The position numbers and the translations under genes are program-made. 64,000 bases of DNA, from assembly GCF_019649055.1 (NCBI RefSeq), contig NW_026570258.1:62001-126000 (forward strand), read 5' to 3'. Below are positions 1 to 64,000 of this stretch, piece by piece (position 1 is the stretch's first letter; each line of letters opens with the position of its first letter). The DNA is from Paramacrobiotus metropolitanus. Taxonomy: Eukaryota; Tardigrada; Eutardigrada; Parachela; Macrobiotidae. The notes under the pieces were generated by a model, which ran no database searches, had not been told where the DNA came from, and saw only the letters and a program-made list of their open reading frames with translations.

Positions 1-823
1 GACACTGGAAGATCCCCTCGTCGCTGTGGAACTGCTGCATTGGCGCTCGTACTTCACTTCGACACTGTGCAGTATTCGAATATATATCGATAAAATAGGC
101 AGCGCGCTGATTCTGCATGCACACCTTATGATCACCGTCAATCGGATCTGGGCTTTGAGTTTCCCCATTAATTATCGCAATCGGCACACGAAAAATCTGG
201 CGCTCATACTCTGCTTGCTGGTGTTGCTGTATTGCCATGTGCTGGTGTCGCCGTGGCTCTTAATCGACGCGCTGTATTTTCGGCCTGATATGAATTACGC
301 AACCGACTGTAATGTGATTAGTAAAGCCCAACCGATACTTAGCAAGTTCTTGAGAATTTGGGTTAACAGTGCCCCCCCCTGTTTGTTATTCTTTTGTCGT
401 ACCCGTATTTACTTTGGAAAACCATGAATATCGGTACAAACACCATCGCCAACCGGAAACAGCAGTCGTGAAAGAAGCATCTAGTAGAGAAAAGTGCAAC
501 GTACATCTGGAATAAAAGAAAATCGGCACGCATTCTGGATACTAACGGCCTTGACCAGCAGCATTTTAATTTGTTGGACACCCACAAAGGTCATCGGGAT
601 ATTAATCGTTTTCTTCGATGCAAAGGTGCCAGAAATTTGGGTGGCAATGTGCAGTGATATCTTGTACGCCTGTCAATTGCTTTTCGATCCGATTATTATT
701 ACGTGGGCCGTGGAAGACCTCCGGGTTGTTTTGTGGTCCAGTGTGTGCAACTTTAAGCGTTACGGAAACGGTGGTATTACTAAAGGTAGTTTGTTGCTGA
801 AGAAACTGGGTAAAACACTGTGA
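1..823 (+). pseudogene. Rhodopsin-like 7TM receptor, copy A (5' truncated by window)
   Basis: The reading frame enters from outside the window and covers TM3 to the C-terminus. Family hallmarks seen: a TM3 end with NRIWALSFPINY (in the DRY position), WLLIDALYFRPDMNY between TM4 and TM5, a CWTP motif in TM6 and DPIIITW in TM7. These are class A GPCR features; the ligand is unknown. The frame breaks at a run of eight C around 371-378 and again around 470-500, so copy A is either a pseudogene or carries indel errors. It is a paralogue of the copies at 2267, 5194, 56782, 58109 and 59822. Confidence 0.75.
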
Positions 824-2266
824 ATTTAAAGCATTATCAGAACACGTTTTTCCTGCGAAGTATATATCGTTTTGTACGCGTCTGCTCAGTTCGCACTGCA
901 CGACTTCATGTCGCAAGAAACAAGGTACGCCTTATTCTTCAGGCGGTGGATGCTTGATGTTATCTGAAGTTGGTCACGGTGTTTCTAATCTTGACCTCAG
1001 TTTTAGTTCTTTAATTCCAACGGGCGGGACGATCTAAACGATTAAAAAACTGGGCATGTCACCCATGTCAAATAATGTCTGCGCCCCTAAATGACTTTAT
1101 CTGAAAAGTGAGTACACTGTAACAAAGACGTTATTATCATCTTCTCTAGTAATCAAGCAAAGTTTTCGTACTGGCAACCGGTCCTTTAGGAATTATTCGT
1201 TTGGCTTGGATATCTTGAGGGATTAAGGATGGTCAACTACACCAATAAATAAGCGGTAGAACCTAGATTTCATCGTCGTTCTTACTCGCATTGCTCTCGA
1301 ATAATAACATCATTTAGAAATCCATTATATCTCTTGCATTTATGCGTTTATACAGTAGTTAGTGATGGAGAAAGTTCGGCAACTAATTAAGGATGCATCG
1401 GTTTTGTCTTCAAAACCGGAAAGGTCACTGAACAAATGGAGAAAAACTGATTTTGCGATCTCTTCAACTTTGTATATTACAAAGTATATTATAGTTGAGG
1501 TCACGTCTTTAAGTTCGTGCAATGCAATAAGACATGCAAGGTACAAGCCCGAATGTAGAATGACATGAAAATATAGAGATAATACAAATAACACAAATCC
1601 CTGTTACTACGGCAGAAATACAACAACAAATACAAAGGTCATTCAGGACGAAATTACAGTTGGAGACTTGGAGTAACTAAAATATTCGTGAAACGGTAGT
1701 ACAGGAACTAATAGAAGAATACATCTGTACTTCAGTACTTCAGTACTTCAGAAAAATACATCTGTGCTTCAGTGTTATGCAACTCAATGAATATATACTT
1801 TTTTAAGTGACTGAACTGGTTATGCCGAGATTCTTTTGCACGGCATCACTAAATGAAATTACGGAGTCTGTAGTTTAAATGAAATTACGGAGTCTGTAGT
1901 TGTCGATTCATAATCTGCAACAGAATTTGGATACTGTGTTACACCCCTGTATTTTTACTTCGCACCAAGAAGCTTCCGTTGCTCTTGAATGTGATGATGT
2001 TGAGTAGAATGACAGGAGAAGCAGCTGAACAATCGTTAATAAAACGCGTTTTAACCGTATTTGATACACATACGCATTTCGCTCGTGTTATAGGCACAGA
2101 GCGTGTAACAGGTCTCGTACTCGCCTTTTTTCCTGGTATACATGACAGTAACTCGCCAATCTGTGGTGAACTGCTGCTTGATACAATATATTAAGCGCTC
2201 TGGTTATGAAATATAATTATTATTAATGATCGAATTTAAAATATATCAAACATATCAAATATGTGA
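824..2266. other. Intergenic, with two small tandem repeats
   Basis: No convincing gene. It holds three copies of TACTTCAG at 1728-1751 and a perfect 26-bp tandem duplication at 1851-1876/1877-1902. The stretch near 1165-1260 resembles 6895-6985 downstream of receptor copy C, so flanks were duplicated together with the receptor genes. Confidence 0.6.
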
Positions 2267-3213
2267 ATGTCTTCCAACATTTCGAACATAACGAGCCCAG
2301 AACGAAGCGAATCAGCTGCATCGGTGGGTGCACTTGCCGTCCTGAAACTATTAAGTAATGGATCCCTAATGATCTTTTTCATAAAATACCGAAACCTCCG
2401 CACTCCCTTCGCTGTATACCTAATGAATCTGTTATGCTGCAATATCGCTCTAACACTGCAAGATCCACTGGTTATCCTGGAAATAATGAAATACCGCTGG
2501 TATCTGCTATCAGCATGGTGCAATGTTCGCATCTACGTGGATAAAGTAGGCAGTGCTTTAATCCTGCATGCCCATCTTCTAATCACTATCAACAGAGTCT
2601 GGGCACTGACTTTCCCCATTAATTATCGTGACGTCCATTCGACGAAACTGGCTTGTGTTGTCTGTTTCGTGTTGTTAGTGTATTGTCATTTGCTACTGTC
2701 GCCGTGGCTGTTAATCGATTTTCTGTATTATCGACCGGATATGAAATATATCGCCGTATGCAATGTTGTCAGTTCGTCGCAGCCGATTTTTAGCCGGTTT
2801 TTGCGAATTTGGATTAATGTGGGACCACTCTTTGTCATTCCCTTGGCGTATCCATACTTGCTGTGGAAAACCGTGGCGGTCAGTAAAATGTCCCATCGCT
2901 CGCCGAATCGTCAGCAATGCAGAAAACGAATGACACTGGAAAAAGCAGAAAAACCGTTAGAGAAAACCGGCATCCTTTTTGGATATTGACAGCGCTGACC
3001 AGCAGCATGCTGATCTGCTGGACCCCTACAAAGGTCATCGGGATTTTGACCGTTTTTTTCGACGCCAAAGTATCCCAAACCGTGACGGCCGTGTGTGTCA
3101 ATATAATGCCTGCATGCCAACTGGTGTTGGATCCCATTCTCATTACACTGAGTTTCAAAGACGTTCGTGCAGCTGTGCGACTCAGTTTCCGTAAAATAAC
3201 TGGTGGGAGGTAA
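2267..3213 (+). CDS. Rhodopsin-like 7TM receptor, copy B (one frame break)
   Basis: Starts at ATG 2267 with an N-terminal segment rich in N-x-S/T glycosylation sites, as in copies C and E. TM1 to TM5 lie in one frame to 2989. TM6 (FWILTALTSSMLICWTPTK) and TM7 (LVLDPILITLSF) lie in a second frame ending at 3213, with the switch in the basic loop around 2920-2965. NRVWALTFPINY replaces the DRY box. It is likely a plasma-membrane class A GPCR of a lineage-specific family. The single break may be an error or a recent lesion. No introns are evident. Confidence 0.75.
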
Positions 3214-3766
3214 CATAGACATTTATTTATTAGAAATTTTGTACTGATTACGCTAGTTTGCATGGTCTGGCAGTCCACCAAGTTTCGATGTGATTGCACT
3301 TACAAACAGGATTTTAGATATCAGACTCTGCAGCAGTCAGATCGTAGGATTAATTTCTTCATAGATAAAAAAATATTAGTGGCAATAAAGATCATAACGA
3401 ACTTGGCTAACAAAGATAATTCCACCGGGAACTTGATGGGATTAATTTTTCCTGTGGCACCTTCGAGCTTGGGCCTTGGGATACAGCACACTAAGCACAG
3501 AACGCGTATTGATTCCGCTGCCCTTGTGATACGCTTTGACTACGCCACAGCCTCACTACCGCGAAAGATATTTTCTTCCCTTCGTGTATAAAAATGTGCT
3601 TACAACAGCAAAAAAATCTTTTAAAGCTCGCATTAGTACAAGCAGTATTTACATAAGATACAATAACAACCATGCAAAAACAAGCAGCCGGTTTAACGCT
3701 ACACTCCTATACTGCAAAGGTGCAACATCACCTGCACATACAATATCGGTATAAAAGTTTAATTGC
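3214..3766. other. Receptor 3' flank, shared with other copies
   Basis: No gene seen. About 3262-3400 resembles 57446-57545 in pseudogene copy D. About 3608-3775 is repeated nearly exactly at 60221-60385. These are traces of segmental exchange among receptor loci. Confidence 0.6.
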
Positions 3767-3775
3767 GTCTTTCAC

Positions 3776-5154
3776 GGCAGGGGATAAAAGGTGGCAGTGG
3801 CACATGCCACTGGCAACTGCCACCGGCAGTGGCAGTTGCCACTACGCGTTCTGGCAAACGATAAAACGTGGCAACTTAAAAAAACTCGGAATCAGTTTGA
3901 GTCTTGTGCCTGCGCTTTCCAGTGCAACGAGAGCTGTAACGCTGTTCAGCAGACGCGACTCTCGGGGAATACTCCTAAAACCAGTGCCGCTAACGATCAA
4001 AGCGCGGTAATGCGACTGTATTGCAGAAGCGTTTCGTTCGTGCATTCAGATAACAGCAGGCAATTTCGAAAACCAGTTTGATCACGGATGACACATCAAC
4101 ATGTCCTGAATGACTGAATTATAATCTGTCACCTCTTGATTAGCATGGCGTAAAACAAACGACTTTAACAAAGGAAGGGAAGAGGGAGGGAGGGAAGGGA
4201 GAACCGTATCTGTCATGAAAAACACAACGAAAATGGAGAAAAGTCGTCGTGTAGCTTTTTAATTTTTCGCTTGAGTGCTGGCAATGCACGAAAACTGATA
4301 CGATTGCAAAAAACTACAGGGCCATGCAATTCCCTAAAAAACCTTAATGCAGAATTTATGCTTATTAAACACAAACGCTATAGTCGATTGTGCACATTTC
4401 TATAATTAGTAAGTAAATACTGCAATAAAATTATTCGAGATCAAAGCTGCGCCGGACGCAATGCATGCCGAATTTCAGCCGTCTTTGCCCTCTATTAATG
4501 GGGCACATGGACGGTTGTCGCACATACGTGGAAAACACCACCTGAGAGAGCTCAAAGGCTTTAGTTCCGCCCCACACTAGTAGTAAGACAATGGGGAAAA
4601 GGCCAGAGCGGTTGATACTGGCAGACAAAGAGGGCGCCCGCCTCAGTGAGCAAAGGGGCTTTGAAACACATTACAGAGCCCAAATTCAAAACGTCACTAC
4701 CACAGCAAAAAGATGTTGTCCTACAACTTGCTCAGTCTTCATGTTTCTCCAGTTTTCGGTGCCGCATTTGTTCCCATGGTCGGGCGGCTAAGTTTTAAGG
4801 TTTTTAATTAGGTTTTAACGAGAAAAATGGTGTCTACTTTAAAGTTGGCAGACGTAAAGCGTATTTTAGCGACGAGGAACCGACGAGCGTTCCAGCGCTC
4901 ATCCAAATGGAAGGCGCGAGCACAAGACTCAGGCTGAGCCTCAGCTTGAGGTGTCCATGATTAAGTTCTATAATTTGCATTTGTGAAGGAAAAAAAAAAC
5001 AGAACTTATCGTTGGATGGCACAAATCTTCTCGAACTGATTCCTAATTTTTCGAGTTGCCACTTTTTATCGCTTGCCAGAACGCGTAGTGGCAACTGCCA
5101 CTGCCGGTGGCAGTTGCCAGTGGCAGGTGCCACTGCCACCTTTTATCCCCTGCC
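3776..5154. mobile_element. Non-autonomous TIR transposon, copy 1 (Mutator-like by TSD)
   Basis: Long terminal inverted repeats of about 100 bp start GGCAGGGGATAAAAGG and end in the complement. A perfect 9-bp target duplication GTCTTTCAC lies at 3767-3775 and 5155-5163. The TIRs contain nested GGCAGTGGCA/TGCCACTG sub-repeats. No transposase ORF is present; the short ORFs inside are not recognisable. A 9-bp duplication with long TIRs fits Mutator-like elements, but the superfamily is an inference. Further copies are at 46118 and 60386. Confidence 0.85.
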
Positions 5155-5193
5155 GTCTTTCACTCTTTTTGTGCCACCTGCTCGGAGACCAGG

Positions 5194-6199
5194 ATGGCGT
5201 CAAATATGTCAAATACAACAACCAACAATCCTGATCTCAACGGCTCCGCTGTATCCGTAGCCGTGTTTGCTGCCGTGAAGCTGCTGCTTAACGGATGCCT
5301 GTTATTGCTCTTTATGATACGCCGAGACCTACGTAACCCGTTCGCCGTTTATTTTATGAATCTGTTGTCCACTAATACCCTCATAACACTGGAGGATCCT
5401 CTGATCGTTGTGGAACTGCTACAGCAGCGCTGGTACTTCACATCCATACTGTGCAATTTTAGAATATATCTGGAGCAAATCGGTAGTGCACTGATAACGC
5501 ATGCGCACCATATGATCACCATCAACCGCATCTGGGCGCTAAGCTTCCCACTTAATTACCCAATACTTCATACAAAAAAACTGGCGCTCGTGCTCTGCTT
5601 ACTCATGTTGCTATATTGTCATGTGCTGGTGTCACCGTGGCTGTTAATCGACGCGTTCTATTTTCGGCCAGATATGAATTACGCAACCGACTGTAATGTG
5701 ATCAGTAAAGCACAACCGATACTTAGCAAATTTCTGAGAATTTGGGTGAACAATGTCCCGATGTTTATGATTCTGCTATCGTATCCGCACTTATTATGGA
5801 AAACCATGAATACGGACAGGAAGCTCCTTCGCCAACCGGAAACAACAGGTGCTCCAAAAGCGCCCAACAGAAGAAAACAGAAACTAAGGACGAAAGAAAA
5901 CCGGCATGCTTTCTGGATATTAACGGCGTTATCTGTCAGTATTCTTGTTTGCTGGATACCCATACAGGTCATCGGGCATTTCAATTGTTTTCTTCGACGC
6001 AAAGGTGCCGGATTTGTTGCTAGCTATATGCGCGGATATACTGCCTGGCTGCCAGTTGATATTCGATCCGATTATTATCATATGGGCCGTACAGGATCTT
6101 CGGGAGGTTTTACGATCCAGCATACGTAAATTCTGGCGTTTTAAAGATAACGGTAGTACCTCAGGAAGCTTACTATCGAAGAAATTGGGTAAAACATAG
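5194..6199 (+). CDS. Rhodopsin-like 7TM receptor, copy C (one frame break)
   Basis: The start at 5194 (MASNMSNTTT) aligns with copies D and E; an upstream ATG at 5107 lies inside the transposon end and is unlikely to be used. TM1 starts near SAVSVAVFAAVKLLLNG, TM3 ends NRIWALSFPLNY, and TM6 carries CWIP. The frame switches around 5960-5990 between TM6 and TM7; the proper TM7 (CQLIFDPIIIIWAVQDLR) and tail ending KKLGKT follow in the second frame to the stop at 6199. Only 30 bp separate the ATG from the transposon's TSD, so the promoter has probably been altered by the insertion. Confidence 0.75.
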
Positions 6200-7090
6200 T
6201 AAAAACTTGGCGGCTGCTGTTCGTGCGGCATCGTTTTGAATGCGTTTGCGATGCTCGGACTTCTAATTTTCGCATTACTGTAAGGAACAAATGCTGGCCC
6301 AAAGCACTGTTGTTTATTTTGCATCAAAAATTACTATTTGGTCGTTCTTTTCACTGTAACTGGAAATAATGATAAACGTGATGATTCTTCCCGGTATTTT
6401 CCTATTTTCGCTGTTGAATTACAGTAATAGTATTACAGTAATAGTTAGTGTATTACAGTTCACCCTTCTTGGGATATGATACTGAAAGTCATGTTGACTA
6501 AGCGGTTTGCTATGTGGAGTGCTTGAGCATCTTGCCGTAACCTTGTTATGCATGTGGATCTATCGTAGAAGCTGATTTTTTGGTTTTACTCACCTAACTT
6601 TAATTTTAATGTTTTCTTTCTAAAATACAGGACGAACCGCGTATTACTTAAACTGAGCGTTTGCTTCGATAATCGCACTCATAACTGCATTGGTGACATT
6701 ACATTCTTATCCAGTGTAAATACCAAAAAGCACGTTCGAAGCGCTGACAGAACCTGCGCTGACCGTAGAGCATCGCTTTGCTATTTTGCGGTCAGAAAAG
6801 ACGCTTTTACCGAAACGTACACTGAAACTTTAAACGCAGCAAACGGAATTTATTATGGGATTTTTTTCTCATGGATTTTATAACCGAACAAATATTTCGG
6901 TCACTGGTAACCGGTCTTTTGAGAATTATTCGAGTGGCGTGGATATCCTAAGGGATATGCCTAACATGGTCAACTATAACGTTAAATAAACGGAAGACCC
7001 ATAAAATTCATCGTCCTTCGTCATCATGCTTCCAAATAATGTTATGCCAGTTAATAATTCAATACACATCTTGAATTAATACACTGAATG
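6200..7090. other. Intergenic
   Basis: No gene recognised. 6895-6985 matches the flank at about 1165-1260. A short AGTAATAGT-type repeat lies near 6423-6455. Confidence 0.5.
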
Positions 7091-7575
7091 CTAAGTAGGC
7101 ATGAAGGGGATGACCACCGTGGATCGCAGCCCTGGCGCATCCAAGAGACGGTTCCATGTTACGCAGACAGCCCGCAGCTTCGTCTGCTCCAGGTTTCTCA
7201 AGCAGGAAAGGGCTTCTTGCCATAATTCCGCCGGGAGCGTCATAACGTCATCGGTTTTGGCCGGAGCCGCAGACGGTAGTGGACGAGTAGGTTCGTTAAG
7301 CAGATCAAACAGCAGATTACGGAGTCGCTTAACGGTTTTCGGATCTCGGCAGATTCCAGAATCCTACAACGTGCAACCGCATACAAGCCATTATAAAACC
7401 TGACAAACAGTTGTCGCCGGAAAATCGATTGATTGCTTACCCGCGAATCGCCTTCACAGGCGGTGCACTTGTCTTCGTCGTCGTACTGGTAGAAGTAATG
7501 CAGCCTTCCCTCCACAAGCTCCACCACGGAAATTTCCCTGGTACCGAAATCCAGGTACACGCCTTTCAACCGCTT
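7091..7575 (-). pseudogene. 3' part of host gene with F-box-like domain, cut by the Polinton
   Basis: Minus-strand coding exon 7575-7441, a 77-nt intron (7440-7364, GTAAGC...TAG) and a final exon 7363-7091 join in one frame. The last exon contains an F-box-like helix set (LPAELWQEALSCLRN, then RAVCVTWNRLLDAPGLRS) and stops soon after. The upstream exon has GVYLDFGTREISVVELV, which I do not recognise. The sequence reads in frame through the 6-bp target site into 30285 on the other side of the Polinton, so this is the 3' half of a gene interrupted within an exon. F-box proteins are substrate adaptors of SCF ubiquitin ligases; that role here is inference. Confidence 0.6.
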
Positions 7576-7722
7576 AGTAGTATGCAGCAAGGGTTATTGG
7601 CAAATAATGGCGGCGAATGGAAACAGTATACAGTGCTGGAAGATACGTCTCCTGAAAGGAAGCCGTACGACGTACGAAGGGAAAGGGCTCCCGAATGGAA
7701 GCGGTAGTGTTTGAGCCATGTT
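7576..7722 (+). repeat. Polinton left terminal inverted repeat
   Basis: A 147-nt repeat pairs with 30278-30228 plus 28237-28144 (the right TIR, split by pogo). I count 6 mismatches, about 96% identity. Homology ends at a poly-T run at 7721-7733. Confidence 0.95.
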
Positions 7723-7887
7723 TTTTTTTTTTAATAAATGATTTGTTTTATGTAGTTCGTCTATGGTGTATGACTAATGAGGTCAGTAGCTAGATTAACT
7801 GAATATTCTTCGCAAAAAAACTTCGACTCTGTAGCCCGGAAAATCAGTTAAAAAACGCAAAACCACAAATCAAAAACAAAACTTAAT

Positions 7888-10762
7888 TTATCGAAATTTA
7901 AGCAACTGTGTAAACAAACGGGGTGGCACGCAATCCTCAGGCGCCCAGTACTCGTAGTCGGGTTCATTGGCGTAGTGTTCTAGTTTGTAGAACCATTTTC
8001 CGGCAAAATATACCACGTCCAGGATGCGCAGTGGGCGTTTTGCTGGCCATACCAACTTTTCGCCCAATCTTAAAAAAAGAAAGCTGCAGCAACCACGTAC
8101 GAAATACAGGCAGCTGACTGAACATGATCAGTTTAGCTCGCACTTGCCTGCAGTGGATTAAGATAATACCGTACAAGAGTCTGGACAAGTGCAAAGGAGC
8201 AGTACAGTAAACATATGAAATCATGATGTACCTTTATAACGCGCCACGCTCCACTCATTACGGAAAACACCCAAACCCGCACCAGCTACCAGTTCTTCAT
8301 GAAGGGATTTCGGCTTTTCTTCGTCATCGTGGTCTTGTTCTGCAAGCTGCATGCGCTTCCACAAATTATGGAACTGCCTCACTGCACTGTCTACGCAATC
8401 GGATCCGCGTAATTTCCACAGACAAAATGCTTTCACCACCGCCGACGCTAGGTATATAACGATGACACCACAAGCTAATTCCAGCGTTACAACCTACAAA
8501 TCCGGAGTTAATGTAAAGGTCAGTGTGATATCACCAAAATTAAAACGTTAGCATTCCACGTGCGTGTACTATAAAATTATCTGTTAATAGTACGAGTGAG
8601 AATTTCATAGTTTAACTTTACCAAAACCATGAAAACTACGGTACCTTTGTCTGGATGTTCTCGTGGAACATCTGTACTGGATTACGCCAGTCCTGCAATG
8701 CCCCACGAAAACAGTTGTTCCCAGGTAAAGCCTCCAGGCAGTCAACGAACTGGAGCCACGGCTCTTTAAACTCTTCTCCACTAGAATCGAAGTGGTAGAC
8801 AGCTAAACACGGACAAAACAAGCTGTGAGTGCGTAAACAGAGCACAGATGGCCACGTACTTTCCTTAACACGTATGTACAAGCATGTTGACAAATTGAGC
8901 ATTCGTAAATACAGCGAACATTAAAGGTCACGAGTAACGCTTGAAGCCGTGCTCAATATTAATACATATGTAAGCGGTTAATTTATAGGATGTTACATTA
9001 ATGACCTTTAGGTGTTTTTAACTTACAACCACCAGTAACGACAGCCAAAGTCATGTGCTTATCCGATCCTTTGTAGGTGTGGCAAAAAGGAATCACCACA
9101 AGATCGGCAGCTATGATTTGTTGAAACGCAGCAGAGTTCGACAAGTGTGGTTCACCAATGATCTCACCAAGGTTCCGCATATCCTTGTATGAGCCCAGAA
9201 ATTGCATCCCATGCAGGTCGAAAATCACCGCCCGCTTCTGAAACCCGTGCCGCGGACGATACAACGCAATAGGTCATTAACGTGGTCTGAGTACAGAGGT
9301 AAAACGGGTTTAAAGTTTTCGACCAACATAATGCAATCGCTTTCATTTGCTTTAAATTCGGCGGGCGTGGGGCTGCAATCTTCAATCGCTGTTTTAACTG
9401 CGGCAGCGATATTAGTACAGCACGTTGTTGGATTTTTTGCGAACAAATGATGACAGGCATCCTCTTTGTTATTAAAACTTCTAAGCACTTCTGATTACCA
9501 AAATAACCGTTTGTGAAACATGCGAACTTGCGCGGCATTGTGCTGATGAGAAAACGCAAAACAAATTCAAGATTTTTTATGGAAAGAATGGCTGATATTC
9601 TTAAGATTTGTTGTAAAGACTAAAGTTTGTAACTCGGTATTGAAATGTCGTCTTAATACGGTCTTCAGCTTTTCATGTTACGTAGCAACGCCACCAGTTC
9701 TCAGCGTAAAAACAGTGACCTTTCCTGAATTATATTGTGACAGAACCCAGCATGAAGAAAAAAACCCTAACGTACTGCTACAGTACTTATTCGGTATACA
9801 ACACATACATACTGTACAGATAATACAACGTGTGCAGTAAAATGTGAACATATCAAATACTGAAACCGCATGGTATTTTTGGTGGATCACTGCAGACGGG
9901 TAAGGTTATTTACAAACAGTGAATAGAACGTCCTGTTATTGTATGGCATGCTTCGATGATACGTAGCCATCCTGTGATGGTAATATGAATATTCGGTGAT
10001 AAGATCTACGAGCAACAACACATAATGCAGTAAATGAAGCGCGATTAATTGCTACCAGGAAAAATGAAATCGCGCATTAATCATGTGTGTATCAAGCGTC
10101 CGTTTTCTTTACATCACAATAGCGTAAGAATGTTTTCGAAAAAATTGAAAAACCTTGTTGTGATGTACCACTTACCACGTAATTCACTGAAGCCAGCGGA
10201 TGCAACCTCTATTGGACCGTTAAGAACGCGTTCCATTTGTTGTAGAATTACCAGCAATTGGCCTTCCATGTCACCATGGCGCGAACCCACTGTTGTTGTA
10301 CCGTAGTGATTTTGCGGTTGAGTAGAGTGGTAATACAGGGTCACGTTGTTGTCTTCATCAGGGACGGGGGATTCTGGAGTGTCCTGAAAAAGGCGTGACA
10401 CGTAAGAGGTTGGGGAAGCTGGATTAGGGTGAGAAACAGGGGAATATTCTTCCATCGCAGCGGCAACTAACGCAGCCAGCCCAGGGGGGTGGTTGCGACA
10501 TAGTAGTAGCCACAATAGGAGTAGATACCCGTGGTATAGAGTTAGCAAATTCGGGTAAACGGAAGCGTAATGCAGATACGGCAGACTGAGCATGATAATG
10601 AGTGCCAGGAAAGATTGGAGGGAACAGATTCATAGTTGGGCGATGCGGTGCTACCGACGGAGAGCGCACGTAATAAGGAGACGGAAGATTGACGGTAGTG
10701 GTCGCCGTCCTACGATTGCCGGTGCTACCACGGCCACAGAACTGGCTTGGTCGGCGGTCCAT
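7888..10762 (-). CDS. Ulp1/C48-like cysteine protease, multi-exon, Polinton cargo
   Basis: Predicted exons on the minus strand: 10762-10176, 9490-9027, 8802-8645, 8493-8232, 8117-7888. All junctions are GT...AG and in phase. The N-terminal ~190 residues are Pro/Ser/Thr-rich. The catalytic core follows the C48 order: KHMTLAVV (His), VYHFDSSGEEF (Asp), then ELACGVIVIYL (nucleophile Cys-Gly), each in a different exon. Cleavage of SUMO, ubiquitin-like or other polypeptide substrates is the family activity; the substrate here is unknown. The C-terminal exon has a compact aromatic module (VYFAGKWFYKLEHY). Frame breaks occur at a C-run near 10485 and around 9235-9250. It is divergently transcribed from the 11105 gene. 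Confidence 0.65.
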
Positions 10763-11104
10763 AGCCAGAACACCTGCACTGTGCAAAACCAAAATCGGAA
10801 AGGAAATAAGAAGAAACATCTTAAACAGTAATTGCTTAAATGCTAACAAACAAAACATTGTACTAAAAAAAGCGTGTAATCAATTTTAGTATCCGTAGGC
10901 CCTTATCACTGACCTCGGTCATCGTCACCGAGCTCGGTGATTGTACAACTGTTGCTATGACAGTAGTACGGAAATTCTCGTGACCTTTTGCGCTGTGTGT
11001 AATCGAAAACGATTACACCAAGTAAAAACCAAGCAGTGGGTTCTCCTTTAAAAGGGCTCTAGGGATTACTTGTGACTTTCATAATTTTTTAAACCTGTAT
11101 AACT
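10763..11104. promoter_or_regulatory. Bidirectional promoter region with palindromic boxes (cluster A)
   Basis: Lies between the divergent C48-like and 419-aa genes. It contains a perfect 16-bp palindrome TCACCGAGCTCGGTGA (10925-10940) and an inverted repeat GTGTAATCG-AAAA-CGATTACAC (10997-11018). A TTTAAAAG TATA-like box lies about 60 bp before ATG 11105. The same GTAATCG and CGGTGA boxes recur in clusters B, C and D. Confidence 0.6.
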
Positions 11105-12693
11105 ATGGATTACACGTACGACGAAATGCTGACGCCTTTCTATGACGTGATTAGTCCGCAGCTGCAGTCCGCCAGTGGTAATTGTCCGCTTCCTCCTGCT
11201 GCAGCGACGGATGAATTTGCATGGATTGATGAATGGCTTCGTGAGATAAACGGTCAACAGACGGTTTCCAATAATGCTGCAGGTGGACAGTCTACGTCTC
11301 AGCCTGGAACATCGTCCTACACAATCGACTACGGCTGGTTGGATGAGGTGATGACCGAGCTCAATGTCCCTCAAGCTCCTGCAGTAGGCTCAGCTCGCGT
11401 TTTGGAAAGTACATCAGAACAAACCGTCCCAACAGCTCAAGTCACACAAGGTATCGATCACACGGACAAACAAAAGTGAAAATCATTCGAATTTTACATG
11501 GTTTTAGATTCCAATCAACTAGCTGCAAATTACGCTTCTTTGGAAGGTAAGCAAAAAAAAAAAGTTAAATAAACAATTAAATAATATTTACGTTTTTAGA
11601 ATATTTCATTGGTGACATTCTTGCTTACAGATCGGTACCCAATTTACTTGGAGTATCCCGAAATCATGCAAGCTGATTCCCAAGAAGATTTGATGCAATA
11701 CGGTCAAGGTTAGAAGCTATAGACCTGAAATCTGTTTAATGTTCACCAAACGATATTACAGGAACTGCGTTCGATTTTCCTCAAATGCAAGCATGCAACA
11801 CCGTTGACACGGGTACGATGCTGCCTAATTTGTTCTAATAAAAAAATAAAAGAGCCGTTTTTAATTTTCATTTTTTTTTTTAAAAAAAAGGGCTACAAGG
11901 TGTGCCAATTGCTCCACAGGGTATGAAGTGGACGGATGCACAGAATCCATGTACCGACAGTACGTATTTCAGTTAGTTCGCCTTTAAATTGTGCCTAACT
12001 GAGAAAATGTTTCCAGACCAAACCGCGGTATGCTATAACTTCAACGAACCGGCCACCGTAACCCTTGTGGATGAAGGGCGGGCTGCGGTCCCACTAGCTT
12101 CCGGAAGCAGCGACTGGGTATCAGAGGCGGTTGCCTTATCGCTGTTGCATCCGTTGCCGGCGGTGTGGGTGCGAACAAATCGAAAAACCACGACCCATAA
12201 GAATTTGCCTGCCGCTCTTCGGTCTATTCCATGGGATATTAGGGCCGAAAATCTGCTGATGTATTTTAGCAGCGACAAAGAGTGGAATGGGTGGTTTACA
12301 CATGTTGTGCTCGTGTTCTTGACAAAACCGGGCAGCTTGGAAGTGACACGCGATGAGTTTCAGACGGTTTTAAAGTACATCTTGGACGGAGGATGGGATC
12401 AGGACAGCGGTAACGCTGCTAATGAATGCAAAAGGCTTGCAGTACCAACAGTGCCATACCGTCGAATTAGTCGCACTTTGTTAATTTGGTACCGAAAATT
12501 TGCCAATGGTTCGGTGCGTAGCATTAAAGGTCACACGGTGTATGTTACATTGACTCGAATTACTACAACAAATACTTATGTTAATTGCATGAATATTAAC
12601 GAAGCTGCTGTTAAATCGCTAGCTGAACAACGAGACCTGTTGCAGATTCTTGTGCCCGATGGCGTTGAATATCCACCATTGATAACAGTGTGA
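11105..12693 (+). CDS. 419-aa protein of unknown family, six exons, candidate regulator
   Basis: Exons 11105-11450, 11508-11546, 11631-11708, 11762-11812, 11891-11959 and 12017-12693 all have GT...AG borders and join in one frame (1260 nt). The N-terminus has three acidic/aromatic motifs of similar design (MDYTYDEML, FAWIDEWLREI, YGWLDEVMTEL), reminiscent of transactivation segments. The C-terminal ~225 residues form an unrecognised globular domain with many Trp (e.g. DKEWNGWFTHVVLVF). If the intron after 11812 is retained, translation stops at 11838 next to an AATAAA-like signal, giving a short isoform. Position next to PolB and the shared promoter boxes suggest an early regulatory or replication accessory role; this is inference. 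Confidence 0.6.
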
Positions 12694-13122
12694 CTTTACT
12701 TATATTTTTTTGGCATCGGTGTCGGCTTAACTATATGGAAATCTGAATAAAAAAGCGATTTTTAACCATCATAGATTTAGCTGCCTCAAGCACACGAGTT
12801 CCGTTAAAACATTGCCGCTTATCGCACCATTTTAAAAACAAGAATTATGTAAAAATTTATTTATAGTATTACGACCCGCACTTATAATAAATAATATCGC
12901 AGAAAAATTGCAGTTATTACCGACACGGATTACAATTAAAGCGGTATCATCAACCTCATTTACAACAATTATCACCGACGTCAGTTACAATTAATTTAAA
13001 AGTTAACAAAACATTACCGAGCTCGATCACAGCTGTCATCGAAGTCGGTTACAACACCCGCTATATAATAACTACCGCATGAAGTAACGGAAAAAAGTTT
13101 AGACGAATAAATTTACACCACC
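12694..13122. promoter_or_regulatory. Promoter region of PolB (cluster B)
   Basis: Contains repeated boxes: TTACCGAC (12917-12924), CGGATTACAATTA (12926-12938), ATCACCGACG (12971-12980), TTACCGAGCTCGATCAC (13014-13030) and GTCGGTTACAAC (13044-13055). A TATATAATA box follows at about 13062-13070, some 55 bp before the ATG, which has an ACCATGG context at 13120-13126. Confidence 0.6.
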
Positions 13123-16100
13123 ATGGCTGATAACAGTCTACCGTATAACATTGAAGATTTCACACGCATCGAGTGTACCGGTGAAAAATTCTCCCATAAA
13201 TACCGACTGCATTTCAAATGCTTTTCTGTAAAAGTTTCTGAATTAGAAAAAGTGCCGTTTTCGGAAGTACCAGTTGTAATAACGCTTATTTTGGAGCATA
13301 TATTAGACACTCTTTTGGAAGACGTGGGACCAGATGAAATGGTAAGAATGCGACTTGATTCTGGATCTCTGAATCGACCAATATGGACGCCACCTATTGC
13401 ACGGTCGCAGCTAACGGTAGCACGATGGATGGCAGAGGTTGCGCGCGTACTGAATTCGTACGAAGAATTTGTTATCGACGATTCCTTCGAAATTTCATTG
13501 CAATACACCAACATTCCAAAAGGTAGCTGCAACCGAGACGTGCCGCAGCTTCTACGCCGAAGGTTGGAAAAAATGAAATCAGTGGTTGTTATTAAAAATA
13601 CGGATAAAATCTGCCTGGCCCGTGCCCTTGTTGTTGGAAAAGCGCATGCCGACGGAAACAAAAGCTTGTACCGGAAGCTTATACGTGGTAAAAGATTGCA
13701 GACCAAGGAAGCCCAGTTTCTCATCACCCGAGCGGGATTTAAAGAACAGGAATTTAACCTTCGGCACCTTCATAAATTCCAAGAAATTCTTCCTCAGTAT
13801 CAGATCATCGTGGTCAGTGTGGATCATGCAAACCTCATAGTGTTCAGCGGAAAAGTTCAACCCAAGCAAATCATTTTGCTGCATCACGATCATCACTTTG
13901 ACGTGTTAAAATCTTTAGCAGCCTTTTTTAGAAAAAAGTATTGGTGCTACGCGTGTAATAAGGGTTATTCGGAACGCGCTGATCATCGCTGTTCCAATAT
14001 GTGCAAGTGCTGTTTGAGGTCATCTTGTCCGTCTGATCCATGTTCTATGGTGCACTGCAACGACTGCAACCGTGCCTTTTTCGGACCGGATTGCTACGCT
14101 CACCATAAGATTGGACCAATGAAAGGGCGGCCAAAACGAAGGAGCATTTGCAGCTTGATCCAAATCTGTAAAGATTGTTTACGGATTGTCTCAATGAAGC
14201 GAAGGAAAAACGGTAACACTCATCAGTGTGGTGAGATTTTCTGCAAGACGTGTAAAGTGCATGCTCTACCCGACTCACATCACTGCTTTATGAGACCACA
14301 TCAAGTCAATGCGGAAGAACTGGAGCTGAACGAAAACGCCAGCTTTTTATACTTCGACTTCGAGACTTATGTCGGAGAGAACAACGATTTAGTTCCTAAT
14401 TTGGCGGTAAATTATTTGTTTTTTTAAAATTACTATAGGCTTGAGATCGTCCGGTGTTGTTGCAGGTGGTACAGGATGATGACGGTAACGAATGGGTGTT
14501 TCCGGCGGAAGACGCACCTTTGGGCGGTGATGTGACTGATGCATTATGTACCTTCTTGTTCAACGAAGAGCACAGAGATCACTTCATCATTGCCCATAAT
14601 TTTAAAGTTAGTAAAATAGCATGTACTCAAATTTCGCGTTTTAATTGTCACATTTTTCTTTCAGTCGTTCGATGGCTATTTCATACTCAACTGGCTACTA
14701 AAAAATGGAGTGGTTCCAAAAGTCATTCTCAATGGTGGCAAAATTCTACAGCTGGATGTACCTTTGCTGAATATACGTTTCCGGGACAGCATTAATTACA
14801 ATCCTCAGAGCCTCGCAAAATGGCCGGCAACTTTTGGGTTACCAGACATCAGCAAAGGGACTTTCCCACATCGCTTCAACCGCAAAGAAAACTGGGATCA
14901 AGTTGTTCCCTTTCCGTCGATGGATGAGTACGGTTATCAAGGAATGAATACCAAGTCCAAAGACTCATTCCGAGAATGGTATGAAAAAGAAAAAATGGAG
15001 AAGAACAACATTTTTGATTTCCGTCAAGAATTCGTACAGTACTGCAAGATGGACGTTACTGTTTTACGGTTATGTTGCCAGCAGTTTAGAAAACTGTTTC
15101 AAGGAATAAGCAAAGGGCTGTGCCCCTTCGTCTCGTCCTTAACAATTGCCGGTTTGTGCAACAAGTACTGGCGCACATTCATGCTGAAACCAGAACAGAT
15201 TGGACTGTTACCACACGGTTTAAACGCAAGAAATCGCCACCAGTCAGTAAAGGCCAAGAAATGGCTGTCCTGGATGGAAGAGGACGGAAATTGTGAGATC
15301 CAATCGGTCATCAACGGTTCCGAGCACAACATTGGACCATACCATGTCGACGGTTACAGAGATGATATTCACATGGTTTATGAATTTTACGGCTGCAGGT
15401 TTCATGGCTGCCCAAAATGCGTCGCCCCAACAACCCTGCACCCTTTCCGTGACATACCAATGTCCGAAATTCATAAAGAGACGCTCGATCGCGAGGAGTA
15501 CATTCGAGGACAAGGATACAATCTGACTTGCATTTGGGAGCATGAGTTTGATGAAGAACTGAAATCAAATCCTGAAATGAAAGCTTTGTCTCCCGCCTGC
15601 AGTTCATGGACCGATTGGACCCGCGCAACGCTTTCTATGGTGGTCGAACGAATGCGGTTAAACTTCTCCACAAAGTAGACGGTGACGAACAAATCCGTTA
15701 TTACGATGTCAACAGCGAGTACCCGTTCGTCAACAAAAACAAGCGGTATCCTGTTGGTCATCCCATTATCATAACTAAGAATTTCCTCGATATTCGAAAC
15801 TACTTTGGAGTGGTGGTGTGTGAAATGCTTCCACCTGGGAATCTGGCCTATCCGGTTTTACCTTACCGCTGTGGCGGCAAACTGACATTCCTTTGTGCCG
15901 AACGTGCATGGAGAAACATCTTAACACCAAATGCGAACATGCGGATTGTGAACGTGCCATTACTGGTACCTGGTGCACGCCGGAAATTTTGAAAGCGCTT
16001 GACTGTGGATATGGCGTAGTCAAAATCTTTGAAGTCTGGCACTTTGACAAGCATGAAGACCGACTGTTCGAAGGTTATATTAATCAGTTCCTTAAAATCA

Positions 16101-17129
16101 AAACGGAGTCCAGTGGATGGCCCGCAGAAATTCAGACGGAAGCGCAGAAACAAAAGTACATTGCGGATTTTAAAGAACACGAAAACGTTGATTTGGACTA
16201 TGAAAAAATAAATTCGAATCCAGGTTTAAGGGCACTAGCCAAGCTGTGTTTGAACAGGTAAAAAACCTTTATTGATATTTTTTTAATAATTATAGATTCT
16301 ACTTTTTTTTTTGCAGTTTTTGGGGCCGCCTGGGAATGCAGGACAACAAATTGAACACCATGTATATCAGTGAACCTGAAAAGTTTTACAGTATGCTATT
16401 GTCGGGAAAGCACCACGTGAATTCTTGGGATTTATTCACGGAAGAAATTGTTCAAATTACGTACACAACCGAACCCGGATTTGTCGACCGTAATCCTAAT
16501 ACGAACGTCATTCTTGCAGCGTAAGTGCTCTACGTTGATGAATAATAACCATATATCGTGGCTCAGATAAATATTTCAGATTTACTACCTGCTGGGCGCG
16601 ACTACATTTACTGAAGTTTATGGAGATGGTTGAAGGTCGACTGCTGTATTTTGATACCGGTTGGTTACAAAGGTTTTTCATGCTAGTTTGCTTTTTTTTT
16701 TTACGGTTGTTTTTTTTTGCAGACTCAATATTTTTTGTGACTCGTCCGGGAGCTGTTGATCCTCCTACCGGAATTTTTCTCGGTGATTTAACAAACGAAT
16801 TGAAGCCAGGACAATACATAACACAGTTTGTCAGTCTGGGAGCCAAAACCTATGCCTACGTTACCAACGATGGGGCCAGCGTTGTCAAAGTTAAAGGTTT
16901 CACCATAAACGGACGCACTAGCGAGCAGATCAACTATACAACGATGCTGGACATGCTGGAAAACCGCAACGTAGTCGATGTACAGTATCCTGATATTCTT
17001 CAAAGGGTCAAATCGAGTTTGAGCATTCGTAACGCAAGTGCAGTGAAACGATTTCAAGTAACTTATGATAAACGTCGTGTTATTGATGAACAGTTTAATA
17101 CAGTACCATTTGGTTACAAGTTGGTTTAA
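13123..17129 (+). CDS. polB: Protein-primed family B DNA polymerase (pPolB), intron-containing
   Basis: Replicates the element from protein-primed ends. Predicted exons: 13123-14406, 14466-14606, 14665-16257, 16317-16520, 16580-16659, 16723-17129. Residues ~275-400 form a Cys/His-rich zinc-binding region. Exo I is FDFET (D412, E414), Exo II spans the second intron (AHNF then FDGYF), and Exo III is YCKMDVTVL. Motif A is DVNSEYPF. Motif B (FWGRLGM) and motif C (FDTD then SIFF) are each split by an intron. About 1200 residues fits Polinton pPolB. The third exon has two frame breaks, near 15575-15590 and near 15885, so this copy would not make full-length enzyme as written. Its stop overlaps the convergent TBP-like gene by 4 bp. 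Confidence 0.93.
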
Positions 17130-17656
17130 ACCAGTGATTTATTAAATTCATCAAGCATTATCTGAATTTGTTGAACGGCTGCGCACAATTGCTCCGTTGT
17201 TTTTAAACCGAGAAAATTGCATTTACCAGAGGAAAATAACACCGCTCGACCAGTGCTCAATTTAATCGCTAAACCACTAAACAACTCAGGCGTATATTCT
17301 AAACTGAAAAAAGCACTGAATTTTTCAATGTGCACGCGCTGTGAGAAAGCATGGTTCCCAATGACATTCACAATTCGGTAATCGGTAACGGTATAAAAAA
17401 TTCCTATATCCGAAAGAAGATTTGCAAAATAAGTTACCAATTCTTGGGCTTCCGTTTCGGTCCGCGCTCCATTAACAGTTATTTTACCGTTTCGATATAA
17501 CTGGCAGTGTGCTTTGAATGGTAACAGGCGGCGTACCAGCAAACCCGAGAATGTCTCAGGAATATATTGAGCCATTGGTAAAAGCTTCTCAATTTTCCGA
17601 AGGTCCAGGGTAGTGTTTAAATCCGCAACGGCAACTACATTGGTGATTCTGGGCAT
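17126..17656 (-). CDS. TATA-box-binding-protein-like (TBP-like) protein
   Basis: A 176-residue protein made of two tandem TBP-fold repeats, residues ~4-85 and ~93-172, about the size of the eukaryotic TBP core. Repeat 1 has ITNVVAVADL and ETFSGLLVRRLLP followed by RNGKITVNGA. Repeat 2 has YRIVNVIG, YTPELFSGLAIK and VLFSSGKCNFLG. These match the TBP pattern of F-x-G-L/V, P and SGK-x-x-x-x-G. The DNA-inserting Phe positions are kept as F36, F126 and F141, while the fourth is L53/Y54. The family binds TATA DNA and nucleates transcription; here it could direct host RNA polymerase II to element promoters. It overlaps the upstream RNase H-like ORF by 68 nt in another frame. I regard the TBP assignment as strong and the function as inference. 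Confidence 0.8.
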   Translation of the reverse strand: MPRITNVVAVADLNTTLDLRKIEKLLPMAQYIPETFSGLLVRRLLPFKAHCQLYRNGKITVNGARTETEAQELVTYFANLLSDIGIFYTVTDYRIVNVIGNHAFSQRVHIEKFSAFFSLEYTPELFSGLAIKLSTGRAVLFSSGKCNFLGLKTTEQLCAAVQQIQIMLDEFNKSLV

Positions 17657-18092
17657 CGCAATGATACCACAACGCGAAACGTACGGCTTTACGGAGTGTA
17701 GAAACGGGTAGTGATGTCAACTTATGAAACGGTGGGCAGCCAAAGGTTTCCAGGTTTTTTACTTCCGGTACAAATTGTTCCAGCAACCGGCACTTTTCTT
17801 GCCCTTTTGCAAGGAATCGTATTCTGCTAGGACGTCCAATTCTTTTAAATATGTCTTCAACGGCGCAACTCACTTGGTTGCAACGGTAATCTCCTTCGGT
17901 ATACCACAACAGACCGTGTGAATGGCGAGCTTGTCGTGTGAGGTCGAATTTGTATTGGCTGGCACAACGCGGTAACGTAAAGGTATATAAATTCTGTTCC
18001 GATTTTTCCGGACAGTAAAATGCCAGTTGTTTAATATACTTTTTACCGTTGATGACAAACCAATCTGCGTCAAGAATGCAGGGCACTGCCAT
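17589..18092 (-). CDS. RNase H-like fold candidate, unknown function
   Basis: Starts at ATG 18092 with MAVPCILDADWFVINGKKY. The layout (N-terminal ILDADWF with a following K-x-L-A strand, central HGLLWYTEG, RIRFLAKGQEK, and C-terminal ETFGCPPFHKL) resembles an uncharacterised RNase H-like family that I recall from invertebrate mobile elements. That resemblance is from memory and only moderate. The stop lies inside the TBP-like gene in another frame, so the two may be a broken fusion or a coupled pair. It is divergent from the PC4-like gene across cluster C. Confidence 0.45.
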   Translation of the reverse strand: MAVPCILDADWFVINGKKYIKQLAFYCPEKSEQNLYTFTLPRCASQYKFDLTRQARHSHGLLWYTEGDYRCNQVSCAVEDIFKRIGRPSRIRFLAKGQEKCRLLEQFVPEVKNLETFGCPPFHKLTSLPVSTLRKAVRFALWYHCDAQNHQCSCRCGFKHYPGPSEN

Positions 18093-18545
18093 TTTTTTCT
18101 CAAATATAGAGAAAATGTTGCAAAAAAAAAAGAATTTCTAAACGGTGACCTTTCGAGTATTGTAATTTATATAGAATCGAACTGAACTGGTTGCAACCGT
18201 GCAAGATGATTGTAATCGTGCAGAGTTACGATTGTGTAACCGACCAGAATTACTGTAATCGTACACCATTATAGTGCTGTAACCGAATACGGTGATTATC
18301 ACCGAACAGGATTATAACCTTACAAAAGTGACTGTAATCGTGTACGATCACAATTGTGGACTAAGCTGTGGTGTACTGCACGTTTAGATCGTTGTAATCG
18401 AGTGGGATTACTGTAACCGTGGAAGTAAACGGTGTGTCATAAGTTGCGGTCGTAAATGAATTGTATATAAACGGTACCGCTCACACTAAGACCGTGCAGA
18501 GTTTAGTTTTGTTGAATTTTGTTTCATCTAGATATTGTATAAACC
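18093..18545. promoter_or_regulatory. Bidirectional promoter with phased repeat boxes (cluster C)
   Basis: GTAATCG or GTAACCG occurs repeatedly: 18212-18218, 18236-18242, 18255-18261, 18279-18285, 18334-18340, 18394-18400 and 18413-18419, most in the same orientation. A perfect 15-bp palindrome CGGTGATTATCACCG lies at 18290-18304. A TGTATATAAACGG TATA box at 18462-18474 precedes ATG 18546. A TTTATATAG element at 18165-18173 could serve the minus-strand gene. It is the densest of four related clusters. Confidence 0.65.
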
Positions 18546-19502
18546 ATGGAGTTTCTTGACTTGTTGGCACAAAAACGACCGCAAGGAGGATTTACAAAGC
18601 GAAAACGCCCAGGAGCCGAAGACGATACCAACCCGGAAGCAAAGAAAGCTAAAGGTGGCGCACTAATAGAAGGTACGCCAACGCATCCACGCTTTGCTTT
18701 TACACAGAACGGCAAGCCGGTTTATCGACTGGGCAACGACAAGTTCGTGTATGTTGGTACGAATACGGACGCAAAGAAAAGTACGATTCGCGTTGTTTTC
18801 GGGGAATGGAAAGAACAGCCTGATAACTCCTGGAAAGCGACTTGGGGGAAAAACATTGTGCTCTCCAAGAAAGGATTTCTCCGTTTGGCGGCTCTTATGC
18901 TGACTGGAAAATCCGACATGGACGAGACTGCCCGCGCCAGTTCAGCAGAAACAGGGAGGTTGACACCATTGTACTTACTAGATGGAAGTATGTATTTTGG
19001 TTGGAGTCGTTTCAGCAACGCAAACGTGGCTACGATTCGTCGATTCAATGTGAAAGCTGGCGACATGGTCCCGACCCGTTACGGTATTTCGTTCGGTGAG
19101 CGCTGTTATGACGGACTGAAGGAACTGCTGAAGGATCTGCAGTTGATTAAAGACATTGCCAAGATTCAGAAGGAAAGTGGCACTGAGGATCCGATTTTGG
19201 AAGGTTTAGCGTACACTGAACTGGATGAAAACATAGCTGATGCCTTGGTTCCACTGGTAAAACTGATGGACGACGGGACTGGACCGAAGAATTACACCGA
19301 AAATTACCGCCCATCGGATGCTGAATGGAACGGAGCTAAAGAACGTCTATTGGAACTGCGCATTGTGCATGGTATCTTGTTTGGGTTAGAAAAGCTGGGA
19401 ATTGAGCAAGCTCTGGAAATGGATGTGGAGTCTTATTTAATGTTGCATGAGAATCGTATTCGTGGAAATGTTGGGCGCACTATTGCAGCGGATAATTGTT
19501 GA
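18546..19502 (+). CDS. PC4/p15-like coactivator with two PC4-type domains
   Basis: 318 residues. The N-terminus carries basic nuclear-localisation-like clusters (FTKRKRPG, EAKKAKG). Residues ~58-118 fit a PC4 domain: VYRLGNDKFVYV, then IRVVFGEWKE, then GKNIVLSKKGFLRLA, i.e. beta strands followed by the G-x-x-L-x-x-x helix entry. Residues ~147-200 repeat the theme with VATIRRFNVK, then PTRYGISFGERCYDGLKELL. PC4 binds single-stranded or melted DNA and promotes RNA polymerase II transcription; some viruses use such proteins as DNA-binding factors. The remaining ~110 residues are helical and unrecognised. A consensus TATA box lies about 75 bp upstream. It converges on the adenain gene. Confidence 0.7.
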   Translation: MEFLDLLAQKRPQGGFTKRKRPGAEDDTNPEAKKAKGGALIEGTPTHPRFAFTQNGKPVYRLGNDKFVYVGTNTDAKKSTIRVVFGEWKEQPDNSWKATWGKNIVLSKKGFLRLAALMLTGKSDMDETARASSAETGRLTPLYLLDGSMYFGWSRFSNANVATIRRFNVKAGDMVPTRYGISFGERCYDGLKELLKDLQLIKDIAKIQKESGTEDPILEGLAYTELDENIADALVPLVKLMDDGTGPKNYTENYRPSDAEWNGAKERLLELRIVHGILFGLEKLGIEQALEMDVESYLMLHENRIRGNVGRTIAADNC

Positions 19503-19611
19503 CGTGTTAAATTGGTTAGCAATATAAACCGGCACTACTTGTTTTCATATTTTTATTTCAATAAACGCTTGCATATTTGCCAAAGCAGAGCCCCATCAAT
19601 CATGTTTGTAT

Positions 19612-20064
19612 TTATGTCGAAAAAGAATTGACATACTGACACACCATTTTATCGTTGCTTAGTCGGCTATCCGTAAACAAATGCACAATATTTGTGTATG
19701 ATTCACCACCACAGCGTCGTAAAATAAAAAACAAACAGTACTGTCCACATACAGTACTGAATTCAGACTGAAACTGTTCATTTTGTAGAGTTATTTCATT
19801 GACAGCCGCCAGTGACGCGAAATGCTGAGAGTAGCGTTCCAAAGTTCTCCCGTATGAATCAAACATTTCCATTTTTCCAGCTTGTTCCTGGTACAGCGCG
19901 ATCCAGTGCTCACCTTCCTGGTCGGCGGGGTCTGTATTTACCACACACGCTCCCGGGAAAGGTGCCAGAGTGGTTGGAACTTGATCACTCGCGTAGACCC
20001 CACGAAATACCGCTGTGGTCTGGGGATTCCCGTGGAGGGCCGAGGTAATTTCTTGTGTGTTCAT
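19612..20064 (-). CDS. Adenain-like (C5) virion maturation protease
   Basis: 150 residues with the adenain order of catalytic groups: H53 in EHWIAL, D69 in MFDSYG, Q99 and C106 in a Q-x6-CGQYC arrangement. The length is slightly below adenovirus protease. It presumably cleaves capsid and core precursors. Its start overlaps the MCP stop by 4 nt, typical of a compact late gene block. No frame break seen. Confidence 0.9.
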   Translation of the reverse strand: MNTQEITSALHGNPQTTAVFRGVYASDQVPTTLAPFPGACVVNTDPADQEGEHWIALYQEQAGKMEMFDSYGRTLERYSQHFASLAAVNEITLQNEQFQSEFSTVCGQYCLFFILRRCGGESYTNIVHLFTDSRLSNDKMVCQYVNSFST

Positions 20065-21397
20065 GTTGTAAAGTCAGCAATTAACTGACGGTGCTGATTG
20101 ATTTCAATGATGCTGTCATAGATCAGCATGCACACCATCATAATGGTACTTTTCAGTGGTTTACCAAAGGACACGGACACACTTAGGTTTCCCTGTTTGA
20201 TTAGCGTCAGTGGTCCGCGTCCGGTATGTCCTGGAGTCAGGTCAAAACCGAAAATGGTATAGCCGTCGTTATACTGGGTCCGGTTAAACGGTAAGCCGCC
20301 TTGCAAGCTTGGACGATGTCCCAAAGTGTCCAACAGCCCGTCGTAGCACTCCAGAGACAACTTGCGGTCGAAATCGGCAGTGTACGGTTTCGTAGGGTAA
20401 CTCTGACCGTCCACTTCGACGCTGATTTGTGTAATATTGAAGTGTTGAAAGTTGAAAGGATTTTTCTTTTGCGATCCGTGAAAGTCTTCGCTGTCCACAA
20501 AACCAATAAAGACGACTTTGGGAATTTGGCCAATCTGCAAATTGCTGACCACGGTGCTTTGGGTTCGCTGGGGAATGTCCGACACGCGCATAACCACGCG
20601 TTCGATATGGTACTTGACCGTTTTTTTCAGGAGTTCTCCGGCTACAGCGGTCAGAAAATCCGGAGACGGAATGTATCGGCGAACCGATAGACGTGCGTTA
20701 CGGATAAACGGTTTGAATGTCTTGGTGGTATCCGTGTCCCATACACGTAAGGCAAACTCCGGTCGACTAACCACTAGGCGAATGTTGACGGGTACCCCGG
20801 TGCACAGTGGCTTGCTCTGGTCAAAAAGGTCCGAAAATAGTTTGCCGGAAAGCTGAACGTACTGTCCAGTATTAAATAACGCCGTTCGATTTTTTCACCA
20901 TTGTTCGCGGTTTCACTGTTGAAAGAACCCGGAGAGTCGTAATAGAAACCGGCGGATGTCAGTTGGCTTTGTTGAGCGTCAAGGGAGTGGGACAGCAAAG
21001 ATTCCAGGTAGGCGCGGTACGGATAAAACGTGGCGGCATCCGAGATCAACCGGTTGGCCACCGTCACATGGCATGAAGAGAACATAGAGTGCAGAATGTT
21101 GTTGACCGGTCCCACACCATCTGCCGTTGTAATCAGTTCCCATTCCCCAGTGCTCTTACGGACTTTAATACCCACTTCAAGTTCCAGGATCATGTCCGCT
21201 AAACTGAGTAGTCCGGATGTGCTGGGTGGGATGAAAAAGTTGATGTCGCCGGCCGATCCGTTGTCCGTTAAGATGGTCGTGGGATTGAGCTTTTCGTGCT
21301 CAGTGCGCCACCTATCCGTTAGAGTAGCCGGTAATGCAAACAGCTGGTTCTCTAGTTGCATGGCCGGCTCCGAGTTTTCCATCATCAGCATGGCCAT
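20061..21397 (-). CDS. Major capsid protein (double jelly-roll), one frame break
   Basis: Two minus-strand ORFs, 21397-20774 and 20774-20061, together span about 445 residues, the usual size of Polinton/adintovirus MCP. The N-terminal half has the conserved DINFFIPPSTSGLLSLADM and MFSSCHVTVANRLI region; the C-terminal half contains KVVFIGFVDSEDFHGSQ and GYTIFGFDLTP. The frame changes around 20855-20870, so the copy as written is disrupted. It lies between the adenain and the small basic virion gene. Confidence 0.88.
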
Positions 21398-21399
21398 TT

Positions 21400-21798
21400 T
21401 CAGAAAAAATCGGGGATGCTGGTAGGAGGAATACGTTTAACTCGTACAACTTTACGTCGAATACGTCGTTTCTTGCGGATACCTTCGCCTTCTTGGGAAG
21501 CAAAACGTTTTCCAATGGCTGTTCCCGCACGCGAAGCTACCTCTTTAATAGCCCCGGTCGCCGCTTCTTGCAGGTGAGGAGTAGCCGCTTCCAAAGCGGC
21601 TTTGGCATGCGGTGCAGCCTTCCGTAGTATAGGCTGAGCAAAGGCTGATAGCTTGGCGAAAAGGCTCTTTAAAATTTGCGGGAACCCCGATCCGTTTTGT
21701 AGGGTTCCTCGATACCGGATCAGGGCGCTGCCACCCGTCTGACTGACAAAGACGTTCTCGTATCGCCGGGGATCCGGCACGTACGCCACGAGAGGCAT
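21400..21798 (-). CDS. Small basic virion protein (adenovirus pVI/pX-like role)
   Basis: 132 residues: an Ala-rich amphipathic middle (FAKLSAFAQPILRKAAPHAK) and a very basic C-terminus (IRKKRRIRRKVVRVKR) ending in IPDFF. Such architecture is usual for Polinton/adintovirus minor core or membrane-active proteins encoded next to the MCP. The assignment rests on position and composition. Confidence 0.6.
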   Translation of the reverse strand: MPLVAYVPDPRRYENVFVSQTGGSALIRYRGTLQNGSGFPQILKSLFAKLSAFAQPILRKAAPHAKAALEAATPHLQEAATGAIKEVASRAGTAIGKRFASQEGEGIRKKRRIRRKVVRVKRIPPTSIPDFF

Positions 21799-21799
21799 T

Positions 21800-22770
21800 C
21801 TAGTAGAGTCGTTGTGGTCGGAAATGCAGTTTCACCAGTGACTTTCCCGTTTGGAACTTGGCGTCGTCTCCCAGATCGTTGGCAATGGTCAGTTTTATCG
21901 TTTCGAAATGTTGGCGTAGTACTGGGACGTAATGCGGAATGTCGAATCTGGCCTCGACAATTTGATTGACTTCTCCTCTAATAGGTACGGAGCGTAAAAA
22001 CTGCGCTGCAGTATCGCCAATCAAGCTGTAGTCGGCCACATCACTGTAGACAAACAGGCTTTGATTTCCCAGTAGGGTATTGACCGGTCGCTCCGAAATA
22101 AAGCTGGTAAGTTTTGGATTCGGAGGCTTGGCCAGAAATGACAGGTACTGGATACTGACATTCTTTGTTTCAAAAGGAAATGGACCGACCATACCATTAC
22201 TGTTACTCTCCATCGGTACATCGGGTTTTAATACGCTACGTTCAAACCCCAGCATTTTTTGTAGGACTATCGACGATGGGGGAAAGACAACGGAAACCCG
22301 GTCATTGCCAATGTTTAGTCGGACCCGATGATTGGTGGCGGTCAGCAATTGAACGGTAAAGGCTCTGTCGGCAGTCAAAGCGCTCTTGTCAGGGTGCACC
22401 GTTTCGTCCACCATGTACGATCCAACTTTGGGTACCAATGAATTGATGGTCTTCAATAACAAATCGGCATCTTTATAATTTCCAGGAGGGATGGTAATCT
22501 CGTCGGTATGGACAACTTGGTCCGCCGACTCCAAAAAGTTTGCTTCGTCTTTCTTTAGTCTGAATTCTTTAACGATGTGCACTTCAATCTTCTGCTCCAC
22601 GGGAAGAGTGAAAAGGAATTGAGGTACTGTAGTTCAACCAAGGCCATTTCCCATTTTCCCTTCAGGGTAATGGGGTGTTTCAATTTGGTCGTCCAGTTTG
22701 AAGGAGTGTTGCTCGGGTCCGTCGCCACATCGCTCGGGAGCGTCACGTAGAATGGTGCTCCTTCGTACAT
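21800..22770 (-). CDS. Minor capsid (penton-like, single jelly-roll) protein, one frame break
   Basis: The N-terminal segment starts MYEGAPFYVTLPSDVATD at 22770 and includes NTPSNWTTKLKHPITLKGKW. The main ORF 22600-21800 follows in another frame; the switch is near 22600-22615. Conserved features include EITIPPGNYKDADLL and, near the end, QIVEARFDIPHYVPVL. About 320 residues is the usual penton size. Its start overlaps the integrase stop by 28 nt. Confidence 0.82.
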
Positions 22771-23804
22771 GATGATGCCTTGATCCAGGAATCGTGCTCA
22801 GGTCCGTACCCTAACCACCGAACTAGTGCTCTGTCACCACGGCGTCTAATGATATGGTCGATAGTATATTCCTTCTGTTCCGGACGCGATACTTTGGAGA
22901 GCTCGTGTTCATAAAAGGTTCCTTGAATAGGTTGGTCTTGATAGTCCTTTAGTTGATATACCGGTACGATATGTGAAATGACTTTATTGATGTAGAATAC
23001 TTCCTCCTTAAATCGATACGTATAGCCTTTTTCGACCTTGGTTTTATGCACGGCTATCCGGACGGCATCACCGACCTTAAATCGAGGTGGTCGAACTTCT
23101 CTGGTTGGATACAATTTATTGAATACCGCCAAGGAATTGTTCTGAGTGACATCTATCGGTCGCAATCCATGTGCTCGATGTTTGGAGTGGTTATACGAGT
23201 ACACCAGATCTTGCAGTTTGTCAATGTAACGGGTCGAAACTCGCGCACGAAACAAGCGAAACATTCTTGTTTTGATGGTGCGAATGACGCGTTCAGCCAT
23301 GGCGCATTTGATGTCTTCGTTTTCCGATGTGAAAAAGTGAATCTTCCTGTCCTTCAAGAAGGTCTTGACCGTTGCGTTAACGACTTCGCTGCCTTTATCG
23401 TACTGCAGCTTTTCCGGCTCACCCAATTCTTCAAAAGCCTTGGACAAGGCATTCTTGGTTTCGTTGGCCGTTTTAGACTTCATTGGTTGAATGCTTAGCT
23501 TTTTAGAGAAGCAGTCAATTACAAACAGCAAGTGTTTGTACCCATCATTTTCTTTGGAATATTTTGATAAATCAGCCAGATCAGCTTGGTACTGCTGACG
23601 AAGGTTGGTCACTACGATCCAGTTGCGTGCAAAGCGCCGTCGATTTTCCTTGGTCACAGTGTACGCATCGATCTCCTGCAGAATTTCTTGTGCTTTCCGT
23701 CTGTTGGCTCTGGTCTTTAAACTTCTTCGGAACCTTTCGATGCCTCCAAGACCGCCGGGATTTCGCGGGTCGAGATATCGTTTCATCAGCTTCTCCATTA
23801 TCAT
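22743..23804 (-). CDS. int: Retrovirus-like DDE integrase with C-terminal chromodomain
   Basis: Catalytic residues D75 (QADLADL), D136 (LQYDKGSE) and E171 (AMAERVIRTIK) with 34 residues between the last two. HHCC zinc residues are not evident, as usual in Polintons. The C-terminal EYTIDHIIRRRGDRALVRWL with GPEHDSW is a chromodomain, which could steer integration to marked chromatin. 353 residues with no frame break; one of the intact core genes. The start may be at 23804 or the next ATG 6 nt in. The 6-bp TSD fits this enzyme family. Confidence 0.95.
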   Translation of the reverse strand: MIMEKLMKRYLDPRNPGGLGGIERFRRSLKTRANRRKAQEILQEIDAYTVTKENRRRFARNWIVVTNLRQQYQADLADLSKYSKENDGYKHLLFVIDCFSKKLSIQPMKSKTANETKNALSKAFEELGEPEKLQYDKGSEVVNATVKTFLKDRKIHFFTSENEDIKCAMAERVIRTIKTRMFRLFRARVSTRYIDKLQDLVYSYNHSKHRAHGLRPIDVTQNNSLAVFNKLYPTREVRPPRFKVGDAVRIAVHKTKVEKGYTYRFKEEVFYINKVISHIVPVYQLKDYQDQPIQGTFYEHELSKVSRPEQKEYTIDHIIRRRGDRALVRWLGYGPEHDSWIKASSCTKEHHST

Positions 23805-23876
23805 TACAGCAAGTAGAAACGCAGCTGATCTTAAATACTCGGCATAGCCGTAACACGCTGGGTATTAGACCGGCCA

Positions 23877-24740
23877 TTATGTTAAGGTGATCCACGGCAG
23901 TTTCGATTTTCCGGTTCCTTTCTGAATGGTGCGGAAACGCAGTTTTCTAACGTTGCCTTCGATTTCATCCGCTTTCCTTTTCTTTCCCCGCACTGGTCTC
24001 GAGATGGAGAACAACGGCCGTCGGGGGTATTTATGTGGCTTGGGTTGTTTGTCAGCCTCCTCGTTTTTTCGCTTGCGACCTTTTTGCGGTACGGTTGATG
24101 GAAACAAGCCGATTCGTGCTGTTTTTGCCAGGCGGATATCTTCAGGTTCACCAGGAAAGAACGTTTCCGACCTTTTCGGGCAGTGTTGCAGGAAAAGGGC
24201 AACTCGAGCTTTTTTAATTGACCGCTCGTCTCCGGGTTCGCTCTGCTGGTGATTTCGTTTTGAACCTTTTGTGGGTGTTACCGCAGGAAACAATGCCCGT
24301 CGAGGCGCCTTTCGTGCGGTTTCTTCTTCAAACTCGTCTTGCAAGTTTCTTTTCCGTCCATTCATCGGTACATCCACCGGGACCGAGTACTTCTCGATCG
24401 GAGTTTGTCCCTCTTCTGCCGTTTTTTTCTTTTTTTGAAATGGTACGTTTTTCTGCTTCTCTGTGCTTAGTGGTGGGGGTTGGGACGACACATCCGTTGC
24501 TAGTTCCACTGGATTTTCATCTGGAATGGCTTTCTGTTTCAACGCCAGGAACCTTTCCAGTATACTGCTCAACTGGCTGGCTTTTTCGTACTCGCTTATA
24601 TCGGTTCGGTGAAGCGTTGTAGCCACCAGGGCGTCTAGTGTTATTACGCTTTGTGCTTCCGGTGGTTCTTTATTAATCTGAAGCTGATGGTGCATACGGT
24701 TCTCCATTACTCTTCGCGGAACAATGAAGTATTCATCCAT
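23877..24740 (-). CDS. Basic repeat protein, likely virion core/PY-like
   Basis: I favour the start at 24740 (MDEYFIVPRRVM) because many Polintons encode a gene beginning with a similar (E)Y-hydrophobic-VP segment; an ATG 30 nt upstream is in frame. The first ~95 residues are helical. From about residue 130 the protein consists of roughly 36-residue units, each with a GRKRN/GSKRN/GRKRK/GKKRK basic box followed by an R-x-x-LF-P motif (RRALFP, RVALF, RIGLFP, RRPLF). This looks like a DNA-condensing core protein; the function is inference. Confidence 0.6.
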   Translation of the reverse strand: MDEYFIVPRRVMENRMHHQLQINKEPPEAQSVITLDALVATTLHRTDISEYEKASQLSSILERFLALKQKAIPDENPVELATDVSSQPPPLSTEKQKNVPFQKKKKTAEEGQTPIEKYSVPVDVPMNGRKRNLQDEFEEETARKAPRRALFPAVTPTKGSKRNHQQSEPGDERSIKKARVALFLQHCPKRSETFFPGEPEDIRLAKTARIGLFPSTVPQKGRKRKNEEADKQPKPHKYPRRPLFSISRPVRGKKRKADEIEGNVRKLRFRTIQKGTGKSKLPWITLT

Positions 24741-25059
24741 TTCCAATGAGAGACGTGAGAACACTTGCAATTACTGGTAATATGGCTCCGATGAAGCCTC
24801 CTTGTTGAATAATTTTTCGCTTCTCCTTGAGGGGATACCGTTGTAAAGCAATTAGCTTTAATGCTTTCCGGTGTCGTTTACACTTTTCAGCCTGTGCCGG
24901 TGTTAAGTCGACGGTGTTTTTCACAATATTGACAGCAACTTCTTCGAGGGCTTTCAACTGCGGTTTGGTGAGGTAGCTAACCAACACTTTCCGCTGTTTT
25001 GGTCTCAGCTGTTGCAGCGTAATAATGAATGGTGCTAAAGCTTTCACCCGTTCGGACAT
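24733..25059 (-). CDS. PX-like small virion protein with hydrophobic C-terminus
   Basis: 108 residues: a Lys/Arg-rich helical body (LRPKQRKVLVSYLTKPQL, AEKCKRHRKALKLI) ending with a Gly/hydrophobic segment (GGFIGAILPVIASVLTSLIG). This composition and the GGF-x-LPVI ending are typical of the small Polinton/adintovirus gene often called PX. It overlaps the ATPase stop by 16 nt and the basic repeat gene start by 8 nt. Probably virion-associated. Confidence 0.75.
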   Translation of the reverse strand: MSERVKALAPFIITLQQLRPKQRKVLVSYLTKPQLKALEEVAVNIVKNTVDLTPAQAEKCKRHRKALKLIALQRYPLKEKRKIIQQGGFIGAILPVIASVLTSLIGNG

Positions 25060-25732
25060 TTCGGTAAAGTATTGGTAGCGTTCCGGTTTAGATATATCCG
25101 CATTTGATCATTCGGTAGGACATGAGAACGTATCCTTAAATAGTCCGGGCAAGTAGGTCGTAGATCCAGTACAAGAGGTTGATACGGTTCCGCTGTGACT
25201 TTATTATCCGCATCCACTAAATGTTTCAGTCCAGTCTGTCGTGCCAGCAGTGCGATCTGATTAACATCGCGGACGTTCTTAAATAGTATCAAGTACTGTG
25301 AATTCAACGTGATGTCCCGCATTGACTTTCCTTGCTTATAGAGATTCTGCAGCATCATGATGACTGAAACATTCTTGTGATGAATGCCGCGGGTGAACAA
25401 GTCAGAACATCGAACATCCTTGCACAAATCCGTGGCCAAATCATCAATAATAAGCAGTATATGGTCAACGCTATCGGCAGAGTGCAGCTCTGAAAACAGG
25501 TCATCCAGACCGTGCAAGAACTCGACTTGCGAAACCTCTTTTTGTAAGTCATCGAAACCTTTCTGCCACTGACCGTAGCAGTAGAGTATTCGTGTGGGTC
25601 GCCGATCAAAACTAAAGCACTGTTTTTCAGGAGAGTGAATACAAATTGTGTTTTGCCCGACATTGTTGGCCCGCAAACACACATACCAAAAGGTACGCAA
25701 AAGCGTGGATACTCATTTATTACGCTAAACAT
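25044..25732 (-). CDS. FtsK/HerA-type DNA packaging ATPase, one frame break
   Basis: Walker A is CGPTMSGKTQFV near the N-terminus and Walker B is HILLIIDDLA. Total size about 229 residues matches Polinton packaging ATPases. The Walker A part is in the frame starting 25732, the rest in the frame ending 25044; the switch is near 25610-25640. It pumps genomic DNA into capsids in this family. Confidence 0.9.
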
Positions 25733-25784
25733 TCTTTTTTATGTCATAAAGTACACAGAACATCGGAACAGCTTTAATAAACAT

Positions 25785-26664
25785 TTATGCAAAGAAAAGC
25801 TTAACCTTTTCAAAAATTAGCTGGCGACAAACAGGACATTCTCGCAGTCTTTCCGAACAACCAGTACAACAAACGGCATGACCACACGGAAAAAAACACA
25901 TGCAAACCTTTTTATCCAAACATACACTGCATTCCTTATCTACTTGAGAGTTACCATCCAGTCTCGCCACTGTGATGCGTTCCTTAATCCGGTTTGCCGC
26001 CTCCACCAAGTCTTTCAAGTCAAAATAGAGCCACGCGGTCTTATTACGGAGCAGAGCCTTGATCAAATACGTGTAATGGCATCCAAGTTCTACTGCATGG
26101 GCGGTTAAGAAGTCCCGTCGATCGGTTCGTGGACCAGTCACCCACTTTCTGTGGTCCATATCGTGAAACCTCTGAACATAATATACAAACTCCAGTCCTT
26201 GTTTTTCAATCAGAAATTCACATCGAGGCTCATGAATAGCATGTTCAATCCATGGGTCGTCGTCCGGGGTCCATTTTTCCAGTTTTCGACCACAGCAAAA
26301 CACTGCACTCGATCAGCAACCTCCATGAAATAGAAACCGGCCATTGCCAAGTCTCTTGGCCGCTGCTGGGCGTACACAGGCCACTCCGCAAAGTGCCGAA
26401 CCGATCACGGTAATTTACCATTGCCGGTATATAGACGTCACCGTCCGCTACCATTGCTGCATATGGGCACTCCGGATTATCGCGGCGGTGTTCGAAGATA
26501 GGCTTGTCTCCCATCGCCCAGTCAAAATGCACACAATTGCACGTGACACATTTAACTTCATCACCTTCTCCCGTGTAGATATAACCAGCTTCGGCCAAGG
26601 ACAACGGAGAAATATATGCCAAAGGCCAGTTGCCAAAAGTTCGCAAGCGATCTTCAACATTCAT
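25785..26664 (-). CDS. IAP-like protein: two BIR domains and a RING finger, frame breaks
   Basis: BIR1 (near 26640-26460) shows C-x2-C, then H and C in HRRDNPECPYA. BIR2 (near 26410-26220) contains CFCCGRKLEKWTP and EHAIHEPRCEFL. The C-terminal RING (25890-25790) shows CSVCLDKKVC, PCGHAVCC and CPVCRQL. The BIR-BIR-RING order is that of IAPs, which block caspases and act as E3 ligases; large DNA viruses of invertebrates often carry them to delay host cell death. Breaks near 26395 and 26305 leave the copy disrupted. It is divergent from the small membrane gene at 26724. Confidence 0.85.
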
Positions 26665-26723
26665 CTACAATAAAAGTCTATTTAAGCGATGCAGTATCAT
26701 ATAAATTTACAAAAGCTGGCACC

Positions 26724-26909
26724 ATGGCTAATTTACAGCATATGCTGTGCTATGCACGTAACTTGGAGCAAAAATGCGAGAAGGTGCTTCTGATTGTTCT
26801 CTACGTGGTATTTTTTATTGTTTTTGCTGTTTTCGTTATCGCCGAAGGAATTGGAAAAATTGTACAGAGTGACCACTGGAATAATACCTTACGTAACTCG
26901 ACATCCTGA
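26724..26909 (+). CDS. Small single-pass membrane protein (61 aa)
   Basis: ATG in strong ACCATGG context. The N-terminal 18 residues are polar with two Cys. One long hydrophobic helix runs over ~residues 20-43 (VLLIVLYVVFFIVFAVFVIA), followed by a short tail with two N-x-S/T sites. No family recognised; viral small membrane proteins of this design are common, but function is unknown. Confidence 0.6.
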   Translation: MANLQHMLCYARNLEQKCEKVLLIVLYVVFFIVFAVFVIAEGIGKIVQSDHWNNTLRNSTS

Positions 26910-27254
26910 CATACCTTTTCTGAGGAGAGGTAAGACCATCCAATACGAGTAAACACACTGTTGAAACATCCGTTAAACGCTACTGACACCTGCACCTCCA
27001 CCAATCGATCTTTTATACATGTAACTGTTGTAATCGAAGGCGATTATAAGTAATGATCACTGTACACGGTGACCACAGTTATAAAACAAACAAACAGTAT
27101 GATAACTGAACTCGGTTACAAGTATGATCACTTGCAAGAATTATTGTAACCGAGTACAGTGACAACTGCCGCTACATAAATGTGCAGCATTCAACAAGCC
27201 TTCAGTTGTGTTTTATTTTGCTACAAAAATAATCACATATTTTCTGAATCTGAA
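26910..27254. promoter_or_regulatory. Promoter region of ANP32-like gene (cluster D)
   Basis: Boxes: TTGTAATCGAAGGCGATTAT (inverted repeat 27028-27047), ACACGGTGACCAC (27064-27076), CTCGGTTACAAG (27111-27122), ATTGTAACCGAGTAC (27143-27157). The same motifs as in clusters A-C. Confidence 0.6.
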
Positions 27255-27927
27255 ATGTCTGCAGTTTCTCGCTCGGTCATGGAAGCCGCTTTCCGTAATT
27301 TGTTTGGAAAGCTTAGTGCCAGTACGCCGGAAATGGTTTTCGATGGAAAACGCGTGCCTCCAGCAGTTCTTCCTCTGTTTGTGAAATTTCAAGGCTTAGA
27401 AAAGCTAAGCCTGATTGATTGCGACCTGTGGTCGTTGGAGGGCCTACCGCGTTTGCCATGCCTACGCATCCTCATGTTGGGAGACAACCATATTGATGAC
27501 CTGAGCATCCTGCCTCAGAGCTGCCCCAATTTGGAGAAGCTTTCCATTGTCGGCAACAAAATCGGTCTCCGTGACGAATTAGAGCCACTGACACTCTTAC
27601 CAAAGCTGCGGGCACTGGACGTTGAAGGCAACGAGTTGTGTGAAATTCGCGGACACGACCGCTGGTTGGCTGATAAGTTTCCGAACGTTACACGTTTTTT
27701 AATCACGGCTTACGATGTGGACAGCGAGGATGAGGAGAGTGACGACGATATTTCTTGGTTTCTCAGCGGTGAGCCGACTGTTTATTATTCTTAAATCTGA
27801 CACGAGGGTAATGTATTGGTGGTTCAAAGGTGAAGCCATGGGAGATTCCGATGAGGACGGTTACAACGGAGACGATGATGATTCACACACGGACGCCAGG
27901 GTGCCTGAGGTTATCACGTTGGACTAG
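27255..27927 (+). CDS. ANP32-like leucine-rich acidic protein, Polinton cargo
   Basis: Exon 1 is 27255-27768 and exon 2 is 27830-27927, joined in frame over a 61-nt GT...AG intron; if unspliced, the ORF ends at 27794. Leucine-rich repeats run over residues ~45-130 (LEKLSLIDCDLWSLEGLPRL, LRILMLGDNHIDDLSIL, LEKLSIVGNKIG, LRALDVEGNELCEI), followed by a capping segment (FPNVTRFLITAYD) and an acidic tail (VDSEDEESDDDISW; exon 2 GDSDEDGYNGDDDDSH). This is the ANP32 architecture, though the tail is shorter. ANP32 proteins bind histones and cofactors in the nucleus; a role in chromatin or element expression is inference. A poly(A)-like AATAAA follows near 27982. Confidence 0.7.
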
Positions 27928-28143
27928 TTTTTCTCTGATGGCAGTTCTTTTTTTTTGTGTTTAGACAATGTTATTAACGCTTCAATAAAATAAGACATTT
28001 TAGGATTCCTGCTGTTTTTTTTTAGATTTTTTTCAAACACGTGAATAAAGGCAGTACAGAACAAGCGTGCGGTTTTCTTTTCGTTTACGCATATACAGTA
28101 AACATCTCCACGCCATCTATTAATAGTACAGTACTTATTGTCA
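27928..28143. other. Polinton 3' spacer before the right TIR
   Basis: Contains poly(A)-signal-like AATAAA near 27982 and T-runs. No gene seen. Confidence 0.5.
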
Positions 28144-28239
28144 AACATGGCTCAAACACTACCGCTTCCATTCGGGAGCTCTTTCCCTTCGTACGTCGTA
28201 CGGCTTCCCTTCGGGAGACGTATCTTCCAGCACTGTATA

Positions 28240-30225
28240 CTGTAGCCGCTAGATGAAGTGGCTCCACTGCTAGATCCGGGCGCAGCCTTCCCCTTGTCGG
28301 GCATTGAGCACGGTGCTTACCGCCAACGGGCAGCGCACACGTAAAGTTTACTTTCGTTCATTTTATTTTAGTACAGCACTCTTTTACTTTGGTAAACCGT
28401 TTTCTATCTCACAGGTACCATCACTCTCTAAAATACTATCACTGAATAAACTAATCTCCATTTCAGAATCGCTTTCATCAACTAGATTTTCCTTATCCAT
28501 TTCAGAGCTCTCATAATCATTTTCAGAGCTCTCATAATCATGATCTCGGTCATCATTCTTAAGCACCTGAGCAGCGAAAACGATTTACGGACAAGATCTG
28601 GGGTTACGCTTTGCCATGCACGAGAGATCATATCCAGGAAGTCTTGGCGCCCTGGCTTCTTCAGATATCCCGATTTTGTTACTTCATGATGAGTTGCTCT
28701 CCAAAGCTGATATTCGCTGCGAAAAGAGGCCTTCATTGCTTTGTTAACGCTGACGTCAAGGGCTGATAATCGCCTGTGCGACCAGCAGGCACGAAGATTT
28801 GCTCGACATTTCGTTCTCTAAGTAGGAGCTCCGATGGTTCTTTTTTGTGGACAGGTGCCTGGTCTCGAATTAAAACACGCTCCTGCTTTTCTTCTGGAAA
28901 TGTATACTTTATCCAGTCCAGATCCATCTGCTCCGTCCACCAAGTAGAATAAGAGCTCTCAACAAAAATATTAGGAGGAACTTTCAGCTTGTTCATTATC
29001 CCTTCTGACAGCTTCCCATTCTTTCCCCTTTAGCACCACTACAGCAGGATATTTTCCACCATCCGCACGGATCGTGAGAGACACAGTTATTCCTTCTTTT
29101 CGCCAGGAGGCTGTTTAACAGTAACCTACAAAGCCGTCCACAGTCAGCTTTCCAGAGGAACCCCCCCCGCTGGTTGCCAGGGGCACCCCAAAACCACAAC
29201 AAACCAGATTCATAAAATTAATAAAAATATCAGAGCTCTCATAATTCTCATATCTTTTGTTATAAATGTTTGTTATAAGTTGATTAAAAGCTATAGAATT
29301 ACTTCTTTCACTCCAATGGGAGAAAGTGTTTTCGGTTTCGGCGCTACAGGCGAATCATCGTCTGATCGAAATTGAATACGCGGTCAGCGAAAATTTCATC
29401 CAGAACGATGGAATTGTGTAAGCGGAGAAAATACTCTAGCTCTTCTTCCTGTTTTTTTAAAAAATGGTCAGAGCTCTGATTTATAATGTTAAAAAAATTC
29501 AACTTACCAGATCTTCCTCTGTGAATTCAGACTTGCGAGCATGTCGAGTTGGGACACGATATCGCAGGCATTTTCTCTTTAAAAGCAAGTAAGCCAACAG
29601 TCTGAAGCCTTGAAGGTAGGAGCTCCTTTCGCCTGGGCTAACTCCAGCGCTCTTTTTTTCAGCTCCAGACGTGTCACAATAAGACCCTTCTTCCGCTCGG
29701 CCAGGAGAAATTCGTACAAGGCGTCCTCTATGCCTGAGTGCTCCGGCTTTCGCTTGTGTTTCTGCTTTCGAAGAGGCTCGTTCTTCCTCAACCTGCTGCA
29801 GGTAGACTGGCTGCTTCCAAGAAAACGCAAGAAGATAATTAATTAAAAATCTAGCTGTACCTTTTCCAGCGCGTGAAAGTTCTCCATGGAACTCCGATGT
29901 TATTTGCGTAACTCCGTGCGCTCACATCAGCGGCAGCAAAACCGATCAGAAATGCACGAATCTGTTCCTCTGTATAACCACGCTGCTTTCGGCCCATTAC
30001 GACAAATTAGAGCTCTGATTTAAATGCTATCCACAGCCGAAATGCAATTATTCACTATAAAACCAAGCTCAGGTTCACAATTTTGGTGTAAAAACCCGTT
30101 AAAATGAATTAAAATCAAAAATACAGCAAAAATTCAATTTTTTTATTCAATTCAGCGTATGTATATACGTAGTGCCTTTTCTCGTACACCAAACTCTGTG
30201 GAGCCACTTCATCTAGCGGCTACAG
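28240..30225 (-). mobile_element. pogo-like (Tc1/mariner superfamily) transposon nested in the Polinton TIR
   Basis: 26-bp perfect TIRs begin CTGTAGCCGCTAGATGAAG. TA target duplications lie at 28238-28239 and 30226-30227; the undisturbed left Polinton TIR shows the empty TA site. Length 1986 bp. Confidence 0.92.
28482..29997 (-). pseudogene. pogo-type transposase, broken
   Basis: Order on the minus strand: a psq-like HTH (from ATG 29997; QRGYTEEQIRAFLIGFAA, then YANNIGVPWRTFTRWKR); a CENP-B/Tc5-type HTH (29830-29579; GIEDALYEFLLAERKKG, then LTRLELKKRALELA); and DDE pieces: RVFNFDQTMIRL near 29340-29400, VSLTIRADGGKYPAVVVLKG near 29050-29110, and ERVLIRDQAPVH near 28850-28890. A tail runs to 28482. 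Several frame breaks separate the parts, one close to the third catalytic Asp region, so it is not a working gene as written. Confidence 0.8.
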
Positions 30226-30278
30226 TACTGTTTCCGTTCGCCAGCATTATTTGCCAATAACCCTTGCTGCATACTACT

Positions 30279-30284
30279 CCGCTT
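30279..30284. repeat. Polinton 6-bp target-site duplication (right copy)
   Basis: CCGCTT, identical to 7570-7575. Confidence 0.95.
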
Positions 30285-31321
30285 GACAAACGCCTCGGAC
30301 TCTTCAGTGGACAGTGAGAGGAATTCCTGGCCCAGCTCCACACTTGCACTACGTCTACCCTGTATTGCGAGAAAACTGTCATCACTGTAAATTAAGCATC
30401 GAACTGCAGTCAAACTGTACCTTTCCACAGCCAAGTAGATGTGTGCTCGTCAGCGAAGAACGTGTCACTCTGCAAAATCATCATCAGTATCTTCTAGTCC
30501 GTGGCGACGAACGATTCTGATTCCAGGACCTCTTCGGCGGATCGGCCAGTGAACTGCATGCAGTGCTTGATCATCCCTTCAGCATGCCACTCCATTCCCT
30601 GTCAAGCAGAATCCTTCGTCAGTTTGATCAGATGTATTGTAGTGAATTAACCGCGTGAACGAACATTCTCCAGGATGGTCAGGCAGTTGTTGACGCTCAG
30701 TCGGGCATCGATGAAGTCCTTACACAGCACAGCGCCCCCAGCGCGGGCAAGATTATACTTGTCCGCCCACATCATCGGGATGACGTTTTCCCGACACAGC
30801 TCCTTCACGGCGTCCGTATACAAGTGGTTGCATTGAGCATCCAGATGTTAGGTCAAAGCAGCCGTAACAAGCTAACATCAGAAACCGCTTTAGCATATTG
30901 GCAAAAGCGTTAGCAGGAACATCACCAATATCGATGGGTTCCTCGCTGGTTTCAGCCATGTATCCGTACAGCATGGCACGGAATGCGGGGCTACGCAGAG
31001 TCGCAGACCCAGGACAGACCTGCAAGGCACGAGCACAAATCTTAGTTATGGGACGCGACACGCTCAGTACTAGCGTTTCTTGAGCAGGACTTACTTGTGT
31101 GCGTAGAAGATCTTCCCCTCTCCAAACGGACCTCCGGCGCCTCCCACAATGAACTGCCTATCACTGAGTTCTCCGCTACCAGCGACTGCTTCATACAGAG
31201 TGCCAGTCCTGTGTGGAACTGTTCGGGACGCCCGAAGGATGTTGTTATGTACTGTGAAATGATGGCAGATAGTTGTGAAACTGTAGAATCGATTTATTCT
31301 TTCACAGACTGAAATTCTCAC
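30285..31321 (-). pseudogene. 5' part of host BTB/BACK-domain gene, cut by the Polinton
   Basis: Exons read on the minus strand. The BTB start is at about 31220-31095 (LSDRQFIVGGAGGPFGEG, FYAHK), followed by SPAFRAMLYGYMAE and EPIDIGDVPANAFANMLKRF (about 31010-30890), then DAVKELCRENVIPMMWADKY into a BACK-like segment (30810-30655), then GMEWHAEGMIKHCMQFTGRS (about 30597-30530) and SLSTEESEAFVKR next to the insertion. BTBD1/2/6-type proteins are Cullin-3 adaptors. The last codons read in frame into 7575. One BTB exon appears to shift frame near 31040. Whether BTB and F-box-like parts truly belong to one transcript is inference. Confidence 0.65.
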
Positions 31322-32025
31322 TTCTGATTACAGAAATTTTCGAAAATAACAAATTCACCGTGTGAAATCAGTTCTCTGCGACTGACTCAGTCGGACTGAG
31401 TCTGAGCATTGAGCAGTGCAGGCTGCAGATTGTACCGTACAGGGTACACACTACAATGTAATTATTACTGGGACACTGTACGGCAGTGCTCTTTCCACAT
31501 TGTTAAGGGGGAAACACACAACAATATCACCGGTCAAGGTCAAGCCGGAGAACCCAACGGACCGGAGGTGTCACCGACACCGCTCATCGGTGTATGTACA
31601 GCGTACTGTATCCCGTGCTGAATGTGTGTGTATATAAGTATCAATAACGCCATCATGCCACTTTGGCAATCCGGCACGTGATGCAGCTGGCCGCCATTGA
31701 CGTCAGCAGTGTCGCTGTTTTGCACCTTGCGCCCGAGAGTGTCTGTTTCCCTATTCATAAACGAGAAGAGGTTTGGTCCCGGACTCCCGGCCGGCCCCGG
31801 CTTTACCGTACATAGCAACATGGGTATTACACTTGTACCAATTCACACGCGGATTTCCAATTCTTGCAACAGTTTGGCCAGGCATTGACGTAACAGGAAG
31901 AGTAGTTATTTTTATACTCGTGCCACTGATGATACGCTCTTTTCAGCTACATACGCCATGATCCAAAGAAAATGGTAAACGAATTCATTCGCTAACGCCA
32001 CGTTTTTTCTCAGGCGATGGCTGTA
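31322..32025. other. No gene recognised
   Basis: Probable upstream/5' region of the BTB gene. A palindromic GACTCAGTCGGACTGAGTC lies near 31383-31401. No other structure supported. Confidence 0.4.
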
Positions 32026-32596
32026 CTGTAACCGCTTGAGTAGATGAAGTGGCTCCACTTTTATATCCAGCCGCTGCCTGGCCCTGGCCGGGCACTGAGC
32101 ACGAGCTTTCCTCCCACCGGGAGGCGCGCACTTTGCTTCTTAATATTATCAAACCCGTCTCTCAGATATCAATCATATCATCACTTTCTAAAGGCTATTT
32201 GTGAAAAACTAATTTCCGTTTAAAGATAATTTTTATCCAAAATATTCTCCTTACCTTCGTGAGAGCTCTGACTGTCATAAAGAAAGGCCAGAATGCCCAT
32301 TCAGATGGAATATTACACCCGTGCCCCTGCCAGGGGCACCCCAAAAACCACAACAAACCAGATTTACAAACATCAGAGCTCTGGCATTATGCTTTTACTA
32401 TAATTATCGTACGTCCCTAACAATTGTAAGAATAAGAGAACTAGCAAAAGAAAAGTAAATCAAGTAGAATGTCGGTAGCGTCAGAGTGAAAATGGTCTGA
32501 AATCAAAAATAATTCTGCACGAGCAAAGTGTTTATATTGGGCTTGCAATTTCCCGTATACCAGACTCTGTGAAGCCACTTCATCTAGCGGCTACAG
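32026..32596. mobile_element. Non-autonomous relative (MITE) of the pogo-like element
   Basis: The right end CTTCATCTAGCGGCTACAG is identical to the pogo element at 30225; the left end CTGTAACCGCTTGAGTAGA is a diverged version followed by GATGAAGTGGCTCCAC. Flanked by TA on both sides (32024-32025, 32597-32598). Sub-terminal sequence (GGGCACTGAGCACG) is also shared with 28298-28315. No ORF. Confidence 0.85.
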
Positions 32597-33819
32597 TAAA
32601 TAGCATCAGCTTCGAAGCCGGAACATTTACGCATACACATATTCCGTGTTTTGAAAAAATGTTGGCGACGAGCTACACAAAGCTGTTCGCTCGGCTATAG
32701 CGTATGCATAATACTTTACTAGCTTGCGTCAATACACATTTATCTTCAACTAAACAGCCTGTAATACATTCCATATTAGTTTTTTTAGACAAAATAAAAG
32801 ACTTCAGCAGATTTAAGTCTACGCAAGCCACCCGTCCATAAAATTCAGAAATAGAACAAACATTTATATTACGAAGTTACATTTATATTACGAAGTTAGG
32901 TGTGTACTACACAGTACATACTACACAGTACGCACGTGGCGCACGTAACTGTCTACCAAGTGAACAGAAGATGACCGAAGACTCCGGCATAAAGAAAGTT
33001 GCCTTCGTTCTCTTCACGTCCACTTAAACATGTTGCACTTACATCTCAAAAAAAGAAACTTACTTTTGTAAAGAAATTTTTTATCTACAATCTGATACCG
33101 CCCGACAACGAAGAAGAAATTAAGTGTGCTGTGAAAATCTGAGAGAACTCATCAGTTACAGTAACATTCCTCATTGGCTCATCCAATACCCACTGGACAG
33201 CCAGTCAGTGGTGGGCGGATTCAAACTAAAGATTTACGAAGTTCACTCGCATTTTGCGGACAATGTATGACCGAAGCGTTGCCAAATTAAAATAATTAAA
33301 ATGATGCTAAAAAATGTGTGTTATTATAAAACTTAAAAGCTAGAGCAATTTTCAATACTTTAATGCCTACAGACCACAGTGTTACAGTAAATTTGTACTA
33401 GAAAACTAAGAAAAGGACTTTTTATTGTGTTACCTTAAGAGCAACAGGTTACAACTAGAGTGGGTGTTATAAAGTACCAAAGACGGAATTAACCGGCAAG
33501 ACCAGCGGGAAAGATGGACTGCACGTTGGTGTAATAGAAAACCGCCGTCACTTCGCCCGAACATTTTTTAAAATTTTGTCTCTGTGGATATCTCCAACCA
33601 CGAGGAAGGTCTTGTGCAAACAAACAGCGTGCCAGCTACGGTTCGCTTATCTACGACTCTTCTGTTTTTCTACAAGAAGTAAAATTCAGCAATAAGAAGA
33701 GATGAGAACATTTGGCGAAATATTGCAGCACGGAAATAATGCGGCTGTCACTGTTTTGGTCGGCAGTGAGTCCAATTGTACAGAGAAAGCGCCGCCAATG
33801 GCGAACCTATGACAATCGT
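32597..33819. other. No gene recognised
   Basis: AT-rich. A 20-bp direct duplication ATTTATATTACGAAGTTA lies near 32861-32899. Otherwise nothing seen. Confidence 0.4.
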
Positions 33820-34366
33820 CCACCTTCTTCTAAAGGTAATCCACATTTCTGCCGAGTCGACAGATTGGTGGATGAGTTTTAGATTGCGTACAAATAAAAA
33901 CTAGGGAAGTGCACCCGCCGGGCACTGCATGACCGAAGCGCAAGAGAAATACAATACTCGTACATAATAAATTTATTGGGTAACTGCTGGTGTCAGTAAA
34001 TATAAAACTAATTAAGGTAAAATCCTCAACCGGTGAAACATCCCGGTTAGACCGAACATCCCGATTTTCTCAAACATAGCAAAAATGTTAAAATTAATGA
34101 GACATTTCTGTCGGCTCACCAAAAAACCTTCTGTAAAGTGTAAACCTACTTCGAGAAAATATTTACGGTGTAAATAACGGAGGACGTACTTTTGCGCCGG
34201 CAAATGCACGGTTTTAGACGTTTTGTTAGTTAATAATTCATGCAGTCTCCGTCCATACCGTCCGTACAGCACTATAAGTAGAGTAGTTTTTATTTGTACG
34301 CAAGCTAAAATGCATCCACCAATCTGTCGACTCGACAGAAAGGTGGATGACCTTTAGAAAAGGTGG
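33820..34366. repeat. 83-bp inverted repeats flanking a 382-bp spacer
   Basis: 33820-33902 is the imperfect reverse complement of 34285-34366 (shared core CACCAATCTGTCGACTC). No flanking duplication was found, so it may be a decayed TIR element or a fold-back. CATCCACC/GGTGGATG sub-repeats continue to about 34460. Confidence 0.55.
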
Positions 34367-37100
34367 GAAGAAAGATGGACGGCTCATCCACCAATTCGCC
34401 GAACTTCGACAGATAGGTGGATGCGATTTCAGTGAACATCCACCATCCTCCAGTCCACCTTTCTGCCGGCTACAGGCACACGTTACTATCACCACCAGGG
34501 TCACCACTATCCGACCAGTCTACTCTACCAAATGCGACACATCCCTGAGGCAGGAGCCGTAACTCATCGGGCTCTTGGCCATACAGTTCCCCTCCACGGG
34601 CACCGCCGTCATCGGCGGGACCATATTCGCAACCATTCACAAGACACCCCTCAATCCCTGCTTAACCACGCCAGCCGCCTCTTCCTTAAGCAAACGATCA
34701 AAGCCCTCACCATCTACCGTAAGCTGCAGTCAACAGAGTTCTGAATCCCCCGCAAATTTCTTCACATCCACCTCCTCATTTCCGTATAAATGCACCAGCA
34801 GCACCAGTGGCAGCGCGATACAGTTGGCCAAGACTTTTCGGTCGCCATGGCCGAGCTGGTCGTCCGCTCAGTTTCCAACTTATTATCGTCGCTGCTGAAG
34901 CACTGTCAGTCTGACGCCAGCCGATGCGCAGCCGCCCTAGTAATTCCGACCAGATCAACGTCCCCTCGCCATTTATAGAACTCAAGGGACGACAATCCCG
35001 AACTAGCTCGGGTATGGCACCTAATCGGCACAACCATAAAACGCTGCTGGTACAGCATCTGAAGTTCACAACTCAAATTGCTTATTCAGCTCTTCCAGCT
35101 CGGAACTGAGTCGACTGCCACTGGTGTAGAAACGGAAAAGGTTATCTCGCAGACGGCCATTGCTTTATTCTCTTAAATCACATATTATGTGATTTAAGTT
35201 CAGGACGCTAGCAGTAGGACAGCGACGATCTCCGACCAGATCTCTGTTTATGACCGGAGATATTTCGGCGTCGTGCGGAAGAACCCGGCGAGACTGAGAA
35301 CCGGTACTTACTAAAGCGGAATATTGGAGAAGTATCAATGACGAGGCAGTTAAGCAGATGCCAACAATGGCAAAATCTATTTGACATTGTACGACGGCAA
35401 GGGGCAAAATCTTGACCAGAGATTCTGGTAGGCATGTAGACATATACGTAGGGATGACGGTAGCGCATTTCAGCACTCCCTGTACTTGCTGCCGTCAGCC
35501 GACTGGTGTTTTACGTTGCGGCTGAACATGGCGCTTACGTACCGCGCCAGATTTAGCCGTATGTATTACCGTAACGTCACGTTCCAGGCGGGTGACGGCA
35601 GCAGTACAGGGGAGTGCATGTATTGTACATGCGACAGAATATCGGCGAAAACGGCTGTATCAAGCATATACGAGCGCACAAATCGTATGTGCGCACTGCG
35701 CAGCGTTAATTCAGGACTTCCATGCCAAACCGCCTAAGCTTTAATGTACGCCTAACAGATCAGCCACGAGATAAAATATCGTGCTCATCTTTTTGTGGAA
35801 AAATAATATCGTTTTCCGCATCGATCGGTGAAAAACCAAAATATTATGCGAGTTTGTCCCCAAAAAAGCGCCAGTTTCAAAGCTTTTTCACAGCCTTTGT
35901 TGTTTATGCAACAGCTTCGGTCGATATTGTGTATCACTGGTGGGATCACTGCGTCCTACGGTTGGATCTTTGTACCTCCGACTTCCGAGGTACAGGTAGT
36001 GAGGTAGATACTGCAAATTGCGACTACGCTCATCACAAAAAGTGTAATAAATAATAGCATCGGTGTTGTGATGATGGAAAGAGTTGCAAAACTAAACAAG
36101 ATCTGCTTATTATTTTACTGGTTGATTGACGAGAACAGTTGTACGGAACAGAAGAACAAGAAGAAAGAAGAACAGTTGTACAGACTGTATTTTTCGTAAG
36201 TGTTGTTCTCGTAAGAACAGTTGTACAGACTGTATTTTTTGCGAAATGTCTTTATTTATCTTTTTTTCTTTTGCTTTGCATGAGTCTTTAACAATAGTCA
36301 GTCGAGAACTGATTGGAAAACCTTCTGCGTGTTAAGCAGAAAATGGTATGAACTGTTTTGATTGGTCTGGCTTCAGTGCGGCTGGGCTTTCCATCAGTTT
36401 CAGGCGGAGCATTACGCTGAAGTCTTATTTCCACTACGTAATAAACCAACTAGTATTCTAATCCTGAACTGAAGTCGATATTTTGCTGCTGGCTACGTCA
36501 CAGAATTAAAAATACGTGTCGTACAATACGTGTTTGTACATTGTTAATAGTCGTACAATACGTGTTTGTACTCTCAACATTCTGTACGAAATGTTTATTT
36601 AAATAGGTTGAGTACGTTGTGCATTTGTACTACTTTAATTAATTTTAAGTAGAGCACGTTCATACGCATGTACAGAGTACCAGCGTAATTTTAAAAGTTC
36701 AGAGAACAGCTCTTAAAAACGTACTGAACGGTGCTGAGAACATTGTCGTCATCTTGACTGAAGCAGTTTTGCGTTAAACGTCACTAGGGGAGGAGCATGA
36801 GTCAGAAATAAAAACTATAAAAATGCATGTGGTGGATTGGTTCCAATACGAACATTGAAAGTGAGGCAAAATACTCCTCCTGCACTAATATACATATAAT
36901 AACGTCGATGGCTTTTTTGATATTATTTAGGAGAAAATGTCTTTCCGAATTAGTCTGATGTCAGGCTCAATAATAAATTTACTTGAAAAATGCGGAAATC
37001 TGCCGGAATTCCGCTTCAGCCCAGTTTTGTTGTTGTAGTACGGCACGCCTTTTTGTTGCAATTTGTGACCAATCAGCGAAGCACCACAGCTAGCGGATCG
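34367..37100. other. No gene recognised; short tandem duplications
   Basis: Short ORFs (e.g. 35165-35476 minus, with a hydrophobic stretch FAIVGICLTASSLILLQY) could be exon fragments but match nothing I know. A ~50-bp tandem duplication around GAACAGTTGTACAGACTGTA lies at 36170-36240. ACAATACGTGTTTGTAC is repeated near 36519 and 36552. Confidence 0.35.
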
Positions 37101-37108
37101 TATAAAAG
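37101..37108 (+). promoter_or_regulatory. TATA box of the PPxY membrane protein gene
   Basis: TATAAAAG about 112 bp upstream of ATG 37220. A transcription start near 37130 would leave a leader of about 90 nt. Confidence 0.5.
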
Positions 37109-37219
37109 TGACTGGTTGCCACTTATTGCGCTTCAGTTGGTGTGCGCTTCTGTTAGGTGCCTAAACAGAATTTTTGGTGGTTTAAAATATTTATCTGTAT
37201 TACTGTCAGATTGTGTGCA

Positions 37220-37782
37220 ATGGCCGATACGGACTCTTATGATGGTTTCTTAGCCCTTTTCAGTTTCATTGGCGGTATTATGCTAGTTATCGTTGGATTT
37301 GGGTTATTTTTCGGATTTATTAACGCGGTGGTGCGTTTTCTTGGAGGATTGCTTACTGGAATCGGAATCTTCCTGTTTGCGGTCTGCAAGTTCTTCTACA
37401 GCGAGTGGAAGAAGCGGCGGGATGCTCCAGTACACGCAGTTCATATGGCGCATTTGGTGAACGAGGTTCCCGATGCTGAAGCAGGCGAAGACGAACTTTT
37501 GACGGATGATGAAGACAGTCCTCCCGCTTACGAGCCATTTGGTCCTCCGCGTTACGACCAACTGGAAGAAGTGAGTAGCTTGTTTCAGTATTTGCCTGCA
37601 CTGCACTGCGCTATATGTCACGTTTTCGTTTAATGAATTCTCATTACTGAAGATTGTTTACTGCTTACTTGATGCTTCATTGCTACAAATCTAAACGCTT
37701 TGCTTATTGACAGGATGGATCTCGTCGGCAACTCCTTGAGGCGAAAGCTGGGCCTTGGTATGGCGCTTTTGATGGCAGCTGA
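37220..37782 (+). CDS. Small two-TM protein with tandem PPxY motifs
   Basis: Exon 1 is 37220-37570 and exon 2 is 37714-37782, joined in phase over a 143-nt GT...AG intron, giving 139 residues. Two hydrophobic helices cover residues ~10-34 and ~38-58, followed by a basic stop (YSEWKKRRD), an acidic stretch (EAGEDELLTDDEDS) and PPAY and PPRY motifs. PPxY binds WW domains of NEDD4-type ubiquitin ligases, so it may be a ligase adaptor in the endomembrane system; this is inference. TATA box upstream and AATAAA downstream near 37914. Confidence 0.6.
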
Positions 37783-38967
37783 TGTGGTTGACCTGCGCTT
37801 GAGGATGGACGAACCCAGATGATGGACGATGGACTGTGGGTTTACGATTATGTGTTACCGTGTTAGCACTTATCTAAGCATGCTTTTTCCGTTTTTCTAT
37901 GACGTATATATTAATAAAAGAGGCTGTGTCATGCCTGTGTGCTGTCTGCGCGGTTTCTTATGTTTCTGTTGTGATCAGCTTGCCATGAGCGTATCAATGA
38001 TTCCGCCTTTTGATGGCATGCTGTCCGCTCTTTTTTTGAGTTTGGTTCTTCAGTCTTTACGCATGCGAAGAAATCAGTAGACTGATCGGGATAATAATGT
38101 ATGATTGAAGATAAAGCTTAACCGACAATAAGCGCTCTTCGTCCGAATTTTACGTACAGCCTGTTTGGAGCGTCACCACGGAGCGCGGAGTGGCGAATAC
38201 GCTTGACAGCTATACCAATATCACAAACGTGCTTGAGTGAGCACCATCAGTGGTCCTTCACTACGCTTAAGTGTACGGTACACTGCAAAGTCACATATGT
38301 ACAGGATGTATCACAGTTTACAAAGCGTTAAAACTGCATTGCTTATTACTTACAAATTAAATTCAAGTTAACAGCTTGTAATAGTATGAATTATCATGCA
38401 CGCCTGACTGGACAATGTTACACCGTAAAGTGCGACACAAACACATGTGAGCACTGAGCAGGACCGTGTAAAAAAAGTATCATTCCCGCAAATGTTGGGT
38501 CGTCGCCAGGTTATTCACAGACAGCGATGCCACTCGCGCAAGGCACCTTCACGCCGCCCAGAAAAAGACGGGGTGCGGTTCTCCTTCCCTGGACGCTATT
38601 AAAGCGTTCGGTAACGGCGCATGCTGCCATATAAAACCGGTGGATCTGCCAAAACTGCCTAAGGAACTCGCTGTTCTTAACATTCGTTGTAGCTTTCCAT
38701 AATCCGTTCAAGTATGTATGTGGTATGTCTCCTACGCCCTTCAGGATGCGTGACAGTCCAAGTGGTCGCGGGACATTTCGTCGCGTGGGACATTTCGCCA
38801 CAAGGTTTTCGTCGTAGCGGCTAATTTCTTTTGGACAACTCGTTTCGCAGCTGTTTCTTTGTGTGGCATTTGGTCGCGCGACTTTTGGGAGTCGAGTAAT
38901 TACTGACTGGCCTCAGGAAGAGAAAGTCGGCCTTGACCGACTGGCACATGCTGCCTCGCAAGTGGTA
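37783..38967. other. No gene recognised
   Basis: 3' region of the PPxY gene (AATAAA near 37914), then nothing supported. Confidence 0.4.
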
Positions 38968-39110
38968 CTGTAGCCGCCCGCACAAGTTGCTCCACTGGCA
39001 GATCCGGCCGCTGCCTTCTCCCTGCACACACTGCGCTGAACAGCGAGCAATGCGATGCCAAATTATCCGTATACCTCACTCTGTGGGGCAACTTGTGCGG
39101 GCGGCTACAG
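38968..39110. mobile_element. 143-bp pogo-like MITE
   Basis: TIRs CTGTAGCCGCCCGCACAAGT and the complement ACTTGTGCGGGCGGCTACAG, flanked by TA (38966-38967, 39111-39112). The first nine bases equal the pogo element ends at 28240, suggesting the same transposase family. Confidence 0.85.
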
Positions 39111-39112
39111 TA

Positions 39113-39620
39113 ATCGTGCAGCGTGGCCTCACAGGGCTTCAACCCGAGCTGAAGGAAGCTAGTAAGCAGGTAAAAGAGCTCCTTATCGCTATCGAACAGG
39201 AATCTCAGGAAGCCAGAACCGTGTTGCATAAGTTCGAGAAGGAGGAAGAAACCGCCAGCGATTCCGCAACAGCCGCTAAGAAAATAAAAAACGAATGCGG
39301 CGCTGACTTTGGCATGGTATTACCGAATTTTAAAGGAGCTCTAGCTGAGCTGCAAATACTTAAGGAGCTGGATATTACTTTTATCAGTTCATTGAAGAAT
39401 CTACCAGTGCAAATCAAACTGGTCATGGAGGCTGTCTGTGTCATTAAAGATGTGAAAGCCGACAAGGTCGAGGGTGCGTCTGGTAACAACGTCGAAGATT
39501 TCAGTGGCTCTTCGAAAAAAAACTCGGGGTGATTTGGAATGTTTGGGCTTACTGCGGAATTTCGATAAAGACAATATTCCTCCAAAGGTCATGAAGTTCA
39601 TCCGCGATAAATCACGTCGA
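39113..39620 (+). pseudogene. Dynein heavy chain fragment (stalk/AAA5-side)
   Basis: The translation contains the conserved stretches ECGADFGMVLPNFKGALAEL, IKLVMEAVCVIKDVKADKV and, after a frame change at an A-run near 39520, LLRNFDKDNIPPKVMKFIRD. These match the coiled-coil stalk region and following linker of axonemal-type dynein heavy chains. Only ~170 of more than 4000 residues are present, there is a frame break, and a MITE abuts the 5' side, so it is probably a gene fragment or retrocopy. Confidence 0.75.
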
Positions 39621-41293
39621 AGAAGATGGACTTGGTGCGGATCCCGTTTGCCTGCCGCTTAGTCTTAACCACCCACTCCCACCAAAAGGTCATGGCTTCT
39701 GGGAATACGGATTATGAGCGAGGTAATATGTATGTGCTTCAGAACAAGGCCCAAAATGACCAAATTCATGGGCTGTTCAGAAATACCAATAAATCTTCCA
39801 ACAGCTAGTCGACATTCTCCCGAAGATTATCAGAATTTACTACTTCACTGCAGCCTAAAGTCTTCTCTTGCGAAGATAGAACGAAATATTTGTTTACGCA
39901 GTTCGATAACCGACTTTTCTTTAGTCGACCTGGCGAGGACGTTGTCAATGCCATCCCGCAACGAGTTCTCCACTGTTCGTTTAGTGGCTGCGAAAAACCA
40001 ACGCTGATCATGTCGTCGACCAATGGTCCAAGCCACCCAGAAACTTCACAACCGCTTTGCCGTCTTTGGTGCTGTGAAATTGTGGGTGTCGAACAAGCAG
40101 ATGCCTTGGACCACGCAAGCGTAGTCTACAAAACTAGAAAATTTTCAGGCTTTCCTAACGCGCCTAGTAGAGTTACGTCAACGCATTACTCAAATTCAAT
40201 AGTCGCTAGTTCACAACTTTACAACACTCTAAGTAAAACATTAAAACCAGCTTCGAAACGATTCACAAAGAAGGCTCTAAAAGTAAAGCTATAAGCTACA
40301 GCATGTAGTCATGTACCATCGTCAATTGAAAAGGTAATGCGAATTAGCTGGAGTCAGAAAATGCTCCTTTATCGCCGACGCGTAAATCCCCATGGTGGCA
40401 GCAATAAGCTGCTCGTCGAGAATATTGATTCCTGGGTGAATCCTTTGCTGTTTGCTGCCACAGTGCCATCCCACGATTCTCCGGAATATGTGCGCCATGA
40501 CGAGACCGCAGACGATTCGCGGGAATTTTAGTAAGTCAGTAAATTATAAACTCACGGTGGCGAAGTTGTAACGATTGGTAACCGTAGTTCAATCGAAATG
40601 GTCGATCAAGGGACAGCCGTACCTTCAGTAAAAGCATTCATGATTTCCGCAAAACGTTAAGATTCCTAATCCTATGTTTTCTGAGGTTTTGAATTTTTCT
40701 GCCATTTTAAACATAAATATTTGGATTACTCGTAATTAGTTTCTGCCTACGCAGGTTTATTGTTGTGTACTGAAATTGGCCATTGCCGAATAAGCCTTCG
40801 AAAATTATTTTGACAACAACAATAAAGCCCGCGTGTATTGGTTTGACTATTTTGACTACTTCTAAGGATACGGAATTGATTTTTTTGACAGGCTCAAACG
40901 GTTAATTCACGGAAGAAAAAGTGGTTTGTTAACTTAGTCATTTATGGTCGTTAACGTTCAACGTTGTACTGTACTGAATGCCATTAACCGGAACACCTGC
41001 TCTCTTTGGCCATCCACGAGAACGGCGTCAAACTACTCTGCAGATGATACGGCATCGAAGATAATGGATTTTATTAGAATAATTAGCGCTGATACAGAAC
41101 AATTTAATGGAAATCAATGTGCCCGTACGCATGCAAAAATAATTTCAAAAGAGAAGTTTTTGGAAACGCCTGGGTTGTTTGAAAAACCTGGGCATAAAGA
41201 TTAAAAAAAGATTAGAAAATGTTGGACAAAGATTCTCTGAAACACCTTCCTCCAAATGAGCATTCACACTGTGGAGCGGCGGAACCCAATTAA
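39621..41293. other. No gene recognised
   Basis: ORFs 39890-40294 and 40337-40531 (plus) are open, the latter ending at a canonical GTAAGT donor at 40532, so it could be an exon. I recognise neither product. Confidence 0.3.
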
Positions 41294-41885
41294 GGGCAGT
41301 CGATTGCCTCAACCGTGTACGCCTCCCTGGGCGGCTGGCAAAACAGCCTCCAATGTTATGAAATTGGTCGCCTCACAGTATTTCTTCCCATAGACTCATA
41401 AGGTAACCTCATCGACTTGTGTTTCACACATTTCTACATGAAACCATGCAACCGATATCTCCAACGATAGAGAAAAAATGAAAACATTTTTTGATACCAA
41501 ACAAGATATTATTGATGGCGATTAAGCCAAGATGTTCCCGTTTCTGGTTTTCGTAGACATAGCACAGGACCTCTGCCTAGAACCTTGACCATGCATTCAG
41601 TGCTATGTCTACGAGAAAACCATAATGGCTCTGTGTTGTCTTACTCGCTTTTAGCAGCACCTCATTTGGTTTCAAAATCTTCTTTATTTTTTGCCTACTT
41701 TTTAAGATATCGATTAGGTAATTCTTTTGAGAAATAAGCGAGGTGGAAGTGTTTGAGTTTAACAGAGGAGTCAATGGAGAAAATAACGACGAGGCGGCGA
41801 CCAATTTTACAGCACAGAATGGCGTTTTGCTGTCGCCTGACAACCGCCCGCTGCAGGCGTACACGGTTGAGGCAATCGACTGCCC
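41294..41885. mobile_element. piggyBac-like MITE
   Basis: TTAA at both borders (41290-41293, 41886-41889). TIRs begin GGGCAGTCGATTGCCTCAAC and end in the complement, with at least 31 matching bases. No transposase ORF. TTAA plus GGG/CCC termini fits piggyBac. Confidence 0.85.
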
Positions 41886-42559
41886 TTAACTGCCTTTCCA
41901 AAACGGCTTCGGTAGGCTTAGGCGCACGCGCGTTTATTCGTTTTGATTTTTTGGGACGCTTAAATTGATTTATTTACAAAAGAAGAATTCCCTTATAACA
42001 TTGAAATGAAATCAATGATTTACGGACCGGTTAAAAATGGGATTGATGCTGCAACCATGAACAAACAACGCGACCATTCCAAATTCCAATCGTCCGAAAG
42101 TGGGCAAGAAGCAAAGAATTAAATGTACATACAGGATTTATCGCTGCCCGGTTTCTTTGTATTTTTCCGGTAGTGTTCCTTTTGAATGCCATTTTAATTA
42201 TGTTATGTCGGGTTAAAGATGTACATCGTCAAATTGTCGTATTGTGACGTTGGTTTTGATTGTACGAGTATAATAACACTTTATTTTAGCATTCGGTACA
42301 AGCCTCTTATAATCAGTTTTAGTTCAACAAAGTAAGTAAGTACAGGTGAACAAGATAACCCGAACTACAGGCAACTTCTTAGTGACCTTTATATAGCCGC
42401 GCAATCGGAAACCATTAATATATATTTATAGAATTACAAACCATTTGTACAGATTTTGCTGATAATACGCTAAATCTCTCGGTTTAAACGTATCTTTCGG
42501 TTTTCGGACGCAAATGGAAGTTTGACCGTAGCAGTTGCACCATGCTTTGCCATTTGTCA
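41886..42559. other. No gene recognised
   Basis: No supported feature. Confidence 0.4.
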
Positions 42560-43474
42560 TCAGTGCATCAGTGCTATAAAGTGATTTTTCTTTTGCTGGT
42601 AATACATTTCGAGGATAGCATATTCCAGGCGTTTCACCTCCTGTTGGCAGAACCAGCCAATACTAAAATTCATCACTTCTGTGATCATCAGTGGTAGACA
42701 GATCCTTTTATGGGCATTCAAATAACTTTGACCATCCTCCAGCTCCGCCATAATTCCAGCAAAAACAAAAAGAAGTACGATAATCATATTGAAAATCGGC
42801 ACATATTTCCCCCTGCGGACTTGGGCGTACATACGTCGACTAGTCTGCCACCAATAAGCTGCTGCTCTGGTGAAGACTTGCATGTTTGGAGGTAATGCAG
42901 AACTTTGACGATAGTTTCGCAAGTGCACAAATATCCGCATTATTTCGATCTGAGCGCATATAGGGTATAAGAAATAGAGCGGCTCCACGGACATCATTGC
43001 GATTATTAAAGCAATGTACACTTTCTTCTGAGACGTTTCTGGCTGTAAATAACAGTTTTTGTTTCGATAACTTTGAAACATAATAACCAGATAAAAGGAT
43101 CCACTGAAATTAATACGTGTTTGTGTATAAGCGTGAATACGAGCGCCTGAATTCTTTCGTGCAGCTTATATACAGTAAATTATTGCACTCTAAACTGTAA
43201 AGCGTAATTTTATTCTTACCAGATCGCGGATAATGAAGTCTTCGCTTAAAGCAGTGGTGGCGATTGTTATAAATAATCGCACCAGAGTAGTTAGAAGGAT
43301 AAATGTTGCGAGACACAATGCAACCATAGCACAATTCCATGTTTCATTTGTAACCACATATTTCACCCTGGAGAGTCCAGTAATTAGTCGCCCACTTTGA
43401 TGTCTATCGGATATGCTACCGCTGCGCACTTGTAAACTATGACTATCCATGTTCAAATCAGGTATTTTCACCAA
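42560..43474 (-). CDS. Multi-pass membrane protein, at least two exons
   Basis: Exon 1 runs from ATG 43474 to about 43219 (donor GTAAGA) and has one helix (MVALCLATFILLTTLVRLFI). Exon 2 starts after an AG near 43105 and runs to 42560, with helices at VYIALIIAMMSVEPLYFLY, IFNMIIVLLFVFAGIM and LPLMITEVMNFSIGWF. The phase of the predicted junction does not fit the long ORF, so either the border is wrong or there is a frame break. I do not recognise the family; a chemoreceptor-like role is only a guess. Confidence 0.4.
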
Positions 43475-43723
43475 GTAATTTAACGTATTATCTATAGAGA
43501 ATGTACAGGAGCAGATATTTGTAATACATTTAGAGAATGAAGGAGAACAAAACGCATTAAATTACAGTCATCTTGAGAGATTCCATGATTATTTGTATTG
43601 ATTCCGTTCATATATGTGCACCATGTGGAGTATTTGGACTGCAAAAGCGATCGATCATCGCTCAAGCGGTCGATATGTTGTCCATGGTATCGATGCATGT
43701 GCATGTGCACAGAACCAGTGCTA

Positions 43724-43785
43724 TAGGAGTACGGAAGGAATGGATGAGCATTCCTCGTTGCTCATCCATTCCTTCTGTACTCCTA
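43724..43785. repeat. Near-perfect hairpin, 26-bp stem and 10-nt loop
   Basis: TAGGAGTACGGAAGGAATGG... pairs with its complement ending CTGTACTCCTA with one mismatch; loop ATTCCTCGTT (43750-43759). Could be a small-RNA hairpin or a solo fold-back remnant. Confidence 0.6.
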
Positions 43786-43979
43786 GACTAAAACCTAGAG
43801 CACGATCCTGATGTTTGTTATAAGTGCCGGTTAGCAGCCGGCATTTAACACATGGTGGGCAGATACGCAAATGCCAGACCTGCACAGTTACGAAAATGTT
43901 AAACACCGACGGCATTATACATGATTCAAAACTGCATGCGTTCGCAAAACCTGCTTACTTACTTCTTTTTCCGCGCTTC

Positions 43980-46117
43980 CAAACACATTAAAATTGCAAC
44001 GCTTTTTTGTAGTTTAGTTTTAAGTAATTAGCGTATCGTATTGTGCTGAAACGCTTCAACCGCATGTAATAATTTAATTTACCCTTGCTTGCGGCATTTA
44101 CCCTTGCCGCTATAGTTACTTGGGGGAAATGAATTTGCCAGTACATTGTGTGCCTTTCACAAAAATCCATGTTATTATCCGATTTTATTTTATTTTAAAA
44201 TTTTCTGTAGAATGCACATACCCATGAAAATGATTCTGACCGGAAACCAACTGCATATCTTAAAATTTTCAAAATAAATCTGAAATATTTTTAATTATAT
44301 CTGCAATTCAAGCTAGCTTGGCATACACAACCGTTTTTACAGAGGCACATAAACCGATTCCTCAGGTAGCGATACTTACAACAAAACCTTGTATGAAAAG
44401 TAAAAGTGAATATTTTAGGAAATGTACACGATATTAGCAACGCGTGCCGGCCATTTTCTTTGATTAATGTGATTTATTATTACACTGAAATGTGGATTAC
44501 CCTTCAAAGCCTTGAAGTTCTATTTTCTCTGCAATTCAACAGAGTTTTTGCGGCATTCAGATTATACGAGAAGTGACCCGGTACATGGTGCTAGATTCGA
44601 GCGCAATATGCAGGAAAACTTTTGCTTTCGCAGTGTTCTTTTATGGCATTTTGCAGCCAAAATTTAAAATCATATCATATTTAGACTTTTGGTGCACTTG
44701 GTTGCTTTACACTTTTTGGAATCTTTTTCCTCAGTGAATTCCCAACCGGATTTTGTGTCCACAAAATATTTTCACGCCCCAGTAAACAAAATATTTTCAT
44801 ACAGAATTTCAGAAAACATTTCAAAGAGTGGTTAAAAGAACGCGAAAGTGATTTTACCCGCTATGTATCTGTACTGTACATACGTACATCATACATGGTG
44901 TGAGCGGGGGTTCACTAGCGTTCACGCTCCGCCATCCGGATTACGTGTCTGTGTTGTGTCTCGCTCTGATTGGCTGACGGCTATAGCCGTTCATTGTTGT
45001 CGCGCTATGTGGGCGGCGCATAGCACATGTGCGGAGTAGCACGGATTTGGCTCTCCGATTGATGATCGAGCTGCGCCGATCAGAGTGTTGATTTTCTGTT
45101 GTCAGACTTTCAATATTATTAAAGTTAGCAAGTAGCTGAGCGGACTTCGCGTGTTATTTCGCTGTTCGCAATACTTTCAGCATTGCTCTCTCCACAGGAT
45201 CTATCCCGTTTAGGTCGCTGTATCTGGATCCATTCTGGATCTAGCATTAGAATGGTACCAAATTCGTGTACATGTATGAGCCCTTAAGACTTGGCGGTAG
45301 TGTGTCTGCATGGTCAAATCTTTCGTAGAATAACATCCGTTCGCTTTCCTCCAATCGTTTTTGTAGTAATTTGTATTTTGCAGTTATTGCACAAAGTAAA
45401 ACTTGTGTACCTATGACATCAACATGCAGCTACACATGAAACTTGTTTTCTTTTGTTTCACTTTTGGCGAAGGACGAAATTGCACGCCGCTGGTTATAGT
45501 GCCACTTTTGACCATATGATAGCAGAATCATGTAAAGTGGTACGTATTTCAACTGTTTTCCGCGGCATGGGTACACGAACGGAATGAGTTGCATTTGTCG
45601 ATGATGTCGTTAAGCATTCACAATTTTGTTGAAAAGGTACTGTATTTTGCTGAATCAGCTAATGAATTAAAGAACGTAACGTTAGAATAAAAAGAGCTCA
45701 GTGCCTTCAGAACCAATGCAGCGGAAAATCTTTGTACAACATTTTCACGCAAGCAGTTTTCTACTACCTAACTTTTGGATTTCTTCACTGGCACGCTGAT
45801 GGATGACTGGTATGTACCCATCGGCTACCTTGCAAATAACGGTTGATCAAAGAGTTCTGTAATTTACGTTTGTATCGGTCTTCTCCAGTCAGTGATCTTT
45901 AGTGCCAAAGTAACTGTCGACAAGGGCAATCGGGATGCAACCCGTGTTCCATACGTCTGTTTTTCTACCAGGCCGCGTTGTTGTTGCGTTTGCCTGCAGG
46001 ATATATTCTGCCATTCCCGGTGACATGTGCGGTGCAGTGTATATATAGTAAACGTTAGGGATCCTTGCTAAATTGCGGTATTACTACAGTATTTCCTGCA
46101 TATTATGCTGTATATTC
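43980..46117. other. No gene recognised
   Basis: Long non-coding stretch. A GC-richer island at 44890-45060 includes an inverted CCAAT box (CTGATTGGCTG) and may be a promoter or 5' exon. Nothing else supported. Confidence 0.35.
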
Positions 46118-47442
46118 GGCAGGGGATAAAAGGTGGCAGTGGCACATGCCACTGGCAACTGACACCGGCAGTGGCAGTTGCCACTACGCGTTCTGGCAAA
46201 CGATAAAACGTGGCAACTTAAAAAAACTCGGAATCAGCTTGAGTCTTGTGCCTGCGCTTTCCAGTGCAACGAGAGCTGCAACGCTGTTCAGCAGACGCGA
46301 CTCTCGGGGAATACTCCTAAAACCAGTGCCGCTAACGATCAAAGCGCGGTAATGCGACTGTATTGCAGAAGCGTTTCGTTCGTGCATTCAGATAACAGCA
46401 GGCAATTTCGAAAACCAGTTTGATCACGGATGACACATCAACATGTCCTGAATGACTGAATTATAATCTGTCACCTCTTGATTAGCATGGCGTAAAACAA
46501 ACGACTTTAACAAAGGAAGGGAAGAGGGAGGGAGGGAAGGGAGAACCGTATCTGTCATGAAAAACACAACGAAAATGGAGAAAAGTCGTCGTGTAGCTTT
46601 TTAATTTTTCGCTTGAGTGCTGGCAATGCACGAAAACTGATACGATTGCAAAAAACTACAGGGCCATGCAATTCCCTAAAAAACCTTAATGCAGAATTTA
46701 TGCTTATTAAACACAAACGCTATAGTCGATTGTGCACATTTCTATAATTAGTAAGTAAATACTGCAATAAAATTATTCGAGATCAAAGCTGCGCCGGACG
46801 CAATGCATGCCGAATTTCAGCCGTCTTTGCCCTCTATTAATGGGGCACATGGACGGTTGTCGCACATACGTGGAAAACACCACCTGAGAGAGCTCAAAGG
46901 CTTTAGTTCCGCCCCACACTAGTAGTAAGACAATGGGGAAAAGGCCAGAGCGGTTGATACTGGCAGACAAAGAGGGCGCCCGCCTCAGTGAGCAAAGGGG
47001 CTTTGAAACACATTACAGAGCCCAAATTCAAAAACGTCACTACCACAGCAAAAGATGTTGTCCTACAACTTGCTCAGTCTTCATGTTTCTCCAGTTTTCG
47101 GTGCCGCATTTGTTCCCATGGTCGGGCGGCTAAGTTTTAAGGTTTTTAATTAGGTTTTAACGAGAAAAATGGTGTCTACTTTAAAGTTGGCAGACGTAAA
47201 GCGTATTTTAGCGACGAGGAACCGACGAGCGTTCCAGCGCTCATCCAAATGGAAGGCGCGAGCACAAGACTCAGGCTGAGCCTCAGCTTGAGGTGTCCAT
47301 GATTAAGTTCTATAATTTGCATTTGTGAAGGAAAAAAAACAGAACTTATCGTTGGATGGCACAAATCTTCTCGAACTGATTCCTAATTTTTCGAGTTGCC
47401 ACGTTTTATCGCTTGCCAGAACGCGTAGTGGCAACTGCCACC
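46118..47442. mobile_element. TIR transposon, copy 2, right end truncated
   Basis: Nearly identical to 3776-5154 but stops inside the right TIR at GGCAACTGCCACC, running into unrelated sequence shared with copy 3. The left flank differs from copies 1 and 3. Confidence 0.88.
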
Positions 47443-47496
47443 GTCTGTGTCTGTACCGCTTTCTTCTCTCGGTCACGTTACCGGATCATAGCTAAC

Positions 47497-48813
47497 GGCC
47501 CATGCTCAAACTCGGACTTGGACTCGGACTTGGACTACTAAAACTTGGACATGGACTTCACTTGGGCTCTAAAACTTGGACTTCACTTGGACTTTATAAC
47601 TCGGACTTCACTTGGGCTCTAAAACTTGGACTTCACTTGGACTCTAAAACTTGGACCTTACTTGGACTCTAAAACTTCGACTTTAGTTTTAGAGTCGAAG
47701 TCAGACTTCGACTTGGAATTAGGCGTTTCTTATGTTTCTCATGTCTTCTTACGTCTCCTCGTGGTTTCTTAGGTTTCTTAGGTTTCTTAGGTTTCTCAGG
47801 TTTCTAAGGTTTCTTAGGTTTCTTTGGTATTCTTAGGTTTTCTTAGGTTTCTTAGATTTCTTAGGGTTTTTTAGGTATTCTTAGGTTTATTAGGTTTTCT
47901 TAGGTTTCTTAGGTTATTCTTAGGTTATTCTTAGGTTTTCTAGGTTTTCTTAGGTTTCTTAGGTTTTCTTAGGTTTCCTAGGTTTTTTAGGTTATTCTTA
48001 GGTTATTCTTAGGTTTTCTAGGTTTTCTTAGGTTTCTTAGGTTTCTTAGGTTTCTCAGGTTTCTTAGGTTTCTTAGGTTTCTTAGGTTTTTTAGGTTATT
48101 CTTAGGTTATTCTTAGGTTTTCTAGGTTTTCTTAGGTTTCTTAGGTTTCTTAGGTTTCTCAGGTTTCTAGGGTTTCTTAGGTTTCTTTGGTATTCTAAGG
48201 TTTTCTTAGGTTTCTTAGATTTCTTAGGGTTTTTTTAGGTATTCTTAGGTTTATTAGGTTTTCTTAGGTTTCTTAGGTTATTCTTAGGTTTTCTAGGTTT
48301 TCTTAGGTTTCTTAGGTTTCTTAGGTTTCTGAATACCAAGGAATACCTAGATAACCTAAGAAATGCTAGTAACCTCAGAAACCTAAGAACACCCAACAAA
48401 CCTGAGAAACCTAAGAAATCTGAGAAACCTGAGAAAAACATGAAGAAACGTAAGAAGACATGAAAACGCCTAAATCAAGGCCTTGTCCCGATTTCAAAGC
48501 GAATCTCACTATGGTACGGTTGCTCAACCCCACGAGGTGGCTGTATGCAGTGGCCACGCCTACAGATACGGTACGCGAAGCCACCTCGCGAGGTGGAGTT
48601 GCTGTATCGCAACGAGATTCGCTTTGAATTCGGGACGAGGCCCAAGTCTAAGTCATAAAGTCCGAGTTTTAGAGTCCAAGTGAAGTCCAAGTTTTAGAGT
48701 CCAAGCGAAGTCCGAGTTTTAGAATCCAATTGAAGTCCAAGTTTTAGAGTCCAAGTGAAGTCCAAGTTTTAGTCGTCCAAGTCCGAGTCCAAGTCCGAGC
48801 TTGAGCGCGGGCC
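47497..48813. mobile_element. Fold-back element with internal minisatellite, copy 1
   Basis: Bounded by a 9-bp duplication ATAGCTAAC (47488-47496, 48814-48822). Outer arms are ~12-15-bp-period repeats of ACTTGGACTCTAAA type on the left and their complement on the right. Inside is an irregular TTAGGTTTC array (about 47740-48330), its complement (48330-48440) and a second fold-back around 48484-48640. No ORF. The 9-bp TSD is the same length as in the TIR transposon. Confidence 0.85.
47740..48330 (+). repeat. TTAGGTTTC-type minisatellite
   Basis: Dozens of 9-10-nt units TTAGGTTTC or TTAGGTTTTC, interrupted by TTAGGTATTC and TTAGGTTATTC variants. Repeated at about 62003-62590 in the duplicate. 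Confidence 0.9.
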
Positions 48814-49249
48814 ATAGCTAACTACTGTAATAATATCAGTCGAACTGCATGGGTTGACGTCTAGGTAAATCTAAAACCACCGGTGACCGCTCAAACCCAA
48901 TTAGCTCAAATTCCGTTGCAACTGTAACTATTCTCTTTCAAACTCTGCCTGAAGAAAGCTTAGAATAGCTCATATTGCTTCAAAAGATCCGTGCAGCGTG
49001 TCCCAGCTGAACTGGTTGCCAAGCGGACTGCGGCGGAGGTAAGAACTGAACTATAAGGGTAAAATTACTTTTGTTTTCGGGTTACTAATCACTAATGGTA
49101 CCTTAAACATTATATTGTTAACCAAAGCTTTTAACATACTATAAAATGCAGGAGAATATAATGCACGTTTCTGCAATACCGTGAGTCTGGGAGAATTATT
49201 ATTATTATTCATCGTGGAGCAGGTAGCCCATTTCCGGCTAGGGTAACAT

Positions 49250-52163
49250 TCTAGCAAGGATTTTAAACCTGGCCAAATAGCAAAATCGAGTGCAGATAGA
49301 CAGAAAAGACTTCTTAAACAAAATTGACACGGTTCAAAGCTTGCTTAAAGGCACCAATACTACGAATATCGAACAGATAAGAAAAATTAGAATCAGAATT
49401 CCAAGCAAAGGTCGTCTCGCCAACTTTCTTCTTCGCTTCCGCCTTGATCAGGATGCGGTTTCTATTCCGAAGGTTGTATGGCTTGATACGGTCATCAAAT
49501 TCCACCATCTCAGAGATGTACTGCGGCACATGGAATTTTTCCGGATGTTTGATCTTGTACAGCCATATCGCTTCCTTTTGTTTCCATCTCTTGAAGAGCG
49601 GTAAGATCCCATGTTGGTTCATGAACGATTCCGTGGGTATCTTTGCGTAGTTTGCAGCCGCTCGGACACCGTTACGATGCATTGCGGCCAATTTTTCCCG
49701 CAAGCGCACAGATGCCCCGCTCCACACTGTAGAGCAATAGTCCAGATGAGACTGAACAAAGGCATAGAAAAGCGCAATGCGTTGGGATGTTGGCAGGTGG
49801 ACTTTAACACGATTTAACAGTGATATACCGTACCGAACATTCTTTTGGACCTTTTTAACATGGTCAGCCCAACTGAGATGTTCATCCAGTATCACTCCAA
49901 GATGTTTCACCGACTTTACTGGAAGTAATTTATGACCGTTCAGCGATACGCTTACGTTGGTTTCGCGGTTATGCGCTGAGCTTATTAGTAACAAATTCGA
50001 TTTTTTCTCGTTGACGAACAACCGGTTGGAATTAAGCCACTCACAGACTGCCGGTAGTGCTTCAATTAGATCATTTGCTGCGTCCGCTTTCGTGTTAGCA
50101 ACAGCATAGCAGATGGTGTCGTCAGCAAAGCTTTCTAAGTGCACGTTTGGTAGCCGAAGTTTCAGTAGGGCATTAATGTAAATTGTAAATAAAATGGAAC
50201 CAAGTATAGACCCTTGCGGAACGCCTGCTCAAACATGTTCCCACGAAGAGAACTTCATGCCATGACGTGCACGTTGCGAGCGGCCGGTCAGATACGAATA
50301 AAACCATTTTAACGCTGAAGACTTTACTCCTATATCACGGAGTGTCTCCAACAGAGTCAAATGGCACACTCACGGAAAAGCTCTTTTTAAATCAAGAAAA
50401 ACAACTGCAACACACTTTTTGTTATCTACAGCCTTTTTCCATGTCTCCGTCACTTTTAGCAGTAACGTTTCACATGAATGGCCGTTGAAAAAGGATTGGT
50501 TAGGCGCAAGAATACCTTCTTTTTTCAAAAATTTGTTCAGCTGCAGTTGGGCGCATTTTTCAAACAATTTTGACAAATTACACAAAAGTGAAATCGGACG
50601 AAATTCATCCGGTGTTGTTGGATGAATAGTTTTTGGTAAAGCAATTACATCCGCCATTTTGAAAATTGACGGGAAGACATTTTTTTTGAAACACTGGTTT
50701 ATCAGATGGGTTATGGGCTCCACGAGTATGGGGGAAATTTCCATCAAGAGTTTACGTGGTATACCATTCGGTCCCGCACATTTTCTCTTACTTAAGATTT
50801 TCCCAAACATTTCAGCAACCACGTCTGGAGTATGCTGATCAAATTCAAATGTCGCCGTATCAGCCTCCTTCGGGATGACAGCCGCGGGGTGCCGTTTACC
50901 GTGCTCCCCCATTGTAGCGAAATGTTTGTTTAAATTATTTAAACCGAAGTCCAGATTACCATTTTCGTTGTTCTTTCCTCGCAAACCGTTAATTTCGCGC
51001 CACATTATTTTTGAATTTTTTACATTTTGTTCGAAATAGATTTGCTTAGCGTTCTTAATCTCCGTAAATAATTCTCGCTTCAAGTTCTTAAATTGTTGAC
51101 AATTGCCTTGATACTCAGAGGCACTTTTTGACAACTTCTTCCGCTTGTATGCGAGATTTTTATTTTTTATCAGACGTTTAATGCGACCATTAATCCAAGG
51201 CGCACTGCTATTCGAGGCTCTTTTCGATCGTAACGGATAACACCTGTTAATTATTTCAGCTAAACCACCAACAAATTTTGAAACTTCATCATCGACGTCC
51301 GGACAATCAACGTAATTAACGTAATTCTTTGTAAAATCGAAAACTTGACTTATGAAAGACTGAAAATTAGTCGCTTTCTAATCACGAAAATAAATCACTC
51401 TGTGCTCCGGTTGTGCGCACTGAAAAGCGGAGACAGTTCTGCACAGCATATGATCTGAACAACTTACGTCTGACGGTTGGCACGACACGTACGAATTCTT
51501 AGGACTGCACAAACTTACGTCAATTTTAGTGGATGTAGTGATTAAGGTATTATCAGATTGTCTCAGGCGATGTGCTACCCGAGTGTGCCCGATTACCTTA
51601 TCTTCGAAAGAAAATTCATCTACAAAATCACTGTACAATTTGACATAGGGGCTTGAGGAACCAAGGGAGGAATCGATGTTCAGATCCCCCATGATCATAT
51701 GATCGCTGCCCGGATATTTTAACAGTACTTCCCGCAAATGATTGAATAACGCTTTGGTTTCGACAGAATTCGAATCAGGCTGACGATAAACGGTCCCAAT
51801 AATAATTTTGCGATGAGAAACAGTGAGTTGTAACCACAGACATTCAAATCCCTTAGAACGAAACTTCAGCTCGACACGCTCAGCCATTATATGTTGAGGT
51901 ACGTAGCATAGAATCCCACCACCGCGTGTTGTACCATGAATATCAGGTCGATCGCTACGAAATAAACAGTATCCGGGAATGGAAAATAACTTATCAGAAT
52001 CCGAAGGACGGAGATGAGTTTCAGCGACAGCGAAAAACTTCGAAACATTGTCATCAATGCAAAGATAGTTTGACAGTAAATCAAGCTTATGGTAATTATC
52101 ATAGGGCAACCCCTGGATGTTGAGATGGTGAAACTCCATAGGAGAGTGTTTTGCCGACGGCAT
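49250..52163 (-). mobile_element. Non-LTR retrotransposon (Jockey/CR1-like), degenerate
   Basis: Order on the minus strand: apurinic endonuclease (52163-51378; EFHHLNIQGL, VAETHLRP, SDHMIMGDLNID, CSDHM), then reverse transcriptase fingers/palm (51134-50370; CAGPNGIPRKLL, EFRPISLLCNLSKLFEK, VAVVFLDLKRAF), then the palm with SFADDT and thumb (50144-49314). Stops or breaks occur near 51378, 50370 and 50150-50240. The EN-RT order and FADD-type active site fit Jockey-clade LINEs. The 5' end seems truncated: no ORF1 is seen. Confidence 0.88.
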
Positions 52164-52724
52164 GTTGAAGGCTCAACACAGCGTTTAATGTCATATATCA
52201 GAAGAACAAGCAAAAAATTTTACGTATTCTAGTGCCAAAATGGAGCAAGAAATATGAAAAGTGGAAGCTTAAAGTAAGATTATAAGCACTGGCTGGTCGG
52301 ATCTAAATTAATCCGCCAGCCAGCCATCCGCATGTGTTATTGTCAGTTAGCCAATTCATCGTGTTATTGCAGAATAGGATCAAAAATGCAAAAGTTTTCT
52401 AGGAACTGCATGGATCGCAGTCGCTGAGTGCTGACTGCAAGGTTCTGTGTTGATTTGCATTTTTAGGGGAAACTGGCAACGTTTAATTCTTCGACAGTCT
52501 GTGGCCAAAATTTGCAACAGGGGAATTATGTAAGTCAAGTATGATTCACAAAAATGATTTTTTATAGCTACGAATATATAAGCATGGCTATGAATAAATA
52601 CGCTGATATAAGTGAGACGGTGATTCTTATTATTTTCAACCTCAAGTAAAACGCCATAATTTTCTTCATTATCTGCTAGGATGGTTACAATATTTTTCGT
52701 CGGCTAAAAACTGTTTTTGCTGAT

Positions 52725-52835
52725 GTTAATATACTGTACGCGTGCCAATTAGTTATGGATCCCATTATCACCACACTGAGCCTAAAAGTCGTTTGTGTGG
52801 CTGTGCGATCCGGTTTCCGAACTGGAGCGGTGTAA
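52725..52835 (+). pseudogene. Receptor C-terminal fragment (TM7)
   Basis: Translation gives VNILYACQLVMDPIITTLSL and then VRSGFRTG before a stop. It aligns with the TM7 and tail of receptor copy B (3095-3205). No other receptor sequence is nearby. Confidence 0.75.
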
Positions 52836-53470
52836 CATAATGGTTTGGTACCAGAAATTTCCAGAGATCTCGATGGCCTGCTTTGTTATTTAGTACGTAT
52901 GCAGTCTGTATACTGTACCTATAAGCTCCAAGAGTGGCAATCGAAAGGTTAACGAAGTTCAAAATTGACAGTAATTTAAAGTTTGACACACGATTTTAAA
53001 ATTTAAAGATCATACTGCAGCCCGAGGATATAATTTCTGTTTGAAAACATTAGTGGTAGCAAGAACTTACTATAGGTATGAGGGGCTAGAAATAGAAGAG
53101 AAAAGAAATATGCTGAGAAAACTTACAAAAACCGTAAAAAACGCGCATCTGTCACCATGGCAGCCGCCCTCCGTGTATGCGAGTGATGACGTCAAACGGT
53201 AGGTTACCAGTTCTTCTCACACTATAGTAAGTACCTGGTGGTAGTAAAGACCATAATGACGGTGTTCAAAGAAATTATTCTACAGGGAAATCAAGGGAGT
53301 TGGTCTACAGTTCCTTCCATCTCCACTAGCAAACAGTAAAGGTGGTAATTTGCTACCCGGCGATAAACTTTAGATGTATCACACCGGCACTGCAAAATAC
53401 CGGCAAAAGATTGTGTTACCTTTGTGTTCAAAAAATACGCTGACAACAGCAAATGCAATCCGCTAGTTAC
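52836..53470. other. No gene recognised
   Basis: Nothing supported between the receptor fragment and the retroelement. Confidence 0.4.
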
Positions 53471-56400
53471 CGTAACATCTAAAACATACGCTGTACACCC
53501 CAAAGCGCCCCTCTTGTGTTGGTTCGCCTCGACCCGCCTCCACCAGCCGCTGCCCGCATTAGAGCCCTGCACGAGCAGCAAAAGTGCTGCTCAACTCGCT
53601 CGTTTCAGCTTTCTGAAACTCCCTGCTCGCTCAGCTCGCTCGCGCCCAAACCGCCGCTCGCTCAACTCGCTCGTTTTCCAATTTTTTTTAGCTTCCGCTC
53701 GCTCAACTCGCTCGTAATTGTATTTTGGCAAATCGGCTCGCTCGTGAGATCGGAAAAAATTTACGTATCAATTTTTTGCACGAATTAATTATACCAAACC
53801 TTTCACAGTAAGTGTAATTGGATGTTCAGAGACAATCACTTAAATCTCCATGCTGGTAGTACGTTGCATTACAGTTTCTCATTTTTTCGCTAATACCTTT
53901 CTCTGATTTTCAGCTGGATGTAGTTTTCTTAATTTAGTCTAAAATAAATACATATAACAGAATGCTCGAAAATCAAAATGCACCTTTCTTTAGGAAGCAT
54001 TCAACTGATTCATAAACCCGTCAAATAATGTTTTTGTTGGGTACGAGTACAAAATATCAAAAGTTAGTCCCGAGTCCCAACCGGTCTAGGAAATTTAGTA
54101 AATCACTTCGCGCGAAGCGCGAAAGTGACGGTGGTTTAAGACCGTTTTCGGGTCGGCGGTGGTTTAAGACCGTTTTCAGGTTGGTCAATGTAATTTTGTT
54201 CTAGAAACTTCTCCAGTTCGCATAATGTCAGCCTGTAGGCTCGCGATCGCTCGCACCCGACCATCCCGCTCGCTCGGCTCGCTCGCATTTTTTCTGTTAC
54301 TTAGCTCGTTCGCAAATTCGCAAAACGACGCCTGCTCGCTCGAAGTGCTCGCGAGCGCCGAGCGCTCGTGAGCCGAGCCGAGCTGCTCGGCTCGTGCAGG
54401 GCTCTAGCCCGCATTACCCGTGAGGAGGTTTTCGCAGCTATCCATAGCTTCCCAAAGGGATCAGCAGCAGGGCCGGACGGCTTAAGACCGCAGCACCTTT
54501 TAGATATGGCTGGATCGAAATTGGACGACCAATCGGGATCATTCTGCGATGCACTTGCTGCTGTATTAAACATCATCATAGATGGTAAGGTGCCTGCAGA
54601 CACGCGCCCCGTACTCTTCGGAGGGAAACTTATCGCCTTGCGGAAGAAGGACGGCGGTCTGCGCCCTATTGCGATTGGTTTGACCATCCGCCGGCTGGCT
54701 GCCAAGATCATCTGCGCGCGTTTAACGGACCGAACAGCCGCCATCTTGTCTCCACAGCAGCTGGGAGTTAACGTGCGTGGCGGTGCCGAGGCTATCGTGC
54801 ATGCCACCAGGTTGTTCTTGGAATCGGATGCTGATACGACGAAGGTGGTTCTCAAAATCGATTTCAAGAACGCCTTCAACACAGTCTCACGGGACGCCGT
54901 CCTGGCCGCAGCGCATGAAGATTTTCCTGAATACAGTGAATTTCTACGTAGTGCTTACGGCCACCATTCTGTGTTATTTTTCGAGGAATTATTGCTGTCT
55001 TTCGAATCCGGCGTTCAACAGGGCGATCCTCTAGGCCCTCTACTGTTCAGCCTGGCCCTCCGAGCAGTGCTAATCGCATTGCGGTTGAAGTTGAACGCGT
55101 GGTTTCTCGACGACGGAACCGTGGGCGGAACACCAGAGGCAGTTGCCGCGAGTTTTGCCGAAATTATTCAAGGCGCGATGGCCATAGGTTTGCAGGTGAA
55201 CGAGTTTAAATGCGAACTGCTTGTTCTCGGTGGATCAGCTGAGTCCCAACGTAAAGTCACAGAGAACTTTCTTGAACGTTATCCCAAAACTGCGCATTCT
55301 GTCGAAATCTACCATGTCATTACTCGGTGCTCCTGTACTGGACGAAGCTGTCGGACCATTATTGGACGAAAAAGCCAAAACGTTGACATTGGTCCGTGAA
55401 CGGTTGCAAGTACTTCCAAGCCATCATGCGCTGTTTCTCTAAAAACTGCCTCGGCGCACCGAAAATTATCTACATGCTACGATGCTGTAACGCATGGAGA
55501 TATCCTAAGCTGCTTTATCAGTTAGATAAAACATTGCGCGAATGTTTCCAGAAGTTGTCAATGTGCGTACCAATCACGACGACTATCCCTGCTGGCGTCA
55601 GGCATCTCTACCTGTTAGCAGAGGCGGAATCGGCATCCGCCGGTCGGAAGAATTATCTCTCCCAGCCTTTTTGGCTTCGATTCATTCCGTGTCCGGCTTG
55701 GTGTCCATGCTGCTTCCAGACTACGGGGCAGTAAACGTTACTGAAGCCCTTGATTTATGGAAACTAGGTTCCCGTCAGCCTGACATCCCAGAACTCGCCC
55801 TCCGGAAGTCCCAAAAAGCCTGGGATCTGCCACTTTGTAAAGTTTCACTGTCAACGTTATTGGACGTGTTTCGAGGTGACGAAGTGAATACAGCCCGCTT
55901 GCTTGCCCAGTCAAGGCCAGAAGCCGGCATCTGGTTGAACGCATTGCCTTCAGCTCTGGAAACTTGCTGGACGACGATGCTTTGAAAATCAGCGTCGGTT
56001 TGCGTCTAGGTGCTACGATCTGTGATACCCATGATTGTAACAAATGCCACAAACCCGTCGATGGCTATGGTCACCACGGATTGTCATGCGCGTTTTCCGC
56101 GGGAAGGCATCCACGTCACGGTGGATTAAACAGTATCATTTGCAGAGCATGCGTGTCTGCGGGTGTGCCAGCAAAGTTAGAGCCGCGCGGAACATCTCCT
56201 ACAACGGAACGCCGCCCAGATGGCTGTACGACATTCGCCTGGAAACGCGGAATGTGTCTAGCATGGGATGTGACATGCGTAGACACAGTGGCCGCGTCAC
56301 ATGTTAAAGCAACGTCCGCCACAGCGGGAGCCGCCGCTACGCAAGCCGAGGAAAAGAAAATCAGACTGTATTCCTATCTGAACGGCCGTTATATCTTTGT

Positions 56401-56533
56401 CCCAATCGCTTTTGAAATGCTTGGCCCTTGGGGAGCGGCGGCCATCGCCATCGTCAGGAGCTGGGTAAAGACTGCGACAACAAACCGGAGAAGTACGCTC
56501 GCACGAATTTCTTCGACCGCGCCTGTCGATTGA
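53470..56533 (+). mobile_element. LINE-type element: reverse transcriptase plus endonuclease-like C-terminus, broken
   Basis: The RT begins upstream of the hAT insertion (PPPPAAARI in frame with TREEVFAAI after it). Conserved blocks: GSAAGPDGLRPQHLLDM, GGLRPIAIG, VVLKIDFKNAFNTVSRD, GVQQGDPLGPLLF, AWFLDDGTVGG. The C-terminal part has a Cys/His set (CNKCHKPVDGYGHHGLSC) and a RRPDG...WDVTCVDT segment that looks like a PD-(D/E)xK restriction-like endonuclease. Frame breaks near 55300, 55430, 55560 and 55970. RT with a downstream nuclease resembles R2/R4-type LINEs in layout; the clade is not certain. Confidence 0.8.
53560..54406. mobile_element. hAT-like non-autonomous element inside the retroelement
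   Basis: TIRs TAGAGCCCTGCACGAGC and the complement; 8-bp duplication GCCCGCAT at 53552-53559 and 54407-54414. Eight-bp TSD and TAGAG start fit hAT. The interior has CTCGCTCAACTCGCTCG-type repeats near both ends and no transposase. Confidence 0.88.
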
Positions 56534-56781
56534 GATTCAACGGGGGAACGCGGCGTCAGTACTGGGCACCATGGATGGAGTGGATAAGCTTACAGAGATT
56601 TTTTTATTATAGTTTGAGCGGTTCTGTTTTATATTACCCACAGTGTAACGAGCAACAATAAATTAACTGGACAACGCTGAAACCGTACCTGCAAGAAGCT
56701 GCAAAGTCACTAATAACAGCGCTGAAAAAGTTCAAGGTCGCAGTTTTTGCTTTTCGGCTAATCAGCTGTTTGGAGACCGGG

Positions 56782-57507
56782 ATGCATTTTAACGTGTCTA
56801 ACACAACCGGAAAAACGAGCAATTCTTACCTCAGTAACTCGGCTGTATCCGTTGCTGTTTTCGCCGCAGTAAAGCTGCTGCTTAACGGATACCTGTTATG
56901 GATCTTTGCGACAACCCGGCATTCACGCAGTTCCTTCGACGCTGTGTATTTAATAAATTTTTTGTCCGCTAACATCATCTTAACACTTTGAGGATCCTCT
57001 GGTTGTTGTGGAGCTTTTACAACGGCGCTGGTATTTCACATCTATACTGTGCAATATTCGAATGTATCTGGATAAAAAAAAATCGAAAAAATTAAAAAAA
57101 ACCCCACGCAGGCCGTGTATGCGCACCTTCTGACCACCATCAATCGCCTCTGGGCGCTACGTTTTCCTCTTAACTATCGAAATCGTCACACGAAAAACCT
57201 GCCACTCGTACTGTGTTTGTTTGTGTTAGTATATTGCCATGTCCTGGTGTCGCCGTGGCAGATAATGTACGTACTGTATTACCGGCCCAATATGAATTAT
57301 GCAACCCACTGCGATGTGGTCAATAAAGCGCAACCGATTTTTAGCAAGTTTATGAGAATCTGGGTCAACATTGCTCCGGCGTTTGTTATGTTGTTATCGT
57401 ATCCGTATTTGCTAAGAAAAACTCACAACGATCGGCTACCCGGTCTGGCAGTCAGGATTTCGATTGTTCAAGGTTCTAGCGATTACAAGTTTCATACAGG
57501 ATCTTGA
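56782..57507 (+). pseudogene. Rhodopsin-like 7TM receptor, copy D (pseudogene)
   Basis: TM1-TM2 in one ORF (SAVSVAVFAAVKLLLNGYLL) to a stop at 56991; an A-rich insertion/deletion patch at 57070-57110; TM3-TM5 resume at 57115-57420 (NRLWALRFPLNYR). The coding sequence then jumps to sequence homologous to the downstream flank of copy B (3262-3400), so TM6-TM7 are deleted. Confidence 0.85.
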
Positions 57508-57894
57508 ATGGCAGATTCTGCAGCAGCCAGATCTTAGAATTTAATTTCCACATATAACATATTAGTAACAATAAACATATTAGTAATATTTCAACAAACT
57601 TTGCTAACAGTCATGATTCTGCCGGGAAATTGATGGATTTAATTGCACTTACTGCACCTTCCAACTTGTGTACAGAAAACCTATTACTTCGCTCCCTTGT
57701 GATGCGCTTTGGCTGCACTAGAATCGCACCACGAAAGATTTTGTTACCTTTGTGTATAAAAATATGCTTACAGCAGCAAAACTATCCGGTAGAGCTCCCA
57801 TCCGTACAAACAGCATCTACGATGCAATAATATTCATTCAAAAAATAACAGCAGACTACACTTTTACTTTGCACCTTTACTCATAATATCGCTA

Positions 57895-58088
57895 TGCAGA
57901 ATTACTCTGTATGTATGAAGTCTGTATGTATGACTCTCTCTGTACTCTGTATGTATGAAGTTCAATTGTTAAATTCACTCTTCATGCGACCGTACTCTGT
58001 ACTCTGTATGTATGAAGTACTATGTACTCTGTATGTATGAAGTACTCTGTATGTATGAAGTTCAATTGTTAAATTCACTCTTCATGCG
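57895..58088. repeat. Direct repeats upstream of receptor copy E
   Basis: CTCTGTATGTATGAAGT recurs six times or so. A 39-nt block starting GTTCAATTGTTAAATTCACT occurs at about 57959 and 58058. Confidence 0.8.
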
Positions 58089-58108
58089 ACAGCTGTTCAG
58101 AAGTCAGG

Positions 58109-59138
58109 ATGCCATCCAACATGTCCAATACAACAACCAACTACTCTGATCTCAGCGGCTCGGCTGTGTCCGTAGCCGTGTTTGCTGCCGTGAAGCTGCT
58201 GCTTAATGGATGCCTGTTGTTGCTCTTCATGACACGCCGAGACCTACGCACCCCGTTTGCTGTTTATCTCATGAATCTGTTGTCCGCTAATATCTTCATA
58301 ACACTGGAGGATCCTCTGATCGTTTTGGAACTGCTACAGCAGCGCTGGTACTTGACATCCATACTGTGCAATATTAGAATCTACCTGGAACAAATGGGCA
58401 GTGCTCTGACTGTGCATGCGCACCTTATGGTTACGATCAATCGCGTCTGGGCGTTGAGTCTCCCGATTAGTTATCGAAATCTACACACACGAAAATAATA
58501 AAAAATTGGCGTTTCTACTTTGCTGGTTCTGTACTGCAATGTGCTTTGCTGCTTCTGTACTGCCATGTGCTGATGGCGCCGTATTTGCTAATCGACGCCT
58601 TGTATTTCCGACCGAATATGAATTACGCAGCTAAGTGCGTAGTGGTTAGTAAAGCGCAGCCTATACTTAGCAAATTCATCAAAATTTGGATCAACATTGC
58701 CCCGGTGTTCGTTGTTCTACTATCGTATCCGTACTTACTATGGAAAACCATGAATACCGGCAAACGAAGCTTCCGAAAAGCAGAAACGGTTAAAAAAGCG
58801 CTCAGCAGCAAAAAATATGGAAGTGGAGCAAAAGAAAACCGGCACGCTTTTGGATATTGACGGCGCTGACCAGTAGTATCATGGTTTGTTTGATACCCAC
58901 AAAGATAATTGGGATATTGGCGGTTTTCTTCGATATGCAGGTACCGGCAGCCGTGGTAGTCGTATGCGCGGATATATTGCCTGCGTGTCAGTATGCATTC
59001 GATCCGATTATTATTGCGTGGACGGTGGAAGATATTCGGGGTGTCCTGCATTCCACTGTTTCCAAATTTAGGGGCTTTCGAAAAAACGGCACTGCTGCAA
59101 GAAGCTTACTGTTGAAGAAATTGGGTAAACCACTGTAA
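58109..59138 (+). pseudogene. Rhodopsin-like 7TM receptor, copy E (frame breaks)
   Basis: ATG 58109 (MPSNMSNTTT). TM1-TM3 to a stop at 58498 near an A-rich patch; TM4-TM5 in 58546-58860 (WLLIDA replaced by YLLIDALYFRP); TM6-TM7 in a further frame to 59138 (MVCLIPTK, QYAFDPIIIAWTVEDI). The last break sits at a T-run (58842-58845) which has one more T in the duplicate at 60003-60007. Confidence 0.8.
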
Positions 59139-59821
59139 AGAGTATGAGGTGTTCTTTCTGCGGCAGATCTTCCATGCTTTTGCGACGTTCGTACTTTGCA
59201 TGTGCTATACCCCGTGTAACAGAAACATGCACGTAGCAACAATAGTGTTGTTTATTCTGTATCCAGAAAATTCTTGAATGTTCCGGTCATTGATACATAA
59301 ACTGAAACCAGCCGTCTAAAACTTGCATTAACAACAACCGTGAGCAGGAAACGCGGGTGCTCTATAGTCTGGAAAAAGGGAATTGTTAGCAGCATGGACT
59401 TCGTTTTGTGACCGTGCTAACCGGAAGTGTGGTGTGCTGGACAACGGTCAAGCCACTGGATACTGTTAGGCTCCTGCGGTATCAGTCTGCCGGTTCTGAA
59501 TTTGGTTGGAGGTGTTCTTCACTCAGTACAGAGAATCCTTGACCTGATTCTTTGTTTGATGGTTTTGAAGAAGTTTCGACTACTCGTTATATATCAAGCA
59601 ACGAACTGCTTTCGTACTCGAAAACTGGCAACGGTCATACAAGCAGGAAGAGAAAAAGCAGCTTTTGCAACCTCTTTAACTGTGCAGACAGGCCCGCCAG
59701 AAGGGGGGGCGCACCGGCGGGCGCCCCCTTTTTCGGATTTTTGACCGCCGGGGGGGGGGCATTTAAAGTACTGGAAGGGGGCGGGGCGAGGCTGGACGAC
59801 GTGTCACGTGTTACTTTTCAA
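59139..59821. other. Receptor 3' flank and GC-rich junction
   Basis: No gene. 59690-59790 is extremely G/C-rich with runs of 7-10 G and an inverted GGGGGGCGC/GCGCCCCC, just before the duplicated receptor fragment. Confidence 0.5.
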
Positions 59822-60224
59822 ACTTAGCAAATTCATCAAAATTTGGATCAACATTGCCCCGGTGTTCGTTGTTCTACTATCGTATCCGTACTTACTATGG
59901 AAAACCATGAATACCGGCAAACGAAGCTTCCGAAAAGCAGAAACGGTTAAAAAAGCGCTCAGCAGCAAAAAATATGGAAGTGGAGCAAAAGAAAACCGGC
60001 ACGCTTTTTGGATATTGACGGCGCTGACCAGTAGTATCATGGTTTGTTTGATACCCACAAAGATAATTGGGATATTGGCGGTTTTCTTCGATATGCAGGT
60101 ACCGGCAGCCGTGGTAGTCGTATGCGCGGATATATTGCCTGCGTGTCAGTATGCATTCGATCCGATTATTATTGCGTGGACGGTGGAAGATATTCGGGGT
60201 GTCCTGCATTCCACTGTTTCCAAA
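59822..60224 (+). pseudogene. Receptor copy F: partial duplicate of copy E
   Basis: Nearly identical to 58665-59066 (TM5 to TM7), lacking TM1-TM4 and the tail. It differs by one T in a homopolymer, which keeps copy F open where copy E breaks. It is fused at an A-run to sequence homologous to 3608 onward. Confidence 0.88.
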
Positions 60225-60385
60225 AATCTTTTAAAGCTCGCATTAGTACAAGCAGTATTTACATAAGATACAATAACAACCATGCAAAAACAAGCAGCCG
60301 GTTTAACGCTACACTCCTATACTGCAAAGGTGCAACATCACCTGCACATACAATATCGGTATAAAAGTTTAATTGCGTCTTTCAC

Positions 60386-61703
60386 GGCAGGGGATAAAAG
60401 GTGGCAGTGGCACATGCCACTGGCAACTGCCACCGGCAGTGGCAGTTGCCACTACGCGTTCTGGCAAACGATAAAACGTGGCAACTTAAAAAAACTCGGA
60501 ATCAGCTTGAGTCTTGTGCCTGCGCTTTCCAGTGCAACGAGAGCTGCAACGCTGTTCAGCAGACGCGACTCTCGGGGAATACTCCTAAAACCAGTGCCGC
60601 TAACGATCAAAGCGCGGTAATGCGACTGTATTGCAGAAGCGTTTCGTTCGTGCATTCAGATAACAGCAGGCAATTTCGAAAACCAGTTTGATCACGGATG
60701 ACACATCAACATGTCCTGAATGACTGAATTATAATCTGTCACCTCTTGATTAGCATGGCGTAAAACAAACGACTTTAACAAAGGAAGGGAAGAGGGAGGA
60801 GGAAGGAGAACCGTATCTGTCATGAAAAACACAACGAAAATGGAGAAAAGTCGTCGTGTAGCATTTAATTTTTCGCTTGAGTGCTGGCAATGCACGAAAA
60901 CTGATAAGATTGCATTAAACTACAGGTCCATGCAATTCCTTAAAAAACCTTAATGCAGAATTTATGCTTATTAAACACAAACGCTATAGTCGATTGTGCA
61001 GATTTCTATAATTAGTAAGTAAATACTGCAATAAAATTATTCGAGATCAAAGCTGCGCCGGACGCAATGCATGCCGAATTTCAGCCGTCTTTGCCCTCTA
61101 TTAATGGGGCACATGGACGGTTGTCGCACATACGTGGAAAACACCACCTGAGAGAGCTCAAAGGCTTTAGTTCCGCCCCACACTAGTAGTAAGACAATGG
61201 GGAAAAGGCCAGAGCGGTTGATACTGGCAGACAAAGAGGGCGCCCGCCTCAGTGAGCAAAGGGGCTTTGAAACACATTACAGAGCCCAAATTCAAAACGT
61301 CACTACCACAGCAAAGATGTTGTCCTACAACTTGCTCAGTCTTCATGTTTCTCCAGTTTTCGGTGCCGCATTTGTTCCCATGGTCGGGCGGCTAAGTTTT
61401 AAGGTTTTAATTAGGTTTTAACGAGAAAAATGGTGTCTACTTTAAAGTTGGCAGACGTAAAGCGTATTTTAGCGACGAGGAACCGACGAGCGTTCCAGCG
61501 CTCATCCAAATGGAAGGCGCGAGCACAAGACTCAGGCTGAGCCTCAGCTTGAGGTGTCCATGATTAAGTTCTATAATTTGCATTTGTGAAGGAAAAAAAA
61601 CAGAACTTATCGTTGGATGGCACAAATCTTCTCGAACTGATTCCTAATTTTTCGAGTTGCCACGTTTTATCGCTTGCCAGAACGCGTAGTGGCAACTGCC
61701 ACC
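60386..61703. mobile_element. TIR transposon, copy 3, chimeric flanks
   Basis: The left flank and TSD GTCTTTCAC (60377-60385) equal copy 1; the truncated right end and everything after equal copy 2. Confidence 0.88.
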
Positions 61704-61757
61704 GTCTGTGTCTGTACCGCTTTCTTCTCTCGGTCACGTTACCGGATCATAGCTAAC

Positions 61758-63075
61758 GGCCCATGCTCAAACTCGGACTTGGACTCGGACTTGGACTACT
61801 AAAACTTGGACATGGACTTCACTTGGGCTCTAAAACTTGGACTTCACTTGGACTTTATAACTCGGACTTCACTTGGGCTCTAAAACTTGGACTTCACTTG
61901 GACTCTAAAACTTGGACCTTACTTGGACTCTAAAACTTCGACTTTAGTTTTAGAGTCGAAGTCAGACTTCGACTTGGAATTAGGCGTTTCTTATGTTTCT
62001 CATGTCTTCTTACGTCTCCTCGTGGTTTCTTAGGTTTCTTAGGTTTCTTAGGTTTCTCAGGTTTCTAAGGTTTCTTAGGTTTCTTTGGTATTCTTAGGTT
62101 TTCTTAGGTTTCTTAGATTTCTTAGGGTTTTTTAGGTATTCTTAGGTTTATTAGGTTTTCTTAGGTTTCTTAGGTTATTCTTAGGTTATTCTTAGGTTTT
62201 CTAGGTTTTCTTAGGTTTCTTAGGTTTTCTTAGGTTTCCTAGGTTTTTTAGGTTATTCTTAGGTTATTCTTAGGTTTTCTAGGTTTTCTTAGGTTTCTTA
62301 GGTTTCTTAGGTTTCTTAGGTTTCTCAGGTTTCTTAGGTTTCTTAGGTTTTTTAGGTTATTCTTAGGTTATTCTTAGGTTTTCTAGGTTTTCTTAGGTTT
62401 CTTAGGTTTCTTAGGTTTCTCAGGTTTCTAGGGTTTCTTAGGTTTCTTTGGTATTCTAAGGTTTTCTTAGGTTTCTTAGATTTCTTAGGGTTTTTTTAGG
62501 TATTCTTAGGTTTATTAGGTTTTCTTAGGTTTCTTAGGTTATTCTTAGGTTTTCTAGGTTTTCTTAGGTTTCTTAGGTTTCTTAGGTTTCTGAATACCAA
62601 GGAATACCTAGATAACCTAAGAAATGCTAGTAACCTCAGAAACCTAAGAACACCCAACAAACCTGAGAAACCTAAGAAATCTGAGAAACCTGAGAAAACA
62701 TGAAGAAACGTAAGAAGACATGAGAAACGCCTAAATCCAAGGCCTTGTCCCGATTTCAAAGCGAATCTCACTATGGTACGGTTGCTCAACCCCACGAGGT
62801 GGCTGTATGCAGTGGCCACGCCTACAGATACGGTACGCGAAGCCACCTCGCGAGGTGGAGTTGCTGTATCGCAACGAGATTCGCTTTGAATTCGGGACGA
62901 GGCCCAAGTCTAAGTCATAAAGTCCGAGTTTTAGAGTCCAAGTGAAGTCCAAGTTTTAGAGTCCAAGCGAAGTCCGAGTTTTAGAATCCAATTGAAGTCC
63001 AAGTTTTAGAGTCCAAGTGAAGTCCAAGTTTTAGTCGTCCAAGTCCGAGTCCAAGTCCGAGCTTGAGCGCGGGCC
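61758..63075. mobile_element. Fold-back element with internal minisatellite, copy 2
   Basis: Near-identical to 47497-48813 including the 9-bp duplication ATAGCTAAC (61749-61757, 63076-63084). The minisatellite differs by a few units. Confidence 0.88.
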
Positions 63076-63512
63076 ATAGCTAACTACTGTAATAATATCA
63101 GTCGAACTGCATGGGTTGACGTCTAGGTAAATCTAAAACCACCGGTGACCGCTCAAACCCAATTAGCTCAAATTCCGTTGCAACTGTAACTATTCTCTTT
63201 CAAACTCTGCCTGAAGAAAGCTTAGAATAGCTCATATTGCTTCAAAAGATCCGTGCAGCGTGTCCCAGCTGAACTGGTTGCCAAGCGGACTGCGGCGGAG
63301 GTAAGAACTGAACTATAAGGGTAAAATTACTTTTGTTTTCGGAGTTACTAATCACTAATGGTACCTTAAACATTATATTGTTAACCAAAGCTTTTAACAT
63401 ACTATAAAATGCAGGAGAATATAATGCACGTTTCTGCAATACCGTGAGTCTGGGAGAATTATTATTATTATTCATCGTGGAGCAGGTAGCCCATTTCCGG
63501 CTAGGGTAACAT

Positions 63513-64000
63513 TCTAGCAAGGATTTTAAACCTGGCCAAATAGCAAAATCGAGTGCAGATAGACAGAAAAGACTTCTTAAACAAAATTGACACGGTTCAA
63601 AGCTTGCTTAAAGGCACCAATACTACGAATATCGAACAGATAAGAAAAATTAGAATCAGAATTCCAAGCAAAGGTCGTCTCGCCAACTTTCTTCTTCGCT
63701 TCCGCCTTGATCAGGATGCGGTTTCTATTCCGAAGGTTGTATGGCTTGATACGGTCATCAAATTCCACCATCTCAGAGATGTACTGCGGCACATGGAATT
63801 TTTCCGGATGTTTGATCTTGTACAGCCATATCGCTTCCTTTTGTTTCCATCTCTTGAAGAGCGGTAAGATCCCATGTTGGTTCATGAACGATTCCGTGGG
63901 TATCTTTGCGTAGTTTGCAGCCGCTCGGACACCGTTACGATGCATTGCGGCCAATTTTTCCCGCAAGCGCACAGATGCCCCGCTCCACACTGTAGAGCAA
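63513..64000 (-). mobile_element. LINE copy 2, 3' part, cut by the window end
   Basis: Matches 49250-49737 of the first LINE nearly base for base (RT thumb/C-terminus, e.g. AMHRNGVRAAANYAKIPTES). Confidence 0.9.

What the first reader, a model, noticed from the sequence alone, without database searches (positions are those of the whole stretch)
17126..17656. A Polinton that carries its own TATA-binding protein
The ORF shows both TBP repeats with the F-x-G and SGK signatures and three of four intercalating Phe positions. TBP-like genes are known in some large DNA viruses (e.g. asfarviruses); I do not recall one in the described Polinton gene set. It could redirect RNA polymerase II to element promoters.
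Basis: partly seen in the sequence, partly recalled or inferred. Interest (0 to 1): 0.92.

Follow-up and report, generated by a model that had tools for sequence, protein, structure and literature searches.

The report
Polinton transposons carrying their own TBP
A virus-like transposon found in many copies in a water bear's genome carries its own TBP, the protein that helps mark where RNA polymerase II starts, and its capsid-side genes carry an unusual start-like signal, so the transposon may steer the host's transcription machine to itself.

Summary
Confirmed and enlarged. The ORF (17126-17656, MINUS strand, 176 aa, intact) is a real TBP: Pfam TBP E 1.7e-29; AlphaFold2 pLDDT 96.7; 1.2 A from human TBP over 171 residues. 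It lies in a 20.6-kb Polinton, in a genome that is very likely the tardigrade Paramacrobiotus metropolitanus. It is not a one-off: 225 TBP places were found (two are host genes; some are fragments), and 103 of 112 integrase and 138 of 150 ATPase places have a TBP within 15 kb, in at least five gene orders. Relatives occur on unnamed contigs, two of which seem also to hold a related integrase. The family looks to be under purifying selection and shares unusual DNA-contact residues (L114Q, T124N, T215L, yeast numbering). A TFIIB profile finds no Polinton TFIIB, so host TFIIB is the likely partner. In 14 late-strand blocks an 8-mer scan ranks TATTAAAG and TATTTAAG first and second (21 and 15; 1.16 expected each); TATTWAAGR is absent from four blocks whose TBP has other contact residues. 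This recalls the TATTWAA late promoters of beta/gamma-herpesviruses. Many boxes lie in coding sequence, though, and DNA binding and expression are untested.

The parts
7623..7723 (+). left terminal inverted repeat of the Polinton (starts ACAGTATACAG)
   Evidence: no target-site duplication seen (flanks ATGGAA / AGCCGC)
28143..28243 (-). right terminal inverted repeat
   Evidence: 97% complementary to the left one
17126..17656 (-). TATA-binding protein gene, 176 aa, intact
17589..18092 (-). ORF167, RNase H-like DEDD-exonuclease fold; overlaps the TBP start by 68 nt; also next to TBP in the architecture with ATPase at -1.15 kb
18546..19502 (+). ORF318, PC4-like (transcription coactivator p15) protein; this copy is below Pfam's cut-off, relatives pass it
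13123..14427 (+). PolB upstream piece
   Evidence: no Pfam hit; assigned by position and by homologues lying beside PolB pieces
14710..15678 (+). PolB piece (DNA_pol_B_2)
   Evidence: E 3e-14
15606..15992 (+). PolB piece (DNA_pol_B_2)
   Evidence: E 8e-15
16620..17129 (+). PolB C-terminal piece (no Pfam hit); YFDT / DSIFF motif split by an intron-like stretch (my reading)
19612..20064 (-). adenovirus-type endoprotease (Peptidase_C5)
   Evidence: E 1.6e-5
20061..21397 (-). two adjoining ORFs read as capsid protein pieces (from recall and position; no Pfam hit)
21400..22600 (-). ORF132 and ORF266, late-block genes without Pfam hit
22743..23804 (-). retroviral-type integrase (rve), weak chromodomain
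   Evidence: rve E 9e-12
25044..25732 (-). packaging ATPase (Pox_A32-like, below cut-off; two overlapping ORFs)
25785..26664 (-). BIR + RING (IAP-like) gene in two ORFs
27180..27794 (+). leucine-rich-repeat gene
18464..18471 (+). TATATAAA box, -82 from ORF318
18166..18173 (-). TATATAAA box, -81 from ORF167
25772..25779 (-). TATTAAAG word, -47 from the ATPase ORF, in the gap after the BIR+RING ORF
25278..25285 (-). TATTTAAG word, inside the ATPase frame
25135..25142 (-). TATTTAAG word, -83 from ORF108, inside the ATPase frame
23830..23837 (-). TATTTAAG word, -33 from the integrase, within a short conserved ORF
21543..21550 (-). TATTAAAG word, -153 from the capsid ORF, inside ORF132
21163..21170 (-). 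TATTAAAG word in the capsid region

Best explanation
The ORF is a functional, selected, element-encoded TBP. Shown: TBP family and predicted saddle fold; residence in Polintons of several gene orders; low dN/dS; family-specific contact residues; a strand-specific excess of TATTWAAG in the late-gene block; TATA boxes upstream of some early-side genes. Inferred: host TBP/TFIID starts early-side genes from TATA boxes; the Polinton TBP sits on TATTWAAG boxes of the late block, bends the DNA as TBP does, and recruits host TFIIB and host RNA polymerase II, for no Polinton TFIIB was found by profile and no RNA polymerase gene was seen among the 21 ORFs of this element given to Pfam. The PC4-like protein encoded close by may assist. 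'Early' and 'late' are my labels for replication-side and capsid-side genes, not measured times.
Against: No RNA, binding or protein data. 17 of 30 late upstreams lack the word, its distance to the start runs from 33 to 235 nt, and within 138 nt of the start it is 5 of 30 late against 1 of 45 early-side. Many words lie in coding sequence, where late strand and coding strand are the same, and homologous sites in related copies are not independent. At the integrase the word fades while the peptide is kept; at ATPase YLR the Tyr and Leu codons are nearly fixed but Arg is not; at ORF132 nearby Gln and Thr codons are as fixed as those of the word. The 7-mer scan puts CCGGCTA and AGCCGGC above ATTAAAG and ATTTAAG. 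In the window type E186 is Thr, so one of two TFIIB glutamates is lost. The link of word to TBP type rests on one contrast. TATA boxes are only modestly enriched overall: 14 of 78 sense, 10 antisense, shuffles 6.6 +- 2.4.
Confidence: 0.58

Rival explanations
1. The Polinton TBP is a general extra TBP: it supports element promoters of any kind together with or instead of host TBP, and the TATTWAAG excess is coding constraint or a weak TATA variant that host TBP also uses.
For: Many words overlap conserved codons; Polintons with the other TBP type lack the word in the four blocks read yet keep the TBP; the TBP genes of L036-L039 have TATA boxes of their own at -45/-47; only 5 of 30 late upstreams have the word within 138 nt.
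Against: One-base variants of the word show no excess in two sets; words lie in several different genes and in gaps; Ala, Ile and Lys codons in the ORF132 word are invariant in 5 copies while nearby Ala codons vary.
Confidence: 0.25
2. The protein acts on the host: it binds host promoters or titrates TFIIB/TAFs to dampen host transcription while the element is active.
For: E188 kept in 23 of 26 copies; TBP fold predicted intact.
Against: The altered DNA-contact set and the element's own word point to element promoters; host targets were not sought.
Confidence: 0.1
3. A captured passenger gene without function, or a former Polinton gene now used by the tardigrade.
For: Some copies carry stops; the annotated 131-aa protein P0002 looks like a mis-spliced model of one copy.
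Against: Near-constant presence in Polintons of several gene orders, low dN/dS, relatives on other contigs.
Confidence: 0.03

Closest known systems
Cellular TBP / TFIID subunit (yeast, human, the tardigrade's own gene at C4:406165-406662)
   Different: 29% identical to yeast; L114Q, T124N, T215L; other side of the tree of 97 rows (forks 97/73 and 99/77, bootstrap not settled); sits in a transposon
TBPs of nucleocytoplasmic large DNA viruses (e.g. Heterosigma akashiwo virus, mimivirids, asfar-like B263R)
   Same: TBP fold carried by a dsDNA virus; BFVD best E 2.5e-11
   Different: Top five matches 13-20% identical, rmsd 2.8-4.0 A; for viral TBPs one of the two TFIIB glutamates is reported conserved in only about 40%, and a viral TFIIB in almost all such genomes, not in poxviruses (PMC7221094, passages; mapping to yeast E186/E188 is mine); here no TFIIB by profile and E188 mostly kept
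Beta/gamma-herpesvirus TBP mimic (KSHV ORF24) and TATTWAA late promoters
   Same: TATTWAAG fits TATTWAA; [quoted passage not shown] host RNA polymerase II is used there, inferred here
   Different: ORF24 has extra N- and C-terminal domains and five partner proteins; the Polinton protein is a bare 176-aa TBP core; homology to ORF24 was not tested
Polinton/Maverick elements and adintoviruses
   Same: TIR, PolB, rve integrase, protease, ATPase
   Different: TBP as a near-constant gene, plus PC4-like and IAP-like genes; no paper listed in nine library searches reports a TBP in them
Mirusviruses and mirusvirus-related elements of the alga Cymbomonas
   Same: TBP reported in 59% of mirusvirus genomes (PMC10132985, passages) and sporadically in Cymbomonas elements (PMC10675990, passages)
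   Different: HK97-type rather than adeno-type capsid lineage; the Cymbomonas elements lacked PolB, ATPase and double jelly-roll capsid genes; sequences were not compared here

Membership tests
TBP family (Pfam PF00352) | Profile match over the curated cut-off, two repeats | tested here: met
   101.9 bits against 22.9, two stretches
TBP family (Pfam PF00352) | Pseudo-symmetric saddle fold | tested here: met
   [not shown]
TBP family (Pfam PF00352) | Sequence-specific DNA binding and bending, TFIIB recruitment | not testable with these tools
   Needs protein; residues only
Orthologue of cellular TBP | Canonical TATA-contact set (residue roles recalled) incl. four Phe, T124, T215 | tested here: not met
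   F116 Tyr in 21 of 26; T124N 25 of 26; T215L 26 of 26: filed as a divergent viral TBP, not as the orthologue
Viral TBP-TFIIB orthogonal pair (large DNA viruses) | Own TFIIB-like gene | tested here: not met
   PF00382 matches at 3 loci only, on contigs without a TBP place; a TFIIB too divergent for the profile is not excluded
Herpesvirus vTBP late-transcription system | TATTWAA-type late promoters | tested here: inconclusive
   Word enriched on the late strand; promoter use not shown, much of it in coding sequence
Herpesvirus vTBP late-transcription system | ORF24-like multidomain protein with its partner set | tested here: not met
   176-aa TBP core only; partners not searched for: works like it at most, not a member
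Polinton/Maverick | TIRs, PolB, rve integrase, adenovirus-type protease, packaging ATPase | tested here: met
   chromodomain (19.3 of 25.1 bits) and Pox_A32 (16.3 of 22.8 bits) below their cut-offs; protein priming of PolB not tested
Polinton/Maverick | 6-bp target-site duplication (trace of insertion) | tested here: inconclusive
   none seen at these ends: flanks ATGGAA / AGCCGC; age or recombination could remove it
Polinton/Maverick | Double jelly-roll major capsid protein | tested here: inconclusive
   ORFs at 20061-21397 without Pfam hit; not folded

The most novel reading that the evidence does not exclude
Animal Polintons hold a self-contained early/late transcription switch: early-side genes use TATA boxes read by host TBP, and a Polinton TBP with re-tooled contact residues reads a TATTWAAG box on capsid-side genes with host TFIIB and RNA polymerase II. 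TBP and box would co-vary between Polinton lineages. This would parallel, or even share ancestry with, the TATTWAA late system of beta/gamma-herpesviruses.
Probability: 0.38. Interest if true: 0.94.

Novelty: new variant of a known kind. Interest (0 to 1): 0.88.

Why it matters
No TBP in Polintons turned up in the paper searches made. A basal transcription factor as a near-constant gene of a transposon suggests that these elements act on host RNA polymerase II directly. The TATTWAAG word gives a testable account of how a Polinton could separate early from late genes, and bears on the evolution of viral TBPs, known to me from large DNA viruses, mirusviruses and herpesviruses. The many copies with differing contact residues are a natural experiment in TBP specificity.

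Tried and rejected
Reading on the + strand (stops). IMG/VR: no relative by TBP alone, by TBP alignment, by integrase or by capsid ORF; phages: none by TBP. Host co-option: of TBP places lacking an integrase/ATPase match within 15 kb, 20 were fetched (of 40 then known, of 65 in the final census); 18 of the 20 lie among Polinton genes, the other two are the cellular TBP and a divergent TBP-like gene. The remaining 45 were not checked. Alignment of the ORF167-ORF318 gap in 8 copies: nothing conserved stood out apart from TATA-like words. A first k-mer scan of 150-nt upstreams was too noisy to name a motif; TATT[AT]AA was tried in the same call because herpesvirus late promoters were known to me. 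So searches are guided; one search used blocks fetched after the word was fixed, but 3 of its 10 hits had been seen in small fetches; one search tests every word but on the old plus the new blocks. In one search the 7-mer scan ranks CCGGCTA and AGCCGGC above ATTAAAG and ATTTAAG. The word as an integrase promoter was weakened by divergent copies. No clear box stood out for the other TBP type; of its four blocks, L017 and L025 were typed directly, L026 by its C-terminal half, L093 by kinship with L038. Closely related TBP pairs scatter widely in dN/dS: 0.05 to 0.77 over 14 pairs with dS under 0.2.

Rows dropped before counts: 39 of 115 upstreams (copies near-identical to a kept one: L003, L008, L015, L018, L020, L023; and copies of the other TBP type), and 11 of its 45 early-side upstreams are shorter than 250 nt, redundant upstreams (102 to 78, 106 to 71) and all of L001, L002, L010, L013, L024; one search leaves one of the 71 out of its two gene groups, proteins under 140 aa, 14 distant proteins left out of the 55 by hand, and 26 of the 48 loci then held were chosen by hand, 11 of 23 stretches in which the peptide was not found by the search pattern, words present in fewer than 4 of 14 (or 3 of 4) blocks. 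Paper searches: only listed titles and abstract starts were seen (one search listed 20 of 2,990 papers, 15 of 1,175), plus passages found by term in PMC10675990, PMC12220804, PMC8363768, PMC7221094, PMC11071296, PMC11464507, PMC12529657, PMC10132985, PMC7786948 and no occurrence in PMC11071308 and PMC10120064. Genome searches with a candidate cap give lower bounds.

Full report

ELEMENT. Inverted repeats of 101 nt, 97% complementary, at 7623-7723 and 28143-28243 bound 20.6 kb. Inside are PolB pieces (E 3e-14 and 8e-15), an adenovirus-type protease, an rve integrase with a chromodomain match below its cut-off, an A32-type ATPase match below its cut-off, a BIR+RING gene and an LRR gene. The capsid ORFs are named from memory and position. 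No target-site duplication was seen.

HOST. The genome behind the window has 169.8 Mb in 533 contigs. A protein that a source names as Paramacrobiotus metropolitanus (P0002) agrees letter for letter with one copy of this genome, L008, over its first 113 and last 17 of 131 residues, so the species is very likely that tardigrade (taxonomy).

HOW GENERAL. Merged, there are 225 places on 136 contigs: a lower bound for matches, but including two host genes, fragments and copies with stops. The 20 best rows of the 150 have no stop. Of 112 integrase places 103, and of 150 ATPase places 138, have a TBP within 15 kb; 160 of the 225 TBP places have an integrase or ATPase match that near, against 3.1% of the genome. 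Of 20 fetched TBP places without such a match, 18 lie among other Polinton genes; the two exceptions are the cellular TBP (81% to the best TBP query, yeast by its low likeness to the others) and a divergent TBP-like gene (20%). The offsets fall into at least five gene orders, so the TBP has been kept through rearrangement. Outside this genome, 31 and 63 proteins were found (the lists overlap), nearly all without an organism name. Contig lengths of 27,637 and 20,036 recur for a TBP hit and an integrase hit, which makes two TBP-bearing Polintons elsewhere very likely, though the contigs could not be read.

EVOLUTION. In a tree of 97 rows the 26 genome copies and 55 relatives form one side (support 97/73), and yeast, host and Salpingoeca TBP lie in the other (99/77, open); the bootstrap had not settled. 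The four TBP pairs with dS 0.2-1.2 have dN/dS 0.04-0.20; over all 18 usable pairs of 29 ORFs the range is 0.04-0.77, the high value resting on 12 changes. DNA-contact positions (roles recalled) show family signatures in 26 chosen copies: L114Q 26, T124N 25, T215L 26, with N159, F190 and F207 in 26 and F99 in 25; close relatives 53, 55 and 52 of 55 for the three changes. Two types exist: Y116/T122 (21 of 26, all with N213) and F116/I122 (5 of 26, with V or T at 213). A passage in PMC7221094 says that Phe-to-Tyr changes at this kind of position affect TATA binding.

PROMOTERS. Upstream of ORF318, 6 of 7 kept copies have a TATAAA/TATATAA box at -49 to -82. Over all genes the TATA excess is modest (14 of 78 sense, 10 antisense, shuffles 6.6 +- 2.4); within 250 nt TATAWAW stands in 11 of 45 early-side and 2 of 30 late upstreams. 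In the late block the word is TATTWAAG. In the window 6 of its 10 occurrences, both strands counted, lie on the minus strand of the 6.4-kb late block. In 11 blocks (44.9 kb) TATTWAAGR occurs 18 times on the late strand (shuffles 1.1 +- 1.1) and once on the other, with four one-base variants at chance. In seven blocks fetched afterwards it occurs 10 times against 0.57, once on the other strand; 3 of the 10 had been seen before in small fetches. A scan of 8-mers present in at least 4 blocks puts TATTAAAG (21) and TATTTAAG (15) first and second in 14 blocks of the Y116 type (expected 1.16 each); at 7 letters ATTAAAG and ATTTAAG come third and fourth. Four blocks of the F116 type have no TATTWAAGR where 8.7 would be expected. 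Upstreams of late genes have TATTWAAG in 13 of 30, early-side genes in 1 of 45; within 138 nt, 5 of 30 and 1 of 45.

LIMITS OF THE PROMOTER CASE. Many words lie in coding sequence, where late strand equals coding strand and related copies share sites. At the integrase divergent copies lose the word but keep the peptide. At ATPase YLR, Tyr and Leu codons are nearly fixed (TAT 10 and TTA 11 of 12) but Arg varies. At ORF132 the codons GCT ATT AAA are invariant in five copies while neighbouring Ala codons vary, but nearby Gln and Thr codons are just as fixed. So the word is over-represented and strand-bound, but its use as a core promoter is inference.

MECHANISM AND COMPARISON. Most likely the element TBP reads the TATT words and hands over to host TFIIB and RNA polymerase II. 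This is how KSHV makes late genes: ORF24 replaces TBP on TATTWAA promoters, and the K8.1 promoter contains TATTAAAG (PMC12529657, passages). ORF24, however, is a multidomain protein with partners; the Polinton protein is a bare TBP core. It is therefore a divergent member of the TBP family that may work like the herpesvirus system without being shown to belong to it. Mirusviruses also carry a TBP (59% of genomes; PMC10132985, passages). Nine library searches listed no paper on a Polinton TBP; the library lacks most subscription papers, and only the listed titles and abstract starts were seen.

Noticed in passing
18546-19502: PC4-like coactivator gene inside the Polinton; 46 of 66 PC4 matches in the genome lie within 3 kb of a TBP place.
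   Followed up: yes
17589-18092: DEDD-exonuclease/RNase H fold protein overlapping the TBP start; Maelstrom (MAEL) chains are among the lower-ranked matches.
   Followed up: partly
25785-26664: IAP-like BIR+RING gene in two ORFs inside the Polinton.
   Followed up: no
27180-27794: Leucine-rich-repeat gene inside the Polinton near the right terminal repeat, with a TATA box at -100.
   Followed up: no
L024 (G000:C66:349292-349534): A divergent TBP-like gene (20% to the best TBP query) without Polinton matches in the 9.8 kb fetched; perhaps a host TBP-related factor.
   Followed up: partly
L008:1495-2460: In one copy ORF167 and TBP lie in one open frame of 321 aa from the first Met.
   Followed up: no
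L002 (G000:C44:937284-937811): A second Polinton copy with TBP and integrase 100% and ATPase 97% identical to the window copy at protein level: recent movement or duplication.
   Followed up: no
23780-24000: A short conserved ORF (LRLCRxFKI-like) just upstream of the integrase start in window-type copies.
   Followed up: partly
47517-48799 and 61778-63061: Two similar regions with long inverted repeats outside the Polinton, perhaps another mobile element.
   Followed up: no
P0093: A Ramazzottius varieornatus integrase is 51% identical to the window integrase: related elements in another tardigrade; whether they hold a TBP was not tested.
   Followed up: no
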